DNA from: Polyrhizophydium stewartii
Taxonomy: Eukaryota; Chytridiomycota; Chytridiomycetes; Rhizophydiales
DNA: 56,630 bases
Assembly (NCBI GenBank): GCA_027604665.1
Contig: JADGIZ010000007.1
Coordinates: 1 to 56,630, forward strand
Direction: 5' to 3'
Position numbers and translations under genes: made by a program. Below are positions 1-56,630 of this stretch, piece after piece. Every line of letters begins with the position of its first letter. Position 1 is the first letter of the stretch. The notes under the pieces were generated by a model. It had not been told where the DNA came from, ran no database searches, and saw nothing but the letters and a program-made list of their open reading frames with translations.

Positions 1-1778
1 GATCTGCTCCCTCCGGCTGCCATCGGCCCTCCCGCAAGCTGTACAATCGCCCTCATGCCTCGCGCGTCCTGTTTTCCGCTGCTAATATCGAATAGGTCCA
101 CACAAAAAGCCGCGATGTTGAGGGAAAAGAACGCCGATTTGCAAGGGGTCGAGGCACAGTAAAAACAACGCAGGGTTGCGGCCGATTGTGGGCATGGGTG
201 GTGGGTGCATGTCTCGCTCGGTGATGATGGCATGCATGGGACGGTGCGCGGCGAGGCGCCTTGCATATGCATGACGAGACACGCAGGCAAGCCGATGCGC
301 AAGTGGTTGCTGGTCTGAATCGGCGCATGGCGCAGAAAGGTCAAGAATCTCACCGTCGCCTTGTGTCAAGGTTGCGCGAAGACCTAGTGTTCTACAAACC
401 GAGCGCTCGGTCACAAGTTGCTGACTGTTTCACGCACCACCGGCCCGTCTTCATCAACAGCAACAGCGACACAACGGCGCAATTCGATCAAGGGTCTCTG
501 CCAATCGACTCGAACCAGCAAAGGATGACATCAAGTTGTCGCAATCAAGCAACAATCGTGAGCGCAGCAACGGCGCCAATCAAGAAGAAAGTCAGGAGGA
601 AGCGCAGCGCGAAAGATTGCGGGATATTGAGCATTCAAGAAGGAATTTGGTCATTGCATCAGAAAGGATCTGTAAGTCACCAATGCTCCCTGCGCACACG
701 TTTGTTGCTGATGGCTTCACTCATTGCCAAATCCCAGGTGCAGACTCTGAGAGAGATGATCGAGTCATATGAGAGCCAAAGAAGAGAGCAACTGCACAGG
801 CGCGGCACGGCAAAACACCAGATCTTGGAGTTGACAGACGTGGACTCGGCATCCGAGGCATTCAAGCGCAATATCGAGCACATTCAGATGCACGCACGCG
901 GGACAATCACGAGTGTTTTGGCTTGGTTGCGGTCGCTGCCTCGCATAACTACATGTACTCTTTCTTTTCTCGCCGCGCTGACACTCTTTCTGACCGATAA
1001 TTCAGGCTAAAACGTCTCGGCAGGCCGAGCGATGCAATCAAGTCACCCGCAATCTGCAATCATGAATCACGTCAACATCAAAATGGATGGCAAGTCATCT
1101 ACTTGATCAACCATCAATTGATTCGGATCGGCTTTCTCTGCTTCCACAACATCTTCTCTTTGTTGTTTGTTGTTTCGCACTGTCATCTTCATCTTCTTTT
1201 GGTATTCACCATCACTCTGCCCTGCGCAGGTATTTACGGCAGCCAGATCATTGATTGCATACCGGACCTGTTCGGCATTCCGTGTTTCTGCGTTCAGTGA
1301 TGCTGCGTGCCATGATGTCGACACCCGTTTTCTCACCCCTCTCGCCCCGCAGACCTTTCAGGAACACATCGCGGTTCTTTGTGAATATCGACGACCGACA
1401 GATTTGTCGACGCTCTGGGCGCACAGATTCTGAATGCACAGATTCCAAGTGCTCGGATTGCTGCCGACACATAAAAGGTATGGGCGATAGCGAGGGCTTT
1501 GCGACTCTCCTTACGGCCGCAATCGCCACTGACACAAGCGATAGCCGTCTTGATGACGCTTGTTGGGGGATAAGATAAGTTGCAAGCGAGTCGGAATTCG
1601 GAATGCGAGTCGGCTTTGATGGGCAAGATCATCTCAGCATGCTGATCGCCGCGGCGGCCACAGATGGTTTGACATTGCCCCGCACGATACTGTCGCACCA
1701 AGTGCCATGGTGAAAACCGTCATCAGGAACAGGCGCAAAACCGGCATCGCAAACGGAGGGTGGCGCTCCAGCTCTCGC
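1..1778. other. Left flank, unresolved; possible pieces of a + strand multi-exon gene
   Basis: I cannot resolve a gene here. There are suggestive signals on the + strand: a donor/acceptor pair at 672-737 (GTAAGT to CCCAG) followed by a charged, coiled-coil-like stretch (LREMIESYESQRREQ), and another acceptor near 1006. The reading frames on either side do not join into one convincing protein and I recognise no domain. The most coiled-coil-like frame before 672 does not match the phase after 737. A genuine gene with several small exons is possible, and so is chance open frame in GC-rich DNA. Confidence 0.2.
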
Positions 1779-1831
1779 ACATTCTGTGCATCCCGCTTCG
1801 GCCGCCGCATCCGCCTGCCGCCCGCCGCGCC
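1779..1831 (+). repeat. Exact 53-bp direct repeat, copy 1
   Basis: This 53-bp GC-rich sequence, starting acattctgtgcatcccgctt and ending in cgccgcgcc, occurs again unchanged at 1957-2009. The start-to-start distance is 178 bp. The bases between the copies are simple-sequence rich (ccatgcatgcatgcc near 1930). No terminal inverted repeats or coding content were recognised. It looks like a recent local duplication. Confidence 0.85.
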
Positions 1832-1956
1832 AACACAGGTACGCGCGCAGGCATCCATCCATCCGGCGCGCGCACACCCAATGCCCGCGCACGCACGGAC
1901 GCAGGCATCCCCCTGCTGCGTTCATCCATGCATGCATGCCCATTCATTTGAATAAC

Positions 1957-2009
1957 ACATTCTGTGCATCCCGCTTCGGCCGCCGCATCCGCCTGCCGCC
2001 CGCCGCGCC
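1957..2009 (+). repeat. Exact 53-bp direct repeat, copy 2
   Basis: This is the second copy of the 53-bp unit seen at 1779-1831. The identity stops sharply at both ends: the first copy is followed by aacacag, this one by gacactg. The sharp edges fit a tandem segmental duplication of the unit plus the 125 bp between the copies, with later divergence of the spacer. Confidence 0.85.
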
Positions 2010-3773
2010 GACACTGTCATGGATGTGTGGGGGCATTTTGTGTTGGTGTGGGTCTGTCTCTCAATTTTGGGATTTTCTCATTTTTGCCTTGCTGGCTTCA
2101 ATACACACTCAAATGGCCGACCCAGGGCATCACAGACACAGCACAACTAGCGAGCCAAAGTCGTGACAGATACGCACTCGCAGACAATAGGCATGCCTCA
2201 TCAAGGCCATGCGGCTCAAGGCTGCAAATGCAAGTCTTGCGGTGCGAGCTGGCTTGCGCGGTCTGGAGCTCAAAGCTGACATACGCCTCGCGGCTCCGAG
2301 CGTGTGCCAAGCAAGCTCTGCACGACTCGAATCGTGTCGGGCGGAGCCCGTCCGACGAAAAAAAAAGTGCGTGCTGTTGCGGAGCATGGCTGTCTTGCTC
2401 GATCCGAGGCGTCAAGCCAATGCGCATGACGTGCTGTGTTTCTGGGCTGACGCCGCGGCCGTGCATCGCATTTGAGCGCCGCTGCCATTGCTCTTGTCGA
2501 TGGAGGACCTCGCTTTGGACGACGCAGGCTTGCTTTTGACCATCCGAAGGCACAACGACCCAACAAAGGCGGGGCTTTTGAGCTGCATCTCGCATTCTGG
2601 GCCGCATGAAACTCGTTTTGCGAGATGATCCTGTGGACTGACACGATGTACGAGCATAATGTCGATGGGCAAGACCATCTGCTTCGAGTATGCACCATTT
2701 CAATAGATTGAATGCGATAGGCTTGCCCAGCCGCCGCGGCTCTATGCGCCGCCCGTGTCTTGCGAGCGACCCGCAAGTTCATTTTGTCCCAAACGACACA
2801 GCCGTCGTGAGAAATCTCAGCGACCAGCAGGCGTCGTGACGCCAGGGCCGCCTGTTGGATGCGGTCGGCCAGGCCTGCGATGATATTGCTTCATCGGCTC
2901 GCTTCGCATTGAGTCGACTCGGAGTGGGCCCAGAAACCGCTTCGACTTGATCGCCATGCATCGCCGCCAGCGTGCGCCGCCTGCCGCCAACGCAGTGTTC
3001 CGCCTGACACCGCCCGCCCACGTGGCGCCGTCGACAGCCGCCGCCGCCCTGCCGAAGCCGCCGGACACTGCCATGTCGAAGCACTCCACCCGGCTCTGAG
3101 ACACGGCCATCCTGCCCGAGATGCCCGGAAGCCCAGCAGCCACAGCGCTGTGCTCGTGTGGTCCAAGATGTCGCCAGCCCTCGGCTGTCCGCCAACGGCC
3201 TGGCGCTCAACTTCGCTGCACCGGCTTGGCGCCAAAGTCGACGAGCAAGCCCCAGCCCGCCGCACCACGGCCCTTGTTCTGGCCGCCCGCGCACGCTCGC
3301 CCTCACGCAGCCCACCTCACCGCAGCCCGCGCTCTCTCACGCACGCACGCCTGCGCCGGTGTCTTCAGCTCCGGCCCTCGCTGCCCGCCCGCTCGCACGC
3401 CGCCGCAGCCCGCCTCCTGCCCCCGGAGCACGCGATCACGACCCGCACGAGCTTCGCACTCGAGCAGCCGCCCGCCCTGCGCGAGAGTCCCGCCCGTCGC
3501 CGCCGCCCCGTCCGGCACCGCCTCGCCCGCCGCCACACCTTCCGACGTCTCTCGACCGGAGCAGTCCAGGCCGCACGCCGTCGCCGCTCACCGCGCACGG
3601 TTCCCGCCATCCTCTCCACCTTGCCAAGCGTCCGAACCGCAGAGGCCCACTCGTGCTCCTCGTTCGCCCGCTCGACCCGGCGTCTCCTGTGAACCGCTCG
3701 CCCGCCGGCTGCCCGTGCCTCTTCCTGCTCTCTTGGCTGTCTTCCGCCCGCCGACCCGCCGAGTCCCGCCGAT
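2010..3773. other. Gene-poor GC-rich region upstream of the Myb gene
   Basis: I see no supportable gene. A short open stretch at about 2600-2711 (+) holds the string DGQDHL, which also occurs in a possible exon near 1617-1640. That could mean exons of one protein or a small local duplication, but it is too short to call. From about 3230 to 3773 the + strand becomes strongly pyrimidine and cytosine rich, with all frames open. That is typical of a promoter and long 5' leader for the gene starting at 3774. Confidence 0.4.
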
Positions 3774-4112
3774 ATGAACCCCAACTTCGCGCAGCAGCTT
3801 CACCAGTTCCAGCAGCAGCAGCAGCAGCAGCAGCAGGCCCAGCAGCAGCAGGCCCAGCAGTCTCAGCAGCAGTCTCAGCACGAGATGCACCAGCAGCTGC
3901 TGCTCCAGCAGTTCCAGCAGTCCCAGCAGCCCTTTGCCCAGCAGCACACCAACCAGTCTCCTTTTGCCCGGCCTGGCTTCTTTGATGATCCATTCTCGGC
4001 CAGCCAGATGTCCCAGCTCGCTCAGATGCAGCAGATGCAGTTGCAGCAGACGCAGCAGATTCAGCACGTACAGCGAATGCAGCAGCAACAGCAGCAGCAG
4101 CAACAACAACAA

Positions 4113-4165
<53 letters not shown>

Positions 4166-5571
4166 GCACAACCAGCAGCAGCACCACATGCAGACTCAGC
4201 TGCAGCAGCACCATGCCCATGCCGCGCAGCAGCAGATGATCGCCTCGCTGGCGCTGTCCCCGCCCGCGCAGGCACAGGCTGCCCACACGACAGAGGACCT
4301 GCTTGCGATGCTGCAGCCGCCGCCGGCCAAGGCGTCCGCCCCGCCGCAGGCGCATCCGCAGTCGGCGCCGCTGGTGGCCGGCGATGCGCTTGGGGCGGCG
4401 ATGGTGGCCGTTGCCGTCGCCGCACATGCCGCGCAGGCCGCGCACGCCGCGCACGCCGCGCAGGAGGCTGCCTCGCTGCCGCTCGGGGGCAGAGCACCGC
4501 AGCAAGAGCAGCAGCTTGTGCAGCTGGCTGCCGACCAGGCGCACATGGAGGTCGACTCCGCCCCGGGCAGCTGGGCCGCCGCCAGCGCCGCGGGCGGGTC
4601 TGCTGGCGCTTCCTTCCCCGCGCCCGCGGGCGTCGGGCCGCCGCCCGCCTCCGCACCCGCCGCCGCCGGCTCCCCCGCGCACGCCGCCGCCGCCTCCGCC
4701 CCGACTCCGCTGCAGCCGGCCTGTGTCCAAACACAGGGCCCTGTGCCCGCGACGCTCCACCGCGCCGCGCACCCGCTGCCCGCCGCCGCGCTGCAGAGCC
4801 ACCAGCAGCACCAGCAGCACCAGCAGCAGGCGCAAGGCTCTGCCACTCATGCGCAGATGCAGCACCTGATGCATCAACAACAACAGCCGCAGCATCAACA
4901 ACAACAACAACAACAACAGCAGCAGCAACAGCAACAGCAGGCTGTGCACACCCTGGCGTTGGCAACGAGCTCGCTCCACAATCCGTTCGCTGGCCAGCCA
5001 GTCTCGGGCAGCCTGCAGCACCTCTCGTCGCAGATGCAGGCACAGCAGCAGCCGGACCAAGTGCAGCAGCTTGCTCAGCCTCCCACGAACTCTTCAGCCT
5101 CGCCCGCGCCGCAGGTGGCCGCGCCAGCGGCACCCTTACCACTTGCGATGCAGCCGTCGTCGGCGTCGCTGTCGGCGTCGACGGCAGCGTCCGCATCATC
5201 GGGTGCACCGCCGCTGCCGCTGCCGCTGCCCGCCACTCCAGCGGCACACGGCCAGCCGCCCCTGCAGACGGCCCAGCACCACGCGCACACGGCGCTCCAG
5301 CCGTTTCTTTCGGCGCCATCTCAGCCCACGCCTCCGGCGCTCGAGCACGTACCGTCGCAGGCGGGCTCGGTCGGATCGGCGGCATCGGCCGCCACGCACA
5401 TGTCGCCCGTCTCGGCGCAGCCGATGCAGATGCCCGGCACGATTGCTGCTGCCGCCGCGGCCCAGGCACAGGCCGCCGCCGTCGCTGCGGTCGCGGTCAT
5501 GCAAGCAGCGACGCAGGTGGCTCACGCTGCCCAAGTCACCCATGCTGCCCAGGTTGCGCACGCTGCTCAGA

Positions 5572-5622
<51 letters not shown>

Positions 5623-8600
5623 CCGCATCATCGGCCGCAGGAGCCGCCTCGGACGCCCAGGACCCGCCGCCGGCACCGGCGCCGTCTGCGGCGGCAGCAG
5701 CCCACGCGGCCCTCGCGCACCAGCCGTCGCCTGCATCGTCGGCGCCGTCGCCGGCGCACACAAGCGCACATTCCCACTCTCACGCCCTGGCCCACGCGTT
5801 TGGCAGCGCCGCCAACTCGCCCGTCACGCTCAAGATCGAGGCCCCGGACCCGCACAGGCAGCTCGTGCACCAGCAAAACTCCGCCGCCGCATCTTCGCCG
5901 CTGTTGGCGCATATGCAGATGCAGACGCAGCTCCATCCGGCGCCGATGCACCTCCATTACCACCACCACCACCCGCCGCACCCGCAGCAGCAGCAGCAGC
6001 AGCAGCAGCGCCAGCAGCCGCACCTGCCCGCGTCCGCGGCGCAGCCCATGGACGGCGTCACGACGCCGACTCCAGCACCGCACCTGCCTGCTGCGCTCGG
6101 ACCAGCCGCCGCCGCGCTGTCGGCCCAGGCGCCGGCCGCTGCACTCGGCCCTGCAGGACCCGCCCCGCTGCCCCCCACCGAGGCGCGCTTCCGGGCCCTT
6201 GAGGAGCAGGTGCGTTGCACTCCCCAGGCCGCTTGCCCCGTCCCGGCCGCGGGCTCCGGCCCGGCTCTCGGCCACCGCCTTGTGCGGGCTCTGAACCCGT
6301 CATTCGACTGACACTCGACGACCTGCGGCTCGGGAACCGCGCCTGCCTCCCCTTCGCCCATCGACCCACCCGTCCGCATGCCACCTGCCTGCCTGCCCGC
6401 CCGTCCGCCTGCCCACCTGCCTGCCTGTCCCGACCATGCGCCGCCAGCTCAAAGAGACCCAGCTCAAGCTCGAGAGCGTCACCTCGACCATGGAGGCTCA
6501 GCAGCGCCTGGTGCACGACACGCTGAGCAGGTACATGTCCATCAAGAGCGAGCTCGAGGCCAAAGAGTATGACTTTGAGGAGCGCCTTCGCAAGGCCAAC
6601 GAGGACGTGCTTGCCAAGGACGACGAGATTCGGTCCCTTGAAAGGCAACTCAAGGAGACAATGCGCCAGCTGGACAGGGTCAACGCTTACGTCGCCAACA
6701 ACGTCGTGGAGCAGGCCGCCGTGCGAGCGCAGCCAGCGCAGGCTCCTCCGCAGGCGCAGACGCAGGCGATCGCTGCCGCCGTGGCGACGCCGACCGCACC
6801 TGCCATGGCTGCCTCCCTGTCGTCATCCGCCTCGTCATTGCCATCTGCCCCGAACTCGGCGTCGATGACATCGGCGATGCCCGGGATCCTTCCGGCACCG
6901 AGCGGCCTCCCGACTCTCGTCCAACTCACCAGCCAGGCGCAGGCAGCCGCCGCCGCCACCGCTCCGCAGCCCGCGATACACCAGCCAGCTCCGATGCAGG
7001 CCCAGCCCTCTGCGCCTCTGCAGGACCAGCAGCAGGTATGCCCCCGGACTCGCCGGCAACCACCGCCGCTCCGGCTGTCGCTGACCCCCCCCCAGACGCT
7101 GGTGCCTCCGTCAGGCACCGCCACAGCGCAGATGCCGTCCCCGCCTTCAACGGCCGCCTCTGGGCTTGCTAGCCTCCTTGCCGACCAGCAGCCCCAGCAC
7201 TTGCCTGCGCAGGCGCCTACGCAGCTCATCCAGCCTGGCTTCACTGTCACCAACGCTGCATCGAGCATCATGAGCATGGGCCCAGGCACGATCCAGCACC
7301 CTCTGGCCCAGCCGCCGGCCTCGACAACCGCCGCATCAACGACTGCCTTGGCTGCGCAGTCCATCACGGCTCCCTCGGCAACCGCAAGCGCCACAGCGCC
7401 GTTCACGTCCTCGCTCCCGGCTGGCGCAGCGGCTTCAACACCGTCCGTTGCCGCAACTCCCACCTTGTCTCATGCGCCAACCCCGTCGTCGTTTGCGGCT
7501 GCAACGCCCGCCATCTCGGCGCTGCCCGATCACACACCGTCTAGCACGATTGCATCGCTGCGCGCCTCGCTCGCCGCCGGCCCCTCGCACTCGCCTTCGC
7601 TCTCAGAGTCATCGGTCGATCGCATCTTTGGTTCCGTGTCCCTGCCATCTGCGTCTCTTCCGCCTTCGTCAATGCCCTCGGTCTCGGCGCCGTTCACGTC
7701 CATGGCGTTTACCTCGGCACCCCTCACATCAATGCCGCTCACGTCAATGCCGTTTTCCTCGCTGTTGACCTCGATGCCGCTCACGTCGATGCCTTTGACC
7801 TCGATGCCTTTGACCTCGATGCCTTTGACTTCAATGCCGCTCACATCGATGCCTCTCACGTCGATGCCTCTCACGTCGATGCCTTTGACCTCGATGCCTC
7901 CCACAACGGCGCCGCCCGCGACAATGCCAGTCACATCGATGCAGTCAACTTCGTCCGTCTCGATGCTGCCCGTCGTATCAATGGCAGACCGCGTGATGAC
8001 AGCAGGAATCGTGCCCAGCAGCGTTAGCATGGCAATGAGTATGGGCATGGGCATGCCAAGCGGTTCGGCTCTGGCTGCAATCGCGCCCGTCGTTTTCACC
8101 ACCGGATCGCTGATGCCAAGTTTCATGAGCGTCGCTCCGCTCGCATCGGGCTCCCCGTTTGCTGCCACGACAAGACCGACAACGACGGCAGCGCCCGACG
8201 ACATGATTGTCACGTCGATGGCTGCTACGACAAGCTCGGGACCGCTTGTTTCGTCTGGATCGCTGGCGACAAGCTTTGTTGATCGCAGCATCCACACGTC
8301 CATGTCTGGGCCGCTTCCTCCCGTGTCCATCTTCGCCTCGCCAAGCATGGTCGCGACGCCTACCTCGGCGGTGCCCATGTCGGCTGTCAGTGCGCCGATA
8401 TCCGGCCCACATGGCACCCACACGCCCGCATCGGCTCCTCTACACACGAGCATCTTTGCCCCACACCCGCTGCCTCCAGTCGTCTCGCGCCTGCCGCAAG
8501 GCGGCGCTGTCTCGCTCTCCGATTCCAGCGCAGTTGCCCCAGCGTCATCCATGCCCTCGTCGACGTCGTCGTCGCTGTCGTCATTTTCAGCATCCTCGAT

Positions 8601-10611
8601 GGCACCGACCGCAATCCCCATGTCGATCCCCGTGTCAATCCCTCTCGCAGGCGTCGGCGCTCGACCCCTTTCCGTGTCCATGCCAATCACTGGCCCAATC
8701 TTTGTACCGGCATCGATGGGTCAGCCCGTATCCATGGCAAGTCACTTTCCGTTTTCGACTGTCGCCACCGTCCCCATCATTGCGCCATCGCCGATTCCAA
8801 TGTCGACCGCTCGACTCTCGTCAATGATCGCACACCAGAGCCGCGCGCGCACCGGCAGCACTGCCAGCCTTTGCGGCGAACCGGGTGGAGATGAACTCGA
8901 CGACACGGCTACCACGAACCGCGCGCGCTTGCTCTATGCCCAGGGACCAGCAACAGCGTCTGGTGCTCCTTTGGACACGCACTTGGGTGTCGAGGCCGAC
9001 ATCAAGGCCGAGTATCCGTCGCGCGATGCCCACGATGTAACGCGGAGGCCGTCGGCATCTCCGAGACTACAGCAAGCCCCGCGCGAGACAGCTCAAGCTG
9101 CCGAAGACGACCCCGAGCAGTGGGTTGTCTTACCCGACAGCCAAGATCAAGCACCGCCTGCGCGGCAGCCCACGCCGTCACCGCCGCCGCAGCAGCAGAC
9201 GCAGTCGCAACCGCAGCAGCCGACGCAGCCGCAGCAACAGCCTTCACAGAAGCAGCAGCAGCAGCAGCAGCAGTCGCACAAGCGCAAGCGATCCCTACAA
9301 CAACGACCTCGCCTCTCGGAGCCCACTGATCCAACCAATGGCCGCTATCCCCTGCAGCCCTCCACCGCCGAAGTTCCGTCGCCGGCGTCCTCGCCCGCGC
9401 TGCCGCCTCAAGATGCCGAATCGATTTTCCACGATCAGGCCACCATCGAAGCTGCTGCCCAGCTTGTGATGGCCAAGGAAAAGGCTAAAATGCAGGCACA
9501 GATGCATGCGCATGCCCAAGTGCTCATGCAAGCAAACGCGCTTGCCCAAGCGCAGGCCCAAGCGCAGGCCCAGGCCGCAGCATCCGCCAACCTGACCCCT
9601 GGCAGCAGCCTGCCGCCCACCCGTGTCTCGACCCCGGCTCGTCCTCGCAAGTGGACGCGCAAAGACATGAACATCCTTACGCACGCCGTCCAGCAGTTCG
9701 GTGCCACGGAAAAGTGGGACCAGATTGCCACGCTTTTACCCAAGCGCACACCCGAGGAGTGCCAGCTGCGTTGGAACACGCATACGCAGCCCCGCAAGGG
9801 GAAATGGACCGAGGAAGAAGACCGGAAGCTGCTCTCGGCGTACAACGCCGCCATCATCAGAACCCCCACGCCAAACGCTGGGTTTTGGAACAAAATCGCC
9901 GAGTCAATCACTGGTCGCTCAGGCCCGCAGTGCATGGCACGATACAACGAGACGCTCGACCCCTCTGTCGTGTGAGTTTTGTTGCATAGCTCACAACGCA
10001 TGTGCTGGTTGACATGCAACGCTGACATACAATTTTCGCGCCGTTTTAAAAGCAAGGGGAAGTGGTCGGCGCATGAGGATGTGCTTTTGCGCAAGGGCTG
10101 TGCCGAGTTTGGCAAGGTCTGGGTGCGCATCGCTGAGATGATCCCTGGCCGCACGCAACGCCAATGCCGTACCCGCTGGATGATGCTGCGGCGCTACGAC
10201 TCCAACAAGCGATCCGCAGAGCGCGCAGCTGCATCGCAGGCGAACGCATCGGCAGCAGTTGCCGGATCGGCAGAGGATGGCATCGGTGACGCGTTTGACG
10301 GCGGCTATGACGCAGGCGATCTCGACGACGGCGCACCGGGTAGCTCGTCCATGCAAGATATGGACGTGTGCTCCGACGAACCTGCGAAAAGTGGCCGTTC
10401 CCGCCGCAAACGCGACAGCAGTCGCAGTGGAGCGCGAGCGCCACGCGCCTCGGGGAGCTCGTCTTCTGTGCCTGTGCAAGGTGCCTCGGTTTCGCTGCCA
10501 CATTCGCCCGTCGGTTCCGGCGACCTCGATGAGGACGAGGATATGGACGAGGACTTTGACGAAGAGATTGACAAAGACGAGCAGAACTCTGACGGAGAGC
10601 CCCACGCGTGA
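3774..10611 (+). CDS. Very large polyglutamine-rich Myb/SANT transcription factor, three Myb repeats
   Basis: The protein is a likely nuclear DNA-binding regulator of about 2,150 residues. It starts at the ATG at 3774 (MNPNFAQQLHQ). The first about 810 residues are Gln/Ala/Pro-rich with several polyQ tracts. Exon 1 ends at 6209 and exon 2 starts at 6448, both phase 0; joining them restores a heptad-rich coiled coil (RALEEQ then LKETQLKLESV). A Ser/Thr/Met-rich middle follows, including a short tandem repeat. A second coiled coil with polyQ precedes three Myb repeats: KWTRKDMNILTHAV, GKWTEEEDRKLLSAY and GKWSAHEDVLLRKG, the last ending in RQCRTRWMML. Intron 9972-10052 (81 nt, phase 2) splits repeats 2 and 3. 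A 60-nt in-frame intron at 7036-7095 is optional. The tail is acidic (EDEDMDEDFDEE). Three tandem repeats resemble c-Myb, Bas1 and SNAPC4; I cannot decide the orthologue. Confidence 0.85.
4080..4166 (+). repeat. CAG/CAA tract encoding about 29 glutamines
   Basis: This is a mixed CAG/CAA run in frame with the Myb gene, encoding about 29 consecutive glutamines. The CAA interruptions should make it more stable than a pure CAG run. It is the longest of several polyQ tracts in exon 1. Confidence 0.95.
4896..4940 (+). repeat. CAA/CAG tract encoding 15 glutamines
   Basis: This run is mostly CAA at its start and CAG at its end, in frame with the Myb gene, and encodes 15 glutamines. Codon usage is opposite in bias to the pure CAG tract at 5574, so the tracts probably expanded independently. 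Confidence 0.95.
5574..5621 (+). repeat. Uninterrupted (CAG)16 microsatellite
   Basis: Sixteen perfect CAG codons lie in frame within the polyQ-rich domain of the Myb gene. It is the only long uninterrupted CAG run in the gene, so it is the tract most likely to vary in length between isolates. Confidence 0.95.
7727..7909 (+). repeat. Coding minisatellite, 15-bp unit (Ser-Met-Pro-Leu-Thr)
   Basis: A 15-bp unit (variants of tcgatgcctttgacc) is repeated about a dozen times in frame in exon 2 of the Myb gene, giving a repeated SMPLT pentapeptide. Units differ mainly at synonymous positions (CTC/TTG for Leu, ACG/ACC/ACA for Thr), so the peptide appears better preserved than the DNA. Confidence 0.9.
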
Positions 10612-11730
10612 TTGGCTCCGCACCTCTGTCTTCGCTCGAGGCATTGCAGGCTCTAGGCGCCGGAGCAATCGCACCTTTTTTTTTACGCCGCGCCATTCGA
10701 CAAGCATACATAGAAGCATCGATTCATCGCACTCATGCCTTTGAGCAACCTCCTATTTGATTCAACCTTGCGCGGCTTTTGTCGGCGCACCATCGCCTCT
10801 TTGCCATCCTGCGGCGTCCTTGGGTGGCAACCTGCTCCATCATACTAATCGCCAGCTGCTGGTGTTATCCCGGCGCCTCTGATTCTTGATCTGCTCGACC
10901 CAGAGCACACAGCTTCACGTCACGCCTCCTGTGTTGCCGCGCTTCCATCCGGTGGCTCGGCCCGTCTGCAGCTACCGCAACGCCCTCTCTCGCCTCTCAC
11001 TCTTTCCCTCTCAGCCTCGCCCAAACTGCTTTCGCATTACTCCTTCACACATCCTCCGCACAATCCTCGTGCTTCATCTGCATGCATCGCCCACACGCAC
11101 TCTCTTTGCTGTCGGCGCCTGTATCCACTCCGTTTTATTGATCCCCGCAAGCCTTCGACAGCGCATTTTCCTGCCTCTTGGCAAGCTCGCGCGCAGCTGC
11201 GGCCGTAGCAGTTCTCCTAATGCGTGCTGCCCTGCTGCCGCGCCGCGCTTCGCCAAACCTGCCGCTTTTTGCCTGCAATTCTGTCCCCACTTTCTGCCCT
11301 TATTTTCTCCTTCCGCATCTCACTGTCTCCATCCCCCTGCAAATCCCTCCCCACCAAACACAGCTGCCTGCTTCCCTCTTGGCGCTGACAAACACCAAAG
11401 CGGTGACCGCATCCATCCTGCGCTGTTTCCAATAAAAGGATGCACCCAGGGCCACTGCCAGAAGCGGACGTTGAGCGGCAGCGCTCGCAGAGTGAAGCAG
11501 ACACTGCATTTGGCGCATTGCCTACACATGACGCAGCAGCGTAGGCCGACAGCTGTGCCTTCAAAGCACAGCGTCGGCGGCAGCAGAGAAGAAGAGAAGG
11601 CGGTGAAGCAGAGCCCGGGAGATGCAGATGCCGCCAGAGGAGAAAGAAATTAGAAACTCGGGCAAGGTGTGGTCGAGCCCCGCGGCGCCGCCGATCTGTT
11701 TGCGACCGCAGTATGGCTTGATGCCGGACC
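10612..11730. other. Intergenic stretch between convergent Myb and CFAP45 genes
   Basis: This is 1.1 kb between the stop of the Myb gene (+) and the stop of CFAP45 (-), presumably holding both 3' UTRs. An AATAAA hexamer on the + strand near 11431 is a possible polyadenylation signal for a + transcript. A 255-codon open frame at 10886-11653 has no recognisable domain and pyrimidine-driven composition, so I do not call it. Confidence 0.5.
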
Positions 11731-13932
11731 TCACTTGGCGCCCATGCTGAAAAAGTGCTTGCTGGTCATGTGCACCTGGCGCTCAATCTCGCTGCAGTAC
11801 TTTTCGGGCACACCCATGGCGCGCAGCTCCTGGATTTTGCGGTTCTTGATCTGGTCGATTTTGTCCTTCTTCTCCTTGCGCTCGTGCGCAAGGCGAATGC
11901 CTTCAAGGAAAAAGTCCTCGCGACCCTTGCGCCGGCACTCCTCCTTCCCCTTGATTTGCGCCTTTGAGTCGTAGGCCAGCATGAGCATCGTTGTTAGCCT
12001 CAGAGGTGTTCGTTGTAGCATCGCAAGCGAAGCTGCGCAGATAGAGCCGCTGTTGCGAACGCACCTTGACCTCCTGCGCATAAAGCTTGTTCTTGAGTGC
12101 GCGCATCTCTTCTTCGCGCTTGAGCTTCTCCTCGACCTCTTTTTGGCGCTGGAGGTTCTCGTAAAACTCTTGCTTCATCTTTTGGGCCTCGATGGCGATG
12201 GCGTGCTCACGCGCACGCTGCTGCTTGTAGCGCTCCTGGCGCAGCTCGCTTTCCTGCTGCGCCTGCTTCTCGGCAGCCTCCTTCTCCTTGCGCCGCCAGT
12301 CGCGCTCGTACGCCTCAAAGGCACGCTGGGCACGCAGCGCATCCTGCTGCGCTTGCTTGTCCGACATCTGCGCAAATGAATCGCAGATGTGTCAGAGGCA
12401 CAAAAGTCGGATGCAGAGCCCGGAGAATGAAATTGCCTTTTCCTGCGCAGCGCGTAGGCGTGCAAGTTCCTGCTCGCGCTCGGCCTTTTTCTGAGCGAGG
12501 ATGCGATCGTTCTCGATGTCGCGCTTCTCCTTCTCGAGGATGTACTGGAGGACTTTGCGGTCTTCCTCTTCCTCGCGCAGCTGCTCTTGGCGCTTGTGCT
12601 CCATGGATTCCTGGTTTGCTTTTGCAACCTGGTGTGGGCAACAAGCGGGTCAGCGGCTATGACCGAGAGAAACAAAAGGCGCGTTCAGGCGGTGTGTGTG
12701 CTCGAGGCACACCTCTTGCATTAGCAAGCGCTGGCTCTTGATCTTGTTGAGCTTTTCGCGCTTCTCCTGCTCGGCCATGTCCGAAATGGCCTTGAGGATC
12801 TGTTTGGTTTCTTGATCGCGGCGTTCCTGCTCAAGCAATGCTGCCTCGCGGCGCTCTTCGATCTGCTGGCGGATTTTGGCGGCACCCTTGCGCAGCTCCT
12901 CGACCCGCCGACGCTCGCGTTCTTCAAGCTTCTTGAGCTCATTGACACGTTCGAGCTCCATCATGGCATCCAAACGAGACTCTTCGTCCTTGCGCTCCGT
13001 TTGGATCCATTTCTTCCCGATTCGGACGACGGCAAGCATCAGCACCAACATTGGAGCAGACAAACAACGAGTCTTCAGCGGCACTCGCGTGAACAGACCT
13101 TTTCCTCGACCTGGGTGTCACGGATCGAGACGCACTTTGCGTAAAGCATCAGCTCGTTCATGTGCTTAATCTCGTCCTCTTGCTCCTCAAGCTGCATCTG
13201 GGCTTTGGCAAGCAGATAGTTTGACCGATCTTTTGCCTCGCGCTCGAGGTCGTTGAGCTTGGCATTCGCGGTGCGCTGCTGGTCAAAGTGCTCCATTTTT
13301 TGCTTTGGCACCGCAGCGTCAGCATAGTTGCAAAGCTGCCAGAGCTCCATCGTGGTGGCGCGGCACCTTTCTCAGACGCGCAACCTCGGTCGCTGCGGCG
13401 CGATACTCGTTGATCTCCTGACTGCGACGCTGGATGTCCTCCTTGCTGAGGTACGTGGCTGCGTTCTGCTCGAGCGCGGCCGACAGCAAGATTTGCGCCA
13501 TCGTCAGCACGCCGGACGGCACGATCAGGCGCACGGGCACGTGCCTGGATGCGCTGCAGGTCCTGTGCGCTCATGATAACGGGGTGCCGATGGCTGCGCT
13601 GGTAGACGGAGCCCGAGTCGGCGTGCGGACGCAGCTTGCGGATGTTGTCGCGCGTGATGACCGTGATAGCCTTCTACAGTCGCGTTGGGCGTTTGGGTGA
13701 ATTTCCAAAGCGCACGGGAGGAGGTGGTGGCGATGCATTTCGCATCGGTCAGCAAGCCTGGGGCGGTGAGAGGGAGCATGCTGCTGCATATCGCTGCGGT
13801 CGGTGAAGCTCCGGGCTGCTGGAGGAGAGCAGGGGATATCTGCATTCTCTCCGTGACCCCAGCGAAGTTCCCGACCTCATTCTTGCCGAGCGAGGACAGC
13901 GACGTGCCAGAGCCCTGACGATTGCGCGGCAA
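11731..13932 (-). CDS. CFAP45: CFAP45, cilia- and flagella-associated protein 45 (microtubule inner protein)
   Basis: CFAP45 (CCDC19/NESG1) is a filamentous protein inside the axonemal doublet microtubule. Exons (-): from about 13932 to 13876, then 13673-13541, 13458-13367, 13302-13099, 13012-12713, 12628-12437, 12367-12065 and 11961-11731; all junction phases agree. The product follows the family colinearly: ITRDNIRKL near the N-terminus, then LNDLEREAKDRSNYLL, AKCVSIRDTQVEEK, ARLRAAQEK, AQQDALRAQ, RDWRRKEKE, and the C-terminal ELRAMGVPEKYC. It is almost wholly charged coiled coil. The junction 12437/12367 uses a GC-AG intron. The initiation codon is unresolved: the frame is open upstream of 13932 without an ATG, so a further 5' exon or a nearby start is missing. 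Its presence implies a flagellated life stage. It is divergent from bS16m. Confidence 0.9.
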
Positions 13933-14229
13933 GAGTGTCGGTTGAGTGTGATCCAGCAGCGCAGGCGGCCGCGCAGACGCAGATCCGTGGCGGCGTCAGC
14001 AGCGCTGCGAGCGCGGACTATGATGGCGCAGCGCAGACATGCGAGCGCGCGCCGCCCTCGCACCATCGCTGCCATGGTGGTTGGGATGCGAGCGCCGCGG
14101 CCAAAAGTGAGGTTCCGGTCCGGCGGCCAGGCGGGCCACGTCGCGGCGGCGGATACGGGCACAACGCACCAAAAGGCGCGATTTTGCCGCTGTCTCGCTT
14201 GCGCCGACAATCGACATCCGCACGGCACG
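13933..14229. promoter_or_regulatory. Divergent intergenic region, CFAP45 / bS16m
   Basis: This interval of about 300 bp lies between the first recognised CFAP45 exon (-) and the bS16m start (+). It probably contains the promoters of both genes and perhaps the missing 5' end of CFAP45. It is GC-rich and I recognise no specific motif. Confidence 0.35.
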
Positions 14230-14972
14230 ATGGTGGTCAGGATCCGTCTCGCGCGGTGGGGCGCGGCCAACAACCCCTTCTTCGGCATCGTCGCGGCCAA
14301 CGCCCGCGCCGCGCGCGACGGCAAGCACCTCGAGCGCCTGGGCACGTACAACCCCGTGCCGGACCACCAGCGCACAAAGCACATTGAGCTCAACGTCCAA
14401 CGAATCAAGTACTGGCTGAGCGTCGGCGCGCAGCCGAGCGAGCGGGTGGCCTGGTTGCTGTCCAAGGTGCGCATCCATTGCGCACTGCCTTGCGTCGCAC
14501 GTGCATGCGCATCCGACCTCGCGCCAGAGGGGGCCGCCGCCTGCGACGTTGGCTTCCGTGATCTCGCCGCTTTTTTCTGGTTGCGCTGACACCACCTCGC
14601 TCGCCGCGGCCGGCGGCCGGCGGCACTCCTCCCGGCGCTGCGCACGCATCGGACGCGCTTCAGATCGACCTCGTCCCACCGACGCCAAAGCAGCTGCAGA
14701 ACCAGGGCGAGCTCTCATTTGCAGATCGCAAAACGTGGGATGTCGTTCTCAAGGACGAAACCGGCAAGATGCTCGGCGTCGTGTCCATGGACGAGGCCAT
14801 CGAGCGGTTCTCGGGCACCAAGCTTGACAAGACGCTCCCACGCGATCCCGAAATGTTCAGCCACAACATCCGTGCGAAGTACCTCAAGCTCGATGGCAGC
14901 AGGAGGCCCAAGGAGCCGTTGACGGGAGATGAGGCCCTCTTTGTGCTCAAAAAGTATCTGGGCGTCGTTTGA
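14230..14972 (+). CDS. MRPS16: Mitochondrial small-subunit ribosomal protein bS16m with long C-terminal extension
   Basis: This is a component of the mitochondrial small ribosomal subunit. Exon 1 (14230-14466) starts at the ATG before VVRIRLARWGA and contains the S16 core: NNPFFGIVAAN, RDGKHLERLGTYNP, VQRIKYWLSVGAQPSERV. This matches bacterial and yeast S16 closely. A 197-nt phase-0 intron (14467-14663) has a CTGAC branch site and the next AG at 14662-14663. Exon 2 adds 102 residues, giving 181 in total. This tail contains WDVVLKDETGKMLGVVSMDEA, which superficially resembles the N-terminal strand-helix of initiation factor 3; I cannot confirm homology. The exon join is inferred from phase and branch site, not from homology across the junction. 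It is convergent with the mL59-like gene. Confidence 0.8.
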
Positions 14973-15255
14973 AGGCCCGATGGCACGCGGCGCATTCAGA
15001 AAAATACAGCAATCATGGATACGGTTCTGAAGACCTGCATCTCGTTTCACAGCGGAGAGTCCAGCAGCAGAAACAACAGCGAGAACAGAATTCAACGGCT
15101 TGATATTGCTGAGAATCTGAATGGCATTTGTTGTTCGTGTGGCAATCAGGAGCATCCGGAGCTCGCATAAACCAGCTGAAGGTGCAGGATGCAGTTTGCA
15201 CAGCTCCAGCGGCCAGCACAGTGCCACGCCACAAGAGCACGGCGCGCCGGCGCGC

Positions 15256-15827
15256 CTAGAAGGGCATGTCGGGCTTGGCGGACTCCTTGGCCTTGCGACG
15301 CTCCTGCGACACGATTTGGGGGGTCAACACCATGTAGTGGCCTGCACGCAAGATAGCTGAACGTCCAGGACACACCTCCTTCCACGCGGCGATGCGCTCG
15401 GGCATCTTGGCCATGTTCTCGGCAATCTTCTTCTCGCTGTGGTGGGAGGCAAGCGTCAGCGCCGAGTGTTTTGGTGATGGCGGAGGCGACAGCCGGCGCA
15501 TACACACCGAATGAACTTCTCGAGCTCACTGCTGCGCTTCGGGTAGAGACTCTTTGCGGACACGTCGACAGGCTGCTCGGCCGGCAGGCCCACAACCCGC
15601 TCGGCGTCGATGCCGGCCAGCTTGCAGGCCAGGCGTATGCGCTCCTGATCAGCGAGCGAGATGCGCGGCGGCATGGTCCGCCCGCTGGGCAGGACCGAGG
15701 GTAGAAAGTGCGCCTTGGGCGGCGGGAACGCAATGTGCTTGAGCACCCAGTCCGTCGGCATGGTCTTGGGCACGCGCACGAGGCGGCCGCCCGTCTGCAG
15801 CAGCTTGCTGGCGCCAGACGTCGTCAT
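15256..15827 (-). CDS. Mitochondrial large-subunit ribosomal protein, mL59/MRPL25-like
   Basis: This is a small basic protein of 142 residues in three exons (15827-15508, 15436-15376, 15303-15256); introns of 71 and 72 nt have matching phases. The order of features follows fungal mL59 (yeast MrpL25): a short N-terminal helix, a proline-rich segment (FPPPKAHFLPSVLPSG), an R/K-rich helix (LADQERIRLACKLAGID), then a charged C-terminal helix (EKKIAENMAKMPERIAAWKE) and a short tail ending KPDMPF. Similarity is by pattern and length, not long identity, so the family call is moderate. The start is the ATG at 15827. The neighbouring bS16m and PPR genes also point to mitochondrial translation. Confidence 0.55.
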
Positions 15828-15884
15828 GGGATCGAGCGAAACCGGATTCTCGATTTTCTGCGCCTTTTGGCGACACACCGAGCG
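15828..15884. promoter_or_regulatory. Compact bidirectional promoter, mL59-like / PPR
   Basis: Only 57 bp separate the start codons of the mL59-like gene (-) and the PPR gene (+), so transcription start sites and 5' leaders must overlap or lie inside the opposite gene. Such an arrangement should couple the two mitochondrial genes. No TATA-like element is visible. Confidence 0.4.
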
Positions 15885-18764
15885 ATGCCAGCACTCCATG
15901 CCGCCGCGGGCGTCGCAGCACGTCCGCCAGCACTCGCGCACACCGGCACGCGCCATGCAGCCGCACGCGCGCTTCTAGTCCCAGCCTCTGCTCTCCTTCG
16001 CTGCGCGACAGCCAGGCCCGCGGCTTCGCTGTCTGCTCTTGTCGTCGGCGATAGTCAACGACCCGGCCTGCGGCTCGAGCCGGATCGAAGGCGTCCGAAA
16101 CACGGCGGTGGGCCGCGCTGCCTGGGTGCGCTTCTGCAACGTACAGGGGAATATGGAGTAGGAAATGCGGCTCTTCAGGCCACGGCACGGGAAGAGCGGC
16201 GAGCATCCTTCTCGACGTCGATCCGCCGGCTCTCGCAAGCCCAGCTCCCCTCGCAGCTTGATGAGTCGCTTCAAAGCCCAGATATGCAGTCGCTCAACGA
16301 CATGATAGAAACGATACCAGAGATCGGCCCTCCACCAAAGCACCTGACGGCGGATTCGGTCGCGCATTTGTGGGCTGAGTTTGAGCAGCGATGCCGAGCC
16401 GCGACCACCTCGGTTCCCGCCGATGCACACGGAGGAGCCCGATCCTTGTCTGCTGCTCACGTGCGCCGGCTCTTGATGCTTGCGACGCACGGGCTCGGAC
16501 CACGTCCGACGCGGTTCCTGTCGATGGCGCATATGATCGATGTGCTCCGAGCTGGCGAGAGATACGATTTGTTGCAAATCGTCGCGGCGCAGTTTGTGGC
16601 TCGCTTCGTTGATCGGTTGCCTGTCGACGCCCTGGCAGAGATACTGCAAGATATCAAGCGCGTTCGAGGGTCGACTCGAATCCAGGCGCGATATGCCCTT
16701 ATCGTCTTGCGCAAGTTGAGCCAGCACGGCCGCCACGTCGATATTGCCGGTTGGACTCGTGCCGTCTCAGAGGCCGGCATCCTCATTGGGGAAGATGCGC
16801 ATGACGCTCAGAGTACGCAATGCGATGACTTTTCCGGTCAAGCGCGACCGCTTCCTGGATGGAACTTTGGGATAGAGTCGCTCGGCGCCGGTCCGTGGCA
16901 TCCCCTGCTTCCAGAGCCCCAGTCATTACTTTCCCCCATGCGCCTTTCTCCGACGAGCGATCTGCAAGCTCAGTCGGAGGAAAGTCTGCGGCGTCGCAAG
17001 ATTGCGCTTTGCCGTCGTTTCGGCCTCGTAAAACCGTTTGGGCAAGGCGCCGTTCTTGACGAAGACACCATTCGCGAGCACCCGATCGCGCGCGAGGCTC
17101 AGTGGCGCATGATGAGCCAACGTGGCGACTTGCAAGGACTCATTGATGCTCTCCAATCGACGCCGCGCGAGGAGCTCAGTATTACGGACTTTAACCTTGT
17201 GCTGGAGGCATGCGTCAAGGCTGCAGATACTAGCGCGTTTGACGCCGTATGGAGCATGCTCGCCGAGTTTGGGGCCTCGGTTCGACCAAAACTGACAACG
17301 CACAACTTGCGCATGCGGCATCGATTTGCGAAAGATGGTCTGGATGCAGGGCTCGCATGTTTTGGAGAGATGCGTGCCGCTGGACTGACGCCGACAATCC
17401 TCGAGTACAACATCCTTCTCGAGCACCTGTTCCTGGCCGGCCGCTCGGACCAAGCGATGACTGTTTTTGACCAGCTGCGCCGCTCCGACACGCCGCCCAA
17501 TGCGTTTACGTATAGTATCATGATCCGTCGCTGCGCGCAGAGCCACATGGTCCTGCACACGTTCAAATACTATTACGCGTTACTCGACTCGAGCATCCCC
17601 TTTACGGCTACTCTCTGGGGCACACTTGTCGGCGCTTTTGTGGCGATCGCCGACATGCCAACGGCCGAGCAGTGCCTCGCAGACATGATCCGCGACGGCG
17701 AGCACGACCCCACCGAGATCATCTTTGCTCATCTGATGCGCGGCTATCTGGCGCAGGGAGACTTTGGCAAGGTGTTTGAGCACTTTGTGGCTGCATCCGA
17801 ATGGGGGCTTGATGCAAGTCTCGCGCTGCAGTCGATCTTTGGACAGGCACAGCTTGCGTCTCGCCAGACGCCGGATGACGCCTTCCGCGACTATCGCCGT
17901 GTTGCCGAGCGCGCGCTCAAGCAGTTTGAGATTTCGCCAAACCCGCCGATCCATCTTGCAGGCTTCTTGTGCAGCCTTGTGCGTCACTTTGCCAAGCTCC
18001 GCCAGCCGGCTATGTGCGAGACGCTTCTGGCGGACATGCAAGGCTTTGGCCTCTCTGTCAATGTGGCGCGCGCTTACATGATCGAGGCCTATGCTCTCAC
18101 AGGCCAGATGGACGCCGCGACCGCGATTCTCGACGACTTTCGCAACCAGGGCATACCCCTGACCGCGTTCGTTTGCAACTGCATGATTATCGGCGCGCTG
18201 CGCAAGCAAATGCGACAGCTGGCCGACAGCATCCTCGAGGAGATGGTTTCGCAGGGCTTGTCGCTGCGACCGATTGTGCTGAACGCGTTTCTGCGCCACG
18301 ACATCAGCAACGGCGTGGGCATTTCGCAGACCCTCGAAAGTCTCGGCAAGCTTGGCATTCCATTCAACCAGCGCACGATTTGGTTCATCATTTTCCACTA
18401 TGGCGTCCGCGCCAATCAGTTTGGCGACGCTTGGAAGTCCTGGACCAACTTTCTGGACTCAATCGGACATAGCGATCAGGCCGCAGCAGAACCCGAGCCC
18501 ATCAACATGCGCCTCTCGCGGCTTGTTTTGCATATCTGCGCGCGGCATGGCAGGCACGACTTGATCGGCGAAGTTGCCGCTGTTTGCCGCCGCGGCCAGC
18601 CCGAGGAGGCACTACAGCAGCTCGAGCAGGCCGTGCAAGACGCATACGCCTACGCGCAGCCACAGGTCGCCCCCGCCATCGCCGCTCGTCGTGACGCACG
18701 CACTGGAGCGTCCGGCAGAGAGTCGTCTCCAAATGCAGCGCGGCCACAACCCAGTCCAGTTTAG
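15885..18764 (+). CDS. Pentatricopeptide-repeat (PPR) protein, probably mitochondrial
   Basis: This is a single-exon protein of 959 residues. I chose the ATG at 15885 because the following residues (MPALHAAAGVAARPPALAH and on) are rich in Arg, Ala and Leu without acids, like a mitochondrial presequence; the frame stays open upstream but runs into the opposite gene. The middle and C-terminal parts hold degenerate 35-residue helical-hairpin repeats, for example TDFNLVLEACVKA, LEYNILLEHLFLAGR, NAFTYSIMIRRCAQS and AYMIEAYALTGQMDAA. PPR proteins bind single-stranded organellar RNA and act in stability, processing or translation. The particular RNA cannot be told. It ends 80 bp from the convergent cyclophilin gene. 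Confidence 0.8.
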   Translation: MPALHAAAGVAARPPALAHTGTRHAAARALLVPASALLRCATARPAASLSALVVGDSQRPGLRLEPDRRRPKHGGGPRCLGALLQRTGEYGVGNAALQATAREERRASFSTSIRRLSQAQLPSQLDESLQSPDMQSLNDMIETIPEIGPPPKHLTADSVAHLWAEFEQRCRAATTSVPADAHGGARSLSAAHVRRLLMLATHGLGPRPTRFLSMAHMIDVLRAGERYDLLQIVAAQFVARFVDRLPVDALAEILQDIKRVRGSTRIQARYALIVLRKLSQHGRHVDIAGWTRAVSEAGILIGEDAHDAQSTQCDDFSGQARPLPGWNFGIESLGAGPWHPLLPEPQSLLSPMRLSPTSDLQAQSEESLRRRKIALCRRFGLVKPFGQGAVLDEDTIREHPIAREAQWRMMSQRGDLQGLIDALQSTPREELSITDFNLVLEACVKAADTSAFDAVWSMLAEFGASVRPKLTTHNLRMRHRFAKDGLDAGLACFGEMRAAGLTPTILEYNILLEHLFLAGRSDQAMTVFDQLRRSDTPPNAFTYSIMIRRCAQSHMVLHTFKYYYALLDSSIPFTATLWGTLVGAFVAIADMPTAEQCLADMIRDGEHDPTEIIFAHLMRGYLAQGDFGKVFEHFVAASEWGLDASLALQSIFGQAQLASRQTPDDAFRDYRRVAERALKQFEISPNPPIHLAGFLCSLVRHFAKLRQPAMCETLLADMQGFGLSVNVARAYMIEAYALTGQMDAATAILDDFRNQGIPLTAFVCNCMIIGALRKQMRQLADSILEEMVSQGLSLRPIVLNAFLRHDISNGVGISQTLESLGKLGIPFNQRTIWFIIFHYGVRANQFGDAWKSWTNFLDSIGHSDQAAAEPEPINMRLSRLVLHICARHGRHDLIGEVAAVCRRGQPEEALQQLEQAVQDAYAYAQPQVAPAIAARRDARTGASGRESSPNAARPQPSPV

Positions 18765-18844
18765 GCGGCGGCGGCGGCACCGGGTTGTTGTTTTGGCTTT
18801 CATTTCTTTAATAGACCCGAGATGATCCCAAAGCGTGGCGCTTC

Positions 18845-19855
18845 TCAGGCGTCGTCGAGACTCAGCTCGCCGCTGACGGCAATGACAACATCGCTGACGG
18901 GCCGACTTCCCGACACGGGCGTCTTTTCGATCTTGCGCACAATGTCCATGCCTTCAATGACCTTTCCAAAGACAACATGGTGGCCGTCCAGCCACGAGGT
19001 GTTGACGGTCGTGATGAAGAACTGCGAGCCATTGGTGTCCGGGCCCGAGTTGGCCATGCTGACCCAGCCCGGCCCGTCGTGCTTGAGCTCAAACGACTCG
19101 TCCTTGAACTTGCGGCCTGGGTAGATGGAGTATCCGCCCGTGCCGTCGCCGCGCTCAAAGTCGCCGCCCTGGATCATAAACTGCTGGATCACCCGGTGGA
19201 AGACAGAGCCGCGGTACCCGTAGCCCTTCTCGCCAGTCGCAAGAGCCCGGAAGTTCTCGGCCGTCTTTGGGGCGATGTTGCCGTAGAGGCCAATCACGAT
19301 GCGGCCAAGCAACTCGCCGTCCTGCTTGATGTCGAAGAACACCTTGTTGGTGATGTCGGTGTGGCCGGTCGGGCGAGTCTTCTTGGGCGGCGCGGCCGCG
19401 GGTGCGACGAGAGGCGCGGCCTCGGGTGTCGGCGCGGGCTGAGCAGGCTGGGCACGCTGCGGGATCTCGTCGGCACGAGCCGGCGGCGGCGGCGGCTGGC
19501 GCTGCTGCTCGCGGCCGTGCTGCGCGCCTGCCCTAACGCCGGCGGGCAGCTCGAGCTCTTCGTCGCCGGCACCGGCGCCTGCGGACGGCTGCGGCGCCTT
19601 GTCCTTGGGCGGGCGCCGCAGGCGGCTGCCGCCCGACTTGGCTCCCGACTTGGCTCCCGCCGCGGCTCCGGCCGCTGCGGCGGCGCCGTTGTCGGCGGCG
19701 GCGGCGGCGGCCTTTGCGGCTGCGTCGACCTCGAACTCGCGGTCAAGGCTGTCGCGCACGGGCGCTTCGGGCCGCGAGCCGCTTGTCCACGCCAGCAGCA
19801 CAATGCCCATGAAGAGCACGACGCCCAGGAGGGCCAGCCGCGCGCGGAGCTGCAT
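18845..19855 (-). CDS. Membrane-anchored cyclophilin (peptidyl-prolyl cis-trans isomerase)
   Basis: The product is 336 residues from the ATG at 19855. An N-terminal hydrophobic segment ([17 protein letters not shown]) acts as signal anchor, followed by a low-complexity Ala/Pro linker of about 130 residues and a complete cyclophilin domain. Catalytic and cyclosporin-binding signatures are intact: [16 protein letters not shown] with the catalytic Arg, [14 protein letters not shown], and the Trp in [13 protein letters not shown]. The domain begins [20 protein letters not shown]. It is closest in style to the secretory-pathway type (cyclophilin B) but with a membrane anchor, so it is probably a lumenal enzyme of ER or Golgi assisting protein folding. 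No intron. It lies downstream of, and in the same direction as, the kinase fragment. Confidence 0.93.
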
Positions 19856-20141
19856 GTGGGGGTGGTGCCGGTGGACGGGGCTGGTCGCGGGGTTTTGTGA
19901 GGCGCGCAGAAACCGGCGCACCCCGCGCCGCGGGTCTCGTGCCTTTGGCGCATCTGGCTGCACAGACGCATGCGTGCCGGCGCGCCGAGTTCGGTCGGGC
20001 TTTTTAAATGTATTTCAACTGAGCGTCGTGCATCAAAACGAGGCCGCGCAGTGTGCGCAGCCGAGCCGGAGAGCCGGCGGAGAGGGAATCAGCCGCGGGC
20101 GACGCTGAGCGTGAGCGAGCGTGGTCCTGCCGCGCGCTCGA

Positions 20142-20994
20142 TCACGTCAGGTATTCACGCCAGTACACCGTCGACCACCTTCCGCGTCCGAACCACGATC
20201 CCATGTTTTTCCACCGCTTTTGCGACGGGCCGTGCATCTTGCTGACAATATAGTACGAGCCCTCATCTTCGAACGAGTCAACAAGTTGCGGCAGTCCGCT
20301 GTCTCGGCTCTGCATGAGGATGAGCTCGAGCGGCGGCCGCGACTTGTTCCACGGCGCACACTTGCTGCAGGCGCACTGTGCGTTGTTTTCGCACGCCTGA
20401 AAGTACAACTCTTCGGGCGGGATCCGAGCTTTGCTGATCTTTTTGATCAGGAGCTGGCCGCATGCTGTCAGCATTTGCCGTGATGATGATGGGCAAGAGA
20501 GACTCAATGACACGTACCTGCTTGCCGTCGCTCCGCCGCTTGGCGCGAAGCAGGATCCAGTAGCTGCCTTCCGCAAGGATGTGCTCGGCGATATACTTGG
20601 CCTCGACCCGCTCGTCGTCGAGCAGCGTGCTGCTCACAACCGCGTCCGTTTTGTTTGCGCCGAGGCGCGCCAGCTGGCCCTTTTTGAGCACGTCGACGAC
20701 CTGGTCTGTGTTGAGGCCCTCGAGCGACTGGTCCTTGCTCGCCAGCCCGCCGAGCGATACATGAGGTGACGGCCAGCCGGCGCCGCGCACCGTGGCGTCG
20801 GATACGGCAGCGACGGCCGCCGCCTTGTCCTTTCCTGGTCTGATGCGTACGGATCGCAGCGAGCCTGAGCGCGATGCCTGCTGCGGTGTCTGCGCGCGGC
20901 GGCTCTCGGCGAGCGAGTCTTCCGAAGCCCAGGCGCTCGCGCGCTTTGCATCTTCTGTGCAGCAGGACAGTGGCAGCACGACATGGCCGGCCAC
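20142..20994 (-). CDS. Protein-kinase N-lobe without C-lobe, PAS-kinase-like, truncated or degenerate
   Basis: Two exons are clear: from about 20994 to 20518, then 20453-20142; the 64-nt intron is GTACGT to GGCCAG. The spliced product carries a recognisable kinase N-lobe: a degenerate glycine loop (HILAEGSYWILLRAKRR), the VAIK-type lysine (LLIKKISKARI), a helix-C-like PLELILMQ with Glu, and the hinge approach DSFEDEGSYYIVSKMHG, which resembles PAS kinase. It then stops about 25 residues later. No HRD, DFG or activation segment exists, and the 286 bp before the next gene is too short to code for them. A Cys-rich insert (CENNAQCACSKC) lies between the lysine and helix C. The start is unresolved: 20994 is a GTG, and no in-frame ATG is visible. 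It could be a regulatory pseudokinase fragment or a decayed gene. Confidence 0.6.
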
Positions 20995-21362
20995 GGCGCC
21001 GTCACGGCGATGCGGCGTACGCGGTTTGTGAGCGGCGCACGATGGCCATGTCCCGCGCAGCGAGTTTGCGGCGAGGCTTACCGAGCTCGTTGTACGACGA
21101 GCAACATGTCCCCATCGCGGGCGGCGTTGCGCCTCTCGGCCAATGGCGGGCGGCGTCGGCTCGGGTGATGTCTGCGGCGACGATTATAGCTGCTCCTGCC
21201 GGTGCTGCTGCCGGTGCCGGTGGATGCGGTGGTGGCGGAGGGCTCGCTGTTGGCCGTGGAGCGGCGAAACGGACGCGCCGCGATCCGAGCGCGAGGCACC
21301 CGTGGCCCCGGCCTCCACGAGCACTTCCCCCTCAAAGCGCCCGCTCGGGCTCAGGCCGCCAG
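20995..21362. promoter_or_regulatory. Divergent region, kinase fragment / oxidoreductase
   Basis: The interval separates the kinase fragment (-) from the oxidoreductase (+). It should contain both promoters and possibly the missing 5' exon of the kinase. The oxidoreductase frame remains open through it from an ATG at 20874, but the encoded sequence is low-complexity and lies outside the family domain. Confidence 0.35.
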
Positions 21363-22511
21363 ATGTCGTTCCTCGGCCGCATCCACAAGGCGCTGGTGTA
21401 CGGCGCAGGCCCAAAGGACCCCGCGCCTGTGCGCATCGGCATCCTCGGCTGCGCCAACATCGCCCCCATGGCGTGCATCGGCCCGATGTCCCACCTGCCC
21501 GGCGGCACCGCGCACGCCGTCGCCGCCCGCGATGTGCAGCGAGCCAGGGCCTTCGCCGCAAAGCACCGAATCCCCGTCGTGCACGCCTCATACGACCAGC
21601 TGCTCGCGGACCCCGACGTCGACGCCGTCTTCATCCCGCTGCCCAACGGCCTGCACCACGTCTGGGCCATCAAGGCAATCGAGCACGGCAAGCATGTGCT
21701 GTGCGAGAAGCCGCTCACCGACACCGCAGAGCAGGCAAGAGCCATCCAGGCGGCGCTGCAGGCGCACGCACACGCCCACCCGGACCGCCCGCTCGTCTTC
21801 GCCGAGGCGTTCCACTACAAAATGCACCCGGCAACGCACTTTGTGCTTGACGTCGTGCGAGGCAGCGTCGATGGCTGGCAGCTGGGTCGAATCGAGTCCG
21901 TCGACACCTTGTTCTCTCTGCCAAACGCTGCGACGCCCGACTCGGACATCCGCCTCAACTTTGCCCTCGGCGGCGGCGCAACCATGGACGCAGGCTCGTA
22001 CGCCGTCTCAATGAGCCGCCTGATCGCCCAGACCGCCGCCGGCACGGCCGACCTCGATGCCTCGACGCCGATTGTGGAGAGTGCCCACATGCGTCCCTGG
22101 GACAAAGACCCCAAGATCGACATGGCCATGGAGGCAAAGCTGGTCTATCCGTCCGGAATACGCTCAACCGTCTCCTCTGCCTTCCGCGCGGGAATCATCT
22201 CTTTCAAGGCCGAGCTCGCCATAGTTGCCGAACACGGCAAGCTGACCTTCTCCAACTTCATTGCGCCATTTGCCTTCCACTCCGTAGAGCTTGCCAAGAA
22301 GGATGGCACCAGGCTATCCAAGAAAGTCTACGGCGACGAGGGGCAGACTACATACTATTACCAAATGCGCGCGTTCCTCAACGCTATCCGGAACGACCCA
22401 GCTTCTGCTGCCAGCAGCCCCGTCTCTCTGACAACCATTGTGGACTCTATCATCAACATGCAAACTATCGACTCCATCTACAGAGCAGCTGGCTTTCCGC
22501 TGCGACCATGA
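21363..22511 (+). CDS. NAD(P)-dependent oxidoreductase, Gfo/Idh/MocA family (dihydrodiol / xylose dehydrogenase-like)
   Basis: The product is 382 residues without introns from the ATG at 21363 (MSFLGRIHKALVYGAG), a length normal for the family. The N-terminal Rossmann fold begins VRIGILGCANIAP, with the nucleotide-binding turn. The family signature GKHVLCEKPLT, with the catalytic lysine of the EKP motif, is intact, and a C-terminal alpha/beta substrate domain follows (LNFALGGGATMDAGSYAV). The nearest characterised relatives are trans-1,2-dihydrobenzene-1,2-diol dehydrogenase and fungal D-xylose 1-dehydrogenase, which oxidise sugars or diols with NADP. The true substrate cannot be read from sequence. 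It is convergent with the P4-ATPase gene, 294 bp away. Confidence 0.9.
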   Translation: MSFLGRIHKALVYGAGPKDPAPVRIGILGCANIAPMACIGPMSHLPGGTAHAVAARDVQRARAFAAKHRIPVVHASYDQLLADPDVDAVFIPLPNGLHHVWAIKAIEHGKHVLCEKPLTDTAEQARAIQAALQAHAHAHPDRPLVFAEAFHYKMHPATHFVLDVVRGSVDGWQLGRIESVDTLFSLPNAATPDSDIRLNFALGGGATMDAGSYAVSMSRLIAQTAAGTADLDASTPIVESAHMRPWDKDPKIDMAMEAKLVYPSGIRSTVSSAFRAGIISFKAELAIVAEHGKLTFSNFIAPFAFHSVELAKKDGTRLSKKVYGDEGQTTYYYQMRAFLNAIRNDPASAASSPVSLTTIVDSIINMQTIDSIYRAAGFPLRP

Positions 22512-22805
22512 CACAGTGACAGCAAGGCAACAGACCAAGTTTTGGGACAATATTGGAGACACTCAATGCGCGTCGGGAAGGCTGCTTTGTTTGTGTGAAG
22601 GGCTGCCTGTAGCCGCACTTGGTCGCTCATCGTGCAGCGGCTCTCTCGAGAGTGGGTGGGGAGCCAAAAAGGAAGGCAGAAAGGCAGCGCTTGCAGAACG
22701 CAGCAAGACCCTGGAATGAAATGAATTTGGAACCCGACCCAGGGCGGGTGGTTCGAGACTGAAGCTAAGCATTCGGGCCGGGAGGCGAGCCGCCGCTTGC
22801 ATCGA

Positions 22806-25800
22806 TCATCCGCGCGGCTTCCGGCTGTTGGTGCAAAGAAAGTGTCAGCGATGCGCGCCAAGCCCTCAAACGCAAAGCCGATACTCGTTTGGCGCTCACC
22901 GAGTTGTATCGTAGATGCGAATAAGCTGCGCCTGGCCGGTCTCGCCTTGCGAGAATGCAAAGCCGCGCGAGCGCTTCTGGCGCTGCACGACGCGCACTTT
23001 GGCGACTGCTTTGCGGAACCACTCCATACGCGGACGGTGGTCTGGAATATTGAAGCGGTTAATCTCCTGGACAATGTGGTACGAGCGCGGGAACATGATG
23101 CGCTTGGCGCTGAAGCGACAGATCAGTCACTCGGACGTATGCGCTCGCCTGGAACTACGACGACTTACTACTTAAAAATGTAGTCGCGCAGGTTGGACAG
23201 CACCGGGATGATAACAATGCCCAACCAGAATCCAAGCGACCCGAACATGGGATAGTTGACGCCCTGAAGCTCCGTGCCGACTCTGACCATTGGTCCAACG
23301 ACAGCGTAGATTGGGAAGAGGATGAACCACAGCGCGATGCTGCCAAAGATGCCGAAGAACGTGAAGTTGACCCACGAGTCAACCGTCAAGGCGGCCTTGA
23401 GGGTAATTGTGATGAGGTCGCCCGTGTAAATCATCTCTCCCATGGCCCAATTGTTGGACACGAGACCGTCGGCGAGCATGGTGCCCTCGCCGTAGACAGC
23501 CGTGAGGCCATAGTACATCACGAGAGAGTGGAAAAACGAGTTGAGGATCCACGCCCAAAACGAGCCGTGATTGTAAAACTCGTTGGTTTGGCCAAGCTGG
23601 TACAGCTGCGGATAGCGGTCTAGCATGCGCGCAGTAACATACTGATCAAAGACGCCGATTGCCAGGGGCTGGAAAAATGCAAACACAATGTTGTACGACG
23701 ACTGGGTCCACGTCTCAAAAAGCGTCTGCCCCGAGAAGCCATTGTCGAACGAAAACCAAAGTTGGATGAGGTAGAGCGTGATGTTCTTGTAGAACGAATA
23801 CAGCACGACCTTGCTGAGGCGCGAATAAGCCCAGCCGCCGTGGACCAGAAGGAGCTTGCGCAAGAAACGGAACTGAGCAATTGCAAAGTCGGCGCTGCGC
23901 GCTGCCTGCAGGCCCTCCATGCCGCTGATTCCGATGCCAACGTGGGCAGCCTGGATCATGGACACGTCGTTGGCGCCGTCGCCAATCGCGAGCGTGACTG
24001 CAGACTCGACGTTCTTCTTGACGAGCTTGACCACGAGCGCCTTCTGCAGCGGGGACACGCGGCAGCATATGACAGCCTTGCAAAGCGTCGCGAGCTCGAG
24101 GAATATCATCTTGATGTCGTCCTCAAGGGCGTAAGTAAGCGATTTTCCGTCAATAATCAGCGCAAGAGGCTGGCCGCCGAGTTCCGAGTATGATCAGCAT
24201 CAGGCGCGCGCACACAGAACGAGTTTGCGCAAGTCTCAATGCAGTTGTGCCCACCTCGAGGTCGGCGTCAACGGACTTTTTGAGCTTTGGTGCCTTCTCC
24301 TTGACGAGGTGGCGTACATAGGGCACGCCGCCGAGATACCTGGTCGCCCACATCGCCGACCCGTTGGCACCGTCCGTGTCCATACCGCCCTTGACCGCAG
24401 CCAGTTTCTGCGACAAAAACTCCTTGGTCTCAAAGTGTGTCGGCTCGTTGCAGACAATCAACGACATCTCCTCGGTGATGAGCTTGCATGAGTAGCCAAT
24501 GTTGATGGCGGTCTCCTGGCGGTCGCCCGTGAGAACCCAGATCTTGATTCCGGCCGTGGCCAGCGTGTGGATTGTGTCTGGCACTTCGTCTTGCAGGCGA
24601 TCCTCAATGGCCGTTGCGCCAAGGAGAAATAGATCCTTCTCAATCAGCTCCGCGGCCTTGTCGAGCTCGGCCCCGCGATTGTTGATTGTGGTCGACGCCT
24701 TCTCGTAGACCTTGGACCACTCGGCGTACTCCTCCTCCGAGATATCACGGTAAGCGATGCAAAGCGTGCGCAGGCCATCGTTGGCGTATTCCTCGAGATG
24801 AGCGCAGGTCGAGTCGACATAGTAGTTGTTGCTCTTGGCCAGCCGCTCCAGGATGACTGTATCGGCGCCTTTGATGTACAGCTTGATCTTGCCCTCTGGG
24901 CTGCGCACGATTGCGCTCATACGCTTGCGCGTCGAGTTGAACTCGTTGATCTGGAGAACTTCCCATTCGTACTCCTTTCCGCCGTACAGATACGTCACCG
25001 ATCGCGGGCGGCGCGTCGTGAAGACGTAACCCATGATCTGGGCACCCTTGACAAGCGCGGCCTCATCAGGCGACGATGCTTGGAAGATGATTTTTCCTGG
25101 GTCCTCTTCGCTCGCCTCGGGGATGACCGTGTGACAGACTGCGAGCAGCTGGAAGAACTCGCGAATGACATGGGACGAAGGCGACGATCTGTCGTGCTCG
25201 CGCAGCCGAGCAAAGTCAAACCAGCCCTGGCCAGCCGCGTCAGCAAAACAGTCAGTGGAAGCGCGCTCGCAAGGGGCGGCTTAACGCACTGTCGTCTTTC
25301 CGAGCTCGTCGACAACCGGCTTCTTGTTGTCAGGAACTGTCTCGGCGTAGCACTGACCCGCAATAGAGACCATGCGGAACTCCATCATGTTGCACGTGAG
25401 CGTGCCTGTCTTGTCCGAAAAAATGTAGTCGATCTGGCCGAGCTCTTCAATCAGCGAGGAAGTTCGCGCAGTCGCCGGAGTGTCGTTCCACTCGTAGTAG
25501 AGATCCACGTCAGAGTTGATCAGTGTCCCGAGGAAGAACTTGACGATCTCCATGGTCACAATCAAACTGGGTAGAGCGCATGGGCAGCAAATAACACCAA
25601 ACAGTCAGCCGCTGCGACGCGCGGAGCGATATGTTTGGCGCTGGTGCGATCAGCGCAGGGCCACACCTCATTGGGATCAGATTGTTGAAGAGGATGATAT
25701 AAGTCAGAATGTTCGCCGGGAAGCGACTCCACGCCTCGCTGCTATCGATATGCAGGATTGACGTCTCGAAGGGGTTTGCAAGCTGGATTACTCGTCAGCC

Positions 25801-27380
25801 GCTGGGAGATACCATTCAAGGTTTGAGTGGCAGCGCGCAGCACATCATGTACCTGTCGGCCCAGCGTTCCGCAGGCGCAAATCACAGACATAGCAACAAG
25901 GATGAAGAAGAGAAAAATGATGTGCTGATTGACAAGCGCCTCGACGTGAGTGCGCTTGATGGGCGTGGCGCTGCGATCACGGCGTCGTTGCTCAATTGTA
26001 AGCCATCAACTAAACTGTCACGCACGCCAGGTTCTTGTTGCACGTGTACGACTCACGTGGAGTTTTTCATCAGCTTGCTTTCGTGACCCGTAAAGACAAC
26101 AATGCCGTAAACCCAGCGCGTGTTTCTCAGCATGGCCCCGCGAAGCAGCAGCTGGTCTGGATTCAGCGGAATCTCCTTTTCGCGCAAGCGGAGCGTGCCC
26201 TCGAAAGTATAGAGCGAGTTGTTCGGCAGCTCGGTCTTGATGACACCCTCCATGCTCGCGACCTGCTCGGGCGTTAAAATGTTTGCTGTCTCTGGCAAGC
26301 CTTGGCGGATCTTCAGATTAGTTTCGCCGTCGAGGTTGCTTGTCTCTATGTAGCACAAAGCGTCGGGCTCCGAAGAACTGATGATAACGAGGTCTGCAGG
26401 GAAGTACTGCGAGTTTTCGATTCGCACAATGTCGCCAACAACAACCTCGCGCCATGGCTTTGGGATGAAGGTGCTGCCGGAAAGCACATTGACGCTCCTG
26501 GTGTTTGTTGCGACATCCTGGGCATGGCGCTTGAGATCCTCCATGATCTCCTTGGCGGCCGAGACGGCAAGCACGATACACAGCGGAAGCACCGTGCCAT
26601 ACTTGTTGACGGGCGAGAGATCGCCGATTTGCTGTGAGAGTGTGGGGCGTGAGCGCCGAGCGGGAGCAGGATCGCACAAGTTGGCACCCGAGATCCGTTA
26701 GCATTGGAGCGAGAAAGGCGGATTTCATCGCACAAAGAAGCAGCTCGACAGCAGTCGGTCGCGAGCTGGCCAGCAAGACCTGCGCTGGTCGCGCATTGTT
26801 GCCGCGGCGCTGGCACTGAGCCATCGAGCATATGGAACACGGAATTCGGCTCGCAGCACTCGGGGGCACGAGCTCGTACTGTGCGCAGCTGCCTGAGGCA
26901 GCCATGCGCCGCTGTGCCTCGCCAAGGACAGGCGGCGCCGCGCGCGATGCGGGCGTGAGGTCCACCAACAACACCAGGAAGCGTCTGCAACCGTTTTCGA
27001 TACGCGCGCTCATCACAGCGGCGCAGCCAGACGCGACAGCGTCCTCGGCTCGGAGACGCTATCGGCGCGCTGTTGCCCGTGCGGCTGCGTACAGCTGCGC
27101 GGCGCAGAGGCACTGCACCTCAAGGCTTCTGCGCGGCAAAGCGACGGCCGAATGGCGCATCAAAGGCGCTCACCTGGATGATTGCGACAAAGAGGAAGAA
27201 CATGTTGGCGTACTTTGAGAACTGCTCGAACAGGAAGCGCGGAATGAAGGTCAGGACGCTGTACTTTCCCGTGGTGATTCCGTTGTGGAGGAACTTTTTG
27301 GACTGGTTCTTGATAGGGTCGTTGATATGGATGATGCGGCTGGCGGGCGCCACGTCCTGGCCGTCATCGCCGAGCAGCAT
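22806..27380 (-). CDS. P4-ATPase, phospholipid flippase of the Drs2 type
   Basis: This enzyme moves phospholipids to the cytosolic leaflet of Golgi, endosome or plasma membranes. Nine exons join in phase to give 1,164 residues: 27380-27174, 26631-26057, 25970-25853, 25782-25667, 25566-25290, 25226-24255, 24169-23169, 23109-22900 and 22824-22806. Landmarks in order: INDPIKNQSKKFLHN, FEQFSKYANMFFLFVAIIQ (TM1), SNLDGETNLKIRQGL (actuator DGET), the phosphorylation site FSDKTGTLTCN, KGADTVILERL, LTGDRQETAINI, GDGANDVSMIQAAHVG, six C-terminal membrane helices, and GFAFSQGE with IYDTT near the end. The TM4 gate reads PMSL instead of the usual PISL. Intron 1 is 542 nt, the rest 59-100. The start at 27380 is the first in-frame ATG; an upstream exon with the usual longer N-terminus is possible. 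A CDC50 partner is expected elsewhere. Confidence 0.95.
26632..27173 (-). other. Unusually long first intron of the flippase gene (542 nt)
   Basis: The donor GTGAGCGCC at 27173 and acceptor CTCACAG at 26632 bound a phase-0 intron about six times longer than the other resolved introns in this window. I see no conserved protein in either strand. It could harbour regulatory sequence or a small RNA; nothing specific is recognised. Confidence 0.6.
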
Positions 27381-27491
27381 TCTGGCGTCGACGGCAGCGG
27401 CACAGGATTTTGCGGGCAAGAAGTCGCGGGCAACTTTTATTCTGGCTGCGCGGCGGCAGTTGGCGCGGGCCAGCGCGGCGTGCGGTCCACG

Positions 27492-30400
27492 TCACGGCAG
27501 CAGGCGCCAGCGGCCGCCGCACGGGCAGCAGCCCCCGTAATAGCCGCTCCACACGGGGATTCGAGAGAGAGCATCAATAGCCTGGATCTGGGACACGCTC
27601 TTGGGCCCGTCAAGCAGCACCGTGAGCGCCTTGGGTGTTGCCGGCTCTGGCGTCGAGAAATGCAGGCAGCGCATGCACTGGCGGATCATCTGGCTGAAGC
27701 GCAGATGCTGCCCTGTCACGACATCGAAGCTGGAGATGATTGGCATGTCGCGGTCGGACATCGAGTCGCGGCGGGCTGCAGTCAGCGCGCCTTGGCCGAT
27801 TGCGCTCTGCTGCGGCGGCTGCTGCTGCGAGGTTGCCGGCGGCAGCGGCGGCAGGCCCGCCATTGCCAGCAAGGCGCCGCTGCGAGATCGAGGGATCGAC
27901 AACGCAAACTCGATCGGCTCGAGCTCGAGGCGGTCAAATTGACCGGGAGTGAACATGACAAGGGCCGAAAGCTTTGCCTTTGTGTCGGGTCCGGCCTTGG
28001 AGTCGAGCAGGCCGGCCAGGTACGGCGGCATGGCGGAAAGCGACGCCGCAGTCGGCCACTCGAAAAGCTGATACACGTGCTGCTTGAAGAGATCAAACAG
28101 CGGGGCCGCAAGCGGCTGATGCAGGGGCGGCAGCGACGCGGCCACGACCATTTCAAGCTGGTCGTCTGCAAGCGCAGCCGGAGCATGCTTGGCGTGCTCG
28201 GCTTGAGCAAGCTGGTCCAGCTCGCACAAAAAGGCCGCAAACGCCTCGATTCGGATTCGGCCGACAGCAAGCACATTGTCGATGGAGCGGATGTACGCCA
28301 CAACCGAGTTGACGCGAGCGTTGCTGCGGCCCTTGGGCGCCACTGTCGCGGCTAGGATCTGCGCGAGGTTGAAGCGCAACGCCCTGATCAGGAGCAAGCA
28401 CTGGAGCAGCGTGCGGCGCGTTGGTCCGTGCAGAAGCATGACCCATTGGTCTGAGCGCAGCATCAGCGGGAGCTCCATCGCGGGCCGCGTCCGCACGTTG
28501 CAGTGGATGTACATGTGCCGAGCCAGAAAGGCACAAAACTCGAGGATCCAGAGTGCGTGAGGAACAAGGTGGTGAATTGACTCTGCGGATTCGAATAGCC
28601 TCAGCAAGTGCCGTTCGCCATCGCATACAGCAAGTCTGCGAAATGCATGGACGCAAGCGCCAACCTTTTTGGAAGATCATCGAGTTTGGCAGCGCAAACG
28701 ACTCGCTGAATGATGCAGGCGAGAGATACAGCAGGCCTCCAGGAGAGCGGGTCAGCAACAAAAGCATGCAATGTCGCGCGACGCAGGCCATCGCCCCACA
28801 CCAATTGAATCTTGAGCAGCGCCTGGATTGGCAAACGAGGCCATGAGCATGTCCTGGATGCTGCGCAGACGCATCATCGAGCGGGTGTTCTTGTACTCGA
28901 ATCCGTTGGGCATCAGGATCCTGCTCTCGGGTATCAGCATCAACTCGCGGCGCTCGTCCGCTCAGGGGGTGCAGGCATGCCTGACAACTGCTAGCTGCGT
29001 GCCCATAACTAGGCTGCTTGTGGCATGACATGCGAGCTCCAGATGCGGATACCACGATGCCATGGGCGTTTCCGTGCCAAAGTGGTGTTTGTGCGCTAGG
29101 TGGAGCCGCCTGAGCAGAGCCCGGCAAAAGTCGGCTGACTGAGCCCACTCTTTGTCGAGGGCATCCGAAAAATGTCAGCTAAAGCGATCAGAGCTTAGCA
29201 GCAAGCGTGCAGTTACGAGCACCGCACCATTAAGCGAAAGGGCGTGGATGAGAACCAGATAGTCGTCGATTGCGCGGCCGCTGAGGATTGCGGCAAGCAT
29301 CGCGTCCGCAACAGCGTGTGCGACGCGCGCAGAGTCGTTGGCAAGTTGCGCAATGCCTGGTCTGACGTGCGACTGAACAAGCATGTGCGCGCCCATGATA
29401 TGAGTGGCATCTCGCGGATCCTGCGACACCATTTGGGCGAGAATGTGCAGGCCATTGGGCGACACAAGAAGCCGGACCGGAAAGCGTGGCAAGGATGCTG
29501 GCGACTGCTGGCGGGCTCCGGACGGCTGCGACTGTATGCCTTGCATCTGCCCTAGGAGTCCGCCGCCAATGGCCAGCCCGCCAGACGTCACTCCTTCGAG
29601 TACTCCAGAGGCGTCAGGGGTCGCTCCTGTCATGGTCCCAAAAATCTCGTCGAGGTTACCCTCGGCCGCGGTGCTTGGCTCGTCAAAGTCTGTCCCTGGC
29701 GCGCCTGATGTTGGGTCGGTGTGCATGCTGCTGAACGCCGCGTCGATTCCGGCTCCAATGTCGCGAAGCGATTGCTCTGGGCTCATCTCGCGTGAGGCGG
29801 CATCCTTGGCGCCAGTGTTGGGCTTGATGCCAATGATACTACTCTGCGCGCCTTCGTTGCCAAGTTTGTTGATCTGGCCGCCAGCGCCAGCGCCAGCCCC
29901 GCCAAGAGATGAGGCATAAGCGCCGCTGATGCCTCCGCCAAGAGAGCGAAACAGTGACCCCGGCGTGGGCGGGTTGCGCGCAGCTGCATCTCCTGGAATC
30001 TGGTCCGGGTCAAGCGCCACATCGCGGAAAAGCAGGCGGTGCATCGCCGAAAGTTCTTCAAGATTGACGAGCGACCGATACTGTATGCTGCCGTTCCGGA
30101 GGCCAACGATCAGCGCTCCCTCTTCTTGTGCATCCGAAAGCTGGAGCATGCTGCCGAGCGAGGTGATGTGGGACTCAAAAAAGACTCTTTTGGCCGTGAG
30201 CCGCCACGAGATAGCCTGCTCAACGCAAAACGTGAGTTTCGGCTGCCACTGCGAATCTCTGAGCATGGAAGCACTAGTGACCTGCAGACCCACATCTTGA
30301 ACCATTGCGTCGTCCGCAGTGTCAGGCTGTCGCTGCTCCCAAAGGGTGACAATATGCTGCTGCTCGCCAATCTCGTCTGTGCGATGAGCCACGACCGCTA

Positions 30401-31664
30401 TTCGAGACGAGTCAATTGCATGGATGCGCGCAACAGTCTCTTCGGGCTCAAGCGAAATAAAGGATGTGTGTGCAATCTTGACATCTGATTACACAGGCAA
30501 CGTCAGCGCTGCCATTTTGCAGTACTGAAGCAGGGCGTAAGAACACCAAAAGCGCACCAGAAACAAATGCATCAACCTGGACGTCGACGACTGCCAACTC
30601 ATTGGGCGTCCGCGTTGCTAAAATCAGTCGAATCTTGCCATCTTAGTTGCCATGCATGTCAGCATCGCCCTATGCTTCACTCTACGGCCAGGCGCTCGGA
30701 GCATACCTTGGATAGGAACGAGCGCGGCTTGCTGAACCTCCTCGCTCGCAGCAATCCCCGAAATCTTGATCTGCTTGCGCTGCAGCTTCAGATCGCCGCC
30801 AAAGCACCAATAGTTGATCTGGCAAATGTAGTTTGTGTCAGCCACGTATGTGCGAAAAAGGCTCACGCACATGCGCGTGCGCTAACCTCGAGCGCTGAGG
30901 TGACCGCAATGCAGGAGTACGCGCCAAAGCCAAGCGCAGGGCCGACTGGCGGCGCAAACTCGAAATCGGGGATGCTATCAAAAACGGACTCGGGCGGTGC
31001 ACCACACTCTGGATCGTGAGAATACATGGGTCGAAACTGCACGTATCGCGGCGGCCGAATTCGATTAGCGCAAGGTCGCCCATGCGGCCCGTCAAGTGCT
31101 GACGCAGAGGCCCCCCCACCTCGGAAGACTGTTCGCACCACGCAAACGCAATCACTGGTGCATCTGCGTTGAAGTGGCGAGCTTTTTCGAGAGACCCCGA
31201 CGATTTCTGAAAGCGTATGATGAGACTCTTAGCCAGCCGGTTCCGGCGCAGGCTCTGCTGCTGTATGTGCTGACCTGGTGGCTCCAGATACCGATGCATC
31301 CGCCGGCGTCCACGGACGCCAAGAAAGATCCCGACGGGCACCATTTCAGGATTGTGATGGGGTGCGCCGAGTGCACAAAGCGGACGTCGGAAAACACACA
31401 GAGACCCGTCCCGCCTGCATACTTGATTGATTTCGAGCTGCCCGTCTTGACAATGAGCTCGATCGGTGTCCAGAGAACAAGCTCAGGCCCGCTGCCGCAT
31501 CAAGGAGGTCAGCGCACTGCGAGCACGAGTTCGCCACCTGCGGGCCGCCGAGCGACCACGCACGAAGTTCTTTGGTTGGCGTAGCTCTGTCGGGACATGT
31601 CGAATGCGAGTTCGCCCTGGGGTGCCAAGGCAACAGCAACGACGTTCTGCGACGACCAGTCCAT
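27492..31664 (-). CDS. MED16: Mediator complex subunit 16 (MED16 / Sin4)
   Basis: MED16 is a tail-module Mediator subunit that links activators to RNA polymerase II. The gene has many exons; I resolve the first two (31664-31564, 31491-31275) and several further blocks (about 31138-30899, 30839-30690, 30450-29180, 29150-28960, 28950-28600, 28560-27492) without fixing every junction. The start MDWSSQNVVAVALAPQGELA and WD-type strands (ITILKWCPSGSFLASVDAGG, CIGIWSHQ) match the N-terminal propeller. YWCFGGDLKLQRKQIKISG is typical of the family. The C-terminal helical part contains VPHALWILEFCAFLARHMY. The extreme C-terminus GGCCPCGGRWRLLP is the conserved Cys-Gly-Gly-x-Trp-Arg end of MED16. A Gly/Ser-rich linker lies at 29560-29960. 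It is in tandem with the flippase gene, 111 bp apart. Confidence 0.78.
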
Positions 31665-32282
31665 GTCTGCTCGGAGCGGGCGCTGGTCAGAAAGTGCCCT
31701 GGAAGTTGGCCCCCGCGACAGGCCCGGGAGCCGCGCGCGCTCATATCAAGCCTTATATGAGTCCGCACGTGCAGGCGCTCTGCTCGGGGGCGGCATCCCT
31801 CGCCGCGGCCGCGGCCGCGCAGCCGCCCATGCACGGCGCCGGCCCCGCTCGCGGGCAGCTCCGGCAGATGTGCGGGCCGGCCACAGCTCGCGGAGCCAAG
31901 GCGACCGCCGCCGGGGGCACGCGGTCGCGGGGCAGCGAGGTCGCCTGTCTCCCTCGCAGCCGGCATCGGGGGTTGTCCTCCTCGCAGACGGTTGGTATCA
32001 TCAGCGCGCGGCGCGGCGGCCCGGGCCTCCTCGCGCTCGAGGGTCGGGGGCATGTCGCCGAGGCAGCGCACCGTCGCGGGCTTTGCGTCAAAGCCAGAAA
32101 TGGCGAGCTCTTCAGCAGCAAGTGAGGGCCTCGCCGGCCCGCCCGCCCTGCCGCCGCATCCGAGCCGCAGCACCCCCCGTCGCTGTCGCTGCCAGCGCCC
32201 TTGTCGCAGTTGTCGCCGGCCCGGAGCCGGATGCAACGGCTGCCGCTGCCTGTGAGGCCGGTGCAGGGCACGCCTCTGGTTG
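31665..32282. promoter_or_regulatory. Divergent region, MED16 / EXD3-like exonuclease
   Basis: About 600 bp of very GC-rich DNA lies between the MED16 start (-) and the first ATG of the exonuclease (+). All frames are largely open, so a 5' exon of the exonuclease could be hidden here. It contains a NotI-like GCGGCCGC run near 31805 and a TATATGAG element near 31754, but I assign no function. Confidence 0.35.
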
Positions 32283-34891
32283 ATGGCCAGAAAGCCGGCG
32301 ATGACGTGGCGGACGACGACGACAACCACGACGACGATGGTGAGGGCGCCGGCGGCCGCGGCGACGGGGATGCTGCACCTCAGGCAAGGGAGCCAGAGTG
32401 TTACGCTTGAACACTCACAACCGCTCCCGCCTACAGAAAAGCTCAAGGCAGTGCTCAGGCAGCAGGACGGCCGCCTGCTCTCCAGAGCCCTCGAGGAGTT
32501 CTTCGCGGCCAAGCCGGCCTCCGATGCGGAGGCCTCTGCCGCCGCCCTCAGCGGCCAGTCCGATGCGCCAAAGGGGCAGCTCAAGCCACGAGCCCAGGCG
32601 CGCGTCCAACAACTGCAAGAGGTTGACATGCGCGAGTCGCTGTCGTCGGCCTCGTCGGCCTCGTCGGCCTCGTCGATCGTGTCGGCGGCATCGGCGGCAT
32701 CGGCGGCCAGCGGCAGCAAGCGGCGCCAGAACAAGGCCAGCGAGCCGCAGCTGCCAACGCAGCTTCCGGAGCAGTTCCACTCGAACCTGCTGCATCTGAG
32801 CAAAGATCCGGTTGGTCTTCTTCTCGGCGCAGCCAGTGCATCGCAGCTCCGGGAGCAAAGCAATCTCCGGGTCGACCGCCGCATCTTCCAGGCGCTTACG
32901 CAGTCAGCATCCCGTGTATACGACGAGATCGAGAAGCATTCCGCCGGTCAAGCACACCAAGCCCTGCCCGCGCCGGAACAGACTAAGATCTCGGATTCGA
33001 CTACGAAGCACGGCCAGCGCCCTGCACAGCAGCCGCCGAGTGGGGCAGCGCCAAAACGGCCTGCAGTGCACCCCGAGTTTGAGTCCTGGCAAGACTACTG
33101 TGCGGAGCAGCTTTCGCGGCGCTCCTCGCACGCCGCAACGCTGGCGCGTCTGATGGGCAAACCAGATTGCCATCCGTTTGTGTTCACTCTGGCGCCGGCG
33201 CTTAAAGTCACGGTCGCGCACGACATGGACGGCGCTCGCCTAAACTTGGCCCAGGGCAAAGGCAGCCGTCAGCCTGGCAGTCCTGGCCACCATCGCGCTC
33301 GCTCGGATCGCGAGATTGCCATTGACGATGCCGAGGCCGCGATGGCGCAGCCGCTGGCCACGATTGCGTTGGCTGATGCAAAGCGGCTGCTTTCCAAGCT
33401 TCTCGAAAACAATGCCCTGGTCGAGTCCGTCAACTTTGTCAACGCGTTCAAGCTACACGACTCTGTCGATCTGTTACCCGTCTTCCAGGCGCTTCTCGCC
33501 CACGGCGACGTGCAAAATCTTCACATTCTGATTCAGAACCATGCACCGTCGCGATTCAATCTGTTCAGCTATGTCGAGAACGCTTCGATCCGCTTCGTTG
33601 TCCATCGCATCGGTTCCGGTGCGATTTTGCAGAACGACGCCAAGATCTGTGGCCGCGTTGTTGCAAAGTTTCCGGACGTCGATCCTCGCTGGTTTCCCGG
33701 CATGTTTGTGGCCCGTCGCCTGGCTGCAATGCCTTGGCTGGTTGGCGAGATGGTCAAGACGATCGAACTCGAGATGCTCGCGCCCTGGGGCTCCGATGTT
33801 TTCGATTGCGTCGTCGACTTGGTCGAGTCGGAGCTCGAGATCCCGCTACCCACACCCGACCGACCGAGGCCAAAGGAGATAGAAGCTGCCTTTGCCAGCG
33901 AGTCAACGCTCAAGGCTTCCATCCTGACGTCAATAATGTCGCTGCTCAAGAACAAGACGGCGCTGGAACCCATCATCCACAAGATCTATGATCGGTTTCC
34001 CGACGTCATCGCAACCAGGAAATCGTTTTTCAAGACACCAGAGGCTTTCCTAGCCGTCTCGGGGGCCAAGAGCCAGCAGCCGCCAAAGTCGAGTTCGGGC
34101 GGACGCCGATCCCGGCCCGCGACGCTACCGCAGCTGCCGTTCTACAAGTCGCAGACTCGAGTCGTGTTTGTGGACTCACAGGCACGGCTCTCCGAGATGG
34201 ACGAGCTGATTCCGCGCATAGAGCGAATTGGCATTGACGCCGAGTGGCACAGCGAGCAGCTAAACCCTATTGCGATCTTTCAGATCGCCTGCGCCCTGGA
34301 CTCGGGCGAGCGTTGTGTTTTCATCCTGGACGTGATCAACCTGGCACGTCAGGACATGGCCCCTGTCCTTGGACGTCTGTTTGGGAATCCGCACATTGTG
34401 ACTCTTGGTGAGGTTTTTTTTAGGGCTGCTGCTGCTGCCTTGTGAGGCTGACCAGAGTGGGAACGCACATCAGGCTTCACGCCGTCGCAAGACATCAACA
34501 AGCTCCTGGCAGCGGTTCCCGGTCTGGCTGGTCCCGCGAGGATTCTCGACTTAAGTCGACTTCCCATGAACGCATTTGCCTCTGAGACCGCGGATCCTGC
34601 AGGTCGGTCCAACGCATCAAGGCCACGCAGTCTCGCAGACTTTGTCCAAGTGGTGCTCGGCAACGAGCTTGATAAGCGCGTGCGGACCTCGTCGTGGGAC
34701 AGACGTCCCCTGCGTCAGTGCCAGCTTGCCTATGCCGGTAGGCATCCTATTGCCTATTTTTTGGGCAGCTCACTCGGTGCGCCTGCTGACCGCGCACCCC
34801 AATAATTGAAGCCGCCGACGCAGAGGTTCTGCTGGACGTTTACGAGCGCTGGGAGGCCGCGACGCCTGCGGCTGTTCGTGACCACTTTTAA
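32283..34891 (+). CDS. 3'-5' exonuclease of the EXD3 / mut-7 family (DEDDy)
   Basis: This is a predicted RNA-processing exonuclease. Three exons (about 32283-34407, 34474-34737, 34812-34891; introns 66 and 74 nt, phases matching) give about 870 residues, close to human EXD3. A long helical N-terminal domain precedes the catalytic domain. The first acidic motif is IGIDAEWHSEQLNPIAIFQIA (Asp and Glu present), the second region includes CVFILDVINLA, and the pre-catalytic block VVLGNELDKRV plus SSWDRRPLRQCQLAYA is typical. The last motif is recreated only by splicing: Tyr-Ala-Ala-Ala-Asp across the 34737/34812 junction, the Y-x3-D of DEDDy enzymes. In worms mut-7 acts in small-RNA silencing; the role here is unknown. 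The N-terminus is doubtful: the first residues are a Thr-rich low-complexity run, and ATG codons downstream (near 32370) are alternatives. Confidence 0.82.
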
Positions 34892-34982
34892 TCGTTTGAT
34901 GCTCTGCGGAGGCGGGACGACGGGGGAGACAGTGAACGTTGCAATGAAGTTCTCGGACGTCTGGCTTCATTATGTGTCTGAA

Positions 34983-37900
34983 TCATTTGCGGCTCGGTCG
35001 CCGCTGCAGATCGTCGGTCATGGCAAACTCGAGGCGGAACTGCAGCACGTCACCCTGCTCGTTGCCAGTGTAGAGAACGTAATCGTCGTTTGCGACCTGG
35101 AGGCAGGTGCACGGCGACCGTAGTGGAAACATGGCGCACACGTGCCCTACGATGCCGTCGATTTGGGTGCCGATCATGAGTGCCTGCTGCGCTATGGTCA
35201 GTCGCCTGCGGTAAGAGACCGTCGAGCCGAGCTGCGCACTCTTCGCGCGTTGATCGCGATCTTCCGTGCCGTCGCCCTTGAGCTCCGCCCCGCCTTGCTC
35301 TTCTGAATCCCGGGCCGTATCCCGTGCGTTCTCGCTCGACGCCGCGCCGTCAAGACCCGCGTGCGTCCAGATGTCGATCGGCCTGCCAATATCGCTCGCG
35401 CTCATGGCACGGATGGCGTGCGGAGGGCCCCGGATGTCCCAAACGCGCACCATCAGATCTGTCGCGATCGTGACGATAAAGCTGGGGTCGTGCAGAAAGT
35501 CCCACTGCACTACTCGCGCGTTGTCATGCTTGAGCATGCACACGCGGTGGCGCCTCTGTCCTGCGCTGGCGGCAAGCACGACGACGACGCCGATAATCCG
35601 CTTCTCGAGGCTTGTCTTGCCGACAAAGCTTTCGCCCAGCTGCACGCCCGAGTAGCCAACGTACGTGCCCGTACGGTCGCGTTTGCACGAGTCCAGCTGC
35701 ATCATGTCGCCCAGTGATCCGCCATACGACCAAATCTCGCCGTCGACAAAGAGAGTTGTTTTGGTGACGTACATGACGCGTGGGACCTCGCCAGGCATGT
35801 GGTGCCACGAGAGCCCAAGCACCGTCTCGTGCCCGCGCGTCTCGAAGCGGCGCAGCTCCTGTCCCGTCTCTGAGTCAAGAACAATGACGGTGAAGTCGTT
35901 TGCGACCAGAAACTCGCGGCGCGACGACATTTGCGGCCGGGAGGGCAACACCGTAATAAAACGTTGGAAAAGCGGCGTCGGATCATATGTCAAGAACATG
36001 CTTGCGCGGCCCATGATCTTCCATGCAGAGAGCTGACCATCGATCATCCACGTGTAAAGCGTCAAGCCTGTGTCGTCAATCCGGTTCTTGACCAGAATTG
36101 CATCGCGCAGCGCGTGCTTGTGCGAAATGCGCAAGACTTCCTCGGCTTCGTGCACGTTCCATATGATGGCTGATGTGCCCGCGGTGACGACCGCAAACCC
36201 TGTAGTCTGGCTGAGCCGGCAAGACGTCAAGTCCTCTGCAACAAAGACTTCATGCACCGGCGCAAGCTTCTTAAGCGAGTCGGAAACCGCCCACGAGACG
36301 AGGCGGCCGTCGCGCGAAACCGAAATGGCCTCGACACCGTTTTGCTGGCGCTTGCTGAATGGCAGGACTGCATTGATCGGCGCCGAGTGCCGCAGCGGGA
36401 TCGAAAGCTCAACGTGTTGTTTTTGTGTTCCGCCAGTCTCCATGCGCAGACTCGAGTGGCTGTCGCAAGTCGAGAGTCGCGTTCCTGCGGCCAAAAAGAA
36501 ACGCTCTTTACCCTTGGACGTTGCGATGCACATTTGGCTCAAAACCGTCTTTTCGCCGATCCAAAGCCGCTTGAAGATGTGACCGCTCTTGGTGCTCGCG
36601 ACGCCCAGCGTGCTTGACGTGGAGCCAAAGTATAGCATGGACTCGTCAATGGACACGCTAATGCAGGAGACCTTGATGTCCGAGGGCATGCGCACAAGCG
36701 CAACGCGCGAATGCGTATCAATCTTCCATATCATTATGTCGCCGCCTGCGAGCACAACGGCAAGAAGGTCTTTTCCAATCGAAAACTGCCCTCTGGACGC
36801 ATCTGACGCGCCGTCTTCGACAAAGCGGCAAATCTCGCGCATGGTCTTTGCAGAGAGGACAGCAATGTGCCGCCGCTTGTCGATTGTCAGAAGCGCGATT
36901 TTGTGGCCGTCCATCGAGCGCGCGACAACAGAGGCGACTTTCCCGCCTTTGATGGCAGGCATCAATGCGGTGCTCGCGCGGGGCGGCAAGCCGTTCCCTG
37001 TGATCACGCCATTCGCATCGTCCATTGCATTTCCGGTCGCATCGAGCGTGCGCCCGGACGCAAAGTGAACAAACTGCAGCGACTTGTGAGGGCCGCGCTG
37101 CCAAACACCGCCAGCGTCCTCGGAGAAGAAAAGCGGCCCGCCAGTGTACACGTTTTCGATGCGTGAAAACGGCATGCCTGTCTCGGTTGTGAAGACGCAA
37201 ATGTGTGAGTTGCGGGTTCCAAAGGCAACCAGTTCCGAGTGGTTGAGGCTAAAGCAGCATTCGGTCGCGCTGTCGGCACCAATGGACGCCGCGAGCAGTG
37301 TCTTGACAAAGAGAAACGTGTCAATGTTCCAGCACTTGACGGTTGCGTCCGATGAGACCGAGACGCAGCACTTTCCAAGCGCGCCAACAACAATGACGCC
37401 GACGTAGATGATCTCAGTCATGTGAGCACCCAGCGGTACCATCTCCAGCTGGTCCTCGGCAAGCGACAGGCAGTTGAGGAACGGCTCGCGAGTGGCCTGC
37501 TTCTTATAGGACTCGAGAGCCTCCTCGCGCACATACATGCAAAAGCCGTTCGGCAAGCTCAGCGCGAGTGAATACGCAAGCTTCGGATACGTCGCCAGGT
37601 TGTGGCTGTATCGCTCGACAAAGAAACTATAGTCGGTCAGTCGCGAGCGGTCTGCAGAGTTTTCCGAGTCGACTGCGAGCTTGACCGCCTCCGAGAAATA
37701 GCCGGGCAGCTCATGTGCGAGGTTTGACGTGAAAACAGCCGAGACATATCCGATCGAGCACATGATGCGGGCAATCTCCGATATCGGTCGCTTCGCGCGC
37801 AGCTGATGGAAGCTGATGTCGGCGGCACGAATCTCGTTGTTTCCGAGCCAAGAGAGGTCGCCTGCCGGATCGCAGATGGAGATGTAGTACGACGCGAGCA

Positions 37901-39700
37901 GGTGGTGGAAGCGCTCCGACTCGCTCGGCAGGCGGAGATACCTGCGCCGTATTGCCGCTGTGAACTGCTCATGGAAGACGATGACATAGCCCGTGCTCGT
38001 CTTGATGATGTAGTCCTCAATGGACTCAAAAAGCAGATTCCATGCGGCCAGATCGAGCTTCAGCAGCCCCACAAGCTCCATCTCGCGTAGGCCGTTACGA
38101 GCAAAGCTGAGCAGGCTGAAGAACAAGCGAATGATCTCGACACCATGCTTCCGCTCGATGCGTTCAAACACCTGCTCGAACACCAGCCATGTCGTCTCGA
38201 GGTGATAATCTTCAAACACAAAATGACCGTTGGACATGCTCTGCTGCGCCTCTTTGAGCACCACACGCAGATATAGCGGGCTCTCGGATGCCTTCTGGTC
38301 GAGCAAGTAGTTGACCGAGCGCGCGTCGACCCGTAGCCTCAAAGCCTTGCCGCGGTCCGCAATGATCTTGCGCTTGTCATCGTCAGTGAGCGCGAGAAGC
38401 GGGATCTTGGTGGCGTCCTTATATTTGGACTGCAGGCGCGGCATGATCTGATCGTCTGCTGCGCTCATTATCCACGATATGCTGCTGCAGACCTCGCTGC
38501 CAAGCTCGGACGGCGGCGGCAGCCACCACAGATCGTCGCGCTGGCCTTGGCTGTTTACCATGCGGTCAATCCCGTCTATAATGACGGCGACCTTGTTGCC
38601 GTAAAATACAACCTCGTTCAGCAGCGCAACAAAGTACTCCTTGAGCTTGACTGATTCCGTCGGCAGCCTATGAGACTGAATGCGAAGCTGAGCAAAGAGC
38701 TTGATGCAGAAGCGCTGGATCATCGAGTCGACGTTGAACGAACCCGCCCATGACCGCACAAAGTTGTACAAAACAACGACGTCGCGCTTCGGAAACTCAT
38801 GGCACAAGTGTGACAGCAGCGCAGTCTTGCCCATGCCCGAGGCGCCGTAGATCAGGATGGCCGACGAAAGTGTGCTCCGCTTTTCTTGTACAAAAGGCGT
38901 TCCGCTTGAGCAGACGGCCTCAATGATGGGCCGCGTGATGCTCTCGCGACCGGAGAAGCTGTCCGAGTCTTGCGAGCCCAGCGCTGCGCCGCTACTGCCG
39001 CGACGGCGCTGCTTCACAAACTCCAGAATGGCCATAATCAGGTCGTTGCGCACGCGCTCGCCGAGCTTCTCAAGGCCGCCCATTTGCACCTCACGGCCGA
39101 CGACTCGCGTGAAGTAGCCCGGGTAATGCGGCACGCAGCGATCTGGGAACCGCCGAAGCATACTCATGCGCAGCTGGTCGAGGCGCACCTTCTCCTCGAC
39201 GTCCTCTGGCTCGTACTGTGCGCGGAAGCTTTTTGGAACGGACCGAGCAAAGTTTGGGTCGCGGAAATAGAACATGCATGAGCGCAGCCCCTTGTGAATA
39301 TACCGGTTGTCATCCTGCGTCAGAGCATACTCGACCTCGAGCTCGGCCATTGTCTTTGGCTTCTCAATCAGCGATGTCAATGGCGTATGCGCGGCAAAGA
39401 TGTGAGGCGGCAAATCACGGCGATGCAGCAACGGGCCGAGCTTGGACCCAAAGATGCCCACGAAAAGCGCGGCGCGTTTGATATTGGTCAAGGCGGCCTG
39501 CAGGTGGCTTGCAGGGTCAACTGCAACTGCCTCAGTGCCACCGCCCGCGGGGTTGTACTTGAGATCCACAAAGTGGAGATCGATGTGGCGATACGCCATG
39601 TCATTCAGCAGGCCGGGGAAGACGTGCTGGAAGAGGAATCTGCGCTCGTTCTCGGCGTCGCTCGAAGAGCACACATAGACTGTGAAATGATGGCTTGCTT
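34983..39700 (-). other. NPHP3/NWD-like module: DUF4062-like, NACHT, winged helix and WD40 propeller
   Basis: These domains lie in the same uninterrupted exon as the dynein C-terminal domain. A DUF4062-like start (FTVYVCSSSDAENERRFLF, VFPGLLNDMAYRHIDLHFVD) matches the N-terminal domain of nephrocystin-3, NWD1 and TEP1-type proteins. The NACHT P-loop is ILIYGASGMGKTALLSHL (about 38810-38860), its Walker B VAVIIDGIDRM (about 38560-38600), and SESPLYLRVVLKEA is a family marker. From about 37430 to the stop are WD-type repeats, for example CCVSVSSDATVKCWNID, VVLAGGDIMIWKID, AISVSRDGRLVSWAV and IVTIATDLMVRVWDIRG, enough for one or two propellers. NACHT ATPases switch between inactive and oligomeric states. 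Confidence 0.88.
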
Positions 39701-42700
39701 CGGAGATATTCCGATCGAGCGAGTCAGACATGGAGTTGAGGCTGTGCATGTAGTTGAGATCCACATATCCGCGTCGCAGATACTCAGGCGTTGTTTTCCC
39801 CGAGACATCCACCAGCATCTGACAGCCTTGATGATGTAGTAGCTCGGGAGCCACACAGGATTGGACCTTGAGGCTGCAGATCTGATTCTGCCGCGAGCCA
39901 TCCTCAAGAAGCTCGGTCGTCCCGCCCTTCTCTTCAGAGACGCACGCCATGCAGCCAACCTCATACACCGGCGGTTTGGGTGGTGCCGGGGCAGCGGCCC
40001 GCTCTGGTGTTGACGGCGGTGCCGGCTTGAGCAACGGACGCTTGCTGCTCGTCCCAGAAAACCCGCGGCCACCGTCTGAGTCGAGCAAGTGGGTCGACAC
40101 AGGGATGAGCGAGCCGCGATACGGCGCGGGATCCTTGAGATACTGCGGGCGGACCATAAAGAGCGGCAAGCTGTCGGGTTTCCCGGCATCGAGCGCCTCG
40201 ACTTTTCCGTCCACCATACGCACGCCTTCCATGTGAAACCCCGCAAGCACCGCTGCAATGCCGTAGCGGGCCGAGAGATCCGCAATCTTGCGCCTGTCGA
40301 GCTCGGCAAGGTCAATCTGCTCGAATATGAGCTCGACCGTACTGATGCCTGCCTGCGCCTTGGAGGCAAATATCTGGCGCAGTCCCTGGAGCAGTGCGCG
40401 GAGTGAGAATGGCAGACCCGCGTGGATGAGCCATGGTTGGCCAAGCATGATCCACTTGTCGAGGAACTTGATACGCCTGCCAATGTCGTCCATCCACATG
40501 TCGAGTGTGGCGCTAGTGGGATGCGCGCGGCGGACCCACGACTGGAGAACCTTGTTGTTGGTCACCGCATCGAGTGTTTTTCTGGCTGAGGCGGTGGGGT
40601 AGCCGTTTGAAAAGGAGGTCAGGAGCACGCGCAGGTTCATGCGCACCCGCCGCAACAGCCGGAGGAAGTTGTTTGCCTCCTCGAGTAAGAAGCACTTTGT
40701 CTGGTGACTCTCGGGCGAGTTCATGTTCTCGTAGATGAGCCGCAGGTTGATTGTGGTCGGCAGTGTGTTCAGGTACTGGCCAATCTTGTGCTTGATCATG
40801 CGGTCGGACGCAAGCTGAGCCGCAGCGGGCTGGATGGCGTCGAGAATCAGAGCCAGCTTGCGACATAGGTCGAGCGATATGGCGTCGATATCAACGGCAT
40901 TTCCACTCCGGTGCACACGCAGGTTCTTTGGCGTAAACATGAATGGCCGCGACTGCGCCAGGAAGCTCACAAAGTTGTCTCGAGACATCTTCTCGAGCGG
41001 CATGCCGTTTGCCGCGACAGAGGCATCAAAAGTGCGCACAGCCTCGCTCCAAAGTGACGCCAGCCGTTCATAGTCCTGCGGCGATCGCGCTTCAGGTGCG
41101 TAGATTGCATCGAGCAGGACGCGCTTCAGAGTCTCGAGGGGGAGCTTTCGCCGTATGGCCGTCGCGTAAGCGCGCAAAGAGAGCTTGAGATCAATGTCAT
41201 CAAAGCTCATGAAATCAGGGAACGCTGTCTCACTGCGGCGCATCAGCGACACCAAGCCAAAGTGGAACTTGAGCAGCGTCGCGAGCCACGGGCGGAATAG
41301 CTCGTCGATGTGTGCCTCGTTGCGCTGCAGTTTGTGCAAGACGAGCCTGCGTGGGCAGCTGGATGTCAGAATAACATGAGATGGGCAGTGCTCGGCAACA
41401 CAATAGATACTTACCATGAGTCCAAATCCTCCTCGTCGCAGATGCAGTGGGCATCGCTGAACAGCCACAGCGGCAGCCTGTATGACAAGGACGTCATGCC
41501 AACTATCCAAATCTTGAACCCGGAAGACGGCATCTTGGACAGCTGGTGGATCTTGTCGAGCAGACCAATCCAGAACGAGTCGATCACAATGAGCACCCAT
41601 GCGTCGTTCTCTGCCGCGAACTTGATCTTTTGGATCCAGCGATCGCCTATGGTTTGTTTGGAGGAGCTTCAGCAATTGATTTCAAAGTTCGGTTTCTATA
41701 AATGCTTACCCTGCTTATCCGCCTCATTGACGATCGAGAGCTGAAGGTGAGACTCCTCGTATGTCTCGCTGAGGGCAACAATGCCGCGAACAGCCTCGCG
41801 AGGCGACACGGACAGTAGAAGCACCATTGAGAAGGAGCTGTCTTGTGCGACATCGAGGTATCTGGCCGGCATCCGCGCATCGTTTGTCCACACACCCAGA
41901 TCCTGGAGCACCTCTCGCATGCTTTCATCGACAAACTGCGGCAGCGCCATGCTGATGCAGCTCAGTGGTCAGCTTGGCGGCATGGAAGCCCAAAGACAGG
42001 GTGTTCCGCTTACATCTGCACCAGAAGTCGCTGGAATGGCGTCATGCGGCGCTCAAAAATGTCGGCGAGAGGCCCAGATGCGAGTGTCGTGGGCCTGCGC
42101 TCAGTGGCCATCAGCCCTTCGAGAACCTGCACAAACGTCGACCGATCCTCGAGTGTCTGCAGAAACTTTGTGTGCAGCCACTACATGACAAGCTAAAGTG
42201 AGCGCGGCGATTGGTGACAATCGTCGTTTCCAGGACGCCTTGCAGGCGGATGTTTACCTTGGAGAATTCGAAGGGATCACCCAGCTCGCAGCGCTTCTGG
42301 ATGAGCGTGCTAATAATCTGGTCGTCCTTCTTGGCGATGATACCGTAATAGCGCATCCGAACCATGGCGATCGCAGCAAACAACGGCACACGATCTGCTT
42401 GGGCAAGCGCGCGGCCAAGCGCATTGGCAGTTCGGATTGTGAGGTCATCGACAATGGCCTCGATTTCACGGCGCTCCAGATGGCCCGAGCCGGAGAGGCG
42501 AAGGTGTTCGGAGATACTTTGCTTGAAACAGTCGACCAGGATCCGTGCAGAAAAGCAGTATGTGGGGTTGACAAGCACGAGCCGCCGCATGACGCTCCAG
42601 ATGTCCATCGCGTACCCAATGACCTTGTTAAACGGCACGTACAGCGGCGCAACGTCTACCTCAAACTCCTCGCGCCTGCGACGCAGCTCATGTGTCTCTG

Positions 42701-45700
42701 CGTTGCGGCTCTGGAACAGGATGATGTCGTGGACAAGCTCCTCCTCGACTGACTGGCGCGTCTTGGTAAATTCTATCAGCGCCGAGAACCATTCGTTCAG
42801 GATGTCTGTTTGCGTCTCGAGCCGACGCCCTTGCCACACCAATCGCTGTCAGCACTTCCGGAGACGCTATATCAGCACAAGCCGCGGACTCACGAATGTC
42901 AATGCGCTGAGCGTGGAAAGCAGGCTTTGAGAAGGACAAGAGACTGTCGAGCAGCACCGCTCGCATTGACTCGTCTGTGTACTCGAAATATAGACGCGAG
43001 AAAGGCGGTTCCATGTCAAAAAGGATATCAAACGTTGTGCACACAAGAATCTTGGCGTCTGCGCGCCCGACGAGGTTTGGCAACTCGCGGGCGGCGGCGT
43101 GCCGAGCAGCGCGGAACCGAACAATTTCCCCATGAATATCGGGGTCGACCCCGACATTTTTGATGAGCACGAGCCCCGCGGTTTTGACGTGCTGCTTCAA
43201 CTTAGCCGGCAGCTCCTCATCGAGAGCGTCGATGACAGTTGCGCCGCACACAAATTCTGAGAGCTCGTCCAAAAGCACCTGGGCCATACCACTCGAGTCA
43301 ATAAGCAGCATGTCGGACGTGGTATTGCGCAGCAACATGGCGTTGGTAAGCATCTGCTCCGTCTCGGTGACCGTCCAGAACTCCTTGAGCTTTGGAAAAT
43401 GCGCCGAAAACACCTCGCGCCGGTCGCGCATGAGATGGTGCTCCCCGATTGACGTGACCCACTTTGCGCTGGCCTCGTTGCGCTCGTCATTCGTCATCGA
43501 GGGCAGAAATGCGTGCGCGCTTGCAAGCAGAAGCGAATCGCCGCGCAGGGTCGAGTGCTGCTTTTTCAATTCGGAGATCTGCGTCTCGATCTTGTTGCAC
43601 AGCGTCTTGAGCGCTTTGATGAACCGCACTTGGAACTGCACGTGCTTGCCCATTTGCAAGCCGCGGTAGTATGCATGCACAATATTGAGGTACTCTGCAA
43701 TGGTCCTGAACATGGAGAACGACTCGGGCAAAACGCGCTTGGGGATCTTTGGCGGGCCAAGAGCATGGGCGTGGTCTGTGACAAAAGGAATGCTAGCACA
43801 CTCGATTGTGAGTGCCGTGTCGATGCGGTTGATGTGCTTCTTGACGCGCTCGATGCTGGGATGGAGAATGTGCAGCTTGGACGCCTTTTCGACAACGAGC
43901 TCATGCATGAACTTGGTTCCAAAGTTGTGTCCCGAAACAGACTTGACGCAAATAATGGCTTTCTTGAACCGCAGCGACGAGTTCTTTTGCATGCTTTGCT
44001 TGTACTGGCTGAGCGGCGTCGTGGGCGACGAAGCCGCGAGGGACTCTTGCATAAAGAGCTCTTCGGTAAAGTGCGCCTCCAGCGCCATGAAAATATCGTT
44101 GGAAAGCTCGAGAAAGATGAGCTCGCCTACGCGCTTGCTGATCTCGCTCTCGTTGCGGTCAAGGCGCAGGTATTCTGGCAGCTTTTTCATGAATGCGGCA
44201 GCGCGCTTGTGTGCCCTGTCGTCGACCACAGCAAAATTAGCACTTTAACACGATACAGCTTCTCAGCCATAGAATCCAGCGGCGCGACTCACTTGAGGCC
44301 AGAGAGCCCCTCCATCTCCTCGTCAAATCGCGATATTGCCTCGGGAACGCGCTCCTTGCGCAGAACGTGCAAGCGGCTGTAAAAGTCGCGCCAGTCAAGG
44401 CTTTTGGGGTACGTGAAGGCAACGCCCCATCCGTTCTCGTGCGATAGCCACTTCCAGATCTGCTGTTGCTTGGCTAGCTCGCACCACCTGCGCGACACGC
44501 GCGCAAGCTCGCACAGGCGTTTGAGACCCATGGATATCAAGATGCGGAAGCTGAGCGGACGTGGCAGAAGTCCAATGATGTCGACATACACGCGATGCAT
44601 CTCTTCCTCGACTTGTGACACAACGCTCTCGATTGAAACGGGATTTTCGTCCGTGATAAGCCGCTGGTTAGACTCGTCACCAATCTTGACTTGCCCCGCC
44701 GCTGCCGAGAACGAAAACGGGTCGTCAGACAGGCGCCGCTCAAACTCATCGATACCGCCGCCCCACGACACAATTTTGCATGACGCGTCGAGAAGCATGC
44801 CAAGGAGTGGATTCTTGACCAGACTTGGAATGTGCGGGATCACGTCTGCGGGGCTGCAGTCAAGCAGCTTCTTGTGGATTTGCTGTTTGCGACGGTTTGT
44901 TTATCAGCGTCCCCCACCAAAGCATATTCCCGCTCGCTTGGAGACGCCAGACGAGCTTACCTTGTACTTTTCAATGATGACCTCGAACGTCCAATATTCA
45001 GGAAGGTGCGAGTAAATACCACTCCATACTTGATCAAACTGCGCTTTCTTGATGTTGACCTCCTTCTGTGACTCTTCGACAATGTTGCCGATGCGTTCTT
45101 TCTTGGAGTAGTAGCCATGCAGCGATACAACAATATCACGCACGATAAACGCGCCGCGACACGCCTGGAACGGGCTGATTGCCGTTGAGAACACCATCTT
45201 GGAGTCTGCGGCGCATAAATGCGTCAGTTGACCGTCGTCTGCTGCAGCTCAGGCGCGATAACTGGGGGGGACGGCCCTCACATACCATAGAATGCCACGC
45301 GCTGGAATAACGGGTTTTCCGAGGTGTTTTTGATTAGTGTGGCGTTGGAGTTGGCGAGCGACGGAATGTCGACCGTCTTGAGCTGCTTGCGGGACACCAA
45401 ATCAGCAGCCACCCACAACGTGGCTTGAATATCGACAGACTTGCCTTCTGATAGACTGCGTCCGGATGCGAGTGTGCAGGGAGCTTGAGCAGTTTAAGCA
45501 GTGTCGACTTGGCTGCGCCGGTGAAGCTGCCGCCGTCCTTGAGCTCCATGAGCTCGATGATGAACGGCAGGGTGATGGACTCGATGGCGGCTCTGATGTC
45601 TTCGAGCGAGGCCGCCGAGTCGCTCAGGTCCTTGGACATGCCCTGCTTAATGGTGGCGAGCTTGGACAGCTCGAGCTGGTATTCTGCATGCGCTTTGAAC

Positions 45701-48700
45701 ACGTCTGGGTCCGTAAACACGACGCCGCCGTCTTCACTGTGGAACGCCTGCTGAATCCACTGGCTCTCGGTGACGTGGTCCGAACTCGCGTGATTGAAGA
45801 TGCTCTCTGGCGCAAAGATTTCCTTGATGAGCGTCATGCGGCCGCTCAGCTCGCGCTTCTGCAACAGCAGCGATGCCTCGCGCTCGCGCATGGCGCCACT
45901 AAACTGCCGCAACTGCTCAAGCTCCTGCTCCTCGACGTGGTTGTCGACCGTCTCAGATACCATGCGCGAAAACACCATCTTGGCATCCGCGAGCGCCGAG
46001 TCTGTCTGCAGCCGGCTGCGTGTCTCGCGGCAGTAGCGAGACATGTTGCGCAGCCACATGCACAGTGCCTTGACCGCCGTGCCGACTTTTGCCGACTTGT
46101 CGATCTGGAAGCCCGGATAGTCGACAATCTTGCGCAGCTTCTCAAGTTTCGAGTCGCTAATGAGCGTGTAGTCGAACTGCGTGATGCGCTGTAGGAACGT
46201 GTGCGAGGAGAGTAGCTTGCGTGCCTCGCCCCAGCCACCTGGTTTGTCAAAGAGGATGCACAGCCCATCTGCGACGAGGGCGAGCAGCGGCGGTGGGATC
46301 ACAAACGTCTTGAGCTCCTCGAGGTCGTTTTTCTTGATGGCATGAAGTCGCTCAATGGCCTCTTCAAAGGCGCTCTTGGCCTCCGTCAGCCCTGCATTGG
46401 CGATGGTCGCTTCGCGCTCGACCATGACGCGCAAGGCCGTTTCGCGTCGCTCTCGCATAATATTCGTCAAGCGGACCATCTCCTGCTCGTTGGTTTCGAT
46501 GGCAATCTTGAGCCCAGAGAGCTCGTTTGAGATGCGCTCGAGCTGCAGCGGCAGCTCCACAAGCTCCTGCCTGCCTTCCTCGACCAGCCGCTCTATGCGG
46601 TCCTTGAGGCGCCGTGTCCGCCTCAGGCACGTGGTGAACTCGGCGATCTGCTGGCGCAAGTTGCTGTCCTGCGCAGCCGCATGGCGGCTGAACCAGAGAA
46701 TATACTTTGCGAACTCGATGGTCGACAGAGAGCGCCGTCTGCGCGCCGGGTCGCGGATCGTCTCGCGCGAATTCAGGTAGATCTTGACGACAAGGTGGCT
46801 GAGCATCTCAATCTCGTCGGCAAACGACTTGGTCTCCTCGAACACAAGCATGAACGTGCGGTACGAGAGCTGCAGCAAGTCGTTCTCAGAGTACTCGCGG
46901 TAGATGTCGACGGTACTGCGCGAGATGGTGCGCGGGAAACGCAGCATGCTCTGGTGCGTCGCAACGTCCGTCGCATCGACTCGTAGGATAATGCACACGT
47001 TCTCCTGCACGCGTTGTGCCCAGTACCGCGTGATCTCGAGTGGGTTCGGCTGCCTGCCAGAGCCGTCGGCAAAGATCTCGCGCTGGAACGACTGCGAAAA
47101 GTCGGAGCGTGCGGACGTGGCCACGTCCCGACGCATGCGGAACTGGTGCGAGATCTTGGTCATCAAGTCCTCGTACTCCTTGGGCGGCCACAGATGCCTG
47201 CTGCGAGCGCCGTCGTAGACCGCATGCAGGTCGCCCCAAACTTCTGCCGGCACATGCACCCCGGGCATGAGCGTGATGCAAACCGCCACGCGCTTCTCTG
47301 CCAGCCCGGCCTCGGTGACGTGCTTGCGGATAAACGCTCGCCAGCTCTCGAGCCCAACCTCGCCGCGGAAAGAGATCTCGCGGAGGGGCAGGTTGCGTGC
47401 CGTCGTGACCATGCGCACAACATCGAGTGAGATGTCCAGGCCCGGTCGGCAGACAAGGACCGCATGTAGATGCCGCTCGGCGGCGAACACGCGATCCAGG
47501 CGAGCAAAGTGCGCTGCGCAGTCCGGAAAGACGGTGATGTCGTCGCTGAAGGTGTCTGCAACGTTGGGCATTTTGGCGCGAACTGCGCGGATGAGCTCGT
47601 TCAGGTGTTCGTCGTCGACCACGTCCATCTCGTGACGTGTGAGCACTGGGGTGCCGACGCTGCCCTCGTGCTGCACCGCGTCTCGCTCGACGCTGGCATC
47701 GCTAAATAGGGCCTGTTCGCTCGTGTCGTCCATGTGGAAGTACTTGCGCGCGATTTGGCGCAGGCAGTCTTCGAAGATGTTCAGGTCACCGTACTTGATG
47801 CGGTCCTCAAACACGCGACGGGTCTCGTGGAGCCAGAGCGTGAACAGGGACTCGTTACCGGCAAAGCACGACGGCGCTACTCGCAGGAATCCTTCAAAAA
47901 CTTTCTCGAGGTCGTGCGACGAGAAGATATAGAAGGGGCCGTGGCTGGAGAGGACGAGACGCCGTTTGAGCAAATGAAGCATGTCGAGCGTCGAGTTGAC
48001 GGCCGAGTACATGCGCGATTGCACGTTCTCTGCGTTCGAGAATGCCATGAACTCTTCAACGCGGCGATAAAAGTGCACCATGGTCGCATCCTCGAAAACA
48101 TCGGTCTCGTTGAAGAACACGAGCGCAAAGTGGCGCATGAGCCGCGGCGGAGCGACGACGACCGAGTTGCGCAGCAGGTCACACAGCGCGAAAATGCCGA
48201 CCTTGCGCACGCGGCGCAGCGTCTGTGGCGTGCACCAGTACGCGCCTTGATCGACAAAGAAGCGCAGAAACTCCCACATTGTGCGCGAGCCCTCGGCGTT
48301 TGGCGACGGCAGATGCAGGTCGTCGACAAAGATCAGTAGCGAGCTTGAATTGACGGGCACGTACATGTCGTGCTCGGAGGCGGACGCGCTGTCGTCGGCA
48401 ACCAGGACCTTGTGAAAGTGCGCCGTGAGCTCAGAGACGTCCGACGCCGGCAGCAGCGGCACAGCGTGGCCGATGGTGTTGTATCGGTCCTGTGTGCACA
48501 GGTCCAACATGATATCTGTCGCAACGGACGTCTTACGCGAACCGATCTCGCCAATCAGCATAACGTGCTTCTCGTGCCGCAGAAGTAGCGAAATGACTTC
48601 TCTCTGTCGCGCCAGCACGCGCGATGATAACAGCCCGGCGCCAGAAAGCGCATCGAGCATGTTGAACCACGTCGCTGACACGGGGTCAAGCTTGAGGTCA

Positions 48701-51700
48701 AAAACAGAAATGTCGATGCGGTCTGCGAGCACTGACGCGAGGCGCGAGCTCGAGCGAGAAACCTTGATGAGTCGCGAGAAAATGCTCTGGAAGGCAGCGC
48801 GGTGCTCGGTGCCGATCGATGCGCCAAACGACCAGATGATGGCGTAGTGAAACATGTCCTCGATGACATCCACGATCGTCATGTGCGAGAAGGGCCGTGC
48901 CGACTTGGACCGCGACGCGGCCGCGCGGCCGTGTTCCATCAACAAGCACTCGAGAATATCCAGCACGCCGTTGAAAACAACAGGGATGCTCGCTTTGATC
49001 CCGCAGTCTTCGACAAACACAATGATGCTCTCCATGAACGACGAGAAGCAGCCCTCGATTTGGATCTGCATGGTGGCAAACTGGGTAACCTCATTTCCAC
49101 GGTCGATCCAGCGTCGCTCAAACTCGCCGAGCCACGACTGCAGCCGCACACGCCAGCTCCATTCGTTGCGCACAAAAACAACGTTGAAACGGCCGACAAA
49201 GCCTGCCGAGGCGTTGTCAAGGTTGTCAGTCTCGATGGCCACCAGGACGTTCCCGCCGAGAACCACGCGCTTCCCGTTGGACAGACACAGTGCGCCGCCC
49301 TCGTCCTTTTGCAACATGCTCGAGACCGAGTCTGCCCACGCCGCCTCGAGCGGGCTGTCAAAGACAAGCCAGTGCCGTTTGGTAGTGCGCTGCGCCGCAT
49401 CCACAATGGACTCGATCACGCCGCGCTGGTACCCCGTCGATTCCTCGAATCCGAAGAGGAACGACGGGGGAAGAGCGCGCGGATTCACGACGTGAATCTG
49501 CGTACCAAGCAGAGCCGCCACACTGCGAATCAGGCTTGATTTCCCGACACTCATCTTGCCGAGAACAATCGTGTGCTGGCCGTGCTCGACAATCTGCTCG
49601 AATTGGCCGATCGTGCGTGATACCAGCTGCTGCATCGAAGCTGGCCGGATCGCAGCGACTTTCTCCGCAAGTGACGCTGAGGCTGAAGCCACCATCTCGG
49701 CATCGGCTGCAGCCTCTGCGTCGGTGCGGTCGGCGACCCCAAAAACGATGCACACGAGATTCGCGAAAATGGGCAAATCGTCGAAGAGCAGTTTCGGTCG
49801 GATATACGAGTGGATCGCATACAACACGGCATTTGTCTCGTCGGGGACGATTCCTGCAACGTAAAGAAGCAGCGCACTGTGTCAGCCAATCGTGCGATTT
49901 TCTGACAGATGGCCTGACGCAGACCCGCCTTGGTTGCGCGCCATCTCGGCAAGCCGGATGACGATGCGCGTGGTGCGCAGGCTAAAGTCGTAGTGCGCCT
50001 GGCGAGACAGCTGGTCGCCGGCCATGGTGAACAGAGCTGCGATCTTGCACGCAAGCTCATGTGCGTCTCCGAATGCAGCCATGTGCAGCAGAGCCGACGC
50101 AATCGAGGCGATGTCTGGCGCAGCGAGCGCAACGAGACGGGTTTGCGCACGCAGCGAGGCGACAAAGTCCGGCCGGGCAAGGGAGCCCGGACTCACGGTT
50201 GCAAAAAAGCACACGCTTGTTGCGGGCTGCAATTTGATGATGCGGCCGAGATAGGAGACAGACGTTGCGTCCTTGCGCTCTGACAGGTCGCGCAGAGTTG
50301 TGATGGCCTGCCAGACGGTGCCGAGCGCGCTCTCGTCGAGCTTGTCAAGATTGGTCATGAGCAAATAGCAGCCTGTCATGGCCATGCCGGTCATGAGCCG
50401 CGTGAGCACGTGTGGCGAGACGCCTTGGCTGCAGTTGAAGAAGACGGCAAAGCGGCCCAATGCGCGAGCAAAGTCCTTGAAGATCTCGGTCTTGCCCACC
50501 GACACAGGCCCATACGCGGTCACTCCCATCTTGAGCTCGAGTGCGCTCCACGCGGCCGCGTGACACTTTTCTGACACATTGCTCCAGCACAGCCGCGCGC
50601 CGGCACCGAGGTACTCGTATCCGTAGACGCTGTGCTGCAGATACTGTCGCACGGTCACACCCTCGCTCTCCTCTGAAAAGTAGTACCGCAGGCCGCGCAG
50701 CCACTCGAATGCGGTCGCGTCGTGCACGCGCTTATCGTGGAGCTCCTGGCCCCAATCGCGGTAATTGAGCTCGATTGCGATCAGCGACTTCCAGCAGTTG
50801 ACGACGGCGGCGCTGCTGTCGCCCTGACGGATGAGTGCGGCGAGGCGTCCAATGTTGTCGCGCGAGCGGCCGACAAACTCTGAGATGGATGGCGCCGTGT
50901 CGTCCTCGATGCACGCCTGCAGCTCGGCAGTGCGCAGGGTCTGGAACGCGACTTGTGCAATCTGGATGGGAGTGCTGCGCACCATCTTTTCGTAAATAAC
51001 TTTCCAGCTCTGGTGGACCTCCTCAAACTTGAGCTGCGCCATGCGCGAGACCAGGAGCTTGCGCAGCGTCGCCTGCGACTCGGCTTCGACTTTGGCCAGC
51101 CACTGCTCGACGCCAAGCCCACGTGTCGGGATTGGGTTTGCGAACTGGACGGCCTCGCCCTCGGGCGAGCGCACGCCTGTGACGACGTAGTCGCGGTCGG
51201 CATCGTTGGTGTAGATGAGCTCGCTGAAGCAAAAGTATCTGCCGGCGGGATCCAAGTCAGCATGGCAGGTGCAGTGGGCATCGCGTTGCGCAAATCAGCT
51301 TGAACTCACCGTGGGAGCTGGTGCTGAACCGTCGACGGCTCCTTTGCGATCGAAACGAGCTCGAGCAGCTCATCGTCCGATACGAAAAAGAGTCGTGGGA
51401 AGACGAGCCTCTTGTTGTCAAGCCAGCCCTGGACATCGTCGATGACTCGGCGCAGGCCGTTGCGGATATCGGCGACTGACGCGGGCAGATCCGGATGCAG
51501 CTCAATCAGGGCCGAAAATAGCTCGCACTTTTGCACGTTGGCGATGATAACGCGGTAACCCGTCTCAAAGACGCGAAAGCGGCGCAGCTCGACCGAGAGC
51601 TGCAAGCGCACCTCCTCGGACTCGAAGAAGCCGTGCACATTGATCATGAGCGGCTGCATCTGCTCCCACTCGCGCATTGCCACGGCCGCGGCTTGCAGCC

Positions 51701-54700
51701 GTGCCTCGGTCTCACGCAGCTGCGCAATGTACTTTTCCATTCCCTTGGACGAGATCATCATCCCGACCGTTAGCAGGTCGGACTCGATCGTGCTGATGTA
51801 GTTGGAGAAGCTCTTGACGACTGTCAGGCCGAAGCGGTTGTTGGACTCGAGCTCGATGGGCATGCTGTAGTACCGCTCGTTGATTTCCTTGATGACGTTG
51901 GTGATGGCGTGCTCCTTGCCCGCGGCCGTTTCGATGGGGTCGATGCGAGCCGATACAACCGCAAGGCTGCTGCGACCCAAACGCGCGGCAATATCGTCCA
52001 GACAGTTGCGACCCGATTCAAAGTCAAACTGCAGAACTTGGCGGATCAGCACCCAGTGATCGTCCTGGAAAATGGGGTTCTTGAGCTTGGCCAGCAGCGG
52101 CGATTCGACGAGTGTGAACATGCGCAGGTCCTCGTGCGTCAACTTGACGATGGGAGAATTGACCAGCGGAGAGTCCTCGACAACGCGCGAGAGCTCTGCC
52201 GACGTGGTGGCGATCTCCTGCATGTCCAAGAGCGCGACGGGCTGCGAGCGCCAGTGCGCCAGCCGCTCGCGCATGCGAAGAAGGCTGCCAATCAGCAATC
52301 TGCGCGACGCCATCTTCTCCATAACAGCCTCGATCTCGGGCATTCCCTGCACATTCTCAAGGCACTCGATCTTGGCACGGATCGCTTGGGCGACGCTCGC
52401 GGCATCCGCGATCTTGGACTGCATTTGGGTGAGTGCGGCTGGAGCATCTGCAATCTCCTCGAGATCGCCGAGCGGCGAGTGTGTGCTGCGGTGGTGTGTG
52501 ACCGAGAGCCTGCCCGTGACCGACTGCGACGCTGCGTGCCCTGCTCGAAGCGACACACGCCGGGCTTGGCTATTGCGCAGCTGCTGCGCGGTTGCGGATG
52601 ATTCGACCGAGACGGATCCTGATCGGCTGCACGACGAGCCGATGGACCGCCGCCGCCCGCCATCAGTCAGATCTGTCCCTTGCATTGACATTGATCGCGG
52701 CGTGCGCGCACGGCCCGAAATCGATGAGCGTCGTCCCGGCGTCGGAAGCCCGTCGTCGTTATCGACGGCGACTGTGATGTCTGGTGCGATTGAATGGACA
52801 TCTGCATCGCTCACATGGCGGACAGGCGTCGGCATCACCTCGGGCGGCCGGGAACTTTTTGAAGACTGTATCCCGCTTTCTGCGGTGGGCTCCAGGTCGG
52901 TGCCATTCCGTCTGATGTTTGGAATCTGCGAGACTAAAGTACTGCATGTCAGCGTTGGGTCAGCTCGAAAGTCGTCAAGCCTATACTTGAGCTCACCGCC
53001 GCCGAGACGAGTTCGGGATGCTACAGCATCGCTGTCGTGGGAGATTTCGAGGTTGGAGAGCGCCTGGAACTCGCGCATGATGTCGTCGGTCGAGCCTGAG
53101 ATCACGTCCAACGAGTGGTACGGCACCACGGACGAGCGACGTGAGTGACCTGGTTCTACGTGCGTCTGGCTCTGAGGGATGGCGAGCTGATGCATCTGAA
53201 GAAGCGCTTGCGGGCCATGCGTGGCAATCGAGTCGCTCATCAACACTGGATTCCGGACGGGCCGCATGAACATTTGGTCCGCACTGGCGTCGAGTGCCTT
53301 CCAGTGCGCCATAAACGCATCGATTTCGCCCGAGAGCTCTGTGGTGAGGCGAGCAGCGGCGTTGCTGATATCGCGACTGCGCGTTGCCAGAAAGTCAAAG
53401 AACTCGTCGCGGGTGCGGTGCGCATCGAGCAGGCGAGAAAACTCGTCGTCGGCTTGGGTCCAGCGGTGCTCGTCCAAAAAGTCCTTGAGCCGGTCGAGCC
53501 ATGCGGTCTGGTCGCGCACCCAGTCGGACGCAGAAACCATCTCTCGCAGAGCGAGCGTCGCCTCGCGCGTCTCGGAGTACGTTGTGGGTGGCCCGAGCAC
53601 AAAGAAGGACTTGCAGCGGGCAATGACGGCGTCGGCGCAGGCAACGATGCTGCGGCTCACGCCTCGGTAGATGTCTGCCGTGGTGCGCTTTGCCCAAGCG
53701 TCGAGCTGCGCTTGCAGAGAAGCATGGCTGACACGGCACACGCCGCGTACCGTCGTTGAGAGGCTGAAGCGCGCATACCGCTGCACAGCCTGCACGTCAG
53801 CGAGCGACCGGAGGTTGAGCTCGATATACTCGTCAAGCGATGCCGTGAGCACGGCAATCGTCGATGCGCGCGTGACTCGGGGCACGATCTGGGCCGAGAT
53901 GGTGTCGAGATGCGACTGGCAGCCGTCGATGCTGTCCTCAACCAAGTCGCGGAATAGCATCTCAACAAAGCTGTGATTGGTCGGCCGACTCGGTAGAACG
54001 CCACCGGGCAGCACGCTCGGCACTGGCCGCGCCCATGCAGCAAGGCGCGCACCGAGATGCGCTCGCAGATCCGAGAGCGGCACATCGTACTCGAGAGTAT
54101 ATCCACTAGAGGATCCGTCTTGAGCGGCGTGTGCGCCAGAGCCCTTACTTCCGCAGGCATCACCGCCAGCGCTACGACTCGGCTCGATGCTGCGAATGTT
54201 AACTTGCAGGAGGACATGCAGTGCCCCGTGCTCGATTGCCCTGTAAGTTTCGGTGACGCACGAGCTCACGAGCGGCGACGCAAACGTGTCGGCCATGACG
54301 GTGACCATACGTCCGAGCCGGACGAACATGTCGGAACAAGGTTGGTGTCGCGCGGGCAACGGCGCGTTGGGGATTGCTAGCGTCATTTCCTCGAGCGTGG
54401 CCGGGTCGGCCTCGAAGGCGCGAGCACTCCGCTGTGTCAGCGTGAGATTGAGAGGCACGGGTCCATCGGGCTCGCGGATTCCAAAGAGGCCGAGTAGCTG
54501 ACGGAATGCGGCGTGCACGAGCATTGGGAGCCGGTCGCGCAACAGCACGTCAAAGTCAATTTGCAACCACTCGCACATGTCCAGGAAGTCCGCGGGACCA
54601 AACGTGACGCCGTCGGGTGATTCCATAATGGGAACAATTTCGGCAGACTTGGGTTCGGATGTGAAGGGTGCCGGAGCGAGGGCGCCGCCTGAACCGACGC

Positions 54701-56630
54701 CGTGGTTTGCACCGTGCATTTGAATGGTTTGAGCTGCCGCTACAGCTGATGCGCTCGTGCCGCCTGTTGCCTTGTGGCCGTGGTGGTGGCGTCTGTGTTT
54801 GTGCCTATGGCGGCGATGCTTCCCATGCATCCCGTGCGATGGCGGCACGGCAATTGGCTGCTGAGGTTGGAGCTGGGTAGGCTCGCTTGCCGGAGCAGCG
54901 TCGTCCCGGCCGGATGCGGTTGATTGCATGAGCTCTGGAATCAGCAAGCGGCGTTTGGATGGATGGACACGCGAGACATGCGTCTTCATGGTGTCCAAGA
55001 GCGGCACTGAGAACAGATCGGCGATAGCGCCCCGCAAGCTCGACAGCACGTCGCGCACGGCCAAGGATGTGGCGAAATTGAGATGCGGCTCAATGTCATG
55101 AGCTAGCAGAATCGCTTGCACGTGCCCGCCGTCCTGATGCCCCTCGCGCACGGCAGACAAGATGGCCGAGACGCGGCTGTAGACTTCCCAGGTCTGGGGA
55201 CTTTGTGGAAGCGTTGGCACGAATGACCTGAAGTTCTGGTTATTAATAAGCAACGACTTGAGCTCCGAGACAACAAAGTCGTCGCGCAACTCGGCGTAAA
55301 TGGGCAAAAGCTGGCTAGTGAACACCTCTTGCTCAAGTAGCAGGCGCATTTGCTTCTCCTCGTCTTCAAAGTCGCCGGTGAAATCATCGTCCTCGTCCTC
55401 GTCCTCGCCGCCGATCAGAGTGCGCGGACGGCGTCGCACAGCTCGTAGTGAACGCGCGGCATGACTCGAGCGACGCCTTGGCAGCGACTTGGTCGCCCGG
55501 TCCGAGCCAATCTGTAGAGGCGCTGGAATACGAAGCACTGCGCTGCGTGTTTGCGCAAACACACGCTCGATATCGCGCTTTGGGAAAGATGGCAGTGAAG
55601 ACTCGACGACAGGTCGAATAATCTTGACGCATTCACTGACGGCGAGGTTAAACTCAAACTCTTCGCGGATAACCCTAGCAAGCTCAAGCTGCCAGCGCAG
55701 CGAGTCTAGGGATTCTCCGGGCAGTAGGATTTCGCTGATGAGCTTCGCAAAGACGAGCGGGCTAGAAGCCCGCTCGAGGGCGGCGGAGGCGGCAGAGCCA
55801 CTCGGCGGGAGCCATTTGACAAGGAAGCGGCGCGAGCAGTCGTCGTAGGCGATGACCTCGCAGGGCATCCACATCTGCGGAAGGTTGGTGCACTTGACCA
55901 GACATTCGAGCGACTCAAAGTACGTGCCGCGAGGCTCTTGCCAGAAGCGGGCGATACAAGCAAACCCCGAGCCTGGAGCTGCAGCGGCGATGCCGTTGAG
56001 CAGCTTTTGTGTGCGCTCGTGGTCGACAAACAGATCAATTGGGAAAAGGTTTCCGATGCGGCGGCGACGGCGCCTGTATCCCGCGGAGGCGGCGGTATTG
56101 AGGCGGGCTGCGAGGCCGGCGGACTGCGGACTGCGCGCAAAGGGCAATGTGCTGCGCTCTGCGACTTGGGCGTCTGGAATCGGGAGCTCATTCGATGTTT
56201 GATCAGGCAGGTCCTCGTACTCGTCGTCAGTGCCAGAGTCAGCGTCTGAGGCGACGCCGCTGGGCAACAGCGTGTCAGGATCAGGAGACTCTAGGTCGTC
56301 GTCGCTGGCGGGCATCTCGTCCTCCTCAGACAGGACGGTGAGGCCACCAGGAATTGAGGCTGCGCGCGAGCGCGCGGGTCTCGGCGAGCGAGACACGCGC
56401 AGGGAGGCATGCAGCCCGTCTGGCGGCTCTGCGGGCAGGGCGATGCGCGGCAGCTGCTGGAGGCGGCGGGCGGCGGGCGGAGTCGTCGGCGACGCGTCTC
56501 GCGGGCGTGGGGTCAGGCGGCGCGAGATGGCAAGCCGCGGGAGACGGTACTTTGCGAGCAGCGCGCGCGCGGGCTGCGGCGGCAGCGCGGGGCCGCGGCC
56601 GATGCGCGGGCGGGCGGGGCGACGTAACTG
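34983..56630 (-). CDS. Giant dynein heavy chain with stalk F-box and C-terminal DUF4062-NACHT-WD40 fusion (5' end beyond window)
   Basis: Exons: 56630(open)-51310, 51238-49925, 49876-45509, 45455-45286, 45205-44961, 44882-44293, 44215-42894, 42829-42258, 42180-42014, 41951-41710, 41646-41415, 41358-34983. All phases match; sum 6,973 codons including stop. Order: disordered N-terminus; dynein tail; linker (KRLVFPRLFFVSDDELLELV); AAA1 (GPVSVGKTE); AAA2 (GKMSVGKSS, HWLVFDSPLEAAW); AAA3 (GEIGSRKTS, LIFVDDLHLP); AAA4 without P-loop; stalk; microtubule-binding domain (IKKNDLEELKTFVIPPP); expanded stalk with F-box; AAA5; AAA6 (RMTPFQRLLVQ, AWVLIVIDSFW); dynein C-terminal domain (AGFHMEGVRMVDGK); DUF4062-like; NACHT; WD40. 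AAA1 has lost Walker B acids, so conventional motility is doubtful. The nearest named divergent group I know is DNHD1; orthology is untested. No in-frame ATG lies between 56300 and the edge, so the start is probably outside. Confidence 0.9.
43570..46345 (-). other. Stalk region: microtubule-binding domain followed by a roughly 600-residue insertion with an F-box
   Basis: The microtubule-binding domain (about 46345-46030) runs from IKKNDLEELKTFVIPPP to VKALCMWLRNMSRY, a clear dynein match. Ordinary dyneins return through a coiled coil of about 110-150 residues to AAA5. Here about 730 residues intervene before LCNKIETQISELKK and AAA5. Within them, exon 44882-44293 encodes an F-box: LPRPLSFRILISMGL, RLCELARVSRRWCELA, QQQIWKWLSHENGW, then DWRDFYSRLH. 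F-boxes recruit SKP1-cullin1 ubiquitin ligases. A preceding segment ending SPFQACRGAFIVRDIVVSLH weakly echoes the microtubule-binding domain and may be a duplicated copy. Confidence 0.75.
47400..51238 (-). other. Dynein ring AAA1-AAA4 with degenerate nucleotide sites
   Basis: In AAA1 the P-loop GPVSVGKTE (about 50485-50515) is intact. The Walker B position, normally CFDEFNRI, reads LLMTNLDKL (about 50340-50375), so Asp-Glu became Thr-Asn, and sensor I TMNPGYAGR reads TVSPGSLAR (Asn lost). AAA2 keeps a P-loop, GKMSVGKSS (about 49541-49575). AAA3 has GEIGSRKTS with Arg in place of the second Gly, but its Walker B VDDLHLP is canonical. In AAA4 the P-loop position reads CRPGLDISLDV, with no Lys. 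By family knowledge AAA1 hydrolysis drives dynein motility, so this ring is predicted to bind but not hydrolyse ATP at AAA1. Confidence 0.8.

Follow-up and report, generated by a model that had tools for sequence, protein, structure and literature searches.

A giant gene of Rhizophydiales chytrids joins a dynein heavy chain to a TEP1-like DUF4062-NACHT-WD40 module

RESULTS

We analyzed one contig of the chytrid Polyrhizophydium stewartii (JADGIZ010000007.1, positions 1 to 56,630; here referred to as the window), which ends at position 56630. Its minus strand carries a gene (Table 1) whose spliced frame runs for 6,932 codons over 11 exons without an inner stop and encodes, in this order, a dynein tail, AAA1 to AAA4, a stalk, an F-box insert, AAA5, a dynein C-terminal domain (Dynein_C), and DUF4062, NACHT, and WD40 domains. 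The polypeptide comprises at least 6,827 amino acids, counted from the first methionine present on the contig, and the 5′ end of the gene may be incomplete at the contig edge. Introns were found by enumerating GT(GC)-AG pairs and scored against the Homolaphlyctis protein as far as that protein extends; the first two were placed from splice signals alone. Three calls are uncertain: the 42-nt intron at 49918-49877, an acceptor placed near 51239, and a GC donor at 45444. An earlier reading of this DNA (the original prediction) counted eleven upstream introns that all keep frame; the frame is as it described, and enumeration gives 10 introns.

Before splicing, the minus-strand frame at 34983-41681 contains 2,232 open codons, and the last exon after splicing is 6.4 kb long. 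The open frame is not due to chance, because each of the other five frames of this exon has 32 to 84 stops. Dynein_C and the NACHT match share the frame of this single open exon, bearing out the original prediction that the two halves are fused without a splice join; the peptides that it quoted are found in the translation. A pseudogene was rejected given the 6,932 open codons and their conservation. The submitted gene model begins at residue 4655 of our 6,932-amino-acid model and omits 40073-39681 as an intron, which we rejected since the same piece is retained in the proteins of four other sources.

Table 1. Features of the fused gene in the window
Feature	Position	Strand	Evidence or remark
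Whole gene	34983..56630	-	11 exons; 5′ end may be cut by contig edge
Exons 1-4	56630-51310, 51238-49919, 49876-45445, 45197-44961	-	Splice enumeration
Exons 5-8	44882-44293, 44215-42894, 42829-42258, 42180-42014	-	Splice enumeration
Exons 9-11	41951-41710, 41646-41415, 41346-34983	-	Splice enumeration
DHC_N2 (dynein linker region), first part	51315..52325	-	PF08393, E 2e-41
DHC_N2, second part	51201-51052	-	Alone slightly below cut-off
AAA1 (AAA_6)	49930..50625	-	PF12774, E 6.5e-48
AAA1 Walker A GPVSVGKT, kept	50511-50488	-	Motif reading
AAA1 Walker B stretch YLLMTNLDKL, without Asp-Glu	50367-50338	-	Motif reading
AAA2 Walker A GKMSVGKSS	49534..49560	-	Motif reading
AAA3 (AAA_7)	48109..48609	-	PF12775, E 6e-19; Walker A GEIGSRKT altered, Walker B FVDDL kept
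AAA4 (AAA_8)	46834..47541	-	PF12780, E 4e-8; Walker A unrecognizable (CRPGLDIS)
Stalk and microtubule-binding domain	46030..46443	-	PF12777, E 1.4e-7
F-box inside stalk-AAA5 insert	44445..44573	-	PF12937, E 8e-7; PF00646, E 2e-5; both over cut-off
AAA5 region, limits approximate	42792..43428	-	PF12781, E 2e-4, below cut-off
Dynein C-terminal domain	40146..40832	-	PF18199, E 7e-19, over cut-off
Linker: Pro-rich, then conserved segment	39681..40145	-	Five-sequence alignment; ~155 aa
LED[G/S]xRxN box with neighbors	39917-39891	-	Five-sequence alignment
DUF4062, putative TIR-like NADase-type domain	39012..39680	-	TEP1 chain 11gz_A, E 2.3e-16
Catalytic Glu codon of DUF4062	39338-39336	-	Alignment with TEP1
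NACHT NTPase	38526..38858	-	PF05729, 24.3 bits by protein (cut-off 26.7); 29 bits by DNA search, over cut-off
Winged helix (HTH_NWD1-like), weak	38052..38177	-	PF25469, E 3e-4, below cut-off
WD40 propeller region	36108..37436	-	Several beta-propeller models, best E 2e-12, each below own cut-off

The N-terminal half is a dynein heavy chain, with a DHC_N2 linker, AAA ring, stalk and microtubule-binding domain, and Dynein_C in the expected order. DHC_N2, AAA_6, AAA_7, AAA_8, MT, the lids, and Dynein_C all score over their Pfam cut-offs and AAA5 scores below; the Dynein_C match spans profile positions 15-249 of 309 and leaves the profile end unmatched, and the AAA6 (Dynein_heavy) profile had no match in the Homolaphlyctis protein. 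The best PDB match of the AAA1 exon is DNAH6 (E 2e-57). In a tree of AAA1, Polyrhizophydium and Gorgonomyces group together at 100/99, and their stem measures 3.78 changes per column; the analysis assigns no dynein class and carries a warning that long branches may meet.

AAA1 keeps Walker A and lacks the Asp-Glu of Walker B, which is replaced by Thr-Asn in Polyrhizophydium and Thr-His in Gorgonomyces, the two readable species. CFDEFNR is kept on 11 of the 13 Polyrhizophydium contigs with an AAA_6 match, that is, on 11 of the 12 dynein contigs other than the fused one. Dynein movement is driven by hydrolysis at AAA1. Because its AAA1 is without both Walker B acids, unlike those 11 contigs, the fused dynein is probably not a walking motor; the original prediction of an axonemal or transport scaffold was right about the dynein heavy chain, and ordinary motor activity now appears unlikely. 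The AAA4 Walker A is unrecognizable in all three readable species. Some ATPase activity may remain, judging from nucleotide motifs retained in AAA2 and AAA3 and from an AAA3 Walker A in Gorgonomyces that looks canonical (GPLGTGKT).

Roughly 590 amino acids are inserted before AAA5, and each of the three readable species (Polyrhizophydium, Gorgonomyces, and Homolaphlyctis) has an F-box, over the Pfam cut-off, between its stalk and AAA5. The original prediction overlooked both this domain and the NADase-type catalytic Glu described below. It also called the linker short and Pro-rich; Pro-rich it is, with a length of ~155 amino acids and a conserved second half. GC content by codon position in the linker (0.62/0.48/0.67) follows a codon-type pattern, the LED[G/S]xRxN box is kept in all five aligned sequences, that of Polyrhizophydium included, and no methionine is common to all five between Dynein_C and the box.

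The C-terminal module is collinear with TEP1 over 1,136 columns in profile comparison (E 7e-48), and the named eukaryotic relatives in the homologue search were TEP1. By sequence, the module is thus TEP1-like among the relatives compared, NWD1 and NPHP3 sequences being outside that comparison; of the predicted NPHP3/NWD-type module, the DUF4062-NACHT-WD40 order stands and the type is revised to this extent. The predicted DUF4062-like domain is recognized through TEP1 chain 11gz_A and the profile comparison; the Pfam DUF4062 model is absent among the best 25 of 30 matches for the Polyrhizophydium protein, and it scores under its cut-off in the copy from Batrachochytrium. The profile search that the original prediction proposed returned Dynein_C over its cut-off, with the protein-level NACHT and propeller models below theirs. 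Positions 36107-34986 probably continue the propeller; among propeller matches in the copy from Batrachochytrium, the best is close to the C terminus (residues 1707-1750 of 1876).

The catalytic Glu (TEP1 E1008) is kept in 4/4 readable fused copies and in 8/8 other aligned rows. At TEP1 R908 the fused copies carry a different residue, and at R976 all four have Lys. The NACHT domain has Walker A GASGMGKT and Walker B IIDGIDRM, both motifs being kept in the four fused copies. The protein thus has the STAND/NLR layout (NACHT with Walker A and B, an N-terminal effector-type domain, and C-terminal WD40) and contains the DUF4062-NACHT-WD40 part of TEP1. A preprint newly describes TEP1 DUF4062 as a TIR-like NADase whose activity is lowered by Arg-to-Ala changes at R908 or R976. 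There, full-length human NWD1, NWD2, and NPHP3, in which DUF4062 also adjoins NACHT, were without NADase activity, so that of four human DUF4062-NACHT proteins assayed three were inactive.

TROVE was absent among the best 25 of 30 matches for the Polyrhizophydium protein, and its profile had no match in the genome at E 1e-3 (1 of 14 controls matched). The Vault profile matched neither the genome nor any of the 14 controls. A genome-wide search with the DUF4062 profile had no match, the fused gene's own domain being likewise missed; the sole match of the NACHT profile was the fused gene. In PADLOC there was a single weak match (E 0.0085); NCBIfam returned one hypothetical-protein model and, below cut-off, matches to ATPases of the orc1/cdc6 and DnaA types.

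The same domain order was sought in other zoosporic fungi, as originally proposed, and the complete architecture occurs in Gorgonomyces haynaldii as a single 6,161-amino-acid gene model. The junction is also present in Batrachochytrium dendrobatidis (submitted model beginning inside Dynein_C), in Homolaphlyctis polyrhiza (protein ending inside DUF4062), and on an environmental contig, so that the fusion is found in at least five sources, including four genera of Rhizophydiales. B. dendrobatidis is the amphibian chytrid; the junction there implies no disease role. Homologue searches covered proteins of limited length and scored 7,999, 7,999, and 2,809 candidates; the last found Gorgonomyces, among matches listed up to E 1e-112. 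Identity between Polyrhizophydium and Gorgonomyces is 46% in AAA1, 40% in the stalk, 40% in DUF4062, 36% in NACHT, and 35% in WD40, and the stalk (model residues 3300-3560) is 68% identical to that of Homolaphlyctis; AAA5 (18%) and the tail (23-31%) diverge faster. In a DUF4062-NACHT tree of 58 of 64 rows (six, Gorgonomyces among them, were removed by length or match filter), the three rows from fused proteins cluster together at 100/100 and are separate from the TEP1 and prokaryotic ones. This tree gives no origin for the module.

DISCUSSION

The reading that we prefer, and to which we give about an even chance, is a nonmotile, microtubule-docking scaffold derived from dynein and carrying a TEP1-like DUF4062-NACHT-WD40 switch. 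One gene would encode a giant polypeptide common to four Rhizophydiales genera, in which a divergent axonemal-type dynein heavy chain, ring and stalk retained, would serve as a scaffold in the flagellum or cytoplasm; AAA1, without its Walker B acids, would presumably hydrolyze no ATP. The WD40 part would sense a ligand or partner, NACHT would change nucleotide state and cluster, and the neighboring DUF4062 domains would then act, most likely by cleaving NAD+. The F-box may connect the scaffold to an SKP1-cullin ubiquitin ligase. Counting against this explanation are the changes at R908 and R976, the inactivity of NWD1, NWD2, and NPHP3, the AAA2 and AAA3 motifs that are kept, the weak AAA5, the unmatched AAA6 in Homolaphlyctis, and fast divergence in the dynein half.

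Several of these points would suit a real fusion whose module is a structural tether or assembly platform, with WD40 and NACHT binding flagellar or basal-body partners and no NADase activity. The lost R908, the Lys at R976, and the three inactive human proteins favor such a tether, whereas a catalytic Glu and NACHT Walker motifs kept in 4/4 fused copies argue against it, leaving it a possible but less probable account. More tentatively, the protein could be an NLR/TEP1-like, NAD-cleaving STAND switch for immunity or stress, mounted on microtubules or the axoneme via a retired dynein and using its F-box for ubiquitin signaling. If so, a zoospore could detect an insult to its flagellum or cytoskeleton and drain its NAD+ to shut itself down, and, within the literature searched, no NLR-type architecture would have been reported in chytrids before it.

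Close to the view of the original prediction is a dynein that is still a slow or regulated motor through AAA2 and AAA3, the module being its on-board regulator. The conserved stalk, the AAA2 Walker A, the AAA3 Walker B, and the canonical-looking AAA3 of Gorgonomyces agree with this, but movement is powered by AAA1 hydrolysis, the AAA1 Walker B acids are missing in both readable species, and AAA4 has no recognizable Walker A in any of three; we consider it unlikely. Less probable again is that the open frame yields separate mature proteins, through a second mRNA or start or by post-translational cutting. Submitted models are indeed split in Polyrhizophydium (start at 4655) and Batrachochytrium (inside Dynein_C); against this, the five sequences share no methionine between Dynein_C and the linker box, the second half of the linker is conserved, and Gorgonomyces is annotated as one gene, though the chain may still be cut once translated. 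An assembly or gene-model artefact, suggested by the contig edge at the 5′ end and by the submitted model's omission of 40073-39681, is scarcely credible and was rejected given the same junction in proteins of four other sources, all of which keep the omitted piece; the original prediction had already argued against a gene-model artefact, from the lack of a splice join.

Our literature searches, which covered titles and abstract openings, turned up no NACHT, WD40, or F-box module on a dynein heavy chain, in agreement with the original prediction for NACHT and WD40. If so read, a conserved chain exceeding 6,000 amino acids that combines a motor-derived scaffold with a TEP1-like, NADase-type switch makes the placement of NACHT-WD40 proteins in the cell testable. 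With the fusion, the newly described DUF4062 enzymes would gain a second setting in eukaryotes, one outside the vault, and the dynein would exemplify a motor apparently turned scaffold.

COMPARISON WITH KNOWN SYSTEMS

Like axonemal dynein heavy chains, the fused protein has DHC_N2, AAA1 to AAA4, stalk, and Dynein_C in order; unlike them, it lacks the AAA1 Walker B acids and the AAA4 Walker A, carries a ~590-amino-acid F-box insert before AAA5, and continues from a C-terminal domain with an unmatched end into a linker and module. Fungal NLRs such as het-d/het-e are NACHT-WD40 proteins. The fused protein resembles them in its putative N-terminal effector, NACHT, and WD40, but its module is attached to a dynein. 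The survey by Dyrka et al. 2014 (PMC4986451) reported that chytrids gave no NLR hits. DUF4062-NACHT proteins of bacteria and archaea, which carry TPR or WD40, likewise have DUF4062 adjoining NACHT, at ~21-26% identity, but the fused protein adds dynein and falls in a separate clade. TEP1 (telomerase protein component 1) is a TROVE-DUF4062-NACHT-WD40 protein of the vault particle. The fused protein differs from it in having no TROVE match, in the loss of R908, and in the whole dynein heavy chain in front, and resembles it in a collinear DUF4062-NACHT-helical-WD40 arrangement with the catalytic Glu kept.

Results

Dynein_C and NACHT of the fused Polyrhizophydium stewartii gene share one exon, whose remaining five frames hold 32 to 84 stops. 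The linker is coding-like in its GC content by codon position (0.62/0.48/0.67, against 0.61/0.40/0.75 before it and 0.60/0.38/0.74 after it). The junction recurs in four relatives: Batrachochytrium dendrobatidis (P0003), whose model begins within Dynein_C; Homolaphlyctis polyrhiza (P0004), whose protein stops within DUF4062; an environmental contig (P0009); and Gorgonomyces haynaldii (P0069), where precomputed domains including DHC_N2, AAA_6, AAA_7, AAA_8, Dynein_C, NACHT, and WD40 lie in one annotated 6,161-aa gene model. All four named fungi with the junction belong to Rhizophydiales. A linker box, LED[G/S]xRxN, is kept in 5 of 5 sequences, and their alignment contains no Met common to all five between Dynein_C and this box. 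Judged from sequence, the dynein-DUF4062-NACHT-WD40 fusion is real. The original prediction of a one-exon fusion needing no splice join is thus borne out, and the search it proposed for the same domain order in other zoosporic fungi found it in the single Gorgonomyces gene model.

The window is one entire contig, C7, of the genome searched (12.86 Mb, 690 contigs). Upstream exons were joined to the last open frame by GT-AG introns (one GC-AG), scored against the Homolaphlyctis protein as far as that extends, giving a model of 6,932 aa with no inner stops, in 11 exons separated by 10 introns; upstream introns had been foreseen, but numbering eleven. The 5′ end of the model reaches the contig edge, and its first Met, residue 106, leaves 6,827 aa. 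The alignable IGNLFP block, which starts at residue 225 of the Met-initiated Gorgonomyces protein, starts at residue 192 of our model, so the missing part is probably short. With the probable GC-AG intron, the joint (YQK-MVFST) agrees with the Homolaphlyctis protein. The nr protein HK105_007140 from the same species matches window exons at 100% over residues 159-2147, its first piece crosses an intron, and its model begins only at residue 4655 of ours; one stretch it omits as an intron is present in all four relatives, and that intron is therefore probably false.

Coordinates of features in the window and, in the last row, on contig C45 of the same genome
Feature	Position	Strand	Remark
Myb-like DNA-binding protein	6298-9975	plus	other open frame
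PPR-repeat protein	15708-18764	plus	other open frame
GFO/IDH/MocA oxidoreductase	20847-22511	plus	other open frame
Last open frame	34983-41681	minus	2,232 codons
NACHT	38858-38526	minus	
Catalytic Glu codon	39338-39336	minus	
HK105_007140 intron	40073-39681	minus	probably false
Dynein_C	40832-40146	minus	
Probable GC-AG intron	45444-45198	minus	GC donor at 45444 uncertain
AAA3 Walker A	48552-48526	minus	
Uncertain joint	49918-49877	minus	42 nt
Uncertain acceptor	near 51239	minus	
Tail	56630-52326	minus	~1,430 aa
Second divergent dynein heavy chain	9181-983	minus	C45 (1-10000)

Identity between Polyrhizophydium and Gorgonomyces is 44% in DHC_N2, 46% in AAA1, 42% in AAA2, 29% in AAA3, 35% in AAA4, 40% in the stalk, 37% in the F-box region, 18% in AAA5, 26% in the Dynein_C region, and 23 to 31% in the tail. 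The tail has no Pfam match at E 0.01, DHC_N1 included; a block around CLVKCTNLPQMWMPCEVIAYDD resembles the Gorgonomyces N-terminal region. Best PDB sequence matches were DNAH6 for the AAA1 exon (E 2e-57, against 6e-48 to 1e-43 and weaker for cytoplasmic dyneins), DNAH2 for the following exon (3.5e-60; then 8glv_Fm and DNAH6), and 8glv_JG, DNAH17, and DNAH1 for the tail exon. These matches favor axonemal chains without settling the class, and an AAA1 tree resolved no class for the fused dynein.

AAA1 keeps Walker A, and its Walker B Asp-Glu is Thr-Asn in Polyrhizophydium and Thr-His in Gorgonomyces. Across the genome, AAA_6 matches fall on 13 contigs; CFDEFNR is kept in 11 and absent from the fused gene and C45. 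The AAA3 Walker A reads GEIGSRKT in Polyrhizophydium, GEIGTRKT in Homolaphlyctis, and canonical GPLGTGKT in Gorgonomyces, and AAA4 has no recognizable Walker A in the three readable species; Batrachochytrium is outside this motif comparison because its model starts in Dynein_C.

The C45 dynein, best matched in the PDB by DNAH7, has Walker A in AAA1 and a Walker B without Asp-Glu (WLVLRNANAAP); it is ~23% identical to the window dynein in two short pieces, and its contig ends ~700 bases beyond the last Dynein_C match.

The fused dynein carries an insert of roughly 590 aa before AAA_9: 766 aa separate the end of the MT match (profile position 209) from AAA_9 in Homolaphlyctis, versus ~176 aa from the same position (interpolated) in the C45 dynein. 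An F-box within it scores above the cut-off, with E 2.7e-8 in Homolaphlyctis, 8e-7 in Polyrhizophydium, and 2e-6 in Gorgonomyces.

Six-frame genome searches found NACHT at a single locus, the fused gene, and no TROVE match; they are not very sensitive, as the DUF4062 model misses even the fused gene's own domain.

Discussion

Among the papers listed by a literature search, with subscription papers and most preprints outside it, none was seen to describe NACHT, WD40, or F-box on a dynein heavy chain, in line with the earlier statement that none with NACHT or WD40 is known to be described. The accessible text of Dyrka et al. 2014 (PMC4986451) gives no NLR hits in chytrids, and that of the 2026 fungal flagellar protein atlas (PMC13358043, main text) lacks NACHT, fusion, and Polyrhizophydium.

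What the sequences establish is one conserved frame and domain order, an AAA1 without Walker B acids, NACHT motifs (Walker A and B in 4 of 4 fused copies), the catalytic Glu, and the F-box. The dynein ring would attach to microtubules without walking, WD40 would sense, NACHT would cluster, and DUF4062 would act; we consider the chances of this combination evenly balanced. A purely structural module is possible, though we lean against it, and with AAA1 as described a working motor is improbable. Extending the non-walking reading to an NLR-type NADase mounted on microtubules is bolder, and we think it unlikely.

According to the accessible part of a preprint (PMC13174449), the DUF4062 of bacteria and of TEP1 acts as a TIR-like NADase that needs E1008, with R908 and R976 contributing, and human NWD1, NWD2, and NPHP3 are inactive. 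With TEP1 chain numbering anchored by counting on R908, R954, and R976, E1008 is the second Glu of TEMEV and aligns with AELEV in Polyrhizophydium; all four fused copies aligned retain this Glu, as do all eight other rows, and in the fused copies R908 is not conserved and R976 is Lys. At E 0.01, the sole PDB match of the first module domain is TEP1 (chain 11gz_A, E 2.3e-16). We call the module TEP1-like only as the best among the proteins compared, since NWD1 and NPHP3 were outside the comparison. Aligned with four TEP1 sequences in a profile comparison, the module is 21% identical over 1,136 columns (E 7e-48), and in a database search a bacterial-type DUF4062-NACHT-WD40 protein (P0010) ranks slightly above TEP1 (E 8e-25 versus 2e-21).
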